Positions 1 to 44,021 of a stretch of 44,021 nt of DNA are shown here, piece after piece. A program made the position numbers and the translations under genes. Positions within the stretch are counted from its first letter, which is position 1, and each line of letters begins with the position of its first letter. The stretch comes from a virus: the IMG/VR virus record IMGVR_UViG_3300032085_000952, positions 1-44,021 of that record. One strand, 5' to 3'. The notes beneath the pieces were generated by a model, which saw only the letters and a program-made list of their open reading frames with translations, did not search any database and was not told the DNA's origin.

Positions 1-7
1 TGGAGGG

Positions 8-346
8 TCACTGTGTGTCATTAGGTTCTCTGTCCTTAAAGACTCTAAAATTTTGAACTCTGAAGGCAACCTTCTGTTTTGGTTGACCGTTTGAATCATT
101 CCATTTTTCCTGTCTAGCTACAGCATTTACGGCGATCATATCACCTTTGCTGCATAATTTATGTATAGTAAGAGCTCCACTATCCCAAGCGGAAAAGTCA
201 AAAAAGTCAACACGCTTTACTTTGTTTCCGTTCTTATCTTTTCTATGCTCCTCGATTGCTAGCGAAAATGTTGCTAGCTTTGTGGTGCCAACATCTTTTA
301 TAATAGGGTCTGCTGTTAGCCTGCCCACGAATGTACAATTATTCAT
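8..346 (-). CDS. ssb: single-stranded DNA-binding protein
   Basis: A 112-residue OB-fold SSB. The start MNNCTFVGRLTADPIIK matches the first strands of bacterial and phage SSBs, followed by the family's typical aromatic and basic strand residues (VDFFDFSAWDSGA, then KGDMIAVNAVARQEKW and a final strand KVAFRVQNFRVF). It would coat exposed single strands at the phage fork and during recombination. It is shorter than host SSB (about 170 residues) and lacks the acidic C-terminal tip (DDDIPF type) that recruits host partners; it ends EPNDTQ. It sits directly downstream of the polymerase C-terminal half, separated by 36 AT-rich bases carrying a GGAG ribosome site. Confident in family. Confidence 0.93.
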   Translation of the reverse strand: MNNCTFVGRLTADPIIKDVGTTKLATFSLAIEEHRKDKNGNKVKRVDFFDFSAWDSGALTIHKLCSKGDMIAVNAVARQEKWNDSNGQPKQKVAFRVQNFRVFKDREPNDTQ

Positions 347-382
347 TATAATACTCCAAATATATTATATTTTAACTATAAA

Positions 383-1945
383 CTAAGCTTGAGACACTTT
401 GTTTATAATCAAACTTGTATCTTTTTTCTTAGAAACCTGTGCCATAACGATCACTGTGTTGCCTTCGTACAGCAACTGTTTGTTTTCTTCATACGCATCT
501 GGAAAAACTATCGCTGAATCCAAGCACGCTGTAGAATCTTCAACGGATAAAAATGCCATGATCTGTCCGGGATTTTTACCGTTCTTAGTTTTGTATTCAC
601 GTAAAGCATTTATATGAACAGCAAGGTTAACATTTCCAGTCTTGCCCTGAGCTATCTCTTTGCAGGTCGTATTGACCAAAGAGCTTTGGACCGCATCCGT
701 CTTTGAGTAGCTTAGCGACGTACCTAAGTATTTAATTTCTAAGTCTGCAATCTGCTCTGGATGATCTACAAGTTCAAACGGTGGTGATTCTACCACATTT
801 CTAAGATCAAAAACTTTTACGAGCCTACGAGAGGTAATCTTGAGATTATTTATCATATTATCTAAAGACTGGACAAAGTTGTGACTTGAGTCGTAGTTTT
901 CTTGAAGCCAAGTTCTCTCTCTGGCAGACAGGTCTTTGTAGCTTTTATATTCGTAGAGCATCTGGTTTCTATGCATACGGTTCTTAGTTCCATTAAAAGC
1001 ACCAACATTTATCAGAGACTCCATTGATGTCTTATTGATTCTTGCACCTAAGTTAAACAATACGTCAGACCAAGTAAATTCAGTAAATGGTTTTTCGAGA
1101 CTTTCTTCAAGCTCGGGTATTGCATCCAACAATTTGACAGTTTCAGAACTACCAACACCCTTCACGTTGTTGACACCAAAATATATCTTGTCTTCAGATA
1201 TAGTGAAGTTGTTAAAGAACTTGCCCAGTCTTGGCGGCATTACTTCAATATCGTAAAGTTTGGCATCTGATACTAGTTCTCGAACTTCTGTTTGAGGGTC
1301 AGGCTTTCTGTCTGCGTGTCCGAGATAAGCCTCAAAGAACTCAATCTTGCGATGCACTTTACAATACGCACTTCTGTAAGCATTAACGGCATATGATACG
1401 GCATGAGACTTATTGAAAGCATACCTGTTTGACTTCTCAATCCAGCTAAAGATTTCCTCCGCAGTCTCTTTCTCTAGACCTCCAACAGAAATAGCACCGT
1501 CAATAAAAGATCCTTTGATCTGATTCATAAGGTCAGCTTTTTTCTTTCCGATAGCTTTACGAAGACTGTCCGCCTCTTTGAGGTCAAAGCCCGCCAGTTG
1601 CTGAGCAATCTTCATAGACTGCTCCTGATAAACAAGAACTCCGTAAGTTTCTTTTAGAATCGGCTCAAGACTGTCATGTAAATACTTAACCTCATCAATG
1701 CCAGCCTTACGGTCAACGTAGTGCTGGGTCATTGACTTACCTTCAGTAAAAGCTTTCAAACATCCGGGCCTAATTAGAGAGATTAGCGCAGCCAACTCTT
1801 CTATACTTCGAGGACGAACTCTTTTCGCCCAAGATCTGCCTAGCTGTGACTCTAGCTGAAAGACACCCTTTGTCTGCCCTTCGCAAATTAAATCCCAAAC
1901 ACCAGAGTCATTATAGTTGTCAATATTAAACGTAGAATTCTCCAT
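383..1945 (-). CDS. dnaE: DNA polymerase III alpha subunit, C-terminal half (fingers and OB domain) of a split polymerase
   Basis: This 520-residue protein begins where a normal DnaE enters its fingers domain: GVFQLES (about residue 30) and the LISLIRPG block are the classic nucleotide-binding fingers motifs. AFNKSHAVSYA follows near residue 180, then the tandem helix-hairpin-helix stretch (FGVNNVKGVG), and an OB-fold near the C-terminus (GQIMAFLSVED). None of the three palm aspartates is here; all lie in the gene at 2829-4409. The reading frame opens earlier with TTG, but the ATG at 1945 has AAAAGG upstream and starts exactly at the break point. It overlaps the exonuclease gene by 20 bases. 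It must work in trans with the N-terminal half. No intein residues are visible at the break. Confidence 0.92.
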   Translation of the reverse strand: MENSTFNIDNYNDSGVWDLICEGQTKGVFQLESQLGRSWAKRVRPRSIEELAALISLIRPGCLKAFTEGKSMTQHYVDRKAGIDEVKYLHDSLEPILKETYGVLVYQEQSMKIAQQLAGFDLKEADSLRKAIGKKKADLMNQIKGSFIDGAISVGGLEKETAEEIFSWIEKSNRYAFNKSHAVSYAVNAYRSAYCKVHRKIEFFEAYLGHADRKPDPQTEVRELVSDAKLYDIEVMPPRLGKFFNNFTISEDKIYFGVNNVKGVGSSETVKLLDAIPELEESLEKPFTEFTWSDVLFNLGARINKTSMESLINVGAFNGTKNRMHRNQMLYEYKSYKDLSARERTWLQENYDSSHNFVQSLDNMINNLKITSRRLVKVFDLRNVVESPPFELVDHPEQIADLEIKYLGTSLSYSKTDAVQSSLVNTTCKEIAQGKTGNVNLAVHINALREYKTKNGKNPGQIMAFLSVEDSTACLDSAIVFPDAYEENKQLLYEGNTVIVMAQVSKKKDTSLIINKVSQA

Positions 1946-2615
1946 TCGCAAACGCCTTTTCAAATTTAGTCTTCTGTGAAATGTTCCGCTGGAACTTCAA
2001 AAATTTAATCAATATATTAGCTGTGTCCTTCACATCCTGCAAGGCATCGTGAGCGTTTTGTTTGCTCTCTTCTGGAAAGCCCATATACTCACGCAAGAAG
2101 TCCATACTAAGACTCTTAAAGTCTTTGTTGTTCTCAGTCCAAGAGAAAACGATGTCCATCAAGTCTAACTTAAAGATAGGATTGAATACAGTCTGACGAC
2201 CTCTAGCATCGGTTGTGCCGTGCATATCACACATACGCTGAACAATCGGAAGGTCAAACCCAATGATGTTGTAGCCAGCTGCGATAGGGGCAGTATAAGA
2301 GCTTTTCTTAAAGTTAAATTGCATACAGAAATCTTCAAACTTCTTCCATACAGTCTTTGGTAGCGGAGCTTTTGCTAGCGCTTCTCTGGTCTTGCCGGTA
2401 ATCTTCAGCGCCTCTTCTTCGACTGGATCAAAGCCAGCCTCAATCGCTTTCTTATCATCAAGAATAGGGCGAATCTCACTATTGAAAATACCATTAGGTT
2501 GGATGGTTAGTTTTCTCCCATGCAAAGCAATAGCCGCAATTTGTGTCGGCTGTGTCTTGTGAGGATTCCTAGATCCTGTTTCAAAGTCAAATACAATTAT
2601 GTCTCTATAATTCAT
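1926..2615 (-). CDS. DnaQ-like DEDDh 3'-5' exonuclease
   Basis: A 229-residue RNase T/DnaQ-superfamily exonuclease, predicted to proofread for the split polymerase around it. All motifs are visible: Exo I IIVFDFETGS (Asp and Glu metal ligands) near residue 8; Exo II YNIIGFDLPIVQR near 115; Exo III NAHDALQDVKDTANIL near 185, with His four residues before the second Asp, i.e. the DEDDh subtype. The start overlaps the stop of the preceding 75-aa gene (ATGA), suggesting translational coupling. Its position between the two alpha-subunit halves, together with the degenerate PHP domain of the N-half, supports a role as the epsilon-like proofreading subunit. The role is inferred; the family is certain. 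Confidence 0.9.
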   Translation of the reverse strand: MNYRDIIVFDFETGSRNPHKTQPTQIAAIALHGRKLTIQPNGIFNSEIRPILDDKKAIEAGFDPVEEEALKITGKTREALAKAPLPKTVWKKFEDFCMQFNFKKSSYTAPIAAGYNIIGFDLPIVQRMCDMHGTTDARGRQTVFNPIFKLDLMDIVFSWTENNKDFKSLSMDFLREYMGFPEESKQNAHDALQDVKDTANILIKFLKFQRNISQKTKFEKAFANGEFYV

Positions 2616-2839
2616 CTAACAACACCTTTCAGTTCAAGAAATTTATCAACTGCATCATCAATACTATAAAATAATTTACTGTACATCTTCTTTTTATTAT
2701 CCGAGTGTACTTGGTAAACTCCGTTAGCTCTTCCACGATACTGAGGCAGAAAGTGTCTCAAGTCGCAAAGACTAACATTTCTATACTCAATAGCGCAACC
2801 AGAAAAAACAACAGACTTGTAATCTTCTTTAGTGCTCAT
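2612..2839 (-). CDS. small unknown protein between the polymerase halves
   Basis: A 75-residue protein I do not recognise. It is mixed alpha/beta by eye, with a basic stretch SDNKKKMYSKLF and a C-terminal acidic helix SIDDAVDKFLELKG; two cysteines (GCAIEY and SLCDLRHF) are not spaced like a zinc site. Its ATG overlaps the last codons of the DnaE N-terminal half, and its TGA overlaps the exonuclease ATG, so it is embedded in a coupled polymerase-exonuclease operon. Co-translation with the replicase suggests a replisome accessory or bridging factor, but this rests on position only. Confidence 0.7.
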   Translation of the reverse strand: MSTKEDYKSVVFSGCAIEYRNVSLCDLRHFLPQYRGRANGVYQVHSDNKKKMYSKLFYSIDDAVDKFLELKGVVR

Positions 2840-4409
2840 CTTTAATCTCCATAATTTTACTTAATAGGTCAATGCCTAGAATATCAAACTTAACGTGACC
2901 TTGATCCTCAAGATCTCCCATTTCAAAACCAGCGACAAGATTCTTGTTTCTGTCTTGAACCATCGGGCAAACCTCTCTCAGTTTATTAGCAGAAATAATG
3001 ACTCCTGCGGCATGCTTGCCCTGTGACTTAATTGTACCTTCAATGTCAATAGCTTGCTCAAAGATTTCCGCTAAAGGTCCGATTAAATCTCCTTCTTGAT
3101 TTACCTTGCACCACTTAACTAAGTCGCTAGGTTGGTAGAGTAGTGTCCATCTAATGAGAGACTTTTCTCCACTTTCTTCAATCAAGTCAGACACATCTGC
3201 TTCATTAGGAATATTCTTTGTTATATCATTCATCTCGGCAAAGGACACGGCGTTCGTGATGCGCATGATTTCTTTCAGCGCAGCTCGCCCTTGCAGTTTG
3301 TTAAATGTTAGCATCTGGGAGACATTATCCTCGCCGTATTTCGACTTAATATATGCGATAACATCATCTCGCTTTTCCGCTGGAACATCAACATCAATAT
3401 CAGGCAAAGATACGTGATCTTCAGTATTACGTCCTGCATTGTAGAATCTTTCAAAGATCAAGTCATACTCAATAGGATCAATCTCTGTGATACCGATTAA
3501 ATATGAGATCAAACATCCGGCAGCAGACCCTCGTCCGGGTCCCGGCAACCAGCCTTGTTCTCTAACATAGTTTACAATATCTTGAACAATCAAGAAATAA
3601 CCAGACAGATCTGCTTCAAAAATAACATCCATCTCGTTCTTGATTCTATCGAGATATTCCTGCTTTACATCCTCATCGTCAACCTTGCCCGTCTCGGCAA
3701 GCAAAGTTCGCCAGCCATCTCTACATAACTGTTTCAGGTATTCATCTTCATCATACCCTTCTGGACAATCGAATTTAGGCAGCATTGGTTTACCAAGAAC
3801 ATTATATTCTTCGCATTGTGCTGCAATGTCAGCAACTTTATCTATCAGATCACTATCATAGGCTGATTGAACTTCATTTGGCGACAACATATAATACTTG
3901 TCAGAGTCAAAGAAGCCTTTGAGTTTTTTGAACCCATCCTGTTTTAGCCTCTCTTTTGACTTAGCCATTGTAGTCTTCATTGCAGAACACAGGAGTATTC
4001 TATGCAGCTCCGCATCTTTTGTTTCAGCATAATAACTAGGCTGTTGCTTTAGCTCATCAATGCAAATCAAATTTTCACTGTGAGATTTTAGTAGCTTGTA
4101 AACAACGTCATCACTATACGAGTTTTTCTTAGAAACTAAGTCGATCAGGTCAAACCAACCAGCTTTGTTTTTAGCCAAGAGAGTAGTTGGCTTATGGCTT
4201 TCAAATTCAAATGTACAGCCAATGATAGGCTTAATGTTATTCTTCTTGCAAGTTTTGTAAAAGGCTACAGCGCCAGAGATAGTATTTATATCAGTGATAG
4301 CGCAAGATTTGTAGCCAAACTCTTTGCATTTAGCTACGAGCTGTTCTGGTTTAGAATAACCTCTCTGTAAGCTAAAGTGCGTCTTATTGTTCAGCGGAAT
4401 CCAATTCAT
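2829..4409 (-). CDS. dnaE: DNA polymerase III alpha subunit, N-terminal half (PHP, palm, thumb) of a split polymerase
   Basis: A 526-residue N-terminal half of a C-family polymerase. A PHP-like domain occupies about residues 1-200, but its metal ligands are eroded: the usual HxHSxYS reads NKTHFSLQRG and TDHG reads TDIN. The palm carries PGPGRGSAAG (about 292) and PDIDVDVP (about 335, the two catalytic aspartates). The third catalytic Asp sits in VKFDILGI about 15 residues before the stop. The protein ends just there; the fingers continue in the gene at 383-1945, with the exonuclease and a 75-aa gene in between. Summed length (about 1,046) is close to a normal DnaE. The ATG at 4409 has GAGG 7 bases upstream; an earlier TTG (4421) is less likely. 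Confidence 0.92.
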   Translation of the reverse strand: MNWIPLNNKTHFSLQRGYSKPEQLVAKCKEFGYKSCAITDINTISGAVAFYKTCKKNNIKPIIGCTFEFESHKPTTLLAKNKAGWFDLIDLVSKKNSYSDDVVYKLLKSHSENLICIDELKQQPSYYAETKDAELHRILLCSAMKTTMAKSKERLKQDGFKKLKGFFDSDKYYMLSPNEVQSAYDSDLIDKVADIAAQCEEYNVLGKPMLPKFDCPEGYDEDEYLKQLCRDGWRTLLAETGKVDDEDVKQEYLDRIKNEMDVIFEADLSGYFLIVQDIVNYVREQGWLPGPGRGSAAGCLISYLIGITEIDPIEYDLIFERFYNAGRNTEDHVSLPDIDVDVPAEKRDDVIAYIKSKYGEDNVSQMLTFNKLQGRAALKEIMRITNAVSFAEMNDITKNIPNEADVSDLIEESGEKSLIRWTLLYQPSDLVKWCKVNQEGDLIGPLAEIFEQAIDIEGTIKSQGKHAAGVIISANKLREVCPMVQDRNKNLVAGFEMGDLEDQGHVKFDILGIDLLSKIMEIKDEH

Positions 4410-4899
4410 TACAGTCCTCAAATTTATTCAATTCTGAAATAGCAACATTATGACAATCTGCTCGAACTATAAAGCCATTAGATGGATCTTTCTGGCCTTT
4501 TGTAAGTTTGCGAGCTTTCTTAAAGTAATCATCGTGAGTCAACCAACCTAAGACCCACGCCCTTCCCCATCTTCTATTTTTATTTTCAATTCTAACAAAA
4601 ACATATCTATCACACTTCTGCTTTGTGTTAAAGTTAGCAACTGAACAATCATAGTAAGGTTTAGGTGGAGAAGTACACCGTTTTGTTTTTACGTCGTACT
4701 TGATTCCGTCCTGTGAAACCAAGTCGTAATCGTAGGTGTTATTAATTGTACCACCTATAACAACATTTGCAACCTCTTCTCCTAAAAACCCAGCAATATT
4801 TCCATCGCCCTTCATGATGGAGTTCTTGATGACTCCCATCTCTCTGGACTTTGCCCATGCTCGCTTCTTCATATCTTCTGTAATTTTTACTTCAATCAT
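4384..4899 (-). CDS. PD-(D/E)XK nuclease-like protein
   Basis: A 171-residue protein with a restriction-endonuclease-like core. GFLGEEVA (about residue 38) gives the N-terminal helix Glu; YDYDLVSQDGIKYDVKTK (about 57-74) gives the Asp and the D-x-K catalytic strand; RYVFVRIE continues the core sheet. It has no recognisable DNA-specificity domain. It lies between the polymerase N-half and a Cas4/RecB-type nuclease, overlapping both by a few bases, so a role in replication or recombination processing or host DNA degradation is plausible. Exact substrate unknown. Confidence 0.6.
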   Translation of the reverse strand: MIEVKITEDMKKRAWAKSREMGVIKNSIMKGDGNIAGFLGEEVANVVIGGTINNTYDYDLVSQDGIKYDVKTKRCTSPPKPYYDCSVANFNTKQKCDRYVFVRIENKNRRWGRAWVLGWLTHDDYFKKARKLTKGQKDPSNGFIVRADCHNVAISELNKFEDCNELDSAEQ

Positions 4900-5912
4900 T
4901 ATCCGGGAGCCTCATAATATCCAACATCGAAACCTTCTCTTGTGCAATTTTGTATTGTATCTAGCATACCAAATTGGTCTAGGTGATTACTGACATGACG
5001 ACACATACTTTCATCAGTTCCCGGCCAATCTTTCTTACAGAAGTCACAGAGTTTTTGACACTTCCAGTGAGATTGATTTCTTGACAACATTCTTGGTCTA
5101 GTCGTCTTTTTGATTTCTTGAAATCTATCTTTTAACATGCCAAGAAACTTTTGCCTATCAGACTCCTCAAAGCAAATACTGAACGGGCCTCCATCTCTAA
5201 TAAAGTATATCGACATAATCGCGTCATCATATTCAGGGAAAATCTTAGAAATAGCATAATGATAAAGCATTAGTTGCGGATCTTTGCAGAGCTTCTCGTA
5301 TGTTTTCTCTTCTCCTGTAGCCCAGTTTAATCTGCGACCAGTCTTCCAGTCAATCACTTCGATGACTCTATCTGACACTTCTGTTACTAAGTCAATAGTG
5401 CCCTTGATGGCAAGCCTACCTTCGACCTTACTGCCGTCAGGCATGTCATATTCGTACTTTCCCCAGTCTTCTTCGATAGGAATGTCAAACTGCGGTTCCG
5501 CCGCAACAATATTTCTCTTGCGAGGATCAAAGTTGCCGTCATCATAAGTCAGTGCGTCCCAAGTAAGTTTATCACAAAACTTGTAGTCGGCATTTGTATA
5601 ATGATGTGTACACGGAACAGTGTAGTGATCGTAGCTACGCTTAAGGATTTCGTTTACAAATTTCTTTGTTCCGAGTCTACGCTTGGTAAACTCGACCTCT
5701 CCGATAGCGTCATCCTCAAGCAATAGCTCGTCACCATCTTGTAGCAATTTTTTGCATCCAGCTAAAACCTCCATGACCTTGTGTACAACTGTACCAAGTT
5801 GAGCTTTTTTGCCCGATACAGTCTGATGACCCAAAACATAGGTCATAAAGTATTGCATCTGACAGTATTCAAAATTATTATAACTAGAACTTCTTATGTA
5901 CGTTACTAACAT
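4899..5912 (-). CDS. RecB/Cas4-like PD-(D/E)XK exonuclease with probable Fe-S cluster
   Basis: About 337 residues. The N-terminus SSSYNNFEYCQMQYF resembles the RecB-nuclease start, in which a Cys precedes QxxY/F. GTVVHKVME gives the conserved His; GTIDLVTE and VIEVIDWKTG give the Asp and D-W-K-T-G catalytic motif; QLMLYHYAISK is the family QxxxY-type motif. C-terminal cysteines (KCQKLCDFC) plus the N-terminal Cys match the four-Cys 4Fe-4S pattern of Cas4/AddB nucleases. It probably resects ends during phage recombination. The frame opens at 5939, but the ATG at 5912 has AAGGA upstream and begins one base after the dNMP-kinase stop, so I prefer it. Confidence 0.85.
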   Translation of the reverse strand: MLVTYIRSSSYNNFEYCQMQYFMTYVLGHQTVSGKKAQLGTVVHKVMEVLAGCKKLLQDGDELLLEDDAIGEVEFTKRRLGTKKFVNEILKRSYDHYTVPCTHHYTNADYKFCDKLTWDALTYDDGNFDPRKRNIVAAEPQFDIPIEEDWGKYEYDMPDGSKVEGRLAIKGTIDLVTEVSDRVIEVIDWKTGRRLNWATGEEKTYEKLCKDPQLMLYHYAISKIFPEYDDAIMSIYFIRDGGPFSICFEESDRQKFLGMLKDRFQEIKKTTRPRMLSRNQSHWKCQKLCDFCKKDWPGTDESMCRHVSNHLDQFGMLDTIQNCTREGFDVGYYEAPG

Positions 5913-5913
5913 G

Positions 5914-6747
5914 TTATTCCTTAATCTTATGGATTCCACCTACCAACTCTGGCTTATCCGCATCTGGAATTGATTCAGTAGGTGCTTCAATTTCACTACC
6001 AAGCCAACCCCACTTCTCAAGAAGCGAGATGATTTCCACGTTGGTTTCATGTAGTGTAAGTTCTTTATTGTCTATTGTTGCATCGTAGTTTTGTATCTTT
6101 TCACTTTCTACTTCGCTGCTATGTGTATCAGCATCAACACCTCTAGTCAATCGGACGACTTTGCCTCCTGCTCTTTGAACTGCATCTACTTCATTTTGAA
6201 ACCGACAGTCAGAAATTACAGCAACTAAAGGCTCCTCAGTGCGAATACTCTTGAGTGTGTGTTCAGTCCAAATCTCTGGATGGATTTTACGACAAATGTC
6301 TGTACCAAAAAACTGCATGAACTCTCTAGCCGTCATACGACCTTCTTCATCACCCTCATATCCGGGCATATCTTGCCAACGAAACCAAGTTAAAGTATTC
6401 TTTTCTTGGTCAGTTCCATAGCATTGTGCATTATCAAGGTCAAATAAGCCGTTGCAAATTTCTTTGAGTGCACCAGCAAAGGAATAGTGCTTAATGAAAG
6501 GCCATAAGTTTTCTGCGGCCCACAACCCAAAGTCAAGATCTGTCCTAGTTACATCAAGAACTCCTTGAGTAGTTTCTTCTACGCCATTTGCGTTAGTCGA
6601 AGTTGTATCTACAATCAACCTGCCCTTATCATCAATATTGAAACCTTTAATCAGATGATGACATCTCATTTGATAACCATGTAGAAACGCGCAAGCTGAA
6701 TTTTTGCCTGACTGTTTTCTGCCAGCGAAAGCCAAAATTCTTGTCAT
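5914..6747 (-). CDS. deoxynucleoside monophosphate kinase (T4 gp1-like)
   Basis: A 277-residue P-loop kinase phosphorylating dNMPs to dNDPs for phage DNA synthesis. The P-loop GRKQSGKNS (residues 8-16) has the asparagine-containing form seen in phage dNMP kinases. MTAREFMQFFGTDICRKI and VISDCRFQNEVDAVQRAGG are signature blocks, the latter the Walker-B-like strand and substrate region, followed by VVRLTRG. It is slightly longer than T4 gp1 (241 residues) because of an extra N-terminal segment around residues 25-60. It starts one base before the primase stop and sits in the nucleotide and replication block. The end IHKIKE contains the downstream gene's ribosome site. Confidence 0.88.
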   Translation of the reverse strand: MTRILAFAGRKQSGKNSACAFLHGYQMRCHHLIKGFNIDDKGRLIVDTTSTNANGVEETTQGVLDVTRTDLDFGLWAAENLWPFIKHYSFAGALKEICNGLFDLDNAQCYGTDQEKNTLTWFRWQDMPGYEGDEEGRMTAREFMQFFGTDICRKIHPEIWTEHTLKSIRTEEPLVAVISDCRFQNEVDAVQRAGGKVVRLTRGVDADTHSSEVESEKIQNYDATIDNKELTLHETNVEIISLLEKWGWLGSEIEAPTESIPDADKPELVGGIHKIKE

Positions 6748-7803
6748 TTATAGAACTCCTTCTAATTTATTTATAATTTGATCTTGTATTTGTTCGACTG
6801 TCATATCGCCAACATCTTTTTGGTCAATTTGAGGTCGATAGTAATTGAATCTTCTGCCACATCGTTTGAGGATTTGTTGTGCGGCTTTCTCGCCAGCTTC
6901 ATCATAGTCGGTAAGTATTACAACATTTCTTGCACCACTTCTTTCTATTAGTATTAGTTGGTCTTCACTGAGACTCGCACCAAATATTCCAACAGTGTTT
7001 GTAATCCCAGCCTCGTGCATACGCCAAACATCACCTTGTCCTTCTACTAAAACAATAGTGCCTTTTCTCATTATATCATCTTTGGCAACATTATACCCGT
7101 ATAAATAAGAACTTTTTTTGAAACCTTTACTATGCAGCCATTTTGGTTGCATGTTCTGATAGACGGCTCTACCAATACAAGCAACGTAATTATTATTCTC
7201 ATCATAGATAGGTACAACTACTCGGCCTGACATTGGTTTGCCTTTACCGATGCACATACCTATATCAAACTTCTCAAGAGTTTCTGGTTTATATCCACGA
7301 TTGATGTAGTATTGTGATGGTATATCAAGCTTGCTCACGACAGCATCTCTATCAATAACTTGCTCATGCCTCATAGGTTCTCTCTGAAAAACCTCAAGTA
7401 TCTTTACCACGCTGTAGTTCTCAACTGGTTGCTCAAACTCAATTGTCTCTGGATCTAAACCCAAAAATTTACTACAAAAATAAAAGGTCTCTAATACTCC
7501 GACCTCTTTAGCTTTTCTGTTTGACAAGACACCACGAACAAAACCAAAAGTGTTCTTACCAAAGTCTTCGTGACAGTTGGCAGTCCAACAGTTCCAGTTC
7601 CCTTTGGAGCTCACTCCATCTGTAAAAATAGAACAGCCCTCTGGATTGTCTCCGCCGTGAATAGGGCAAGCACATGCAAGTCTATTCGGGTACTCAATGT
7701 ATTCAATATCGAAATATTTAAGCAAATCTTCAACCCTATTGGAGAGCTGATTAGACACCGCTAATATCTGCTGATTCGTTAGTCGTTTGTTCAAAACCAT
7801 CAT
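6748..7803 (-). CDS. dnaG: DnaG-type primase with zinc finger and TOPRIM domain
   Basis: About 351 residues. The N-terminal CHC2-type zinc module reads CACPIHGG ... WNCWTANCHED, and the TOPRIM domain carries VLVEGQGDVWRMHEAG (catalytic Glu) and ILTDYDEAGEKAA (Asp-x-Asp). It lacks the long C-terminal helicase-binding domain of cellular DnaG (about 580 residues), as in phage primases. It synthesises primers for the DnaB-type helicase encoded just upstream. The start is unsettled: the frame is open from a TTG at 7872, with ATGs at 7833, 7803 and 7800 and a GTG at 7758 that would overlap the helicase stop minimally. AAGG lies directly before 7803/7800. Confidence 0.88.
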   Translation of the reverse strand: MMVLNKRLTNQQILAVSNQLSNRVEDLLKYFDIEYIEYPNRLACACPIHGGDNPEGCSIFTDGVSSKGNWNCWTANCHEDFGKNTFGFVRGVLSNRKAKEVGVLETFYFCSKFLGLDPETIEFEQPVENYSVVKILEVFQREPMRHEQVIDRDAVVSKLDIPSQYYINRGYKPETLEKFDIGMCIGKGKPMSGRVVVPIYDENNNYVACIGRAVYQNMQPKWLHSKGFKKSSYLYGYNVAKDDIMRKGTIVLVEGQGDVWRMHEAGITNTVGIFGASLSEDQLILIERSGARNVVILTDYDEAGEKAAQQILKRCGRRFNYYRPQIDQKDVGDMTVEQIQDQIINKLEGVL

Positions 7804-9220
7804 CCTTAATTTTGCTTGACTTATGGGCTTCATTTCTTGTCTTGCCCTCGACAAGCTTACCAAATTTACCAAACATATTCATATTGATGTAGTCACCGTC
7901 ATCAAGTCCGGCTCCGTGACGAGCAACAATTGGAACAAGTTTTCTGTTACCATGCTCCTCTCCGTCATCAGCCATTTCTTCATCTGACTTCATCTTAAAA
8001 ATAGTAAAGCTGGTACACAACCAAATCAATCTATCAGAACCACTGACAACATCTGTTGATTCCTTTGTGATACCATCTCTGTTTAGCTGTACAAAGCTCA
8101 GACAAGGAACATCATGTTTTACGCAGAAGTTATGTAACTGCGTGATTTGAAATCCTAGCACTTGAAACTCCTGCATGGAGTTGGAGATGCTGTCCGAGTT
8201 CATCAATTTTAAATAGTCATAAATTATAATACAATCGTTTGTTCTACCATTTTCATCAAAGCCAACTTCTTGATGAATCCATTTACGCATAATTGCAAGA
8301 ATGTTTTCAAATGGTTGGCCAGCAATACTAACGTAGTGATATGGGATATTCTGTAGTTCTTCAGCTGCTTTTTCTACTTTCTCAATGTCCAAATCATTAT
8401 TAGCAAATTTACCACTAGCTAACTTGTTAATCTCCACACCACTAAGGTTCGCTAGCATACGGTTGAGATGGTCTTCTTTCGACATTTCAGTGTCTAACAT
8501 CAACACTGGAATATTTAAGTTTCTAGATACGTGCATAGCTACAGCATCGCCAAACATGGACTTACCAACTTTAGGGCGAGCAGCAACTAGATCTACGCAT
8601 TTCCTGCGTATACCTCCACCAATCGCCTCATCAAAGCGAGGAAAGCCAGTGCTGATACCCAACATCTCATTTTGGTTCTCTTTCAAGAACTCAACGTATT
8701 CGCCTACATCCTCACCAATGATTTTTGGTTTGTTATCTGAGCCTTGATATATCTTTGAAGTAGCATCGAGAATAGGTGTTTCAATCAAAGAGATGATCTC
8801 TGCAATATCTTCGTCACCATTAATCTTGTCTACTTCCAGAGAGCATTTGGCCAAAGTCTTCTTTACGTCACGAGCTATCTTGAGCTTAGCTAACTTGGCT
8901 CCATTAACAGGAATGTTGTCTTCCAGAATCGGAGTATCAAACAAGTATCTTAGATAACCAGCTTCTTCCTTAATAATATCATAATGATTGAGCTGATTAG
9001 CAGCGGAAAGCAATGACGAAAGCTCCGCTTTTTGAGTGGATTCAAGAGACTTTTTTATGCAGTCAAAGATAACCTGATTTGTTTGGTCTACAAAATACTC
9101 GGTGCTGATATACTCAACCTCAAGCATTGCATCAATTCCGTATTGACACAAGCCAGCGAGAACCGCAGACTCAGCTGCGGCATCTTCTAGCTTATTTTCA
9201 TTTTGTTTAATTCGTACCAT
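7751..9220 (-). CDS. dnaB: replicative DNA helicase, DnaB family
   Basis: About 489 residues. The N-terminal helical domain starts EDAAAESAVLAGL, followed by a RecA-fold motor: Walker A AARPKVGKSMFG (about residue 217), LMLDTEMSKED, Walker B IIIYDYLKLM (about 330) and the H3/H4 region with LSFVQLNRDG. A basic, arginine-bearing end (VPIVARHGAG) fits motif H4. It unwinds the phage fork and recruits the primase encoded next. The open frame begins at 9292, but ATG 9220 follows TGGGG at a good distance and begins at the family N-terminus. The real start therefore overlaps a 55-aa membrane-protein gene in another frame (9187-9354). Confidence 0.92.
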   Translation of the reverse strand: MVRIKQNENKLEDAAAESAVLAGLCQYGIDAMLEVEYISTEYFVDQTNQVIFDCIKKSLESTQKAELSSLLSAANQLNHYDIIKEEAGYLRYLFDTPILEDNIPVNGAKLAKLKIARDVKKTLAKCSLEVDKINGDEDIAEIISLIETPILDATSKIYQGSDNKPKIIGEDVGEYVEFLKENQNEMLGISTGFPRFDEAIGGGIRRKCVDLVAARPKVGKSMFGDAVAMHVSRNLNIPVLMLDTEMSKEDHLNRMLANLSGVEINKLASGKFANNDLDIEKVEKAAEELQNIPYHYVSIAGQPFENILAIMRKWIHQEVGFDENGRTNDCIIIYDYLKLMNSDSISNSMQEFQVLGFQITQLHNFCVKHDVPCLSFVQLNRDGITKESTDVVSGSDRLIWLCTSFTIFKMKSDEEMADDGEEHGNRKLVPIVARHGAGLDDGDYINMNMFGKFGKLVEGKTRNEAHKSSKIKDDGFEQTTNESADISGV

Positions 9221-9354
9221 AATAACCCCACATTGGCCATTGCATAAGAAAACCACATGAGGGCATGTGGATAATCTTTTTGTTTCATACAAGAAACACA
9301 GACAGCTAAGTACATTACCGAAGCTGTTGCGATTGCAAGTATCCCTAAATTCAT
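9187..9354 (-). CDS. small two-helix membrane protein
   Basis: A 55-codon frame starting MNLGILAIATASVMY, directly after the stop of the 32-aa gene (ATG TAA ATG arrangement), and ending inside the DnaB start region. Two hydrophobic stretches are visible: residues 3-22 (ILAIATASVMYLAVCVSC) and 32-47 (LMWFSYAMANVGLLWY), joined by a charged loop KQKDYPH. The codon content and coupling look genuine. Function unknown; membrane tethering or lysis-timing are possibilities only. Confidence 0.6.
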   Translation of the reverse strand: MNLGILAIATASVMYLAVCVSCMKQKDYPHALMWFSYAMANVGLLWYELNKMKIS

Positions 9355-9453
9355 TTACATTCCTCTAAAAATATAGAACCCCATACAAATGCTGGCGCTT
9401 AAAAATACGCCGAGCAGAAAATCTTTCCATTCCAAATTAATTGATTTCTTCAT
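9355..9453 (-). CDS. tiny single-pass membrane peptide
   Basis: A 32-codon frame, MKKSINLEWKDFLLGVFLSA then SICMGFYIFRGM, whose ATG overlaps the TAA of the 131-aa gene (TAATG). One transmembrane helix (about residues 12-29) follows a short basic and amphipathic N-terminus. It is immediately coupled to the next small membrane gene at 9187-9354. The translational coupling and lack of alternative content in this stretch support it, but the size makes the call tentative. Confidence 0.5.
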   Translation of the reverse strand: MKKSINLEWKDFLLGVFLSASICMGFYIFRGM

Positions 9454-9848
9454 TATCCAAAAAACCCTTTGATCTTAGTTAAGATGTCCCCACCTCCAAA
9501 ACCACCTTTGAAGATTACTAGGTATGCTACTATAGCACCAACTATGATAAAAAACAACCACTTTCTCTTAGAAGCGACCGCATAAAACTTTTCTTTTATT
9601 GCGGCAATCTTCTCTAATCGGTAGTTTCGTCTTTCTTCAACCTTCTCTTTGCGTTCTTCTCTACGTTCTTCTTTTGCCTCTTTCCTGATTTCACCTCTAG
9701 TTCTAGTAGTCTCTGGCAATTCTTCAGCCTCCGACTCTTCACTGATAACGGAATCAAGAGTAGATACTATCTCATCTACTTGAGAAGTGTCATAGGTTTT
9801 ATTGGGAAAAATTTTATCTTTTATACTTTGTAATATATTCTTAAACAT
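9453..9848 (-). CDS. tail-anchored charged coiled-coil membrane protein
   Basis: 131 residues of unknown family. An N-terminal amphipathic part and an acidic patch (EESEAEELPE, about residues 36-45) are followed by a very Arg/Lys/Glu-rich helix (about 48-92, e.g. RKEAKEERREERKEKVEERR). A single C-terminal transmembrane segment, KWLFFIIVGAIVAYLVIF (about 97-114), leads into a glycine-rich end GGFGGGD. The layout is of a tail-anchored membrane protein with a long cytoplasmic coil. Membrane anchoring of a replication or virion-assembly complex is a guess. It overlaps the FkbM gene by one base. Confidence 0.65.
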   Translation of the reverse strand: MFKNILQSIKDKIFPNKTYDTSQVDEIVSTLDSVISEESEAEELPETTRTRGEIRKEAKEERREERKEKVEERRNYRLEKIAAIKEKFYAVASKRKWLFFIIVGAIVAYLVIFKGGFGGGDILTKIKGFFG

Positions 9849-10465
9849 TATAAACCTTTTACATAATCTAAGTTAAGATCCAAATCTTGCTTGACAAACC
9901 AGCGATGCCAAATGTATTTTCCGCAAGGACTTTTGGATGTGTAGAAATTATCATAACCGAGAGACTCCATGTAGCCGTAATCTAAATAGTTAGGCACATC
10001 GTGATTCTCTGCGCAAATTAATTTTATGTTCGTCTTTGAAAAGTCTATTCCAGAAATAGCTTCGTGCTCAAAGCCTTCTAAATCTAGTGACAAAAAGTCT
10101 ATCTCAGTGATAGAATTCTCATCAAATATATCTTGCAACATCCTAGCTGGAGATTGAAAAGAATTGTCACCAGAAGCTCCTTCTGCGCAACTTGCTACCA
10201 TGCCTGCACCATGAAATATTATTGTGTCTTGGTTGTACTCATTGCCTACAATAGCAGAGTGAATAAACTTGGTGTTTGGTCTATTGACAAGATACCCTGC
10301 CTGATAAGAACTATGTGCATCAATCGCTATGCCTTGCCACCCACTCTGCTCCAACTTGTATGTATTGTTTTGTTCTACGTAACTGTTACATCCCGCATCA
10401 ACAAAAAATCCAGACGAGCCGAGAATTGATAGAACAATGTCATCTACGTTGTCTTGTGCTGCCAT
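9848..10465 (-). CDS. FkbM-family SAM-dependent methyltransferase
   Basis: 205 residues. Opening strands GFFVDAGCNSYVEQNNTYKL and GWQGIAIDAHSSY correspond to the FkbM pattern (FVDvGan...nT..le...gw.G..iE), with the SAM-binding Asp-x-Gly and the second-strand Asp. FLSLDLEGFEHEAI is the highly diagnostic D-x-E-G-x-E block. It probably O-methylates a sugar or glycolipid-like acceptor. It sits between dUTPase and a membrane protein, away from the other sugar genes. Substrate unknown. Confidence 0.85.
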   Translation of the reverse strand: MAAQDNVDDIVLSILGSSGFFVDAGCNSYVEQNNTYKLEQSGWQGIAIDAHSSYQAGYLVNRPNTKFIHSAIVGNEYNQDTIIFHGAGMVASCAEGASGDNSFQSPARMLQDIFDENSITEIDFLSLDLEGFEHEAISGIDFSKTNIKLICAENHDVPNYLDYGYMESLGYDNFYTSKSPCGKYIWHRWFVKQDLDLNLDYVKGL

Positions 10466-10887
10466 TACTTTCCACTGCTCCCAAAGCCGCCCTCTCCACG
10501 ATCAGTATCGTCTAGACTTTCGACTTCTAAAAATTCAACATCTTCAACTTTTTGTATAATTAACTGCGCTATTCTATCGCCCGGCTGAACGTGTACCATT
10601 TGGTCAGAAGTATTCAGTAGGCATACTTTTATTTCACCTCTATATCCAGAGTCAATAACGCCTGCAAGCACATCAATCCCACTTTTAACTGACAAGCCAG
10701 ATCTTGGCCAGATAAGACCGCAATAACCATCAGGAATCGCTATAGATATATCTGTGGAGATTAACCTTCTTTTATGTGGAAAAATTGGCTGTGCTAAATC
10801 TGAAGCATATATATCCCAACCAGCGTCAGAACTGTGTGCCTTAGTTGGAACTTTAGCATCTTTACTTAGTAACTTGACTTTTATCAT
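10465..10887 (-). CDS. dut: dUTP diphosphatase (dUTPase)
   Basis: 140 residues with all five trimeric dUTPase motifs: SSDAGWDIYAS (1), PRSGLSVKSGI (2), GVIDSGYRGEIKVCLLN (3, including the uracil-binding Tyr and catalytic Asp), GDRIAQLI (4) and the glycine-rich flexible end RGEGGFGSSGK (5). It hydrolyses dUTP to dUMP and PPi, keeping uracil out of phage DNA and feeding dTMP synthesis. The length is typical. It is one base apart from or overlapping both neighbours. Confidence 0.96.
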   Translation of the reverse strand: MIKVKLLSKDAKVPTKAHSSDAGWDIYASDLAQPIFPHKRRLISTDISIAIPDGYCGLIWPRSGLSVKSGIDVLAGVIDSGYRGEIKVCLLNTSDQMVHVQPGDRIAQLIIQKVEDVEFLEVESLDDTDRGEGGFGSSGK

Positions 10888-11330
10888 TATCTTCTCCTGT
10901 TAGATAAGCAGCCGTCACAGACAAACCATTCTCTACGGTGTGTCTCAGCTACTTCAAAAGTTTTTGAGCAACTTTGACAGGTCTGATTAACCTTTCTAGG
11001 TGCTTTCCTTCTTTCTGTTGGTGTTACTGATGGAGTTTCTATATCCATATGCTCAGTTCTGTCATCAAAGAACTTGTTCTCTCTTTGTCTAATATCATTG
11101 ACAGGAGTTCTTGAGCTAGATCTAGATTCTCTACTCACAACAAACTCATCAGCAGTGACTCTCTGAGGTGAAGCTTCTTCCTTCTTTACGACCTGTTTTA
11201 CTTCAGGTTGAGCAGGCGTTTCGGTTTCAACTTGCACCTCTAGTAGAGAGTTTGCCATATTTATTAAATCTTCATCATTTAGAGCGATACCTTTCTTGAG
11301 TAGCTCTTTTGCTGTATCAATTATTGACAT
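10887..11330 (-). CDS. unknown protein with C-terminal zinc ribbon
   Basis: 147 residues. A short N-terminal helical part (TAKELLKKGIALNDEDLINM) is followed by a long low-complexity linker rich in Glu, Pro and Ser (about 30-110). The C-terminal treble-clef/zinc-ribbon-like unit has paired Cys: CQSCSKTFEV ... FVCDGC (about 117-143), ending in basic residues SNRRR. The layout suggests a nucleic-acid-binding or scaffold-like adaptor, but I do not recognise the family. It lies between dUTPase and another unknown gene. Confidence 0.7.
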   Translation of the reverse strand: MSIIDTAKELLKKGIALNDEDLINMANSLLEVQVETETPAQPEVKQVVKKEEASPQRVTADEFVVSRESRSSSRTPVNDIRQRENKFFDDRTEHMDIETPSVTPTERRKAPRKVNQTCQSCSKTFEVAETHRREWFVCDGCLSNRRR

Positions 11331-11797
11331 TAGTAACCTCTTCTTTTACCTAAGTCTTGCAATAGCGCAGCCATTCTTTTAGCGTTGTCAACTTTACCAG
11401 AAAGCCGATTGAGTCTAGCCTGCGACATAATCTTTAATCTATTTAATTCTGTAGCCATTGGATTTTCTTTTATTGCGGAGTAATATTTTTCCTGCCATTT
11501 GGAATATTGTCCTCCGTAGTTCTGTAGTTTGTCTCCGACCATAAACCAGATACTGTCATCACAAAACTCAACGACTGTCTTCTCTTTATTATAAACACCT
11601 TGAAGATATTCTGCATGAGCAAAAAGAACAAAAGAATAGGACAGTGCCTTCTCTTGGCTCAGTGATCTAACCTCATCAGAACTGAGCGCCATGATTGGCT
11701 CGACTTCCTCGTTTTCTTTTGCGAGATCTGCGTTTCTATCTTCAATCCAGTCATCCACCTTTGAGAGGAATTCTGTTACTTTTTGTTCGTTAGTCAA
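11330..11797 (-). CDS. unknown helical phage protein
   Basis: 155 residues, predicted mainly alpha-helical, with no motif I can name. Notable segments are LSYSFVLFAHAEYLQGVYN (about 50-70) and a conserved-looking aromatic patch WFMVGDKLQNYGGQYSKW. The C-terminal half is Arg/Lys-rich (LNRLKIMSQARLNRL). The gene is in a run of coupled genes between a nuclease and the zinc-ribbon protein near recA. A recombination accessory role is possible from position only. Confidence 0.7.
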   Translation of the reverse strand: MTNEQKVTEFLSKVDDWIEDRNADLAKENEEVEPIMALSSDEVRSLSQEKALSYSFVLFAHAEYLQGVYNKEKTVVEFCDDSIWFMVGDKLQNYGGQYSKWQEKYYSAIKENPMATELNRLKIMSQARLNRLSGKVDNAKRMAALLQDLGKRRGY

Positions 11798-12203
11798 ATT
11801 TTTCTCTCCATTGTTCTTCAGACTCGTCGTAATTTAATTCAATCAAAGTCATATGATTCAGTTCGCACCAAGCTCTTTTATCTTTATCTCTTGCTTGAGC
11901 TTTGAAAAACGCCATCTTATCTTTGTGAAAAAATGAATTGAACTTAAAGTGTTGTTCGCCATGCACTTCTACGACCAGTTCTCTATTTGGCACATAAAGG
12001 TCAGCATAAAGTAATGTTTTTCTAGAGCCAGTTTTAGTGCCGGGAAGCGTGACTTCTTCTAAGATTCTATCATATGGATAAATGTCTTTCAATAACTTTC
12101 TAGCTTTTTTGTGCAAAGAAGACCTATTTTTTTCACTCACCGAAGCCTGACTTCTGGAAGGATTCCACTTCCAGACTTTACCATCAAGACCGTGTATTTC
12201 CAT
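11790..12203 (-). CDS. Vsr/DUF559-like PD-(D/E)XK endonuclease
   Basis: 137 residues. The core LYADLYVPNRELVVEVHGEQ (about 68-87) shows the Asp of strand two and the V-E-V-H-G-E-Q-H pattern typical of Vsr/DUF559-type endonuclease folds. KDKRAWCELNHMTLIELNY continues the fold as in Vsr proteins (D..K...L...G...l.l...). The N-terminus KKARKLLKDIYPYDRILEE resembles the helix that precedes this fold. It may cut mismatched or branched DNA. It is adjacent to recA, overlapping by one base, consistent with recombination or repair. Confidence 0.75.
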   Translation of the reverse strand: MEIHGLDGKVWKWNPSRSQASVSEKNRSSLHKKARKLLKDIYPYDRILEEVTLPGTKTGSRKTLLYADLYVPNRELVVEVHGEQHFKFNSFFHKDKMAFFKAQARDKDKRAWCELNHMTLIELNYDESEEQWREKFD

Positions 12204-13267
12204 TAGAGCATACCCTTAATTTCTTTCTCTAAGATATCAAACACTTCTTCGTTCGCCAGCAAGAAGTTGTAAAGTCTTTCTTGCCCTTGGAACTTTACTG
12301 CCTTTAAGACCGCCTCAGTATCTTCTATATTTGTTTCTGGTTTTATCTTCTTTACTACGTCTGTAAACCCAACCATAAACTCACATGTAAACCAAGCGCC
12401 AGCTTTGCCAATTAAACCCAAATCCAACCCAAGCATAATAAGTTCTTGAATCTTGTCTACGCCATGACCATATTTGATCCAGCTTTGACATTCTGTGCCG
12501 GGAGACCCCATTGAGGAACACACAATCTTCCAATTCACAGCTTGGCCTATCTGTGTGTCGCTTTGAACCCAAGGAGTGATAGATTTGACCTCCATGCGTG
12601 TATCAGCCTGATATTGAATCTTGCGCCCACAGTCTGGCATCCTTGAAGCACCATAGCCTGAAGTATTAGCAATAAAGTGTGTAATAATAATTAAAGTGGC
12701 TCGTTGATTAGGAACGATTTGTCCCATCTTCTTACAGAAGACTGAAAGAATCTTTGGAAGACCTGCTCGTCCGGGAGTCATATCTCCATCCAGTTCTTTC
12801 TCGGGCATTAGCGATGAAGTGGAATCAATAATACAGACACACCCTTCATTCTCTTTTGCGCTAACAAGCTTGACTGCAATATCCAGAAACGCTTCTGCAC
12901 TAAGTGGCTCGTCTTCAGAATGGATGATTTGCATCTTTTCTTTATCTAAACCATCAACACCAAGAAGGTTCATCTCTTTTAATCGACCTTCAGCGTCAAG
13001 ATAGATAATTGGACGACCTTCTTTCTGGCAGTTGGCGGCAATCTGCAAAGCTGTGGTTGTTTTGCCGCACTTCGGATCTCCGGTTAAGATAACCCAAGAG
13101 CCTTCCTTGATTCCGCCACCCAATGCCAAGTCAATCGAAGGACTGACGGTGACAACCTTGTAATCTTTCCTTCTCTCTAGAATTTGATTCCCAGTAGAAA
13201 TCACATTGCCATACTTCTTAACAATTTCTTTTACAAATGCTGGATCAGCCTTCTTTGTTTTTGCCAT
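12203..13267 (-). CDS. recA: RecA-type recombinase
   Basis: 354 residues. Walker A GDPKCGKTTTALQIA (about residue 62-76), PIIYLDAEGRLKEMNLLGVD with the conserved Glu, Walker B CVCIIDSTSSLMPE, and the L1/L2-like region RAGLPKILSVFCKKM through the Q-rich strand ATLIIITHFIANTSGYG, which matches the motif region sensing ATP. It catalyses strand exchange and recombination-dependent replication. The Walker A differs from the bacterial consensus GPESSGKTT, which points to a phage lineage rather than recent host acquisition. The ATG is preceded by TTGAGGAATTCAA, a good ribosome site. Confidence 0.93.
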   Translation of the reverse strand: MAKTKKADPAFVKEIVKKYGNVISTGNQILERRKDYKVVTVSPSIDLALGGGIKEGSWVILTGDPKCGKTTTALQIAANCQKEGRPIIYLDAEGRLKEMNLLGVDGLDKEKMQIIHSEDEPLSAEAFLDIAVKLVSAKENEGCVCIIDSTSSLMPEKELDGDMTPGRAGLPKILSVFCKKMGQIVPNQRATLIIITHFIANTSGYGASRMPDCGRKIQYQADTRMEVKSITPWVQSDTQIGQAVNWKIVCSSMGSPGTECQSWIKYGHGVDKIQELIMLGLDLGLIGKAGAWFTCEFMVGFTDVVKKIKPETNIEDTEAVLKAVKFQGQERLYNFLLANEEVFDILEKEIKGML

Positions 13268-13700
13268 TTGAATTCCTCAATTTAGAAAAGAGCGATTTGT
13301 TACCAAAGCTCTTCATTGGTTTTACATTTACATTATCTTCTTCTACTTCAATAATATCAACCTCTTTGGGTTTTGGCCTTGAATCTAGAAGTTTTTTGTG
13401 TTTTTTGACTTCATCTTTTACCCACTTGGGCAATGCAGAGTAAACTCGTTTGTTTTTATTTATGATATAGTCATAGACAGCATCTTCGCCAAATTCAGAA
13501 ATCATTTTATAGACTTCTTGAACCTGACGTTGATACTGTTTTTTACGAGTTTTATTCCAGAACTTGTAGGGCAAAGAGCCTTTGTTTTCTCTCTCTGATC
13601 TACGTTGCACCAATATCTCAGCTATGTATTGGCCTGTAGTACAGTAATCACCCGTTGAGGGTGACTTGAACCTGCTCGTTTTGCTTCTTCGTTTCGCCAT
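13245..13700 (-). CDS. unknown basic protein upstream of recA
   Basis: 151 residues, strongly basic. The N-terminus MAKRRSKTSRFKSPSTGDYC is followed by a helical, aromatic-rich core with FWNKTRKKQYQRQVQEVYKM (about 50-69) and YIINKNKRVYSALPKWVKDE, then an acidic linker (DIIEVEEDNVNV) and a basic tail. The general layout resembles small phage DNA-binding or recombination-associated proteins, but no named family is recognised. It overlaps the recA start by 23 bases and the upstream gene by about 50. Confidence 0.7.
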   Translation of the reverse strand: MAKRRSKTSRFKSPSTGDYCTTGQYIAEILVQRRSERENKGSLPYKFWNKTRKKQYQRQVQEVYKMISEFGEDAVYDYIINKNKRVYSALPKWVKDEVKKHKKLLDSRPKPKEVDIIEVEEDNVNVKPMKSFGNKSLFSKLRNSNGKNKEG

Positions 13701-14154
13701 CTTTCCAAATCATCCAAGAGAGATTTTCTTGAGTAATCATTCTCTTCTGTGTAAATTCCATAAAGTCGCACTCTGGCCAACTATACTTCTTCACTTCTAC
13801 TTCAAGATCATCATTTAATAAACCAAATGTCATGTGCTGGTAGGACGGGCCATCTCCAGTCACCATATCAATATCTTTTGAAAAGCCTCTAGCAATGAAA
13901 AAACCATCAAGGCCATCTTCGTTTTCAAAAACAACTTCTTCTGGCGCGCCCATCACAATTACTTGCGCCTTAGCTACACATCTACCATTTTCTTCACAGT
14001 ATCTCTGCAATCTAAGCCAAGGGCTTTCAGGTACTCCGGGACGCTCATAGTCGCCCCATACAATTGTACCATCATCTAACGTGCACTTCCAAGTCATGGA
14101 AACATCTTCCATAATCAGTTTACGGATATGTTCATCTCTGACAGTACAAATCAT
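13648..14154 (-). CDS. unknown phage protein
   Basis: About 168 residues from ATG 14154, which follows AAGGGAG at ideal spacing and lies one base from the upstream stop; the frame is open back to 14205. It is mainly beta by eye, with aromatic segments MTWKCTLDDGTIVWGDYERP, SPWLRLQRYCEENG, VIVMGAPEEVVFENEDGLDG and YSWPECDFMEF. The last third aligns with no family I know. The acidic composition is unlike that of its basic downstream neighbour. Confidence 0.75.
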   Translation of the reverse strand: MICTVRDEHIRKLIMEDVSMTWKCTLDDGTIVWGDYERPGVPESPWLRLQRYCEENGRCVAKAQVIVMGAPEEVVFENEDGLDGFFIARGFSKDIDMVTGDGPSYQHMTFGLLNDDLEVEVKKYSWPECDFMEFTQKRMITQENLSWMIWKDGETKKQNEQVQVTLNG

Positions 14155-14155
14155 G

Positions 14156-14548
14156 TTAGTCTCCCTTAATCTTATGGATAGCACCTCTGTGGCGACGAGC
14201 GACATTAATCTTGTCAGGAAGTCTTTCTTCCTTAGTTCCGTCTCCAGCCATAGAAGCCTGTTCAGTCATGATAACTGTTCCGTAGCGATTGTTTCTAGCC
14301 ATTAGTTCACCAGCTTTAGGCATCTCAGGCTCTTCTTCTTCGGGCTCACTACCTGTAATAGTAGCAGAAACTGCTGGCTTTTCTTCTGCTGAATCGTGCA
14401 GTAGTTCTTCTTCGCCTAATTTTGTAAGATACTTGTCTACAGATTTCTCAGACCTGTCAAGCTCTTCTGCAATTTCACCCACAGGCAACTCTCGATTGTC
14501 CTCAATATACTGTTTTTCGCTTTTTGAAAGCGGGCCTTTCTTAGTCAT
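14156..14548 (-). CDS. small protein with N-terminal helix-turn-helix
   Basis: 130 residues. Residues 6-45 (LSKSEKQYIEDN, then VGEIAEELDRSEKSVDKYL) have the spacing of a homeodomain-like/MarR-type HTH: helix, turn, recognition helix with Ser-Glu-Lys-Ser. A Glu-rich linker (EPEEEEPEMP) and a segment MARNNRYGTVIMTEQASMAG follow. It could be a transcription or DNA-packaging adaptor. The 3' end encodes IHKIKGD, whose codons supply the ribosome site of the next gene. Confidence 0.65.
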   Translation of the reverse strand: MTKKGPLSKSEKQYIEDNRELPVGEIAEELDRSEKSVDKYLTKLGEEELLHDSAEEKPAVSATITGSEPEEEEPEMPKAGELMARNNRYGTVIMTEQASMAGDGTKEERLPDKINVARRHRGAIHKIKGD

Positions 14549-14549
14549 T

Positions 14550-14882
14550 TTAAACCTCCATAAGTGATCTTCTTGCTCGTGTCAAAAAGATTCTATCTCT
14601 ATTTGTTAAATATTCTATATAGTAATTGTATACGTTTTCTTTAACTTTCCTGAAGTCAAAGTATGGTCTGTTATGCATGTTTCTATCTGCACCAAAAGGG
14701 TCGAACAAATCACCTCTACCATATTTGATATAATGAGTTTTGTATTCGCCATTCACGACAATTTTAGCAAATGCATCTTTTTCTTTAACTTCTTCGCCTT
14801 TGGCTCCAATAAAGGTTGTAACCTTAGTCGGAACTTCTGGTAAATTCAGATGAGAAATATCATCATTTTCGCCTCTAGCCAT
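14550..14882 (-). CDS. unknown small phage protein
   Basis: 110 residues with no recognised motif. Hydrophilic N-terminus, then beta-like VTTFIGAKGEEV and FAKIVVNGEYKTHYIKYG, and a basic C-terminal helix YLTNRDRIFLTRARRSLMEV. The gene overlaps the 72-aa gene upstream by 8 bases and lies one base from the HTH protein downstream, within a uniform cluster of short coupled genes. Confidence 0.65.
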   Translation of the reverse strand: MARGENDDISHLNLPEVPTKVTTFIGAKGEEVKEKDAFAKIVVNGEYKTHYIKYGRGDLFDPFGADRNMHNRPYFDFRKVKENVYNYYIEYLTNRDRIFLTRARRSLMEV

Positions 14883-15093
14883 CTAATTTCTCCAATAACT
14901 CTTTGATCTTTTTAATACAATCTGCTCTGTCAAAGCCGTCTATAGCTATCTTAGCTTGACGACCAATATCATATCTTGCAAGTTCTTCTTCACTAGCTGG
15001 AATAGGATCTAGATCTCCATTCCTAAGAACTTCATGCACAGCAATACCGATATGTATAATTGCTTTGTGCGGTAAGTTAGCTCTATCAACCAT
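14875..15093 (-). CDS. unknown 72-aa protein
   Basis: Small, mostly helical protein: HKAIIHIGIAVHEVLRNGDL, then a second helical half YDIGRQAKIAIDGFDRADCI and an amphipathic C-terminus KKIKELLEKLDG. It shares a single base with the upstream zinc-ribbon gene (stop/start overlap), so it is probably translationally coupled. Family and function not recognised. Confidence 0.65.
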   Translation of the reverse strand: MVDRANLPHKAIIHIGIAVHEVLRNGDLDPIPASEEELARYDIGRQAKIAIDGFDRADCIKKIKELLEKLDG

Positions 15094-15434
15094 TACTCAC
15101 CTTTCTCTATGTATTTCATTTTTTCAGCAGTAGACATCTTGTTGATTTTGTTTCTGCGTTGATTAACCTCTCGGTCTTTCTTAACCTTGTCCATATTATC
15201 AGCCTGCATCTTATCTTGCAGTTCATAGCTTCCCATCTTCTGTGTATTCCTATCGGCTAGGTGTCTTACTGTTGTAGGCTCACCCTTTACAGACACATGA
15301 GGAGCATCTAGTATAACTCTTCTAAATTTATGTTTCTTGCATGACGGACATCTTACCAAAGGTTTCTCCGAGAATCTTTGGAACACTTCTTTATAATGTC
15401 CACACTCACTACACTCATAATCGTAGGTTGGCAT
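15093..15434 (-). CDS. FmdB-type zinc-ribbon protein
   Basis: 113 residues. The start MPTYDYECSECGHYKEVFQ, with second pair VRCPSCKKHKFRRVI, is the diagnostic FmdB/CxxC_CxxC_SSSS zinc ribbon (about residues 1-42). The rest is a basic helical tail ending STAEKMKYIEKGE. FmdB-like ribbons are common small regulators or adaptors in bacteria and are often carried by phages; their biochemical role is poorly defined. It probably contacts nucleic acid or a transcription complex. It is separated by only nine bases from the DegT-type gene. Confidence 0.85.
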   Translation of the reverse strand: MPTYDYECSECGHYKEVFQRFSEKPLVRCPSCKKHKFRRVILDAPHVSVKGEPTTVRHLADRNTQKMGSYELQDKMQADNMDKVKKDREVNQRRNKINKMSTAEKMKYIEKGE

Positions 15435-15443
15435 TTTGAATCC

Positions 15444-16595
15444 TTAATACAGATTGTTTATAACTTGACAAACTTTTTCTATATCTTTTATATCCATGTC
15501 GTGGTGATTTGGCACATACATTCCGTTAGAATCTACTAAACAAGAGTTTTTATGACCAACTTTGCCAAATAATTTTTGCCAAACTGGTTGCATACCAATG
15601 CTCCCAGCTATGAGAGGTCTACATTCAATATTGTTGTCATTAAGAGATTCTGCAAGCTTTTCTCTATCTCTAACAATTATTGGATAGCCCATGTTTGATA
15701 CGAGATTTTGGCACGAAGAAGGCTGTGGTTTCCAGATTGTGTCTTTGATTAGTTCGTCATAAATCAAGAAATTTTCATGACGTTTACTTGCAATATTATC
15801 TATCTTATCGACCTGTCTCAGGCCAATAAATGCTTGCAAATCTGTAGACCTTAAGTTAAATCCAGCAAAGTAAAATTTATAAAGAGCATTGAACTCGTCT
15901 ACATTATACTGGTTTCTATACTTTTTCTTAGAATCTTCAGATATGTCTCTATCCCACCCATGACTACGAATCATGCGAAGAATTTCTGCAAGATCATCAT
16001 CATCGGTGCAAATCATACCGCCTTCGATGGTAGATATGTGATGTCCAAAATAAAATGAGAACGAACTCATGTCGCCAAAAGTTCCTAGCTTCTTGCCATG
16101 CACTTCTGATCCAAGACTTTCGCAAGTGTCTTCTATTAGCAGAACAGAGTATTTGTCACAAAGGGCTTTGACTTCTTGTATATTGCAGTCGAACCCTAGC
16201 ACATGTACCAATATAAGGGCGGCAGGATTTTCAGTTTGAAATATATTCTCAAGATGACCGAGATCCAGTCCTAGATTTTGCATATTGCAGTCACAAAGTA
16301 TAGGCTGAAGCCCGAACTGTATGATAGGAAATACGGTAGTAGACCAAGAGACTTGAGGAGCTACCACTTTATTGTTTTTCATTTTCCCCGATTGAGCTAA
16401 GGCAGAAAAAGCTAGTAGATTTGCCGAAGATCCAGAGTTACAAAAGACTGAGTGCTTCACTCCTAGTTTTGCAGAGAATTTCTCTTCAAACTCTACAGTT
16501 AGCTTGTTCTTCGTTAAGATAGGTTTTGTTTTCAACCACTCAATCAAAGAGTCAATATCTGCATCATCTATGATTTCTGCACAAAGTTTTATCAT
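15444..16595 (-). CDS. DegT/DnrJ-fold PLP enzyme with His replacing the catalytic Lys (ColD/RfbH-like sugar 3-dehydratase)
   Basis: 383 residues of the DegT/DnrJ/EryC1/StrS fold: SVFCNSGSSANLLAF near residue 55 (phosphate loop), LLIEDTCESLGSE (PLP Asp), then GDMSSFSFYFGHHISTIEGG. In aminotransferases the position after FSFxxx is the Schiff-base Lys; here it is His (FGHHIST). That substitution is known from ColD and RfbH/E1, which are PLP/PMP-dependent 3-dehydratases in deoxysugar pathways. I therefore infer sugar 3-deoxygenation rather than transamination. The start overlaps the stop of the GT10 gene (ATGA). It likely helps build a deoxysugar for phage or host glycans. Confidence 0.82.
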   Translation of the reverse strand: MIKLCAEIIDDADIDSLIEWLKTKPILTKNKLTVEFEEKFSAKLGVKHSVFCNSGSSANLLAFSALAQSGKMKNNKVVAPQVSWSTTVFPIIQFGLQPILCDCNMQNLGLDLGHLENIFQTENPAALILVHVLGFDCNIQEVKALCDKYSVLLIEDTCESLGSEVHGKKLGTFGDMSSFSFYFGHHISTIEGGMICTDDDDLAEILRMIRSHGWDRDISEDSKKKYRNQYNVDEFNALYKFYFAGFNLRSTDLQAFIGLRQVDKIDNIASKRHENFLIYDELIKDTIWKPQPSSCQNLVSNMGYPIIVRDREKLAESLNDNNIECRPLIAGSIGMQPVWQKLFGKVGHKNSCLVDSNGMYVPNHHDMDIKDIEKVCQVINNLY

Positions 16596-17524
16596 GCTTC
16601 TACAATTCCTTTAAGCTGTTCCAGCAAAAATTCTTGATTTACACATTCCGGTATTTTATTGTCAGGGAAACAGGGTAATGTTTGTATTTTTTTATATTCA
16701 ATAGTATTATAACAAAGCTCAAGAACTTTTTCATGTAGATGTTCTAAATTTTCAAAGTTTCTGACATGTAGAAATGCTTCTTCGTTGAACTCTTCTGCAA
16801 CATCTTTGCATCCCCAATAAATAGGTATTGATCCTACATACTTGGGATGAATTATTTTTTCTGTGATCCAGCCATCTGATTCTCCGTTATCAAAACAAAG
16901 ATTAAACTTGAAATCAGATAGATATTCCAGCTTGTGTTTTTCATCTCCGCCAATCGACGGCATATTAGTAAATGCTCTCCCTCTACTCTCTACAAGAAGT
17001 CCATTATCAATACCAAAGTTTATAAATTTAGGATACGCTTCTTTTCTGTAGCCCATATCATTGTTAGTTAATATAGAACAGAATTTACTCTTTTGTGAAA
17101 CATTAACTTGATTCGTTAACTTTTTTGCTGACAAGAGAAACGCTTGATTTCTGCCCTCTACATAGCTTTCTTGCTGATCGCCAAACCAGTTTACATACAT
17201 AGCCCACAGAGGTATTCTGACATTTCTATCATCTTCAAATTTACAAGACGAAATAGAAAAGTCACACTTGCTATAGTCGGGATCTCCTGTTCTGTCTATG
17301 GATTCTACTAACCAATGAACTATCTTGGAGCTGGTAAATCCTGATGTAAACCTTTCGGGAGGTGGAGCTTGATGACTAGCCGGTGAAACCTGACAGATTA
17401 CAATGTCTGGATTACTATCTGTTATTGTAACGTCGTACTCTTTTCTAAGAGTGTTTGTTATAATGTTGTCGTACTCAAAGAAGCCGCCCCACATATTATA
17501 AAATTTTAAAGATATGTTTTTCAT
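16592..17524 (-). CDS. GT10-like fucosyltransferase
   Basis: 310 residues. The C-terminal half carries the family signature: FKFNLCFDNGESDGWITEKI followed by GSIPIYWGCKDV (about residues 205-250), i.e. the acceptor/GDP-sugar region of alpha-1,3-fucosyltransferase (CAZy GT10). The N-terminal half is shorter and less conserved, with the segment VHWLVESIDR. It would move fucose or a related deoxyhexose to a glycan. It is coupled to the 3-dehydratase-like gene, so the two may make and transfer one deoxysugar. No transmembrane segment; probably cytoplasmic. Confidence 0.82.
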   Translation of the reverse strand: MKNISLKFYNMWGGFFEYDNIITNTLRKEYDVTITDSNPDIVICQVSPASHQAPPPERFTSGFTSSKIVHWLVESIDRTGDPDYSKCDFSISSCKFEDDRNVRIPLWAMYVNWFGDQQESYVEGRNQAFLLSAKKLTNQVNVSQKSKFCSILTNNDMGYRKEAYPKFINFGIDNGLLVESRGRAFTNMPSIGGDEKHKLEYLSDFKFNLCFDNGESDGWITEKIIHPKYVGSIPIYWGCKDVAEEFNEEAFLHVRNFENLEHLHEKVLELCYNTIEYKKIQTLPCFPDNKIPECVNQEFLLEQLKGIVEA

Positions 17525-17560
17525 TTGTACCTCATATAAATAGTCTAATACATTATAGAG

Positions 17561-17896
17561 CTACTTATCGAGTTGTACATCTATTTTCTTTAAATTTTCT
17601 GAGAATTGTTTTAGCGTGCTTACTGTTGTTTCTCTGGCAACTCTTTCTGCGGTCTCAGCGGCATAAGCTTGGACTTCTGTTGGGAGTTCATTAGAAAGCG
17701 CCTGAAGAAACGTCTCAAACTTCATGGCTGTATCAGTTTGTATTGTGTGACTATAAGAAGCACCTTCCTCTAAAATGTCTAATCTTTTGTCTAAATATCG
17801 GTTGTTATATTCAGCTCTAGCGCCTATAAAAATAACGGCAGCTAGAAAGATGCCTCTAAAAATACTTGACTGGTTCACCTTCATGTTCATTCTCAT
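17561..17896 (-). CDS. membrane-anchored coiled-coil protein
   Basis: Up to 111 residues, with an N-terminal hydrophobic anchor (IFRGIFLAAVIFIGA, about 12-26) and then an all-helical charged region with heptad-like spacing (YLDKRLDILEEG ... AETAERVARETTVSTLKQF). The start is uncertain: ATGs at 17896, 17890 and 17884 all overlap the end of phoH. No family recognised. A type II topology (N-in) or cleaved signal is possible. Confidence 0.6.
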   Translation of the reverse strand: MRMNMKVNQSSIFRGIFLAAVIFIGARAEYNNRYLDKRLDILEEGASYSHTIQTDTAMKFETFLQALSNELPTEVQAYAAETAERVARETTVSTLKQFSENLKKIDVQLDK

Positions 17897-18566
17897 CTTC
17901 TTCTTTATTGAGTGTCATTAATATTTTGGACACGATACCACTACGAACAATATCGCTATAATCCAGTTTGCAAACACCAACACCAGAAACTTCGGAAAGT
18001 TTATCCATACAAGTCTTAAGACCACCTTGATGTTTACCTAAGTCGGACTGTCTTAGATCTCCGTTTATCACAGCCTTAGAATCTTTTCCAATTCTAGTAA
18101 TAAACATTTTGATTTGTTCAAACGTAGCGTTCTGCGCTTCGTCTAAGATCATAAAACAATTATGAAAGTTTCGCCCTCTCATATATTCCAGTGGGCATAA
18201 CTCAATAATATCTCTACTCCTATAAGTTTCTACCGTATTCTTTGTGAGATATTGGTTCATCTCTTCTAGAATAGGTATTAAATAAGGATTAATTTTTTCT
18301 ACTAATGTGCCGGGCAAGTGACCCAAACCACGACCCGACTCTACAACAGGTCGAGTAATAATAATTTTGTCTACTTTCTTTTCGATCAAGTATTCACACG
18401 CCATTCCGACAGAGACGCTAGTCTTTCCCGACCCAGCAGGCCCAGAGCAGAAAGTAACATCAGACCTGTTTATACTCTGCATGTAAGTTTCTTGATTGCG
18501 TGTTTTAGGCCGTAATATTTTTCTTCTCTGTCTTGTTGTCTTTGGTTTTTTTGCTTGTCTTGCCAT
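17856..18566 (-). CDS. phoH: PhoH-like P-loop ATPase
   Basis: 236 residues. Walker A FCSGPAGSGKTSVSVGMA (about 35-52); the PhoH-specific TRPVVESGRGLGHLPG (about 73-88); PLEYMRGRNFHNCFMILDEA with Walker B ILDEAQNAT; INGDLRQSDL as sensor region. A lysine/arginine-rich N-terminus KTTRQRRKI precedes the domain. PhoH proteins are extremely common in marine phages and link to RNA metabolism or phosphate stress; the phage role remains unclear. One-base spacing to the small membrane gene upstream. Confidence 0.94.
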   Translation of the reverse strand: MARQAKKPKTTRQRRKILRPKTRNQETYMQSINRSDVTFCSGPAGSGKTSVSVGMACEYLIEKKVDKIIITRPVVESGRGLGHLPGTLVEKINPYLIPILEEMNQYLTKNTVETYRSRDIIELCPLEYMRGRNFHNCFMILDEAQNATFEQIKMFITRIGKDSKAVINGDLRQSDLGKHQGGLKTCMDKLSEVSGVGVCKLDYSDIVRSGIVSKILMTLNKEEDENEHEGEPVKYF

Positions 18567-18862
18567 TAATTATTCTCTACTGTTATAGTTTTAATTGCTG
18601 AATCCTGACACATTGGACATATCGGCTGAGAGCCGGGCTTATGTATACCAAGTTGGTGATGGGTCATAAGGATTGCTTGAATTATCTGTGATTCTCTAAG
18701 CCTTGAATGTAAGGGTAATTCTCTGAGTTCTTTTTCTATGGGAATTTTAAGTTCTATTGCTGGCTCCTTATTCATTATATGTTTGAACATATAGAAAGAG
18801 CCCGCTAAATTCAGTAAAGATAGTGAAAAAAGTACATAAACTGCGTTCTTAAAAAATTTCAT
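18566..18862 (-). CDS. small membrane-anchored protein with CxxC
   Basis: 98 residues. N-terminal anchor NAVYVLFSLSLLNLAGSFYM (about 6-25), then a polar helical region with His-rich MTHHQLGIH and a CPMC pair (PICPMCQDS, about 82-90) near the C-terminus. The single Cys-x-x-Cys could be half of a metal site or a redox pair outside the cytoplasmic membrane. No named family. It overlaps both neighbours by one base (phoH and the first DUF1501 gene). Confidence 0.65.
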   Translation of the reverse strand: MKFFKNAVYVLFSLSLLNLAGSFYMFKHIMNKEPAIELKIPIEKELRELPLHSRLRESQIIQAILMTHHQLGIHKPGSQPICPMCQDSAIKTITVENN

Positions 18863-20073
18863 TAGAATAATTCTTTTATAATCTTACCAGAGTTGGCAAT
18901 CTTCATAGGTCTGCCGTTATTACTGGTAAATGTGGTTGTTAGTGAAATGTCAAGAGCTTTGCATACTGAAGCCATCACATCTTGAGAAGTGTAAGGTTCT
19001 GTATCAACGCGCGTGCCATCTGAATTAGTAGCACCGACAGCAATACCTCCATTCATTCCACCTCCACCAACGACAACGCTCCAACTTCGTGCCCAATGGT
19101 CACGACCTGCGTTCTGGTTGATTCGAGGAGTTCTACTAAACTCTCCCATCCAAATAATTACTGTGTCTTGTAGAAGTTCTCTCTGTTCTAGATCTTCAAA
19201 TAGCGCACTCATACCTTGATCTAACATAGGAAGTTTGTTATCTCTTAATGTAGCATGAATATTCTGATGATTGTCCCATCCGCCAAGATTAACCTCTATA
19301 AACGGCACACCAGCTTCTACTAGCCGTCTAGCCATCAGACAACCTTTACCAAAGTTGTTGTTGCCGTATCTTTCTTTTACATTTTCTGGTTCGCCTGCAA
19401 CTTTCAAAGCATCCATCTGTGAGCTTGTCAGTACATTAAATGCTTCCTTTAGAACTGATTGATGTTCTTTTGCTAGTGAGCCTCGTCTTTGGTTTATAAA
19501 ATTACTTTCAATTGCATCCAAAGCGTAAGCTCTCTGATAAAATCTCTGATCTACTTTTACATCTAGATTTCTAATTCTACCATCGCTATTCACGCTAAAT
19601 GGAGCATATTTAGAACCAAGAAAACCGGCGCCTATACTTCCTCCACCCACAGAAATAAACTTGGGTATAGAAAGATCTGGTCTTGGCGACTGATGTGAGA
19701 TTACTGAACCATAACTAGGATGATCTATGCTTGGGTTCGGAACATATCCAGTATGCATATAATAGCGACCACGCATATGGTCAGCTTCACGAGTACTCAT
19801 ACTTCTAATAATAGCAGCGTTATGCATCTGTTTTGCCATGAGAGGCATATGTTCACATATTTGCACATCTCCAGAGGTATTGATGGGACGGAAAGGGCCT
19901 CCTGTAGGCGCTCCGGGTTTTAAATCCCAGATGTCCATAGTTGAAGGGCCACCGCCCATCCATAGAAGAATGGCGGACTTCCCTTTCTTTTTAAGTTCAT
20001 CTTCGTTAGCTTTAACAGTTTCCGCTAATGATAGCGCACTAAAAACCGATGTTAGAAAGGTACGTCTTTGCAT
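18862..20073 (-). CDS. DUF1501 protein, copy 1 (Tat-exported, alkaline-phosphatase/sulfatase-like fold)
   Basis: 403 residues. The Tat signal MQRRTFLTSVFSALSLAETV is followed by the DUF1501 core: LLWMGGGPSTMDIWDLKPGA (about 35-54), IIRSMSTREADHMRGRYY (about 90-107, His-rich), HPSYGSVISHQ, FIEVNLGGWDNHQNIH, and the C-terminal GEFSRTPRINQNAGRDHW. This is a full-length match to a family abundant in Planctomycetes and other PVC bacteria and related to the alkaline phosphatase superfamily; biochemical activity is not established. Export via Tat is predicted from the twin arginine. Upstream TTAAGAGGTGAAGAC is a good ribosome site. It is unusual in a phage (see findings). Confidence 0.88.
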   Translation of the reverse strand: MQRRTFLTSVFSALSLAETVKANEDELKKKGKSAILLWMGGGPSTMDIWDLKPGAPTGGPFRPINTSGDVQICEHMPLMAKQMHNAAIIRSMSTREADHMRGRYYMHTGYVPNPSIDHPSYGSVISHQSPRPDLSIPKFISVGGGSIGAGFLGSKYAPFSVNSDGRIRNLDVKVDQRFYQRAYALDAIESNFINQRRGSLAKEHQSVLKEAFNVLTSSQMDALKVAGEPENVKERYGNNNFGKGCLMARRLVEAGVPFIEVNLGGWDNHQNIHATLRDNKLPMLDQGMSALFEDLEQRELLQDTVIIWMGEFSRTPRINQNAGRDHWARSWSVVVGGGGMNGGIAVGATNSDGTRVDTEPYTSQDVMASVCKALDISLTTTFTSNNGRPMKIANSGKIIKELF

Positions 20074-20084
20074 GTCTTCACCTC

Positions 20085-20273
20085 TTAAATTATAGCATGT
20101 TGATCTGAATCAGAGTTTTGAAACTTAGCATAATTTCTATGCCAATCATATTGATGATCTTGGTACGGTGTAGGCTCATCATTATTATCATTGTAGGCAT
20201 AACCGAAATCTTGCTTGAGTGAAGCAGAGCTTCCGCTACCTATGCCCATTGTTAATAAGTCTCCCATAAACAT
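20085..20273 (-). CDS. small polar protein of unknown function
   Basis: 62 residues, MFMGDLLTMGIGSGSSASLK, then an Asn/Asp/Tyr/His-rich tail (YNDNNDEPTPYQDHQYDWHR). Low complexity and very hydrophilic, with no helix-forming pattern; the glycine/serine start resembles short virion-associated or linker peptides. The ATG follows AAGGA nine bases upstream, and that site is itself inside the 10-codon frame at 20278-20310. Eleven bases separate it from the DUF1501 gene downstream. Confidence 0.5.
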   Translation of the reverse strand: MFMGDLLTMGIGSGSSASLKQDFGYAYNDNNDEPTPYQDHQYDWHRNYAKFQNSDSDQHAII

Positions 20274-20277
20274 AATA

Positions 20278-20310
20278 TTATTTCCTTGTTAAAGCTGGTA
20301 AATATTTCAT
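20278..20310 (-). CDS. possible 10-codon leader peptide
   Basis: MKYLPALTRK followed by TAA, with a strong AAAGGAG ribosome site six bases before its ATG. The stop lies four bases before the next ATG (20273). Its translation would cover the AAGGA site of the 62-aa gene and could couple or tune it. Alternatively it is the tail of a longer decayed frame, since the same frame remains open upstream. Tentative. Confidence 0.25.
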   Translation of the reverse strand: MKYLPALTRK

Positions 20311-20333
20311 TTTTAACTCCTTTAGTAAAGCTT

Positions 20334-20409
20334 GAGCGCCCGATAAATTCCTTTTTAGCGAACGCCCAAACTGATTCCGATGGCGCCTCTCGCCGTTGGG
20401 TCGAGATCG
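20334..20409. other. GC-rich islet in an AT-rich genome
   Basis: By hand count about 57% GC over these 76 bases, compared with clearly AT-rich surroundings. On the minus strand it contains a small hairpin (TCTCG, nine-base loop, CGAGA), a GGCGCC palindrome and a pair of similar 8-mers (GGGCGTTC and GGGCGCTC). It spans the end of the overlapping frame at 20355-20486. It may be a remnant from another genome or a structured leader for the genes downstream. Confidence 0.5.
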
Positions 20410-20486
20410 AAATTAACTAATGCATTTGGGGCATTTACATACCTCTGCCTTACAAATGCAGTTTGTTTCTGGACACGGACACTCAT
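20355..20486 (-). pseudogene. alternative 43-codon frame, possible gene-tail remnant
   Basis: An ATG-started frame overlapping the Cys-rich gene in another phase and continuing through the GC-rich islet. It encodes MSVRVQKQTA at its start and ends in NFDLDPTARGAIGISLGVR before TAA. The C-terminal part looks more like real protein than random translation (balanced composition, no rare runs) and resembles the last strands of a beta-rich or structural protein. There is no convincing ribosome site. I read it as the surviving 3' end of a lost gene, with low certainty. Confidence 0.3.
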
Positions 20487-20607
20487 CTACACAAATTTCA
20501 CAAATTGTTGGTTGGTCGCTATTAAACATCTCCTTTATCTCCTCTTTGTTAATTAAGCATAACGCTGCAACTATAATAATTGCTACTAGCGGAAGTTTGA
20601 TCTTCAT
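20413..20607 (-). CDS. membrane-anchored cysteine-rich (metallothionein-like) peptide
   Basis: 64 residues. One N-terminal hydrophobic segment (LPLVAIIIVAALCLI, about 5-19), a short spacer, and then nine cysteines in the last 30 residues in CxxC, CxC and CPC arrangements (CEICVDECPCPETNCICK, then CKCPKC). This density suggests metal binding outside the membrane, but no named metallothionein family matches. The lipobox is imperfect (AALC), so lipoprotein status is unlikely. An extended ribosome site GGGGGTGATC, nearly matching the 16S 3' end, precedes it. It lies between two DUF1501 genes. Confidence 0.65.
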   Translation of the reverse strand: MKIKLPLVAIIIVAALCLINKEEIKEMFNSDQPTICEICVDECPCPETNCICKAEVCKCPKCIS

Positions 20608-20625
20608 ATGACGATCACCCCCTCT

Positions 20626-21924
20626 CTAAATAATAAGGTCTTGTCGAACTGTACCACCGTCCACAATTTCTATAGGACGATCTCCCGGAGCCATAAGCTC
20701 CTTATCGGAAACGATTCCGATTCTATTGTATATTGTTGCTGCCCAATCTTCTACTGTCATTGGGTTATCTTCTGGTTCACTCGCTGTAGCATTAGAGCTA
20801 CCATAAACCATTCCGTTTTTAATACCGCCTCCAGCCATAACTACACTGAAAACCTTTGGCCAGTGGTCACGACCAGCGGTAGCATTAATCTTTGGTGTAC
20901 GACCAAACTCGGAAGCCAAACAAACCAGCGTGGAGTCAAGCATACCTCTATCACTAAGATCTTCAATAAGGGCCGCAAGTCCTTGATCTAGTGCTGGCAC
21001 TTGTCCACGAATACCATTTTCTATATTGTCGTGCATATCCCATCCACCATAGGTGAGTGTGACGAAGCGAGTTCCAGCTTCTACTAAACGGCGAGCTAAT
21101 AACATGCGAGCGCCAGCAGTATTTCTGCCATACTTGTCTCGCATCGCATCGCTTTCTTTGTTAATATCAAAAGCATCTCTGGCTTTTTCACTGCTAATCA
21201 AACTATAAGCACGATCATAAAAGCTATCTACGGCATCCAGAGAGTCTGACTTTTCTTTGGTAGCAAAGTAATCGTTGACTGCACTAAGCATTTTTCTTCT
21301 TGTTCCAAACCTATTATCATTCACACTGTCGGGCAGTCTGAGATCTCGAACCTGAAATCCATCACTAGCAGGGTCTGAACCTAAGCTGAAACCTGAGAAT
21401 GAGCTACTTAAATATCCAGTACCTGCATATTCATTAGGTTGGTTTGGGATGCAGACGTATGGAGGAAGGTTTTGACGAGGCCCAAACTCATGTGCCACCA
21501 CTGAACCCATTGATGGGTATTGAAGGGCTGGGCTAGGTCTATAGCCAGTAAACATATTATGTGTGCCTCGTTCATGAGCTGCTTCTCCATGTGTCATACT
21601 GCGAATAATCGTCATCTTGTCTGTAACTTTGGACGTTTTGACCATCATCTCATTTAATCTAGTTCCGGGAACTACGGTTTCAATGCTAGACATTGGCCCC
21701 CTGTATTCAAGAGGAGCAAAAGGTTTAGGATCAAATGTCTCTTGATGAGCTGAACCTCCCGGCAAATAGATATAAATAACAGACTTTGCTGGCCCCTCAA
21801 TGCTTTCATAAAACTTCTGGTCAGCTTGAGCTTGCTCCATGCGGAAATAATCCGATAGACTCAAACCCAAGCCACCCAAAAAACCAACTTGCAGAAAAGA
21901 TCTGCGATTACTTTTGCAATTCAT
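20626..21924 (-). CDS. DUF1501 protein, copy 2 (Tat-exported)
   Basis: About 432 residues. Tat signal NRRSFLQVGFLGGLGLSLSD is of the form typical of planctomycetal DUF1501 proteins. Core motifs: YIYLPGGSAHQETFDPKPF, TIIRSMTHGEAAHERGTHNM, LQYPSMGSVVAHEFG, VTLTYGGWDMHDNIENG and ASEFGRTPKINATAGRDHWP; closing TVEDWAATIYNRIGI, as in the family. The frame is open back to 22128, but that extension overlaps the neighbour; the ATG at 21924 has AAAGGA six bases before and directly precedes the Tat motif. Activity unknown; the fold is related to sulfatases and alkaline phosphatases. Overall sequence differs clearly from copies 1 and 3. Confidence 0.88.
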   Translation of the reverse strand: MNCKSNRRSFLQVGFLGGLGLSLSDYFRMEQAQADQKFYESIEGPAKSVIYIYLPGGSAHQETFDPKPFAPLEYRGPMSSIETVVPGTRLNEMMVKTSKVTDKMTIIRSMTHGEAAHERGTHNMFTGYRPSPALQYPSMGSVVAHEFGPRQNLPPYVCIPNQPNEYAGTGYLSSSFSGFSLGSDPASDGFQVRDLRLPDSVNDNRFGTRRKMLSAVNDYFATKEKSDSLDAVDSFYDRAYSLISSEKARDAFDINKESDAMRDKYGRNTAGARMLLARRLVEAGTRFVTLTYGGWDMHDNIENGIRGQVPALDQGLAALIEDLSDRGMLDSTLVCLASEFGRTPKINATAGRDHWPKVFSVVMAGGGIKNGMVYGSSNATASEPEDNPMTVEDWAATIYNRIGIVSDKELMAPGDRPIEIVDGGTVRQDLII

Positions 21925-21934
21925 AAAATTTCCT

Positions 21935-22846
21935 TTACCACATTCTGCAAGACCAGTACCGAGCTTTCCATTTTGGGCCCGGAGCTGTATCACATTTGTG
22001 TCTTGCTCTAAAACTTCTTCTTCTTTCAGGGTTATCCCTTTTAATTTCCATATTAGGATCGCCAAATCTAACAATAACAACTTTACCAGATCCATTCTTA
22101 GTATAAACTGCAAATTTCTTTGGCCCATCAGGGGTTCTAAAAGGCTTATTTAAAGTGACTTTTCTACCTTGATATTCTGCCGCTTTGGACTTTCTTGGAT
22201 GTCCTTTTGGAAGAAGGTCATTATCCTGCGTGTATCCAGAATTAGAAGGTTTACCAGTTCTGAGTAATGTCAAAAAGGCATTTACTCTAGCCATAGCCCA
22301 TCCATCTCTAGACATTTTTGGCGCATGACTTGTTGAGTAGGCTCCAGCCCCTCTACGATACACAGCTTTAAGCATACCAAGAGTTGCTTTTGATCCTTTG
22401 CCTTTAGCATTATGCTCTTTCACTTTCTTAGACAGTCTTTCGGTGGTCTTTTTACTAAAAGTGATTTTACCACTTGGGTTCTTTGCACTATCAGGCTTGT
22501 TTCTTTTTGAGCCTCTCTTCTGATCTTTTTTTGGTGCGGGAGTTCTACGGGGATCTCTAGGGCCCGGTTTGTCAGACTGAGCTTTCTTAAGCTCCTCTTG
22601 ACTAGGACGACCTTCTTTTTCAGTGCGAGCAGGACGGTAGCTATCTCCTTCTCTCTGCTTTTTCCTCCTAATATTTTCCCAAAGTCCGGGCTTAGCTTGT
22701 GAAACATCCCATTCTTCAGTATCTTCACCAAAATCTACATACTCAGCTTCAGCAGGAATATAAAAGTTTTCCTCTGTAAGATCTTCTGTATATCCAGTTT
22801 CATTTAAGTACTCATTAAATGCGCTTGCGTAATCTTCTTTTTTCAT
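21935..22846 (-). CDS. DUF5824-like basic phage protein with conserved Cys-containing C-terminus
   Basis: 303 residues. An acidic N-terminus (about 1-50), then a very basic Pro/Lys/Arg-rich linker (about 60-140), followed by LKAVYRRGAGAYSTSHAPKM and WAMARVNAFLTLLRTG (about 158-200), which resembles DUF5824. The last 45 residues (FGDPNMEIKRDNPERRRSF, then RARHKCDTAPG and RYWSCRMW) match a C-terminal module I recall from many tailed phages, often fused to different partners. Function is not established; head-assembly links have been suggested for such modules. Sandwiched between two DUF1501 genes with TAATG coupling. Confidence 0.6.
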   Translation of the reverse strand: MKKEDYASAFNEYLNETGYTEDLTEENFYIPAEAEYVDFGEDTEEWDVSQAKPGLWENIRRKKQREGDSYRPARTEKEGRPSQEELKKAQSDKPGPRDPRRTPAPKKDQKRGSKRNKPDSAKNPSGKITFSKKTTERLSKKVKEHNAKGKGSKATLGMLKAVYRRGAGAYSTSHAPKMSRDGWAMARVNAFLTLLRTGKPSNSGYTQDNDLLPKGHPRKSKAAEYQGRKVTLNKPFRTPDGPKKFAVYTKNGSGKVVIVRFGDPNMEIKRDNPERRRSFRARHKCDTAPGPKWKARYWSCRMW

Positions 22847-24102
22847 TATAATATTACCTTTCCTTCACCTTCTAGCAGGTATCTTGGTCTGCCAGAGTTA
22901 TCAACTCTCTGTGTGCCTTTATCTATTCCAAAATGATCAAATAGGGTTGCCTGTAAATCCAAAGGCCCAACAGGTCTTTCTGTAGGACTGTAAGATCTAT
23001 CAGCCTCTCCGATGGTTCTTCCTGCTGCATACTCTCCACCGAACATAAACATCGGCGTGATTGATGGCCAGTGGTCACGACCGGCATTTGCATTAATTTT
23101 AGTTCTTCCAAATTCGCCAGTTACTACCAATAATACTTTATCACCTAAACCTCTATCGGACACATCCTGTATAAAGCCTGCAATAGCTTTATCGACAGGA
23201 GGCACTCTTGTCTTTAGGGCATTTGATACATTGCTATGCATGTCCCATCCGCCATAATGAAGCGTAACAAATCTTGTTCCGTATTCTACAAGACGACGAG
23301 CAAGAAGAAGTTGTTCACCAATATCTTTTGCTTTAGTTGACCCATAGAGAGCTTTTGTTTTTTCATTCTCTTTTTCTACTGCAAATGCGTCTTTTGCAGA
23401 TCCTAATATTACATCGTATGCTTGCCCCTTGTAAAAGTCTACTGAGTTGGCGCTTCTGCTTGCGACTGCGGCGGCATCAAGTCCTTTGAGCAGGTCTTTT
23501 CTTGTAGAGAATCTATCAAGTTCGACTCTTGGGGTAAGGTTGTCTTTATTGGATGGATCGAAAGGTTTATATGCTCCACCGAGCCAAGCACCTTCATCAC
23601 CTTCGATTTTACCTTGCTTAACATATGTTGGTACTCCATTTTCTTGGTTGTTAGCTCCATAACATGCAGATACAATAGATCCGAATGAGGGGTACTTTGC
23701 CATAGAAGTGGTGGTTCTTTCTGGATTATACTGTCCGGTCATCATAAAATGAGTCCCTTGTCTATGAGAGGAATCTCTGTGACTAAAGGAATTTACCACA
23801 TTCATTTTGCCGGTATGTTTAGCTAGTTCTGTCCAGTCAGCACCTAAATTTATGTTCGTTTTAACATCATAAATAGAACCGTTTACTGCTTGCCATTCGG
23901 TAGGCACAGTGTCTGTAGGAGCGTGAAATGTTTCAAACTGTGTTGGCCCTCCTCCAAGCCATAACCAAACAACTGCCTTATCTTCATATGCATCAAAACC
24001 TTCTTGAGAAAACGCTTTGTCGGAAAGTCCGATAGAACTCATAGCTGCGCTGATGCCACCTACCCTTAAAAAGTTTCTTCGATTGAAAATAAAGTCTAAC
24101 AT
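22846..24102 (-). CDS. DUF1501 protein, copy 3 (Tat-exported)
   Basis: 418 residues. Tat signal FNRRNFLRVGGISAAMSSIG, a probable cleavage after AFSQE, then WLWLGGGPTQFETFHAPTDT, VNSFSHRDSSHRQGTHFMMTG, KYPSFGSIVSACYG, VTLHYGGWDMHSNVS and GEFGRTKINANAGRDHWP. All family landmarks are present, including the terminal GRDHW and a closing DLQATLFDHFGID. It is as divergent from copies 1 and 2 as they are from each other, so recent tandem duplication is unlikely. Ten bases separate it from the tail-tube-like gene upstream. Confidence 0.88.
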   Translation of the reverse strand: MLDFIFNRRNFLRVGGISAAMSSIGLSDKAFSQEGFDAYEDKAVVWLWLGGGPTQFETFHAPTDTVPTEWQAVNGSIYDVKTNINLGADWTELAKHTGKMNVVNSFSHRDSSHRQGTHFMMTGQYNPERTTTSMAKYPSFGSIVSACYGANNQENGVPTYVKQGKIEGDEGAWLGGAYKPFDPSNKDNLTPRVELDRFSTRKDLLKGLDAAAVASRSANSVDFYKGQAYDVILGSAKDAFAVEKENEKTKALYGSTKAKDIGEQLLLARRLVEYGTRFVTLHYGGWDMHSNVSNALKTRVPPVDKAIAGFIQDVSDRGLGDKVLLVVTGEFGRTKINANAGRDHWPSITPMFMFGGEYAAGRTIGEADRSYSPTERPVGPLDLQATLFDHFGIDKGTQRVDNSGRPRYLLEGEGKVIL

Positions 24103-24112
24103 TTTGGTCTCC

Positions 24113-25138
24113 TTAATAAGTTGTTGATTGTGTTTTTGTGACTATTGATCCATTTGTGTATGGCATGTAGTCATTGTTGTCATTTGTATAAGAGAAAGAC
24201 ATTTCTACATTGCCTCCTCCTGTATCTCCACCCGAAAATCCAACGCCTGTACAATAATTCTTTGACCCCAAATCAAAAATTATATTATCAAATTTCAGGA
24301 CTATTTGCCGATCAGGAGTTGGAAATGTGCCCATAAAAATATTGTTGTTGTCTGATATTAGTATATCTTGTTGGACTGACTTTCTAGCTATTGCGCTGAT
24401 TTCACAAGTAACTTCAACAGGCGTTTCTACGTACTTATATTTGTTTTGCTCGCTTGGATTGGTGCCCTGATTTGAACCTCTCCAAAAACCCGTATCGGCA
24501 AGTTCAGAGTAGCTGACCGAAAGACTAATTCCTATTGATTGTATAACCCTAACTTTTATATTATCATCTACTGTTAGTATGGCTGCGTCAACCTCAGTTG
24601 GAAATATACTGTTTTCTGTGTCGAAGTTTTGCTTTCTCATAAGAGTTCCAGACTCTCCAAGAGCCGGAATAGAACCGGCAGACTGCTTCGTCAGGTTATT
24701 GGTAACGAGGGTAATACTTTCAGTAAATATACCATCAACAGAGAAGTTATACGAAATCTCTGTAACCAAACAATATTCAAACTTTACTGAATCGACAGAA
24801 CCACTTATGGTCGTATCATCACCATAAGTCAAACCAATTTCATATTCTTTTAATCCAGTCCAGCCAGCTATACCTAGATTGGAATTTTTTAGAAGATAAG
24901 AGTCTTCATAATTGCCAGTTCCTATAGTATAGAAAGGCGTATCACCAGATCTTAGATGTCGTTCTATTGTTATTGTCACTTCTGGCTTGTTGTATCTATC
25001 TCCAAAAGCCTGAGATCTTCCGGTATCAAGTATAGCTTCAGCGTCAGCGCTATAGTCAACGCCAACGCTTTGGACGTTCTTTAAGTACGTGCCATCAACG
25101 AAGACCGCCTGACACGCATAAAAAACTCTGTTACCCAT
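24113..25138 (-). CDS. tail-tube-like virion protein (tentative)
   Basis: 341 residues, rich in beta-strand, Gly, Ser, Thr and Asn. Early segments (AVFVDGTYLKNVQSVGVDYS, then VTITIERHLRSGDTPFYTIG) resemble the start of phage tail-tube proteins, which describe a sequence of strand pairs and a loop that interlocks in the tube. Long stretches of ITLVTNNL and EVTCEISAIARKS follow. No enzyme motif. The call rests on composition and overall pattern; a minor structural protein is an alternative. It is the only such gene in this block and lies next to three exported DUF1501 proteins. Confidence 0.45.
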   Translation of the reverse strand: MGNRVFYACQAVFVDGTYLKNVQSVGVDYSADAEAILDTGRSQAFGDRYNKPEVTITIERHLRSGDTPFYTIGTGNYEDSYLLKNSNLGIAGWTGLKEYEIGLTYGDDTTISGSVDSVKFEYCLVTEISYNFSVDGIFTESITLVTNNLTKQSAGSIPALGESGTLMRKQNFDTENSIFPTEVDAAILTVDDNIKVRVIQSIGISLSVSYSELADTGFWRGSNQGTNPSEQNKYKYVETPVEVTCEISAIARKSVQQDILISDNNNIFMGTFPTPDRQIVLKFDNIIFDLGSKNYCTGVGFSGGDTGGGNVEMSFSYTNDNNDYMPYTNGSIVTKTQSTTY

Positions 25139-25152
25139 AGTAAGTACCTTTA

Positions 25153-26160
25153 TTAAAAGTCGTCAACTAAATTTCCTACAGAATACTCAGTGACTCTAGT
25201 CTCGAAAAAGTTCTTGCATTTTTCCAGATCAATGATCTCGCTCATCCAAGGAAATGGGTTCTGTGCATTTCCATAAGGTGATGGTAAATTTAAATTGGTT
25301 AATCTTCTGTCAGCAATAAACTGAACATAATCAATAAACATATCTGCGTTTAATCCTAAGATACCATTTGGTAGAACATCTCTAGCATATGCTAACTCTA
25401 GCTCCATAGCTGTATCAATATGCTCGATGGTTTCTTTTTCCATTGCTTTTGTCCAGATCTTAGGATTGTCTTCTCTCAATCTATTAATAAGAGTTGTCCC
25501 AAAGTTGATGTGGATACTCTCATCACGAAGTGTGTATTGAATTTGCTCTCCAATTCCCGGCAGTTTGTTTTGCCTATTAAATGAAAGGAGCATAGCAAAG
25601 CCAGAGAAGAAGAAAATCCCTTCACAGATAACATAATAAGTAATAATATTACGAAGGAATTCCCTTTTCCCCTCCAGCGTATTTATATTAAAATCAGGGC
25701 GATTGATGTCAGTTGTAATGTTCATCAAGAACTCGTCTTTGGCCTTGATACTCGGAATTGAATTATATGCCTGATAAACTTCATCAATATCTAAGTTCAA
25801 AGAGTCACAAACATAAACCACAGTAAGGTTGTGGAGGCTTTCCTCATATGCTTGACGCAGAATATATTGGCGACATTCTGGATCTGTTACAAACTTGAAT
25901 ACACTGAGAAGCAAGTTATTGGCAACCAAAGATTCTGATCCAGCAAAGAACCCTAAGCATCTCTTCACAACTAATCTTTCATCTTCGGATAGAGAGTTAG
26001 ATTTCCACTGTTCAATGTCTTTTGCCATAGAGACCTCTGTAGGCATCCAATTGTTAGCGGCTCCGTCGATGAATAAATCCCATGCCCATTTGTTTGTATG
26101 CGGCAAGATTTGATTCACAGTGGCTACTTTATCTGATATAATTTCTTTGCTTTTTTTCAT
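25153..26160 (-). CDS. nrdB: ribonucleotide reductase small subunit, class Ic-like
   Basis: 335 residues of the R2 fold. Helix segments carrying the metal ligands are visible: GFFAGSESLVANNLLL (Glu in place of the usual Asp), RQAYEESLHNLTVVYVCDSL (Glu and His), YYVICEGIFFFSGF and TLRDESIHINFG. At the radical-tyrosine position of class Ia enzymes (four residues after the His) there is Val (HNLTV). The Asp-to-Glu change plus absence of the Tyr is the diagnostic pair for class Ic (Mn/Fe) R2. The end FETRVTEYSVGNLVDDF supplies the R1-binding tail. The ATG at 26160 overlaps the nrdA stop (TAATG); an upstream TTG is possible. Confidence 0.93.
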   Translation of the reverse strand: MKKSKEIISDKVATVNQILPHTNKWAWDLFIDGAANNWMPTEVSMAKDIEQWKSNSLSEDERLVVKRCLGFFAGSESLVANNLLLSVFKFVTDPECRQYILRQAYEESLHNLTVVYVCDSLNLDIDEVYQAYNSIPSIKAKDEFLMNITTDINRPDFNINTLEGKREFLRNIITYYVICEGIFFFSGFAMLLSFNRQNKLPGIGEQIQYTLRDESIHINFGTTLINRLREDNPKIWTKAMEKETIEHIDTAMELELAYARDVLPNGILGLNADMFIDYVQFIADRRLTNLNLPSPYGNAQNPFPWMSEIIDLEKCKNFFETRVTEYSVGNLVDDF

Positions 26161-28610
26161 TATTGACAACTCTCACATCCGGGATCTAAAATAGAACATG
26201 CCTTAATTTCTTCTGCTTGTGGCTCTTCGGTTGACTTAAAACTAACAGTTGATTTCTCAACGCGAGTGGCGGCTTTGCCTCTCAAGTAATATGTAGTTTT
26301 TAATCCGTTTTCCCAAGCACAAAAATATAAGTCATTCAAAAACTTAAGACTGTCATGTTTGTTGTAAAGATTAAGCGATTGTCCCATATCAATCCACTTC
26401 TGTCTTTCAGCCGCAGCCTTAATTAAAATTTCTGGTTCAATATCAAAAGCAGTAATAAACTCTCTCTGAATATCTTCATCCAGATCAACCGCCATAACGT
26501 CTCCGTCAGCAGTATTTAGAGCATCTACTAGCTCTTGACACCAAATACCCTTCTTCTTAGCCATTGCAACAAAATGTTCATTGACCATAGTAAACTCTCC
26601 ACTGAGTGTTGAGTACACATAAAGAACCGAGTAATCTGGCTCAATAGACTGCGAACAACCCTGAATATATGAGATGGTTGCGGTAGGAGCGATTGCCATG
26701 ACATTACTATTACGCATACCATGTTTTCTCACTAATTCCCTAACCTCATCCCATTCTTCTACAAAGTTCTCGAAGTCCTCTTTCTTATACACATTATCTG
26801 ACCTGTGAGTCTCTCTCTGATTCATTAAATCACAATAAGTATCTATAGGAAAATTACCTTTATCCCATTCGGAACCCTCAAAAGAGGGGTATGCGCCTTT
26901 TTCCTTAGCTAATAATGCTGACGTTTTGATCGCATGTAAAGAAATAAATTCTTGTATTTTCCCGCACAGTATGACTGCATCTTGAGAATTATACGGTATT
27001 CCTAGCTTGTGTAACACATCATGAGTACCCATAATACCAAGCCCTACAGGTCTGTGTTTCAGGTTTGACTTTTTGGCTTCTTTTGTAGGGTAGAAGTTTA
27101 GATTTACAACATTGTCTAAGCCTCTAACTGCCACCTCTACGGTTTTCTGTAGCTTTTTCCAATCAATAGTTCTAACTTTTAAGTGCGATGATAGATTGAT
27201 ACTGGCGAGATTACAGACTGCTGTTTCACCTACCTCGACAATTTCACCTTCTTCATAAACTGTAGGTTTGGTGTGCAGTAAAATCTCAGTACACAGATTA
27301 GAAGAATGGACTACACCCTCATGTTTATTAGAATATCTTATATTAGATGGGTCTTTAAAGGTGATCCAAGGATGTCCAGTTTCATAAAGCGCAGTAAGAA
27401 CTTTCTTCCAAAGGTCTTTAGCATTAATAGTTCTATAATTATTTATTTCTCCATTGTCTGCGGCTTTCTTATATTTTCTATAAACCTTAGTAAACTCTTT
27501 GCCGTAGGTATCGTGTAACTCTGGACATTCTGCTGGATCAAACAAATACCAATTTTGGTTTTTTGTGACAGCTACCATAAAGTCATCTGGAATCCATAAG
27601 GCAGTATTCATGTCGTGACAACGACGGCGATCATCTCCAGTATTTTTTCTAAGGTCTAAGAAGTCTTCAATGTCTAAATGCCAAGGTTCAATATAAGAAC
27701 ATCCAGCACCTTTTCTTTTTCCTCCTTGATTGACCGCCACTAATAAGTCATTGAATATTTTTAACCAAGGAACAAGGCCTGTAGACTTTCCATTTGTGCC
27801 TTTTATGTAGCCGCCTGTAGCTCTTACGCTAGACCAATCAACACCAAGCCCTCCAGCATATTTCGACAATCTAGACTGTCCATGTAACGTACCAAAGATG
27901 CCATCAATTGAATCTCCCACTGTACTCAAATAGCAAGAAGAAAGCTGAGACCGTTTTGTCCCACTGTTAAACAGTGTAGGAGTAGATGGAGAATATCTAA
28001 ACTCTGACATCATATTATATATTTCGAGAGCCTTCTCTTCTTTATTATCCCCCTCTGCAAGACATAGACCCATAGCTACTCGCATATAAAATGCTTGAGG
28101 GGTTTCCATTCTCTGTTCATTTAGGTGGATAAAATAGCGATCATAGAGGGTTTGGATGCCCAAGTATTTGAATAGTTTGTCCCTTGATGGAACCATATTC
28201 TCAGCTAGGTAATCAAGATCATAAGAAAGGAGTCTATCACTGAGCCTCTCTTCTTTTACTAACCTTTTGATGTTTTTCACAAAAGCTTTTTTGTACTGCT
28301 CTTCAAAATTTTCACTACCTACGTCTTCGCCAAACACCTCTTTATAAAGATTGTTAAGTAGCATCCTCGCAGCTACATAAGCATAGTTTGGTTCTTTTTC
28401 TATCTTAGAGCGAGCAGATAATATCAGCGCCTTGTTTATTTCTGATGTTGGTATCTTATTGTAGAGTTGCAAACTAGCATCAAGAACTACTTCGCTCACA
28501 GAAACATCTTCAAGTTCATTACAAGCCCTTTCAACGCACTCATTTATCTTGTCTAAACAAACATCTTCTAGTCTACCGTTGCGTTTTTTAATTTTTATAT
28601 CTTGGCTCAT
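26160..28610 (-). CDS. nrdA: ribonucleotide reductase large subunit, class I
   Basis: About 816 residues. An N-terminal ATP-cone (KIKKRNGRLEDVCLDKINEC ...) for allosteric control is followed by the barrel: FNSGTKRSQLSSCYL (catalytic Cys pair, first), VHSSNLCTEI (active-site Asn-x-Cys-x-Glu), VCNLASINLS (second Cys of the pair), MAIAPTATISYIQGC and GLKTTYYLRGKAATR. The C-terminal redox tail ends CESCQ. It reduces NDPs to dNDPs with NrdB. The frame opens at a TTG (28628) but ATG 28610 starts at the conserved cone. It is preceded by a structured RNA and promoter that may regulate it (28645-28813). Confidence 0.95.
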   Translation of the reverse strand: MSQDIKIKKRNGRLEDVCLDKINECVERACNELEDVSVSEVVLDASLQLYNKIPTSEINKALILSARSKIEKEPNYAYVAARMLLNNLYKEVFGEDVGSENFEEQYKKAFVKNIKRLVKEERLSDRLLSYDLDYLAENMVPSRDKLFKYLGIQTLYDRYFIHLNEQRMETPQAFYMRVAMGLCLAEGDNKEEKALEIYNMMSEFRYSPSTPTLFNSGTKRSQLSSCYLSTVGDSIDGIFGTLHGQSRLSKYAGGLGVDWSSVRATGGYIKGTNGKSTGLVPWLKIFNDLLVAVNQGGKRKGAGCSYIEPWHLDIEDFLDLRKNTGDDRRRCHDMNTALWIPDDFMVAVTKNQNWYLFDPAECPELHDTYGKEFTKVYRKYKKAADNGEINNYRTINAKDLWKKVLTALYETGHPWITFKDPSNIRYSNKHEGVVHSSNLCTEILLHTKPTVYEEGEIVEVGETAVCNLASINLSSHLKVRTIDWKKLQKTVEVAVRGLDNVVNLNFYPTKEAKKSNLKHRPVGLGIMGTHDVLHKLGIPYNSQDAVILCGKIQEFISLHAIKTSALLAKEKGAYPSFEGSEWDKGNFPIDTYCDLMNQRETHRSDNVYKKEDFENFVEEWDEVRELVRKHGMRNSNVMAIAPTATISYIQGCSQSIEPDYSVLYVYSTLSGEFTMVNEHFVAMAKKKGIWCQELVDALNTADGDVMAVDLDEDIQREFITAFDIEPEILIKAAAERQKWIDMGQSLNLYNKHDSLKFLNDLYFCAWENGLKTTYYLRGKAATRVEKSTVSFKSTEEPQAEEIKACSILDPGCESCQ

Positions 28611-28644
28611 AAGTCTCACTGGAATCAAAGGTTAGTGTAAGTGT

Positions 28645-28739
28645 ATAAAAAAAACGACACTTATAACATACAGAGATAGGAACTTGTCTACTCTAAGTTT
28701 ATCCCTGTGCCTTTCGGCTTGTCGGGGTAAGTGTCGTTT
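28645..28739 (-). terminator. intrinsic terminator with branched apex, upstream of nrdA
   Basis: An 11-bp perfect stem, AACGACACTTA/TAAGTGTCGTT, closes a branched region and is followed on the minus strand by eight T's. Readthrough would be needed to express nrdAB from the promoter at 28785-28813, so this element is a candidate attenuator. Confidence 0.65.
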
Positions 28740-28778
28740 AGCCTGTTTTCCAAAACTGGCTTTTTATTCCCCAACGAC
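28645..28778 (-). ncRNA. structured leader or small RNA upstream of nrdAB, ending in a terminator
   Basis: About 134 bases between a consensus promoter and nrdA. In 5'-3' order on the minus strand: GTCGTTGGGG; a hairpin AGCC-A-GTTT/AAAC-A-GGCT; then AACGACACTTA, whose perfect partner TAAGTGTCGTT is 60-odd bases further on and followed by eight T's. Between the two arms are a CCC/GGG stem capped by GCC-GAAA-GGC, and AACTT/AAGTT. The first GTCGTT can also pair with AACGAC, so terminator and antiterminator forms are mutually exclusive. I do not recognise a known riboswitch class. No ORF fits here. Confidence 0.6.
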
Positions 28779-28784
28779 TGTTAA

Positions 28785-28813
28785 ATTATAGTGTTCGTTG
28801 AGCGGATTTGCAA
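28785..28813 (-). promoter_or_regulatory. sigma70-type promoter
   Basis: -35 TTGCAA (28808-28813) and -10 TATAAT (28785-28790) on the minus strand with exactly 17 bases between. It lies just after the stop of the 67-aa gene and directly in front of the structured RNA, so the start of transcription would be near 28778. It is the best consensus promoter in the window. Confidence 0.75.
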
Positions 28814-28827
28814 GATCTAATTAATGA

Positions 28828-29031
28828 CTAACCGCCAAAAAATGATCTTTTTTCGTCGTCACCATCTTCGTCTTCCGAGACTGGCTCTGGAGCCGGAGCT
28901 GGTGCTGGTACTGGGTCTTTTTTAACACCCAAAGCTTCCGCCATAGCGGTAAATACTTCAACAAGCTGTTCATGGTTCTGAGTGCCAAGAATAACCTTAT
29001 CTAACATATCTTTGATTACAACTTTGTCCAT
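28828..29031 (-). CDS. small protein with Pro/Ala-rich linker
   Basis: 67 residues: a helical first half (KDMLDKVILGTQNHEQLVEV and FTAMAEALGVK), a PVPAPAPAPEPV linker, then an acidic stretch (SEDEDGDDEK) and a terminal RSFFGG. The layout resembles small adaptor or virion proteins with a C-terminal docking peptide. Family unknown. Its last codons precede the nrd promoter, so it ends the preceding transcription unit. Confidence 0.6.
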   Translation of the reverse strand: MDKVVIKDMLDKVILGTQNHEQLVEVFTAMAEALGVKKDPVPAPAPAPEPVSEDEDGDDEKRSFFGG

Positions 29032-29043
29032 TTCTAAAATCTC

Positions 29044-29334
29044 CTATTTACAATTATGAATGGCTTCTATTATCTTTTCTGTTACAGACAACTGTGTCTG
29101 ATGAATAGATTCTTCTAACTTGTCCATCTTATTATCAATCTTAGTCTCCAATCCGTCAACCTTATTCTCTAAAGAATCCAATCTTCTTGATATAGAATCA
29201 TTGACTTTTTCTTCTAACATTGCTAACTTACCCCCATGCTTGACTATAGTTCTAAGAACCCAAGCAATAAGAGGTAATGCGACCATGCCGAAAAACTGCG
29301 TAATTTCTTTTACTAACTCCCATGTATCTTCCAT
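29044..29334 (-). CDS. holin-like or scaffold-like membrane protein with coiled coil
   Basis: About 96 residues. An N-terminal hydrophobic segment (ITQFFGMVALPLIAWVLRTI, about 11-30) followed by a long heptad-rich coil (LEEKVNDSISRRLDSLENKV and on to KMDKLEESIH). Size and topology resemble phage small membrane proteins sometimes annotated as holin or haemolysin-XhlA-like. The ATG at 29334 is preceded by AGGGGTGATC, an extended Shine-Dalgarno, favouring it over the GTG at 29343. A strong terminator lies immediately upstream, so the gene probably needs readthrough or its own start. Confidence 0.55.
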   Translation of the reverse strand: MEDTWELVKEITQFFGMVALPLIAWVLRTIVKHGGKLAMLEEKVNDSISRRLDSLENKVDGLETKIDNKMDKLEESIHQTQLSVTEKIIEAIHNCK

Positions 29335-29347
29335 AGCGATCACCCCT

Positions 29348-29380
29348 AAAAAAAATAAGGGGAGGGAAACCCCTCCCCTT
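29348..29380 (-). terminator. strong intrinsic terminator
   Basis: Minus strand: a perfect 10-bp G/C-rich stem AAGGGGAGGG/CCCTCCCCTT with a GTTT loop, then A and eight T's. It closes the transcript of the structural-type gene at 29400-30074. The extended ribosome site of the next gene starts right after the T tract. Confidence 0.85.
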
Positions 29381-29399
29381 GTAAAACTCTAAATTGTTA

Positions 29400-30074
29400 T
29401 TACATACCAGTGATGGCTTTGTAATCGAAGAAGTCTCCGCCACTGCTTACGCTTAGTGTTACGAAGTCTACCTTCAATACTAGTTCACCCGGAATTGCGC
29501 GAGTTGGGTTACCAGCATTGTCTGCTGTTCCCTGTACATCGCTTCCTGTTGTTGCGCCAGCCATAGCAGTACCATCTAGCTCTGCTGGAGATGCTGCTGC
29601 GGTGCCGGAAGAATTCAACCAGTTAATACGCATGTTGGTGATCGTAGCGCCACTGTCAAGAGTACCAGTCCAGCTGAACTGATTTTGTCTCCAGCCAGTA
29701 AGTAGCTTGGCTCCGTAATCGCCTTGGAATGTAGCAATAGACTTTCTGTTGTCCCCTCTGCCCATAGTGAGTAGCTGAGTTTTAGATACGCCAGAGAGAG
29801 TTGAAGAAGATCTAGCAATAACGTATTTGCCCTCTTCGCTGTAACCAAAAGTACCAGCAGATAGAGCTTTTTGTACGTTGTAAATACCGCTAGCTGTGAC
29901 GCTTGGTAGCATGTTGCTATCTGGGGCTACTGCTACACCGTCTAAAAGAGTAAGACTTTTTGTTATAACGTCACCAGTAGTGTCGTTACCTAGAATTGTA
30001 CCACCCTGTGTTTGCGAAACAAAAGTCCCGCCAGTTGTGTTCTTTAGGTGGCTGTTGTTGCTTGGAACTGCCAT
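29400..30074 (-). CDS. probable virion structural protein
   Basis: 224 residues, Gly/Ser/Thr/Ala-rich, almost Cys-free and without an enzyme motif. Beta-type repeats such as GGTFVSQTQGGTILGNDTTG and TLSVSSGGDFFDYKAITGM fit a secreted or virion protein of the tail-fibre or decoration class. Strong ribosome site (AGGAG nine bases ahead) and a dedicated strong terminator suggest high, separate expression, as expected of an abundant structural protein. The family is not recognised. Confidence 0.55.
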   Translation of the reverse strand: MAVPSNNSHLKNTTGGTFVSQTQGGTILGNDTTGDVITKSLTLLDGVAVAPDSNMLPSVTASGIYNVQKALSAGTFGYSEEGKYVIARSSSTLSGVSKTQLLTMGRGDNRKSIATFQGDYGAKLLTGWRQNQFSWTGTLDSGATITNMRINWLNSSGTAAASPAELDGTAMAGATTGSDVQGTADNAGNPTRAIPGELVLKVDFVTLSVSSGGDFFDYKAITGM

Positions 30075-30144
30075 TATACATGACTCCTATAAAAAATAAA
30101 GATATTTCATTCCCACATTTGTCCGTATAATAATCCAAGTCCTA

Positions 30145-30783
30145 CTATATATTACACAAATTGTCAAGTATTTTATATGATTTTATTCTGATTCCATAGA
30201 TATTTGATTTATAAAAAATATCATAATGATCTTGGCTTAGTATTGGAGAACAGCTAACAACAGGCATATCTATCTGGTCTTCTATTGTTTTGCAACATAT
30301 TATATTATCTACAATGTCATCTACCATTGTTCCTGTTCCAATAACTATCTCGGAAGAATTGTTGGATTTCAGGCAATAACACAAGTCCATCACAAATGAC
30401 CAGTCAGAAACCCTGTATTCTATTACAGGACGAAGAGAGATGTCATATTCACTACAAGCAGAAGCACAAGACTTGAAGTCTTTTCTTATACTAGCTAAAT
30501 TAGATGCTTCTAAATCATTTCTATTTATAACTAAGTCAATGCTTTTGGCTCCTCTTCTTTTTGCTAATATTATATCGTGTATTCTCACGTTTGTGTCGGA
30601 TATACCGTATGGGTAATCCACAATAGCAGAAAAGTTCAGATGCTCCTTTATTAGCGATTCATCAATTCTAGATAGTAGCCCTGACGGAGTGCAGATCGTA
30701 TCTACTTTGCTGTTTGCAGAATTAAATATACACTCCAGAACGGAGCTGTAATTAGCTTCGTTACACAAGACTTCTAATTTCAT
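30145..30783 (-). CDS. DeoC-like (deoxyribose-phosphate aldolase fold) protein lacking catalytic lysines
   Basis: 212 residues with a recognisable DeoC TIM-barrel pattern: VDTICTPSGLLS, VDYPYGISDTNVRIHDIILA, RRGAKSIDLVINRNDL (the Asp of the DeoC active site) and VIEYRVSDW. The lysines of DeoC are missing: the position of KTSTG reads IVIGTGT (Lys to Ile), LKVIIE reads LRPVIEY and the KPAGG-type strand reads PVVSCSP. A standard Schiff-base aldolase is therefore improbable. It may be a repurposed sugar-phosphate binder. It overlaps the sigma-factor stop (TAATG), in the 30-33 kb block. Confidence 0.7.
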   Translation of the reverse strand: MKLEVLCNEANYSSVLECIFNSANSKVDTICTPSGLLSRIDESLIKEHLNFSAIVDYPYGISDTNVRIHDIILAKRRGAKSIDLVINRNDLEASNLASIRKDFKSCASACSEYDISLRPVIEYRVSDWSFVMDLCYCLKSNNSSEIVIGTGTMVDDIVDNIICCKTIEDQIDMPVVSCSPILSQDHYDIFYKSNIYGIRIKSYKILDNLCNI

Positions 30784-31253
30784 TAGTCATTGTCCTCAAA
30801 TATCGCTAGTGCGCTGTTGACGGCTCTACGTGCAGTCTCTCTACTGTAACCGTTCTTCTCTCCAATCTCGACCATGGTCATTCTGTCGAGGTAGCGTTGC
30901 TTTAGAATCTTCTTCTGGTCTTCATTGAGGTCTGAGAGCAGGACTTCAATGTTTTCTTTTGGAGTGTGGCAGATGTCAAACGGTATGCCATTCTTCTCTC
31001 TTCTTCTAATTCTAAGCTGGTTCATCATCGCATAGTTGAGTTGTTGATACAGAAAGGTTGTAAATTTAACACCTCTAGTTTCATCAAAAGAGTTCAGGCA
31101 CTTCCACAATACTTCTAGCCTTAAAGATGAGATGTCATCTGGGTCAACACTTTTACAATATTTTGCGCAAACAGAATCCATAATTTTTTTGTAATCAATA
31201 TTTTCTAAAGCTTCGTTTAGATCTCTAGTCTTCAATTTAAGATACTTCTTCAT
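30783..31253 (-). CDS. sigma-70 family RNA polymerase sigma factor
   Basis: 156 residues. Region 2 (about 45-95): LWKCLNSFDETRGVKFTTFL, YQQLNYAMMNQLRIRRRE; region 4 (about 110-152): LNEDQKKILKQRYLDRMTM, then the HTH MVEIGEKNGYSRETARRAVN. There is no region 1 or 3, as in phage-encoded and ECF-like factors. It likely redirects host RNA polymerase to a phage gene class. The start ATG has AAGGAG at good spacing. Promoter target not determined; the promoters found in this window look sigma70-like. Confidence 0.9.
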   Translation of the reverse strand: MKKYLKLKTRDLNEALENIDYKKIMDSVCAKYCKSVDPDDISSLRLEVLWKCLNSFDETRGVKFTTFLYQQLNYAMMNQLRIRRREKNGIPFDICHTPKENIEVLLSDLNEDQKKILKQRYLDRMTMVEIGEKNGYSRETARRAVNSALAIFEDND

Positions 31254-31863
31254 TCTTGCTCCTTAATATGGTTCCACCAATTTTATCACGTAAGTTTTCA
31301 AATTTATTTAAATCATTCAAATACTCATCGTTTAGTGTATCTGACATGATATACTCAATTTCTGCCGTTGGACTAATGAAGATAGCCCAGTAAGGCTTTT
31401 CAGAGACTTGATTTTTTACCATCTCAATAGTTTCTTCTACTTCGAGAATGATGTCATCTCTTCCTGATATTGTATCTTCTATATCGAGTTTTACAAGTGT
31501 AGAATTGAAAAGTTTTCCAATTCCAATAAACATTGTGTATCTCGATAATACTTTTATCGCCTCAACCCCTTGAATTTCTTCAATCTTTTTTACCATATTT
31601 TTAGTAATATCAAAAGAAGTATAGCAGAACCAACAGTCCCATCTATTAGAAGGCTTTAACATTGATTCTGCGGCGAACAGGCCATAAGGAGTATATAGCA
31701 CTTTAGGTTGTGGAGGTTCAACTGGAGCATACTTTAGCATATTTTCCATCATCTCTAACTCTTCTTCTGTTAGGTGATCTAGAAAATTTATTGGTTCTTC
31801 AGAAAGAATTTCATCAACTATAGCGTTCCAGCTTTCCCAAGCTATCGTGGCTTTTTTAGACAT
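31237..31863 (-). CDS. unknown conserved-type phage protein
   Basis: 208 residues. Acidic N-terminus (SEEPINFLDHLTEEELEMME), a Trp/Cys-rich block SNRWDCWFCYTSFDITKNM, then alternating strands and helices (GVEAIKVLSRYTMFIGIGKL, EYIMSDTLNDEYLNDL). The Trp-Asp-Cys-Trp-Phe block followed by GVE...RYxMxIGIG resembles proteins I know from marine T4-like phages that lack a known function. The start is 53 bases from the next gene. It overlaps sigma by 17 bases. Confidence 0.7.
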   Translation of the reverse strand: MSKKATIAWESWNAIVDEILSEEPINFLDHLTEEELEMMENMLKYAPVEPPQPKVLYTPYGLFAAESMLKPSNRWDCWFCYTSFDITKNMVKKIEEIQGVEAIKVLSRYTMFIGIGKLFNSTLVKLDIEDTISGRDDIILEVEETIEMVKNQVSEKPYWAIFISPTAEIEYIMSDTLNDEYLNDLNKFENLRDKIGGTILRSKNEEVS

Positions 31864-31915
31864 TTTTTGTACTCCACGTTTACTGTTTGAACTTTAGTCT
31901 TATATATAATACACA

Positions 31916-32251
31916 TTATTCAAACTTAACAGCGCTAGGTCTTACAACCAAATCGCAGTTTTTTGATTCTTCCTTGAAGGAGTCATAATAAGTAAGGAAC
32001 GCTAAAAATTGATCTTCTCCACCACCATTGTCGGCAGAGCATTGTCTTTCAATCTCTTTTAGTATTTCCGTTTCATACTCTCCAGAATTGACTTTATATA
32101 ATAAACTAGCAAAAGCTGAGATGTCTTCTAGAGAGTTTCCCCATCCGCATTTAAAATATATATCATAAGTTTCCGGTTCTACGAATACAGTAAAATAAGA
32201 ACTGCTAGAAACAGAATCTTGTTGTGGTAAATCTGGATATTGATCTGACAT
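31916..32251 (-). CDS. unknown acidic phage protein
   Basis: About 111 residues from the ATG at 32251, which has GGAGAAAGG before it (an upstream TTG is less likely). Central segment YFTVFVEPETYDIYFKCGWG then SLEDISAFASLLYKVNSGEY; acidic overall. No family known. It and the next two genes upstream look like one cluster of related-size unknowns. Confidence 0.6.
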   Translation of the reverse strand: MSDQYPDLPQQDSVSSSSYFTVFVEPETYDIYFKCGWGNSLEDISAFASLLYKVNSGEYETEILKEIERQCSADNGGGEDQFLAFLTYYDSFKEESKNCDLVVRPSAVKFE

Positions 32252-32591
32252 ACCTTTCTCCAATTTTGTTTAAGTTGTCGGTGTTATTAAGATTCAGCAT
32301 TTTACCTTTTATACTAAACCCTGCAACATATGGAAAATGACAGTAGTATACAACCTCAAACTCGTCTTCTGAAACTCTACAAAAGTCAGCTAGCTGATAG
32401 TCAAGCCATTCTGTATCATACTTAATATATTCAGATGATAGTTTGCCTAAACATTCTGGAACATCTTCATTATAAAAGTATCGGTTTATAACATTGCCAT
32501 CTTGATCCAAAAGTAAACTATTTCTAGTTGCATCTGCTATGTTTTTTGAATTATCGAAAGTCACCGGCAAGATCGACAGTTTAATCTTCAT
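32205..32591 (-). CDS. unknown phage protein
   Basis: 128 residues, mixed alpha/beta: MKIKLSILPVTFDNSKNIAD; a segment FEVVYYCHFPYVAGFSIKGK; ending in RSISRFTTTRFCF. It overlaps both neighbours (47 bases with the downstream gene). No family recognised. Confidence 0.6.
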   Translation of the reverse strand: MKIKLSILPVTFDNSKNIADATRNSLLLDQDGNVINRYFYNEDVPECLGKLSSEYIKYDTEWLDYQLADFCRVSEDEFEVVYYCHFPYVAGFSIKGKMLNLNNTDNLNKIGERYVRSISRFTTTRFCF

Positions 32592-32829
32592 TGTTGCTTT
32601 CTTCCGCTTCTTGCGAAGCTTTTAAGTATTGAGCTTTTAATTCTTGAACAAACTGAAAATTGCCTCTAGCATCATTATAATCTTCTAGAGCGTTTCTAAA
32701 TTCCTCAAAGATTTGAGGGTGTTCACCAATACCGGCAGGATTTGACATATACACTTTCATTGTTAAACCGGCTTCGTCCATCTTAGCTTTGTAGTGAGAT
32801 TCTGCTGCCGATATAAAATCAATATTCAT
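32581..32829 (-). CDS. small helical protein, unknown
   Basis: 82 residues, mostly helical and acidic: DFISAAESHYKAKMDEAGLT; FEEFRNALEDYNDARGNFQF; C-terminal EAEESNNED. Preceded by a weak AAGG site. It comes directly after the terminator at 32846-32879, so it starts a new run of genes. Function unknown. Confidence 0.6.
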   Translation of the reverse strand: MNIDFISAAESHYKAKMDEAGLTMKVYMSNPAGIGEHPQIFEEFRNALEDYNDARGNFQFVQELKAQYLKASQEAEESNNED

Positions 32830-32845
32830 CTTGTGTTCCTTATTT

Positions 32846-32879
32846 AATAAAAGAGCCTAGCGCTTCATGCGCTAGACTC
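32846..32879 (-). terminator. intrinsic terminator after the holin-like gene
   Basis: Minus strand stem GAGTCTAGCGC/GCGCTAGGCTC (11 bp, one T-G wobble), loop ATGAA, then TTTTATT. It closes a self-contained unit with the promoter at 33114-33142. Confidence 0.85.
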
Positions 32880-32902
32880 AGAATCATGATTCTCAAATAT
32901 GT

Positions 32903-33076
32903 CTACTCCGTTGGACGAAGAGAATCACCCACAATCCATGCGATAGCTACAGCCACAATGCTGGTAGCTGTTTCTGGTGGAATGCCGATGACATCTTGGA
33001 GGCATACAGTAACAACTGAACCAACTGCCGTCCAAAAACGTTTCGACTTAACCAGACCTTTAATTTTATCTACCAT
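32903..33076 (-). CDS. small holin-like membrane protein
   Basis: 57 residues (below usual length cut-offs), MVDKIKGLVKSKRFWTAVGS at the start, with hydrophobic segments about 14-28 (FWTAVGSVVTVCLQDVI) and about 36-48 (ATSIVAVAIAWIVG), then GDSLRPTE. The two-helix layout and charged N-terminus resemble short phage holin-type proteins. The ATG has TAGGAG ahead at good distance. It has its own promoter and a terminator right after its stop, so it can be expressed independently. Confidence 0.7.
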   Translation of the reverse strand: MVDKIKGLVKSKRFWTAVGSVVTVCLQDVIGIPPETATSIVAVAIAWIVGDSLRPTE

Positions 33077-33113
33077 TTTTCTTCTCCTATAAAAGATATT
33101 GGTTGACTAAAAC

Positions 33114-33142
33114 ATTGTAACATATTTCTACACAATAGACAA
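33114..33142 (-). promoter_or_regulatory. sigma70-type promoter of the holin-like gene
   Basis: -35 TTGTCT (33137-33142) and -10 TACAAT (33114-33119) on the minus strand, spacing 17. It lies between the glycosyltransferase stop and the small gene. Confidence 0.6.
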
Positions 33143-33144
33143 GT

Positions 33145-34185
33145 CTATTCTAAGCCTTTTATGAATTTTTTAGCCGAGTTCTCCCAAGAAAACTCTTTAG
33201 CGGTGTAAATACCGTCAATATTTGTTTCCAGATTTCCTTCTTGTTTTAACGTGTGTATCGCTCTCATGTAGGTAACAACTTGTTCTAGCTGGTTACTACC
33301 CAAAGAAGCCCATGAGCCTTGACCATGAAACCAAACTCCATCTTGAGCCGGTTCAAGATTGTCTATCGAAACCAAGTGACAATTCTTTGCATTGCAAAAC
33401 TCCGTGTGTGCTGAATATTCGGTAGCTATAACATGTTTGCCACACGCCATCATTTCTAAAAGTTCCAGATTCCAGCCTTCAGCTCTAGCAGGAAAAACTC
33501 CACAATCAGCTTGTTTCATAACATTGTAAACATCTCTGTGTGTGTTCTGTCTCGGTATAATCCTGATCTTATCACCAAGAGGAGATTCTTTATAAAGTTT
33601 TTCCCATTGTGATTGTTGCTCAGGTGAGTAGAAGGGATTGCTACACATCATCCACAATTCAACTTCATCCGAGTGGTCAAATGCGGCGTTAAAACAATTC
33701 ACTAGTATATCATGACCCTTTCTGACTTCCCATTTTCCGCAGTTGAAGAATACCGTTTTTGGTCTAGTAGAATCGTGAGGTTTGAAAATTTGCGTATCTA
33801 CACCAAGAGGCACCACTTTAGTTTCAACTCCGGTTTGTTGTTCTACTATTTCTTTTGCCCATTTTGAGCAGGTGAAAATTCTGTCATTATATTTTATGCT
33901 TTGTTTTTCCAGCTCGTTAAATCTTTCAAGCTCGAATATAGGAAAACCAACGTGCATACCTTTTCCGACGTGTCCATGTAATTCATGTTGATGCCATATT
34001 TTGACAGAAGGATTCTTTTCATGACATTCTTGCATGGTGATCTTTTGTATAAACGGATCTGACATCTCCGGTTTGCCAATCGGAAGATAGTTTACCTGAT
34101 TGCCCTGCGACAATAAATTCTTAATTATATTATAACTTGCGATGCCATATCCGAGATTGTTTATAGGCGCTGTAATATTAATCAT
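33145..34185 (-). CDS. GT4-family glycosyltransferase
   Basis: 346 residues of GT-B fold. An N-terminal glycine motif (NNLGYGIASYNIIKNLL), a linker FTCSKWAKEIVEQQTGVETK, VVPLGVDTQIFKP (GT4 signature), FFNCGKWEVRKGHDILVNCF, and the C-terminal E-x7-E block VFPARAEGWNLELLEMMACG followed by ATEYSAHTEF. It would transfer an NDP-activated sugar with retention; the substrate is not visible. It opens the sugar-modification island. Confidence 0.88.
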   Translation of the reverse strand: MINITAPINNLGYGIASYNIIKNLLSQGNQVNYLPIGKPEMSDPFIQKITMQECHEKNPSVKIWHQHELHGHVGKGMHVGFPIFELERFNELEKQSIKYNDRIFTCSKWAKEIVEQQTGVETKVVPLGVDTQIFKPHDSTRPKTVFFNCGKWEVRKGHDILVNCFNAAFDHSDEVELWMMCSNPFYSPEQQSQWEKLYKESPLGDKIRIIPRQNTHRDVYNVMKQADCGVFPARAEGWNLELLEMMACGKHVIATEYSAHTEFCNAKNCHLVSIDNLEPAQDGVWFHGQGSWASLGSNQLEQVVTYMRAIHTLKQEGNLETNIDGIYTAKEFSWENSAKKFIKGLE

Positions 34186-36616
34186 TTTGACCTCTAGCTA
34201 TTTTGTAATAATGATAAACATTTCCAAGATCAACCTTAGAACTATCAAAAATGTCGTTATCTAAAACATTTAGGAAATCTTTGTGTAGTTTATTGTTTTC
34301 CATCCATACGGCATGGTCTTCAAAGACTTCGCGCTTCCAAGTTCCCCAGTCTGTTATAATTGAAAAATTCATCTTGTCTACACCGTCTAATGAATTAGCC
34401 AACTCAACACATGCAGGCATCTCTTTATAGTTGTTCTTTTGTACTACTGAGTCAATCCTAAGTATGTTAATTTTACCTTCAACTCTCAATCTTGACAACA
34501 TTTCTATGTTCTTCATCAGCAAGTCCCAATCGCCACCTATACGTATCTTATCATAAGTTTCTTTAGTGGCAGCGTCGATAGACACAATTACCTGATTGAT
34601 ATTGTCATGGCACTTGTGTAGCATGTTCCACATTTTTTCAGTAAGCATGACTCCGTTTGTTTGTAGGTTTATCATTATTTCTGGGTGCTGTTTCCCATCA
34701 AAATTTATCAAGAAGTCCCTGAAAACTTTTGAGCCGAACGGATCGCCAGAGCCAGTGATGTTTAGCGAAGTATGACCTTTTGGTTGCTCGTTTAGAACAA
34801 AATCCATTATCTTGTTTTGTATCGCAACAGCATCATCATATTTCTTTCCCGAAGTATGAAGTATCGAACTTATCCTACAGCTAGGACATTTTAGATTGCA
34901 AGAATCGTCCCACAAAAAGTTGACATGTTTAATTCTATCCATGTCAGTAATATTGTTTTCTATTATATGCTTATGTCTTTCTTGTGTGACATCTTCTCTT
35001 TTAGGCAGCGCATCAACATTTTGTAATCTCGGACATGTCTTTTTGTTGCAGTAACTGAATGAACCGTCTAAAATCGAAGCTCTAATATTTTTTGCTTTAT
35101 CAGAATTGAGTATCTCTGTTATTGATGACTCGTGTATATTCCCGATGCTTTCATCCATCCAGTAGGAACAGCAGGTTCTAACATTCCCATGCTCATCAAC
35201 TTCAAAATTATCGAAGGGTTGTTCGCAGAAAAGCGCTGAAGTGTCTACGATTGGAAGAGAACTATTATCAGCATCTTCGTATATGTCACTTATTTTAGTT
35301 TTTTTTTGATCGTTGAATGGGTCATAGGTCTCAAAGTCAACCCATTCCTCTCCATTCCATATGATATTTAGCCTGTCGGTTATGACAACATCAGTCCCGT
35401 ACATTGTTTTAATGAAATTAGAATCTATGAAGCGCAGTTTGCCATCATAGAAAACTTCTTTGTATCCATACTTTTCAAGGTTATCATCTAGTTGTGATAT
35501 ATCTACATCATTTAAAAGGTTAAATAACCCGCCCAAGTTAACATGCATCATTTCTGAATTATGCACTAGATGCGCTCTAACATGTTTATTCAATTCAGGG
35601 TCAAAAACAATATCAAGCAACTCTTGGTGTCTTGGGTGTTTCTTCTCTTGAACTGCTCGGTAAAACCAAGTCTCAAAGAAATCTGGTGAACCTATCAGGA
35701 AGTCAGGCTCATAGGTTTGAAACTGAACACATTTCACATCATACTTTTTACAAAGATCGACAAACTGTAACACTTCAGAAAGATTATCATTCTGCACAAC
35801 AAAACTTGTATTGAAAGTTACTATCTGACCAGTAGCCTGAAGGTGCTGTGCGAATTCCAAATTTTCTAAAAGCATATTCCAATCGCCACCTTTTCTGACA
35901 ACCTTATATGTTTCTTCGGTTGCGGCATCAATTGATATAGAAATGTGCTTTATCTTTTCTTTTGAATAGTCACTTAGAGAGTCCCAATACTTCTTCATCA
36001 GAAGCCCATTTGTCAATATTTGAATTGTCTCTAGATTTGGAGCGTCTTCTTCTTTCAGTGTGCGGAGGAGGTCTCTGAATACAGGACTAGCAAAAGCATC
36101 TCCAGAGCCTGTAATACAAAAAGATTTTGCATTATGGAAGGCTTCTTTCTTTAACTTGTCTTGTATATTTAGAATCTGCTCGCGCTTTTTGCCAGACTCC
36201 ATAATTAGCTCTAGCCTACAAGATGGACATTCAAGATTACACGATCTATCATATCCAAAGTTTATGTCTAACGGCGTATGATCTAGTTTTGTTTTACCCT
36301 CAACAATGTCGTCATGTATAAGATCCCAGCCTCTGTGACTATTAGTGTTTCCTATCTGATAAAGAGTCTGAACGCAGTGAGTCTTCGTTTCTAAGTGCGG
36401 ACATACTTCTCTGTTGCAATACCTGTAGGAGCCATCAAGAATTGATCTTCTCAGCTCTTGAGCCTCTTCACTGTTCCATACTTCTTCTACTGACTTGTCT
36501 TTTATATTGCCAATTTCATAATTATTAATCCAAGACGGACAGCAACAACTAACTCTACCGTCGTCGTACACTTCAAAAAATTCAAAAGGTCTTGTGCAAT
36601 AATGTTTTTCATTCAT
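34178..36616 (-). CDS. fused tandem radical-SAM protein with two SPASM-like Cys modules
   Basis: 812 residues made of two homologous halves. Each begins with a Cys-rich module (half 1 CTRPFEFFEVYDDGRVSCCC, then YRYCNREVCPHL; half 2, from about 468, CEQPFDNFEVDEHGNVRTCC, then FSYCNKKTCPRL) and continues with a radical-SAM core carrying the CxxxCxxC motif: SCNLECPSCR (about 131) and SCNLKCPSCR (about 575). GSGDAFASPVFRDLLR and GSGDPFGSKVFRDFL, and ISIDAATEETY and VSIDAATKETY, confirm internal duplication. All cluster ligands are present in both halves. It could modify glycans or peptides; the substrate is unknown. A two-core single chain is unusual. Confidence 0.88.
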   Translation of the reverse strand: MNEKHYCTRPFEFFEVYDDGRVSCCCPSWINNYEIGNIKDKSVEEVWNSEEAQELRRSILDGSYRYCNREVCPHLETKTHCVQTLYQIGNTNSHRGWDLIHDDIVEGKTKLDHTPLDINFGYDRSCNLECPSCRLELIMESGKKREQILNIQDKLKKEAFHNAKSFCITGSGDAFASPVFRDLLRTLKEEDAPNLETIQILTNGLLMKKYWDSLSDYSKEKIKHISISIDAATEETYKVVRKGGDWNMLLENLEFAQHLQATGQIVTFNTSFVVQNDNLSEVLQFVDLCKKYDVKCVQFQTYEPDFLIGSPDFFETWFYRAVQEKKHPRHQELLDIVFDPELNKHVRAHLVHNSEMMHVNLGGLFNLLNDVDISQLDDNLEKYGYKEVFYDGKLRFIDSNFIKTMYGTDVVITDRLNIIWNGEEWVDFETYDPFNDQKKTKISDIYEDADNSSLPIVDTSALFCEQPFDNFEVDEHGNVRTCCSYWMDESIGNIHESSITEILNSDKAKNIRASILDGSFSYCNKKTCPRLQNVDALPKREDVTQERHKHIIENNITDMDRIKHVNFLWDDSCNLKCPSCRISSILHTSGKKYDDAVAIQNKIMDFVLNEQPKGHTSLNITGSGDPFGSKVFRDFLINFDGKQHPEIMINLQTNGVMLTEKMWNMLHKCHDNINQVIVSIDAATKETYDKIRIGGDWDLLMKNIEMLSRLRVEGKINILRIDSVVQKNNYKEMPACVELANSLDGVDKMNFSIITDWGTWKREVFEDHAVWMENNKLHKDFLNVLDNDIFDSSKVDLGNVYHYYKIARGQND

Positions 36617-37206
36617 TTTTCATAACCAAAATTAACAAAGTCATATTTATACATGCTATATATTATATCTTTGGACTGCTCATTGTACACATCCAAATAG
36701 TTAGGCTTGTTTGATTTATTATAATGGATAGGCACCTGTATCTCAAGCTCTTTTTCTAATTTTTCAAGATTTTCATATCTGTATATTTTTATATCTTCAA
36801 AAGGCTCATAGCAAAAATCACATACCCAGTTTGACTGAGGTAGAAAATGACACGTAGTCTTCATATTTGTATTGTATGTATCTACAACTTGACATGGTGG
36901 TAGTTCCTGAAGTGATAAGTACTTTATAACAAATTCGTTAAAGTCTGCAAACTGCTTTGCCTGTCTTGAGAATTCTATATCCGCAGAGTGATGAAGGTTA
37001 TTGTTAGTAATAAACCAGTATGCCGAAAAAATTCTGTCGTAAGGATTTCTACAAATACAAAACTTTTGATAGTCTGATCCTGAGAAATCAATATAGGCTT
37101 TGTGGTGGTAAACAGGACGTTCTGTTTCCTGAAGTGCAGCGGCAATTGACAGCGAAGCATTTTTTGGTATTGCTATAAAAGCGAGTTGTCTTTTATGGTC
37201 TAGCAT
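36613..37206 (-). CDS. sulfotransferase-like protein
   Basis: 197 residues. AFIAIPKNASLSIAAAL (residues 9-25) corresponds to the 5'-phosphosulfate loop and FCICRNPYDRIFSAYW (about 50-65) to the 3'-phosphate-binding motif of Golgi-type/Sulfotransfer_2 enzymes. Remaining: DFCYEPFEDIKIYRYENLEK and SKPNYLDVYNEQSK. It would use PAPS to sulfate a carbohydrate. Small for the family but with both nucleotide motifs. Overlaps the radical-SAM gene by four bases. Confidence 0.82.
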   Translation of the reverse strand: MLDHKRQLAFIAIPKNASLSIAAALQETERPVYHHKAYIDFSGSDYQKFCICRNPYDRIFSAYWFITNNNLHHSADIEFSRQAKQFADFNEFVIKYLSLQELPPCQVVDTYNTNMKTTCHFLPQSNWVCDFCYEPFEDIKIYRYENLEKLEKELEIQVPIHYNKSNKPNYLDVYNEQSKDIIYSMYKYDFVNFGYEK

Positions 37207-38165
37207 AATATGTTTTCTAGTTTTGTAGTCAGGTCATTAGCAAAGTAACTGCCGTTGATCCATCGTTTGTCCATGTTTTTGAAATGCTCGTGAGCTGCGA
37301 ATATCTTATCAAAATCACAGACTAATTCATAGGCATGATCCAAACTGTCAAAATACAGAGGGTAATCCTCACCGCAGTATTCTACCACTGCTGGATGCCT
37401 GTTCACCAGAAGTGGAGTGTTCCTAGCAATACATTCAATCACAGCATTATTGGCAGATGAATCGTACAGGTCAAGAAATGCAACACAGCTTGTTAGCATG
37501 TCGTCAAACTCTTCATTGCTAACACGTTGAAGCATCTCAACTCCAGACCATCTAGACTTATTTGCAAATGGATGTTTCAGACTTCTTTTTTCTACGCTCA
37601 ATAATTTGTTTGCATAATCATAGTCGCTAGGTAGCCACTTCTTAAAAAATGGATACGGAACATTTACCTCACATATGGAAAACATTCTACGTAACCAATA
37701 TCCTATTTGTAATAAAATCGGCCTTTCCTTATATAGAAACTTTTCCGGTTCCCATTTTAGTATATTTGTAGCGGTAGGATGTTTAACTGTTATAACTGGG
37801 ACATCACATTTGTCTCTAACCCACTCCGCAAGATACTCAGAAAGGCATATTAAGGCGCGACAGCTTTCAAGTGATTTACGAAAAACATCTCTAGTGAAAA
37901 TGGCATCAGGACTATTGTATGTATCAAACCAGTCAGGAGGATTCGGTGGATTATGGGCAAAGCCTATCCAATCTCTCGTATACGGGATTTTACTAAACTT
38001 ACTATCATAATATTGTTCCATTTTCCAAGAGAAATTGTCCTCGATAAAACCATCGACATAAATGCCGTGTTTAGAATGAAATGGTAGCAAGGAACTTATG
38101 CAATACTTCCACCCACTTCTGTGGATGCCAAAGCCTCCACAGTCTGATACATCTAAAGAAATCAT
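37200..38165 (-). CDS. GT-B type glycosyltransferase-like protein
   Basis: 321 residues. Starts CGGFGIHRSGWKYCISSLLP; IGFAHNPPNPPDWF resembles the acceptor loop of some GT-B enzymes; ALICLSEYLAEWVRDK; PILLQIGYWLRRMFSI is the inter-domain strand; EFDDMLTSCVAFLDLYDSSA and NNAVIECIARNTPLLVNRHP is the E-x6-E-like donor loop. CAZy family not assigned. It is within the sugar island and shares seven bases with the sulfotransferase gene. Confidence 0.7.
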   Translation of the reverse strand: MISLDVSDCGGFGIHRSGWKYCISSLLPFHSKHGIYVDGFIEDNFSWKMEQYYDSKFSKIPYTRDWIGFAHNPPNPPDWFDTYNSPDAIFTRDVFRKSLESCRALICLSEYLAEWVRDKCDVPVITVKHPTATNILKWEPEKFLYKERPILLQIGYWLRRMFSICEVNVPYPFFKKWLPSDYDYANKLLSVEKRSLKHPFANKSRWSGVEMLQRVSNEEFDDMLTSCVAFLDLYDSSANNAVIECIARNTPLLVNRHPAVVEYCGEDYPLYFDSLDHAYELVCDFDKIFAAHEHFKNMDKRWINGSYFANDLTTKLENILC

Positions 38166-39007
38166 TATAAATTAATTCCAGACAATCCTTCAAACAGTCC
38201 TGATTGATACGAGCATTTAACCATAGCTAGTTTCTCTGCGAATATTTTGCTTTGCTCTGTACCATCGCCCAATGTAAAAGTCAACCTACCTAAGACCTTG
38301 TGGTCTAAAGATTCTGGTGTTTCAATAAACTGTTTCCAAATTCTTTCAAAGTGGGGCATCTTCTTAAATCTTATATTCATCGCAGCCAAGAAACCTTGTT
38401 GATAGAAATAGTTTGAAATTGATTTAAGGGAAAGCTCCTCCTCGGAAAGCTTTATCTTTGTCGATAAAAAGTCAGAATGTATTACCTCTGCCATATTAGA
38501 AGCAGAGAGAACAAACGCCCTATCGTTATTTATAAAGCCTTTGGGTGATGAAATCGGTGAGATGCCGCCTCTTTTATTGTATACGCTGGAGTTTATGGCT
38601 ATATTGTAACAAGGGGGAAAGTTGTCGGGTTCAGAAGTTATGTCACAAACCAAATTTTTCGAGTACTTTCTAAGTTGATATGAATGACAGTATTTCATTA
38701 TGCTTTTTGTAAAGGTGTCTTCTGAGATCGCAGCATACTTTGGTTCAATGTCTCCACATAAAATTGAAAAGTCTTTGACTAAAGATGATAGACAAAGAAG
38801 GTCTTTGACGTATGTTTTAGATACAGAAGAATTCTCTAGAAATACCAAAGTTATAGCTGAATCGCTTGATGTAGGAAGTTCTGTAGGCGAGCAACTCTTA
38901 ATAGAATAAGATAAATTGTTATCATTTAACTGCTTTTTAATAACAGGCTCTAGACTTGATGTCTCGCTTTTTCCATCTTTGATTAAAAAAACATTTATGT
39001 CTTTCAT
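38165..39007 (-). CDS. glycosyltransferase-like or unknown protein in the glycan island
   Basis: 280 residues, first gene after the terminator at 39020-39065. An N-terminal alpha/beta region (MKDINVFLIKDGKS; ITLVFLENSSVSKTYV) and a middle segment PPCYNIAINSSVYNKRGGIS, followed by FINNDRAFVLSASNMAEVI, loosely recall a GT-A acceptor region, but I cannot see a DXD motif in place. Family uncertain. One-base overlap with the next gene supports a shared pathway. Confidence 0.45.
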   Translation of the reverse strand: MKDINVFLIKDGKSETSSLEPVIKKQLNDNNLSYSIKSCSPTELPTSSDSAITLVFLENSSVSKTYVKDLLCLSSLVKDFSILCGDIEPKYAAISEDTFTKSIMKYCHSYQLRKYSKNLVCDITSEPDNFPPCYNIAINSSVYNKRGGISPISSPKGFINNDRAFVLSASNMAEVIHSDFLSTKIKLSEEELSLKSISNYFYQQGFLAAMNIRFKKMPHFERIWKQFIETPESLDHKVLGRLTFTLGDGTEQSKIFAEKLAMVKCSYQSGLFEGLSGINL

Positions 39008-39019
39008 TCAACTTCTCTC

Positions 39020-39065
39020 AAAAAAAAATGCGCCACCTTAACTATAGGGGAAATTAAGATGGCGC
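39020..39065 (-). terminator. strong intrinsic terminator
   Basis: Minus strand stem GCGCCATCTTAA/TTAAGGTGGCGC (12 bp with one T-G wobble), a 12-base loop, then A and eight T's. It separates the GT11-like gene from the rest of the glycan island, so the genes below need another promoter or antitermination. Confidence 0.88.
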
Positions 39066-39185
39066 TAAAGTGAGGATACTGCTGGGGGAGCAATACCCAA
39101 AACAAATTCAGGAACCATTATACTATAACTTTGTCTGGGTAAAACTGCCCAAAAAAAATTCGCCGTCGCAAAAACCATTGTCAGG
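39066..39185 (-). other. noncoding stretch between GT11-like gene and terminator
   Basis: About 120 bases without a supported gene. It holds the post-stop half of the repeated segment (see 39171-39203), a small TGGG/ACCCA stem, and a TATAGTATAAT with no acceptable -35. A 17-codon frame here lacks a ribosome site. Confidence 0.5.
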
Positions 39186-39203
39186 CTAGTTGCGGTAGTA
39201 CAC
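39171..39203. repeat. direct repeat copy A (end of the GT11-like gene)
   Basis: About 33 bases nearly identical (three mismatches) to 39953-39985. It covers the last codons and stop (encoding YYRN) of the downstream gene and about 15 bases beyond it; weaker similarity continues a further 20 bases or so into the 3' flank. Confidence 0.8.
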
Positions 39204-39923
39204 AGGTTTCCATCCATCAACTTCATAAAACGTAGGGTCATGCCAAGTTTTGTCTTCATAAAACGCTGGATATACTATATTATTTTTACAGCCTAGCGCG
39301 CCAATAAACCAACTGTAAGACCCGTGACTTAATATTTTGTTCGTAAATCTCGAACCAAATTTTAATGTTTCTTCTTTTCCAGCATCATATATTTCAAAGT
39401 CAAATTGTTTGGCAAAATTTTTAACTGTGTCGCTGTGAACTTCATTTGATGTAACATACTTCTTAAAAGGGCTAATCTTAGGACGGTCAGATATGGCAAT
39501 TTCCGAATATACTTTCCTAAGGGCAGGTTCATAATAGTCCATACCGAGCTGAAACTGTGAACCAAGATCACCAAGTCTCATGTGAACAAAAATACCCTCT
39601 ATGGGTTCTTGATTAATTACTTCTTCCTTGAAAACTAAATCTAAGTTATCTACAACAAAGTTGGCTGCGTTTTTACATTGTAGATATTCATTATTTGAAC
39701 AGCTAAGGCTCATAATTTCTGGATATATACTATATTTGTCATCTTCTACATCAACAATTTTTAATTTGTTTTGATCTAAGAACTGAAAGATAGAAGCTGA
39801 GTAATCTCCTCCGTATCTTGCAAAAGATATTTCTCGATTTTGTTGAGCCGAAAAAATAGAATAGATACTACATATAAAAAGTTTGTTGCAAAACAAACCG
39901 GCATTAACTGGAACTACAAACAT
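39186..39923 (-). CDS. GT11-like fucosyltransferase-like protein
   Basis: 245 residues. The segment GIFVHMRLGDLGSQFQLGMD (about 110-129) contains a variant of the H-x-R-x-G-D motif of GT11/O-fucosyltransferase enzymes, and NKILSHGSYSWFIGALG with IVYPAFYED resembles the later GT11 sugar-nucleotide region. A likely alpha-1,2-fucosyltransferase-type enzyme; exact specificity unknown. Preceded by GAGGAAATC, an ideal ribosome site. Its 3' end is duplicated just upstream of the tmRNA, which suggests gene turnover here. Confidence 0.7.
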   Translation of the reverse strand: MFVVPVNAGLFCNKLFICSIYSIFSAQQNREISFARYGGDYSASIFQFLDQNKLKIVDVEDDKYSIYPEIMSLSCSNNEYLQCKNAANFVVDNLDLVFKEEVINQEPIEGIFVHMRLGDLGSQFQLGMDYYEPALRKVYSEIAISDRPKISPFKKYVTSNEVHSDTVKNFAKQFDFEIYDAGKEETLKFGSRFTNKILSHGSYSWFIGALGCKNNIVYPAFYEDKTWHDPTFYEVDGWKPVYYRN

Positions 39924-39952
39924 GATTTCCTCAAAACAAAATCCAAGCTCCC

Positions 39953-39985
39953 AAAAACCATTGTCAGCTTAGTTGCGGTTGTACA
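39953..39985. repeat. direct repeat copy B (remnant gene end next to the tmRNA)
   Basis: Matches copy A (39171-39203) with three mismatches and still encodes a short YNRN-stop end in the same frame phase as the GT11-like gene. It begins five bases from the tmRNA 3' end. It reads as the orphaned 3' end of a second copy of that gene. Confidence 0.75.
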
Positions 39986-39989
39986 AAAG

Positions 39990-40330
39990 TGGAGGTGGCG
40001 GGATTTGAACCCGCGTGCCACATAATATTATTATTAACTTCTACATGTTTAGTATAATTATTATCGTCCATCATACTAGACTATCCAAGTTATCGGAGTC
40101 AAACAAATTATTGTTATCATATATATTTAGTTCAAGTATATAAACTCTAGCAAAATTATCTGCGTCATCACTATTTGGTTTGCGGGGCTGTGATACCCGT
40201 GCCGCTAGGCGGCGAGTGCGAAATTCTCTTCTACACTTAAAAAAAATGAGAACGATTTTTTAAGTAGCCACTCGTTCAACTACTACATGCAATCAATAAC
40301 TTTATTACTGGTCGATCCCAATTCACCCCC
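39990..40330 (-). ncRNA. ssrA: transfer-messenger RNA (tmRNA)
   Basis: About 341 bases. The 5' end GGGGGTG pairs with 3' CACCTCC (one G-T wobble) as the acceptor stem, followed by GATCGACC near the 5' end. The 3' T-arm CGCGGGTTCAAATCCCGCC is complete. ACTAAACATGTAGAAG matches the conserved 3' segment of bacterial tmRNA. CGAGTG/CACTCG forms part of the PK1 region. After AATAGT lies the resume region. CCA is not encoded. The tag frame is atypical: by strict spacing MTQIILLEFIYLN-stop, or by similarity DDADNFARVYILE, open for about 31 codons. It follows its upstream gene by six bases. Confidence 0.9.
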
Positions 40331-40336
40331 TTGAAA

Positions 40337-40546
40337 TTATTCAGTTTCTCTTCTTAGCTTTTCATAGTAAATTTCTTCACTAGCCATAGAAATTAAATCA
40401 CCATCAACAAATGCTCTTGACTGGTTAATACAAACAGCGAGCCTTTGTTTGTTGTCTGGATATTCTTCTTTCATCTTATCGCTGGACATGCAACGAGGCA
40501 TAAAATCCTTAGCTGATTCGTTGTCATTTCTAGTTGGTAGTGGCAT
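40337..40546 (-). CDS. small conserved-type phage protein
   Basis: 69 residues: MPLPTRNDNESAKDFMPRCM, then MKEEYPDNKQRLAVCINQSR and a helical tail. The pattern of a Cys, then FPDxKQRxAVCxxQ, resembles a small module I recall often encoded next to head or portal genes in marine phages, usually of unknown role. It overlaps the PAP2 gene by 17 bases and the tmRNA starts 6 bases after its stop. Confidence 0.65.
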   Translation of the reverse strand: MPLPTRNDNESAKDFMPRCMSSDKMKEEYPDNKQRLAVCINQSRAFVDGDLISMASEEIYYEKLRRETE

Positions 40547-41264
40547 TATCTTCTCCTATTTTTATATCTGGAAACATATCATATTTTACATCTTCAAATA
40601 TTGCTGAAGCAACAACCATTGAAGCGTCATTGTCTGAAGGGTAGTGTACTCCCTGTAGCATCCTAGCTTCTCCAGCTAGATTAGCAATGCGGTAGAAGTC
40701 GGAAGTGTAATCTGGGTACATCGTACTTAACATCGCAGCGGAAAACGCCGCATAAGCCGTATGACCAGATGGATAAGCTGGAGTATGATGCGTTTGCGTC
40801 TTGGTAACTTCGATACTAAAACGTAACTTTCCAGCAATATCATAAGGTCTTGGTCTTAAAAACTTATATTTGAGTTGCATGATTACAGGGTCTAAAGTAT
40901 TCTTATAATACTCATCAAACTTCTCTTTTGGAAACTTCAACCCGTGTATTTTAAGAACTGGCATGAAGAGATTGTTAGGATCATCATCAACCATCTTTAT
41001 GAGGTCTAACTGCCTCTCTGAAAGGTTGTAGGTTATCTTAGATAGGTACTCTAATTCTTTTCTTGTAACGTCACTAGAGTTCGCTGGAGGCTCTGGTAGC
41101 AGGTTCATGTAGTCAATGCTTACACCTTTAGGTTTCATCTCCAAGACCCTCTTATCTTTGTCCGATAAAGGCAGAGGATTGATATAATAGGTCTTGTCAA
41201 GGATTCCATCATTTATGACCCTGTTTATATCTTTGATAATATTATTTTTAGATGTCATGTTCAT
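40530..41264 (-). CDS. PAP2/vanadium-haloperoxidase-like phosphatase
   Basis: About 244 residues. All three PAP2 motifs: KYKFLRPRPYD (Lys/Arg), AYPSGHTAYAAFSAAM (catalytic Ser-Gly-His) and EARMLQGVHYPSDNDA (Arg, His, Asp). The absence of hydrophobic segments makes it soluble, like acid phosphatases and haloperoxidases rather than membrane lipid phosphatases. It could remove phosphate from lipids, nucleotides or polyphosphate. The ATG at 41264 is preferred over a GTG at 41270; 41258 is another option. Confidence 0.88.
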   Translation of the reverse strand: MNMTSKNNIIKDINRVINDGILDKTYYINPLPLSDKDKRVLEMKPKGVSIDYMNLLPEPPANSSDVTRKELEYLSKITYNLSERQLDLIKMVDDDPNNLFMPVLKIHGLKFPKEKFDEYYKNTLDPVIMQLKYKFLRPRPYDIAGKLRFSIEVTKTQTHHTPAYPSGHTAYAAFSAAMLSTMYPDYTSDFYRIANLAGEARMLQGVHYPSDNDASMVVASAIFEDVKYDMFPDIKIGEDNATTN

Positions 41265-41418
41265 ACTCACTCAAGATTTCACTATTGGTATTATATCCAC
41301 AGATTGGACATTCAAAGACATAAGTTCTTCCTGTGGGATTTTCTAGTATATCTATTAATACACAATCTTCAGTATCTATCTCGTCTTGACAACAAGAACA
41401 AAAAAAGAAATTAACCAT
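41248..41418 (-). CDS. small zinc-finger protein
   Basis: 56 residues from ATG 41418 (GGAGAAGG upstream). Two CxxC pairs, FFCSCCQDE and YVFECPICGYN, spaced about 30 residues apart form a treble-clef/zinc-ribbon-like knuckle; the rest is acidic. Possibly a nucleic-acid-binding adaptor. It overlaps the downstream end of the preceding gene by eight bases. Confidence 0.65.
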   Translation of the reverse strand: MVNFFFCSCCQDEIDTEDCVLIDILENPTGRTYVFECPICGYNTNSEILSEYEHDI

Positions 41419-41956
41419 AAACCTTCTCCCAATCAAAGAATCTCCATCTATTTAAGTGTTTTGCGTCTTCATCTTCATTAACGTGATTCAGGTATTCAAG
41501 CACTTCACTCCAGTTGGAAAACACCATTTCATGAGGAATCACACCAAACAACCAGTTTGGAAGATTGTGCTTGCCCTGCTGACACATTACGATTACAGGC
41601 TTTTTCTGGCTAATTGCTACAGCGGCTTCATGATATGAGCCACACAGGTGAGCATCTACATCAATGCTCATCACTATGAAGTGAGCAATATCAACCATTC
41701 TAAGGTCTACGGCACAGATTGGTTTCATATATTCGGTAAGCTCATCGTACTTCTGCGCGCGTTTTAGATTATTTAATATATCTCTAGTCTCTTCGTTCTC
41801 CAGAGCATAATCGCTTGGCTTGTCACATGGATTCAAAACACCGATTCCAAGCTCCTTGAGTTTAGGAGTAATATTACCTCTCCATCCAACGCCTCCATCT
41901 TGGACACGATCCATAGCTCCGCACAAGTAACACAAAGAGTTTTTCAATCTATTCAT
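41411..41956 (-). CDS. nucleoside 2-deoxyribosyltransferase-like protein
   Basis: 181 residues. The N-terminus LCYLCGAMDRVQDGGVGWRG, followed by GIGVLNPCDKP, and the later ADxDxxxxGxxxE-like segment DVDAHLCGSYHEAAVAISQK, then KPVIVMC, correspond to the nucleoside deoxyribosyltransferase/LOG fold. It could take part in nucleobase or nucleotide-sugar hydrolysis. Family assignment is by pattern; activity not proven. Confidence 0.68.
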   Translation of the reverse strand: MNRLKNSLCYLCGAMDRVQDGGVGWRGNITPKLKELGIGVLNPCDKPSDYALENEETRDILNNLKRAQKYDELTEYMKPICAVDLRMVDIAHFIVMSIDVDAHLCGSYHEAAVAISQKKPVIVMCQQGKHNLPNWLFGVIPHEMVFSNWSEVLEYLNHVNEDEDAKHLNRWRFFDWEKVYG

Positions 41957-42397
41957 CTAAGCACCCCTAATAAAATCCTGAATCAAATCATCCGCGCTAG
42001 TATACATTTTATCTTTACACAAATCTCTGATTTTATCTTTAAGTTCTGTTGGTTTGTAGCCAAGAGGCTTCAATGCCTCATGAGCTTCTCTGATTATTTC
42101 TCTGCTAGTCGTGGAAATACCAGACTGCTGAGGCTCAGTTTCGCTAAAGACATGTTTAGTAACCCAGTCTCTCGCAGATTTATTGCCAGACATAGCATCA
42201 AACATTGCTGATTCAACAATCATATCCCATTGCTGCTCTCTGCACAAAGTAGGTTGTACTGACTGTGAAACCTCTACTGCTTTGCGGCTAGACATCCACG
42301 AAAATAGCTTCATGAAATTCTGAACTATAGCCGGAAGAAAAAACAAGCCGACTACAAGCATGATAAACTCAGCGTTATAAGCTCCTGTGTGTGACAT
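41957..42397 (-). CDS. membrane protein with RuvA-C-like helical end
   Basis: 146 residues. An N-terminal hydrophobic segment AEFIMLVVGLFFLPAIVQNF (about 9-28), a polar middle, and a C-terminal helix-turn-helix unit REIIREAHEALKPLGYKPTE resembling domain III of RuvA (ALxxLGYxxxE), continuing KDKIRDLCKDKMYTSADDLI. A RuvA-like unit on a membrane-anchored protein is unusual. Function unknown. Confidence 0.6.
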   Translation of the reverse strand: MSHTGAYNAEFIMLVVGLFFLPAIVQNFMKLFSWMSSRKAVEVSQSVQPTLCREQQWDMIVESAMFDAMSGNKSARDWVTKHVFSETEPQQSGISTTSREIIREAHEALKPLGYKPTELKDKIRDLCKDKMYTSADDLIQDFIRGA

Positions 42398-42398
42398 T

Positions 42399-43343
42399 TT
42401 ATCCCCTGTTAATCATCCATTCTTTTATGCCAATTGGACTTTTGCTAAACTTGTATTGATTGATCCAGTCTTCCAGTTCTACTTTAGGTTTCCATTCCAA
42501 CAAATATCTGGCTTTATTTATATCAGCCAAAGTTACTCTAGCCTCACCGAGTCTCTCAGGTATATGAGCATACTTTACACCAATCATTTTTGCAAGTTCT
42601 AAAACAGAATAATTTTTGCCAGTACCAATATTAAAGGTTTGACCCCATATGTTAGTCGCTTCACTATTCATTGCTAAGACGTTAGCCTCAACAGCGTCGG
42701 AAACATGCGTGAAGTCTCTTCTCTGTAAGCCGTCACCAACAATGGTCATTGGTTCCCCTGATTCTACCTGACGCAGGAAGATACCAACAACAGGAGCATA
42801 CTGACCTTTAAGTGGCTGGCGTTCCCCATATACATTGAAGTATCGTAGTGTTAATGTCTTCAGTCCAAACAGTTTAGTATACATATCACAGAGTTGCTCG
42901 CCGCAAGTTTTTGTGACAGAATATGGATTCAAACAATCGTTTGGCATGTCCTCGGTTAGTGGAGGAGTGTTGGATAAACCGTAGGCAGACGATGTAGACG
43001 AGTAGATCACACGCTCTACACCGTTCTCCCTAGCGGCCTGAAGTACGTTACATGTCCCAACCACGTTTGTTTGTGCAGACCTGATCGGGTTCTTGATGGC
43101 TGGTTGGATTCTAGCTTCAGCCGCAAGATGAAATACACAATCAACGCCCTTGAACAAAGGATAGATATTACTGTAGTCACAAATGTCAAACTTATGATTG
43201 TCTGCCTTGTCATTCCAATAAAAATCTTCATTGCATGTTGCAGACTCATTGTCGATAACTACAACTTCATTTCCATCTTGCACTAATCTATCAACGAGAT
43301 TGCTCCCGATAAAACCAGCACCACCAGTAACAATACACTTCAT
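42399..43343 (-). CDS. NAD-dependent nucleotide-sugar epimerase/dehydratase (GalE-like SDR)
   Basis: 314 residues, extended SDR. VTGGAGFIGSNLVDRLV (residues 5-21, NAD-binding), ESAT and DCVFHLAAEARIQPAI, catalytic Ser SSTSSAYG and YSVTK (Tyr/Lys), RYFNVYGERQPLKGQYAPVV, GDGLQRRDFTHVSDAVEA and closing EWKPKVELEDWINQY. Produces UDP-Gal/GlcA-type or related sugars for the glycan pathway. Separated from rIIB by one base. Specific substrate not determinable. Confidence 0.92.
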   Translation of the reverse strand: MKCIVTGGAGFIGSNLVDRLVQDGNEVVVIDNESATCNEDFYWNDKADNHKFDICDYSNIYPLFKGVDCVFHLAAEARIQPAIKNPIRSAQTNVVGTCNVLQAARENGVERVIYSSTSSAYGLSNTPPLTEDMPNDCLNPYSVTKTCGEQLCDMYTKLFGLKTLTLRYFNVYGERQPLKGQYAPVVGIFLRQVESGEPMTIVGDGLQRRDFTHVSDAVEANVLAMNSEATNIWGQTFNIGTGKNYSVLELAKMIGVKYAHIPERLGEARVTLADINKARYLLEWKPKVELEDWINQYKFSKSPIGIKEWMINRG

Positions 43344-43344
43344 A

Positions 43345-44021
43345 CTAAACTCCTACACCCTGTCCCTTCAGGACTGTTGATAAACGCTCAAGTCGAACAC
43401 GAATGTCCTCTTTCCAAGCATCATTATACTTTACGACACTAACATTATCAACTGTAGAACCCAAAACTTCAACCGATTTATCGAAGACATCTTCAAAGAT
43501 TGCAACTACTTCGTAGCGACAGGCTCGTAGCTTTTGAAATTTAGCATCGCTTGGGACACTGACAACATCAGCAGGATTGACTTTGCAGATAACGATCTGG
43601 TTTCCACCGTCACCATCATTGTCGTCATGATTATCCAAGTTGATACCGCCATAGCTGGTAACATAGTCGATAGCTCCAACATGAAGACCTGCACTACAGT
43701 GTTTATTGCGATTGCTATCAACCTTAGAGCGATCAACCTCAACCACTTCGCCAACACTATTGTCAATCGAGCCACTATAAATATCTTTGAAGTCTGGACG
43801 CACAGCCTTGTAAGCCAAGAAGTGACCGTCTTGTGTGATCGGTAGATTCTTATTCTGCATGAAGTCAAACAATTCTAGGATAGATTTGTCCGATGGATTA
43901 TCGTTTAGATTACACATAAAGTTCAGCATAGAATCAAAGTCAAAACCTTCCTTCTTCATATCTAAGATACGATCAGTAAATAGTTCTGGCATTGGAATCC
44001 CATTCCAGTTCAGTGTTCCAT
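43345..44021 (-). CDS. rIIB: rIIB-like protein, N-terminus beyond the window
   Basis: At least 225 codons. An internal ATG lies at 43992, but the frame stays open to the edge and encodes TLNWNGIPMPELFTDRI, which resembles the usual upstream part of rIIB proteins, so the start is outside. LPITQDGHFLAYKAV (about 50-64 from the internal Met), HCSAGLHVG and VNPADVVSVPSDAKFQKLR are diagnostic. T4 RIIB with RIIA takes part in membrane-linked exclusion; in many phages function is unclear. This is the most T4-like landmark of the window. Confidence 0.9.
   Translation of the reverse strand, partial: GTLNWNGIPMPELFTDRILDMKKEGFDFDSMLNFMCNLNDNPSDKSILELFDFMQNKNLPITQDGHFLAYKAVRPDFKDIYSGSIDNSVGEVVEVDRSKVDSNRNKHCSAGLHVGAIDYVTSYGGINLDNHDDNDGDGGNQIVICKVNPADVVSVPSDAKFQKLRACRYEVVAIFEDVFDKSVEVLGSTVDNVSVVKYNDAWKEDIRVRLERLSTVLKGQGVGV

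Follow-up and report, generated by a model that had tools for sequence, protein, structure and literature searches.

A block of divergent DUF1501 genes in a lineage of uncultured tailed phages

Genes of the DUF1501 unit

The window (the whole 44,021-nt stretch analysed, IMG/VR virus record IMGVR_UViG_3300032085_000952, classed as linear) contains phage genes for a split DNA polymerase, an exonuclease, a primase, DnaB helicase, UvsX, PhoH and NrdAB. A unit with three DUF1501 genes (PF07394) occupies positions 18566–24102 on the minus strand, flanked by the ribonucleotide reductase and PhoH genes; all genes described below are on this strand.

NrdB and NrdA (25153–28628; PF00268, E = 1.2e-78, and PF02867, E = 2.2e-183) form the upstream boundary in the lineage of the window, and a 341-aa protein with no Pfam or PHROG match (24113–25138) is encoded directly upstream of DUF1501 copy A (22846–24102, 418 aa; E = 1.9e-67, 228.6 bits, profile positions 2–386 of 390). 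The stop of copy A is overlapped by the gene of a DUF5824-like protein (21935–22846, 303 aa; PF19141, E = 3.3e-6; phrog_7595, E = 4.7e-14). Copy B follows (20626–21924, 432 aa; E = 1.8e-113, 380.1 bits, positions 1–389 of 390), then a Cys-rich membrane peptide of 64 aa with an N-terminal hydrophobic segment and ten Cys (20413–20607), a 62-aa ORF whose coding status is less sure (20085–20273; its family consists of five ORFs, all from the closest relatives) and copy C (18862–20073, 403 aa; E = 1.2e-102, 344.5 bits, positions 2–390 of 390). The last gene (18566–18862) encodes mem98, a membrane-anchored protein of 98 aa with a conserved THHxxGxHxPGxQxMCPxC-type tail and no Pfam match. The downstream boundary in this lineage is PhoH (17856–18566; PF02562, E = 3.6e-70). 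Stop and start codons overlap at 22846, 18862 and 18566, which fits one transcription unit continuing into PhoH. The window also encodes a sulfotransferase, a fucosyltransferase, a glycosyltransferase, DegT and PAP2.

All three copies match PF07394 over its whole length and exceed the Pfam cut-off of 27 bits. Searching the record independently in six frames gave these three DUF1501 genes and no others, with no internal stops. The mechanically defined ORF of copy B opens at 22128, within the DUF5824-like gene, and this form was used in the Pfam scan; the true start is likely the ATG at 21924, directly ahead of the Tat signal.

The copies are mutually divergent (the other two are 36% and 29% identical to the copy at 18862–20073), while the motifs RRxFL, GGWDxH, EFxRT and GRDHW are invariant across them. 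The RRxFL-type motif (RRNFL in copy A, RRSFL in B, RRTFL in C) with its hydrophobic segment makes all three predicted Tat substrates; the Pfam TAT_signal model matched copy A only (E = 0.17). The twin arginine is present in all 107 distinct phage rows, in two of them after start correction. The initial annotation, made from the sequence alone, had described three complete and divergent DUF1501 genes with Tat signals and GRDHW among phage genes, and the Pfam and six-frame searches together with the motif comparison bear this out; the separating genes are those it had named, the 62-aa ORF being additional.

The small membrane or secreted neighbours recur, in agreement with the possible exported system suggested in that annotation. 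For 17 of 49 distinct C genes, a member of the Cys-rich peptide family (14 members, 9 distinct, aligned) lies in the 4.5 kb upstream, and for 24 of the 49 a DUF5824-like member does. The mem98 family (24 members, 19 of them distinct and aligned) occurs in the 3 kb downstream for 42 of 74 distinct C genes; a search for its host source, run without a positive control, gave no match in three host-like genomes.

Distribution of the unit among phages

Relatives of copy B are encoded on 45 IMG/VR contigs, 41 of which show two to four DUF1501 genes. Wider comparisons drew on the best 80 of 582 bacterial and the best 80 of 479 viral relatives. In three differently numbered metagenomes (loci L004, L005 and L006) the arrangement is the same and copy B is 100% identical. 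The A-B-C set is present at about 85% identity also in L178 and L179, whose remaining genes are far less alike. The block is kept together while its neighbours vary; in other relatives it adjoins an exonuclease and a DNA polymerase. In the stretches analysed, one related phage group has B and C without the others and another has B alone, an indication that the full set is not needed everywhere.

We also searched for loci by the phage recombinase UvsX instead of DUF1501. This approach produced 73 loci, 35 of them with any DUF1501 gene. Flanks were scored for loci L249–L314 (the partial-match loci L315–L321 were excluded) with thresholds of 6 kb upstream and 8.5 kb downstream, picked from known arrangements. 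DUF1501 genes were present in all 14 loci with both flanks covered; some of these represent the same virus (L249/L252, 100%; L304/L307/L308/L309, 99.3–100%), which leaves about ten distinct. In this lineage DUF1501 sits upstream, and 7 of 14 further loci covered downstream only had none. The occurrence in several metagenomes and the 14 of 14 loci found through a backbone gene exclude a host fragment mis-assembled into a phage contig, the possibility raised in the initial annotation. The DUF1501 segment is best explained as a core set of accessory genes in an uncultured lineage of tailed phages; terminase, portal and head proteins are encoded as well in a relative of 145 kb. The hosts, judging from sequence affinities, are most likely Pirellulaceae-like Planctomycetota.

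Among cultured and deposited phages, copies A, C and D (D being a fourth clade, described below) had no match in 50,697 records, and copy B had one weak tblastn match (MT837425, 35% identity over 30% of the query). A DUF1501 annotation exists in one viral record, A0A6J5M742 in UniProt (uncultured Caudovirales phage), which showed 15% identity in a structure match. In the portions consulted of the literature on DUF1501 and phages, we found no description of such a cluster, and there was a weak match for a 61-aa Pseudomonas phage protein. A specific-phrase literature search for phages of Planctomycetota found none, though the literature includes predicted freshwater ones (PMC6802176) and one chronic phage of a deep-sea isolate, as cited in PMC11361711. 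The DUF1501 block would serve as a marker for these little-described phages.

Gene position bears on the proposal, also made in the initial annotation, of a virion component. A DUF1501 protein that decorates the particle or acts on the envelope at lysis is very unlikely in our estimate. The 341-aa protein directly upstream of copy A does belong to the same cluster as a structural-region protein of the long record G002 (31826–32833). However, in G002 the DUF1501 genes (100–110 kb) lie beside replication genes, apart from the structural region (~20–62 kb) and on the opposite strand. The 341-aa family occurs in just 10 of the 45 loci encoding copy-B relatives (in 37 of them, at least 2.5 kb ahead of the first DUF1501 gene is covered), and the invariant Tat signals should take the folded proteins away from the cytoplasm, the site of head assembly.

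Ancestry, selection and host gene rows

In a quick tree (with long branches), phage DUF1501 genes form four ortholog clades, A–D, each lying within a bacterial subfamily of its own; clade D is absent from the window. Three copies, as initially annotated, is right for the window and understates a lineage whose four clades have separate origins in bacteria. Tandem duplication within the phage is ruled out by this tree, which includes bacterial rows, and by the different best host gene of each copy. Along with identities to genes of metagenome-assembled genomes (MAGs), the tree supports bacterial ancestry, one of the features by which auxiliary metabolic genes, host-derived and expressed in infection, would be recognised.

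The planctomycete affinity predicted from the sequence is supported by two copies. Copy B is identical to the L067 gene of a Pirellulaceae MAG at 370 of 432 positions (85.6%; 78–94% per 50-residue window); the L066 and L067 copies sit in a bacterial gene row, which rules out, for B, that the host copies are prophage genes of the MAGs. Copy C is identical to a planctomycete MAG gene (L225) at 319 of 403 positions (79.2%), with 32% in the first 50 residues and 62–96% thereafter, and reaches 80% over residues 11–403 in two genomes. Since identity is spread along the length (in C after the first 50 residues), phage B and C look like functional orthologs of host proteins rather than derived inhibitors. 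Clade A (33 distinct rows) is the most divergent: in two host-like genomes the top six matches of copy A are at 35–37%, and bacterial matches of 40–44% were found in 25 of 119 genomes of that family (up to 15 candidates scored per genome; best found, 44%).

Selection on phage DUF1501 genes is strongly purifying (median dN/dS 0.034–0.048 across the four clades), in line with the initial argument that three intact copies imply use. These values bear on whether the genes are dispensable cargo, caught from the host by chance and kept as harmless. Capture would be easy given that two host-like genomes have at least 90 and at least 112 DUF1501 genes, but dN/dS of 0.03–0.05, a prevalence of 14 of 14 and the joining of separate ancestries in mostly one order make this scarcely credible; the selection data largely refute it.

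For three of the four clades (B, C and D) the host orthologs share a gene row with a PSCyt/PSD1-type gene. Host B heads the row DUF1501-PPC-PSCyt2/PSD1-PSCyt1/WD40; host C is directly preceded by a PSCyt2/PSD1 gene (PSD1, E = 1.6e-27 and 3.2e-30 in two genomes); host D is directly followed by a PSCyt1/PSCyt2 gene (PSCyt2, E = 1.2e-76 and 5.4e-74 in two genomes). We infer from gene order a physical partnership of DUF1501 with PSCyt/PSD1 proteins. By tblastn, the three neighbours of host B were found in 0 of 121 phage stretches and in 75, 68 and 56 of 80 bacterial loci; a search for PSD1 (PF07587) gave no match in 21 phage records and likewise none in its 14 controls, which makes the tblastn comparison the one to rely on.

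The phage genes thus have the family, the Tat signal and the invariant residues in common with the DUF1501 module of PVC bacteria (DUF1501 beside PSCyt2/PSD1 and PSCyt1), and individual planctomycete genes of this kind are close orthologs of B and of C. They differ in that the phage holds several DUF1501 subfamilies side by side, lacks the PSCyt/PSD1/PPC neighbours of host B and adds small membrane proteins of its own.

Fold, catalytic site and possible roles

AlphaFold2 models (copy A, pLDDT 80.5; copy B, pLDDT 88.6, pTM 0.86) support a fold shared with the alkaline-phosphatase superfamily. Both modelled copies gave VIA Z up to 20.1, with matches in the rows shown at Z about 17–20 and rmsd 3.2–4.5 Å over 230–275 residues; Foldseek gave E = 3e-6 at low TM-scores (0.25–0.43). 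Fold matches include the alkaline phosphatase PafA, NPP and sulfatases. The best match of the sequence search, 8etq (k-cTRP5), covers the N-terminal Tat segment only and was taken as spurious.

Assignment as a sulfatase or phosphatase does not follow from the fold, as the catalytic residues look different. S1 sulfatases and NPP phosphodiesterases have a Cys, Ser or Thr nucleophile and D-H/N metal ligands. Copies A–C have an invariant His nine residues before TG, in the nucleophile slot, where the loop of clade D is shorter; E-F aligns to the D-H/N metal pair, in weak alignments (HMMER, E = 0.14–0.81; hhalign, E = 1.9e-5, probability 54%). On these alignments, the superfamily nucleophile and part of the metal site appear replaced across the whole DUF1501 family, which also has an extra GRDHW loop. 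When profiles were compared with host NPP-like proteins, the alignment was not usable (probability 0.05%). The family has invariant residues of its own: H117, D296, H298, R342, R352 and H354 (copy B numbering) are present in all 45 rows of the phage and bacterial alignment. Loss of active-site residues in all copies, against which the initial annotation had set its proposal, is not what we see; all 107 distinct full-length phage rows retain the DUF1501 invariant residues.

The sulfatase, receptor-destroying and phosphate-scavenging activities initially suggested are therefore unsupported as stated, given the apparent replacement of nucleophile and part of the metal site. Envelope-remodelling enzymes would alter surface glycans or lipids by ester cleavage or transfer, and so block superinfection or destroy receptors. 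The fold points in this direction, as do the sulfotransferase, fucosyltransferase, glycosyltransferase, DegT and PAP2 genes of the window (for 14 of 74 distinct C genes, PAP2 is found no more than 3 kb downstream). Still, His in place of the nucleophile and E-F for D-H/N leave ester cleavage unproven, nothing in the high identity of B and C with proteins resident in the host suggests a new surface effect, and the host-like genomes have at least 90 DUF1501 genes in any case; we consider such a role somewhat unlikely.

It is unlikely, too, that the proteins are nutrient-scavenging auxiliary metabolic gene products, exported hydrolases supplying phosphate or sulfur to nucleotide synthesis. The resemblance to PafA, NPP and sulfatases and the adjoining PhoH and NrdAB genes agree with this explanation, but the canonical catalytic residues appear to be missing family-wide and the PhoH/Nrd neighbourhood is inconstant: in other relatives, exonuclease and DNA polymerase genes adjoin the block. 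Many phages carry PhoH, and its presence is not diagnostic.

The reading we prefer, tentatively (rough probability 0.4), is that the phage DUF1501 proteins resupply specific host envelope subunits during infection. Cyanophages encode PsbA, while the remainder of photosystem II comes from the host. The DUF1501 genes are, by analogy, likewise host-derived, strongly conserved genes near nucleotide-metabolism genes that would provide a subunit of a membrane system and leave the complex to the host; they differ in being three or four members of one family and in being known from sequence alone. Judged by gene position alone, they would be made in the early-middle phase. The proteins would be exported folded via the host Tat system and take the place of particular host DUF1501 proteins. 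The phage would supply the small partner and the PSCyt2-containing protein (with PSD1 and/or PSCyt1) would stay host-encoded, so that an envelope process might be kept or retuned during the shutdown of host expression; the small neighbouring proteins, membrane-bound or secreted, may be phage-specific adaptors. The process could perhaps be the handling of polysaccharide or ester substrates coupled to electron transfer. This is a guess, because no function is known for DUF1501 (PMC4452313, in the part of that source consulted).

Several exported DUF1501 proteins, regular in phages of likely planctomycetes, would point to an unstudied way of running the envelope of the infected cell. DUF1501 and the neighbouring PSCyt/PSD1 proteins make up large, uncharacterised families in Planctomycetota; the phage choice of a few DUF1501 members under strong selection would show which matter to the infected cell, and the phage provides Tat-bearing versions free of the usual gene neighbours, usable for tests.

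Clade A fits resupply of host subunits less well. A possible, if doubtful, alternative is that DUF1501 members were recruited separately, one per host PSCyt/PSD1 assembly, so that these assemblies are run by phage-made subunits, with clade A evolved in the phage and redirecting the system. Clade A has no close host ortholog and has His at position 65 in 33 of 33 rows, where the rest of the family mostly has Asp; for this clade substitution fits less well than a new role. One of the best host matches of copy A is followed by a gene of the PDZ/S41 peptidase type, not PSCyt.

DUF1501 genes in the phage lineage

All suitably covered loci of the phage lineage studied here contain DUF1501 genes, which have several bacterial ancestries, carry Tat signals, are under selection and are situated among replication genes. 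In the window, an IMG/VR virus record of 44,021 bases, the PF07394 (DUF1501) profile was matched almost end to end by three minus-strand genes: copy A (22846-24102), copy B (20626-21924, with a likely start at ATG 21924, immediately 5′ of the Tat signal) and copy C (18862-20073). Interspersed with these genes or following them are a DUF5824-like gene, a gene for a 64-aa Cys-rich membrane peptide (CysMem64), a 62-aa ORF and mem98, encoding a 98-aa membrane-anchored protein; stop/start overlaps were found at A-DUF5824, C-mem98 and mem98-PhoH. A gene for a 341-aa protein lies upstream of the block, as does NrdBA; further genes, downstream and beyond, encode UvsX, DnaB, primase, exonuclease and a split DNA polymerase.

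The placement of this segment in a phage, proposed in the initial annotation, was borne out by viral relatives, by structural genes of a related record and by a locus test based on UvsX. With copy B as query, relatives at 66-100% identity turned up on 45 viral contigs; of these, 41 carried two to four DUF1501 genes within the stretches fetched, and the other four carried one. The usual gene order is A-B-(D)-C, where D is a fourth type seen in relatives only (A-C-B in L030). All 20 larger records tried (31-320 kb) contained DUF1501 genes (four genes in eight records, three in 10 and two in two), none with internal stops. Among relatives, G002 (144,965 bases) also encodes a terminase large subunit (phrog_2, E 7.9e-23), a portal (E 9.1e-10), a head maturation protease (E 3.3e-20) and a major head protein (E 5.3e-6). 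Two DUF1501 genes lie ∼88 kb apart in L044 (G014), a very large viral record of 319,857 bases.

To guard against ascertainment by DUF1501 itself, we used the phage UvsX protein as a query and found 73 loci. DUF1501 was present in 14 of 14 loci covered on both flanks (at least 6 kb upstream and at least 8.5 kb downstream), or about ten after near-identical loci were collapsed, and in 5/5 covered on the upstream flank only; where only the downstream flank was covered, 7 of 14 lacked it. In five UvsX-related loci, near-identical among themselves (L304, L305, L307-L309), A and D were seen.

The three window copies had no PHROG match at E 0.01, and among 50,697 phage records B had one weak match while A, C and D had none. 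Single viral DUF1501 annotations exist, since a viral structure library holds one such protein from an uncultured Caudovirales phage (15% identity in a structural match). We found no published account of such a phage cluster in a search that left subscription journals and bioRxiv preprints mostly outside its scope.

Four clades and their bacterial relatives

The initial annotation described three intact, mutually divergent copies; this holds for the window and understates the lineage, in which there are four clades. From 126 phage proteins over 380 aa (136 members counting fragments), 107 distinct full-length sequences formed four tight clades separated by long branches: A (33), B (36), C (25) and D (13). 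In relatives, the D gene is located between B and C. In a quick tree of 187 rows, 97 of them bacterial, with several long branches, A, B, C and D were placed in different bacterial subfamilies; the viral label needed eight changes, seven forced by well-supported branches. Origin of A-D as duplicates of one another was ruled out by this tree and by direct comparisons with host genes.

Two planctomycete MAGs, L066 (titled Planctomycetaceae) and L067 (Pirellulaceae), contain at least 112 and at least 90 DUF1501 genes, respectively. B, C and D each match a different host gene: phage B is 85.6% identical (370/432) to a gene of L067, phage C 79.2% identical (319/403) to L225 from the L066 genome (80% over residues 11-403 in both MAGs) and phage D 58-59% identical to a third gene of these genomes. 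The best matches of A in the two MAGs reach 35-37%; at E ≤ 1e-80, A has matches of 40-44% identity in 25 of 119 genomes of the L067 genome's family.

Behind the host B gene come genes for a protein with a PPC domain, for one with PSCyt2/PSD1 and for one with PSCyt1/WD40, which identifies host B as a resident bacterial gene. These three neighbours were found in 75/80, 68/80 and 56/80 bacterial loci and in none of 121 phage stretches, drawn from sets that overlap and include the window. A PSCyt2/PSD1 gene precedes host C and a PSCyt1/PSCyt2 gene follows host D in both MAG genomes; the gene that follows L219, itself among the best host matches of A, is of PDZ/S41 type.

In the stretches examined, a low-GC (0.29-0.34) viral group (L200, L203, L207, L209-L213, L215-L217) had no DUF1501 gene other than a B-type one. 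In the mixed tree this gene is sister to a planctomycete gene and represents a separate capture from a planctomycete. In the same tree, 12 phage C genes group with two host genes, and another group of 15 phage C genes branches outside them; C may thus have been transferred on more than one occasion, in either direction.

Conservation and probable mobility of the block

Median dN/dS was 0.048, 0.037, 0.035 and 0.034 for A, B, C and D (10, 16, 9 and 9 pairs, a random part of those with moderate synonymous divergence). The DUF1501 genes remain clustered although their flanks vary by lineage (nrdAB and PhoH in some, exonuclease and DNA polymerase or PAP2 and glycosyltransferase in others). In L178 and L179, A-B-C is about 85% identical to that of the window lineage, whereas identity falls to 33% for UvsX and 37% for DnaB in L179 and to 36% for PhoH in L178, which suggests that the A-B-C block was transferred between phages. 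In the stretches examined of L188, L192-L199, L201, L202, L204-L206, L208 and L214, B and C were present but A and D were not; some of these stretches (L194-L197 and others) end close to C.

Among distinct C genes, mem98 occurs within 3 kb downstream in 42/74 and PAP2 in 14/74; CysMem64 and F11, a secreted Pro-rich protein, each occur within 4.5 kb upstream in 17/49, and DUF5824 is upstream in 24/49. The 341-aa protein beside copy A (24113-25138) shares its family with a protein of the head-tail region of G002 (31826-32833); members occur in 10 of 45 loci, and duplication may have placed a structural-type gene beside the block in the window lineage.

Fold, conserved residues and proposed role

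AlphaFold2 models of B (pLDDT 88.6, pTM 0.86) and A (pLDDT 80.5, pTM 0.81) predict a fold common to NPP/ENPP, PafA and sulfatases, with VIA matches of Z up to 20.1 and rmsd of 3.2-4.5 Å over 230-275 residues among the matches listed. For B, Foldseek ranked sulfatases and LtaP highest (E 3e-6 to 8e-6), although TM-scores were low and rmsd was high. Members of this superfamily have a Cys, Ser or Thr nucleophile nine residues before TG and a D-H or D-N metal pair. In contrast, DUF1501 has an invariant His at the nucleophile slot (107/107 phage rows by alignment, 45/45 in the mixed alignment) and E-F aligned, in weak sequence alignments, at the metal pair. Judged by these alignments, both replacements are a property of the DUF1501 family and not phage decay. 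D296, H298, R342, R352, D353 and H354 are kept in 107/107 phage rows; clade D has a shorter loop near the nucleophile-slot His, and His replaces Asp65 in clade A only among the four clades (33/33 rows).

The bacterial module, which was reported to occur preferentially in compartmentalised PVC species (Kamneva 2012, as cited in PMC4960237 and PMC4452313), is described in PMC4452313 as lacking biochemical characterisation; a proposal that PSCyt genes mirror glycoside hydrolases is given in PMC5615132. The phage proteins would be expressed together with replication, exported through host Tat and assembled with host PSCyt/PSD1 proteins, and the phage would benefit by having an envelope process maintained or retuned. 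Because B and C are highly identical to resident host proteins, they are more likely to substitute for those proteins than to inhibit them, and the divergence of A points to an added phage-specific role.

Glycan-type genes of the window include glycosyltransferases, an 812-aa radical SAM/SPASM protein and a sulfotransferase (33145-39007), a FucT-like fucosyltransferase with a DegT aminotransferase (15444-17524) and an NAD-dependent epimerase (42399-43343). The window also has a PAP2-type membrane phosphatase gene (40530-41270), and some relatives have a PAP2 gene adjoining the DUF1501 block. The DNA polymerase (phrog_405, 383-4421) is encoded, also in relatives, by two genes on either side of an exonuclease-like gene, in the order PolA1-F31-PolA2 in the latter. 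A sigma-70-like factor (30783-31253; PF04545, E 4.3e-10) may define an expression class of some window genes, and a tmRNA gene with tag VEENFALAA is located at 39989-40330.
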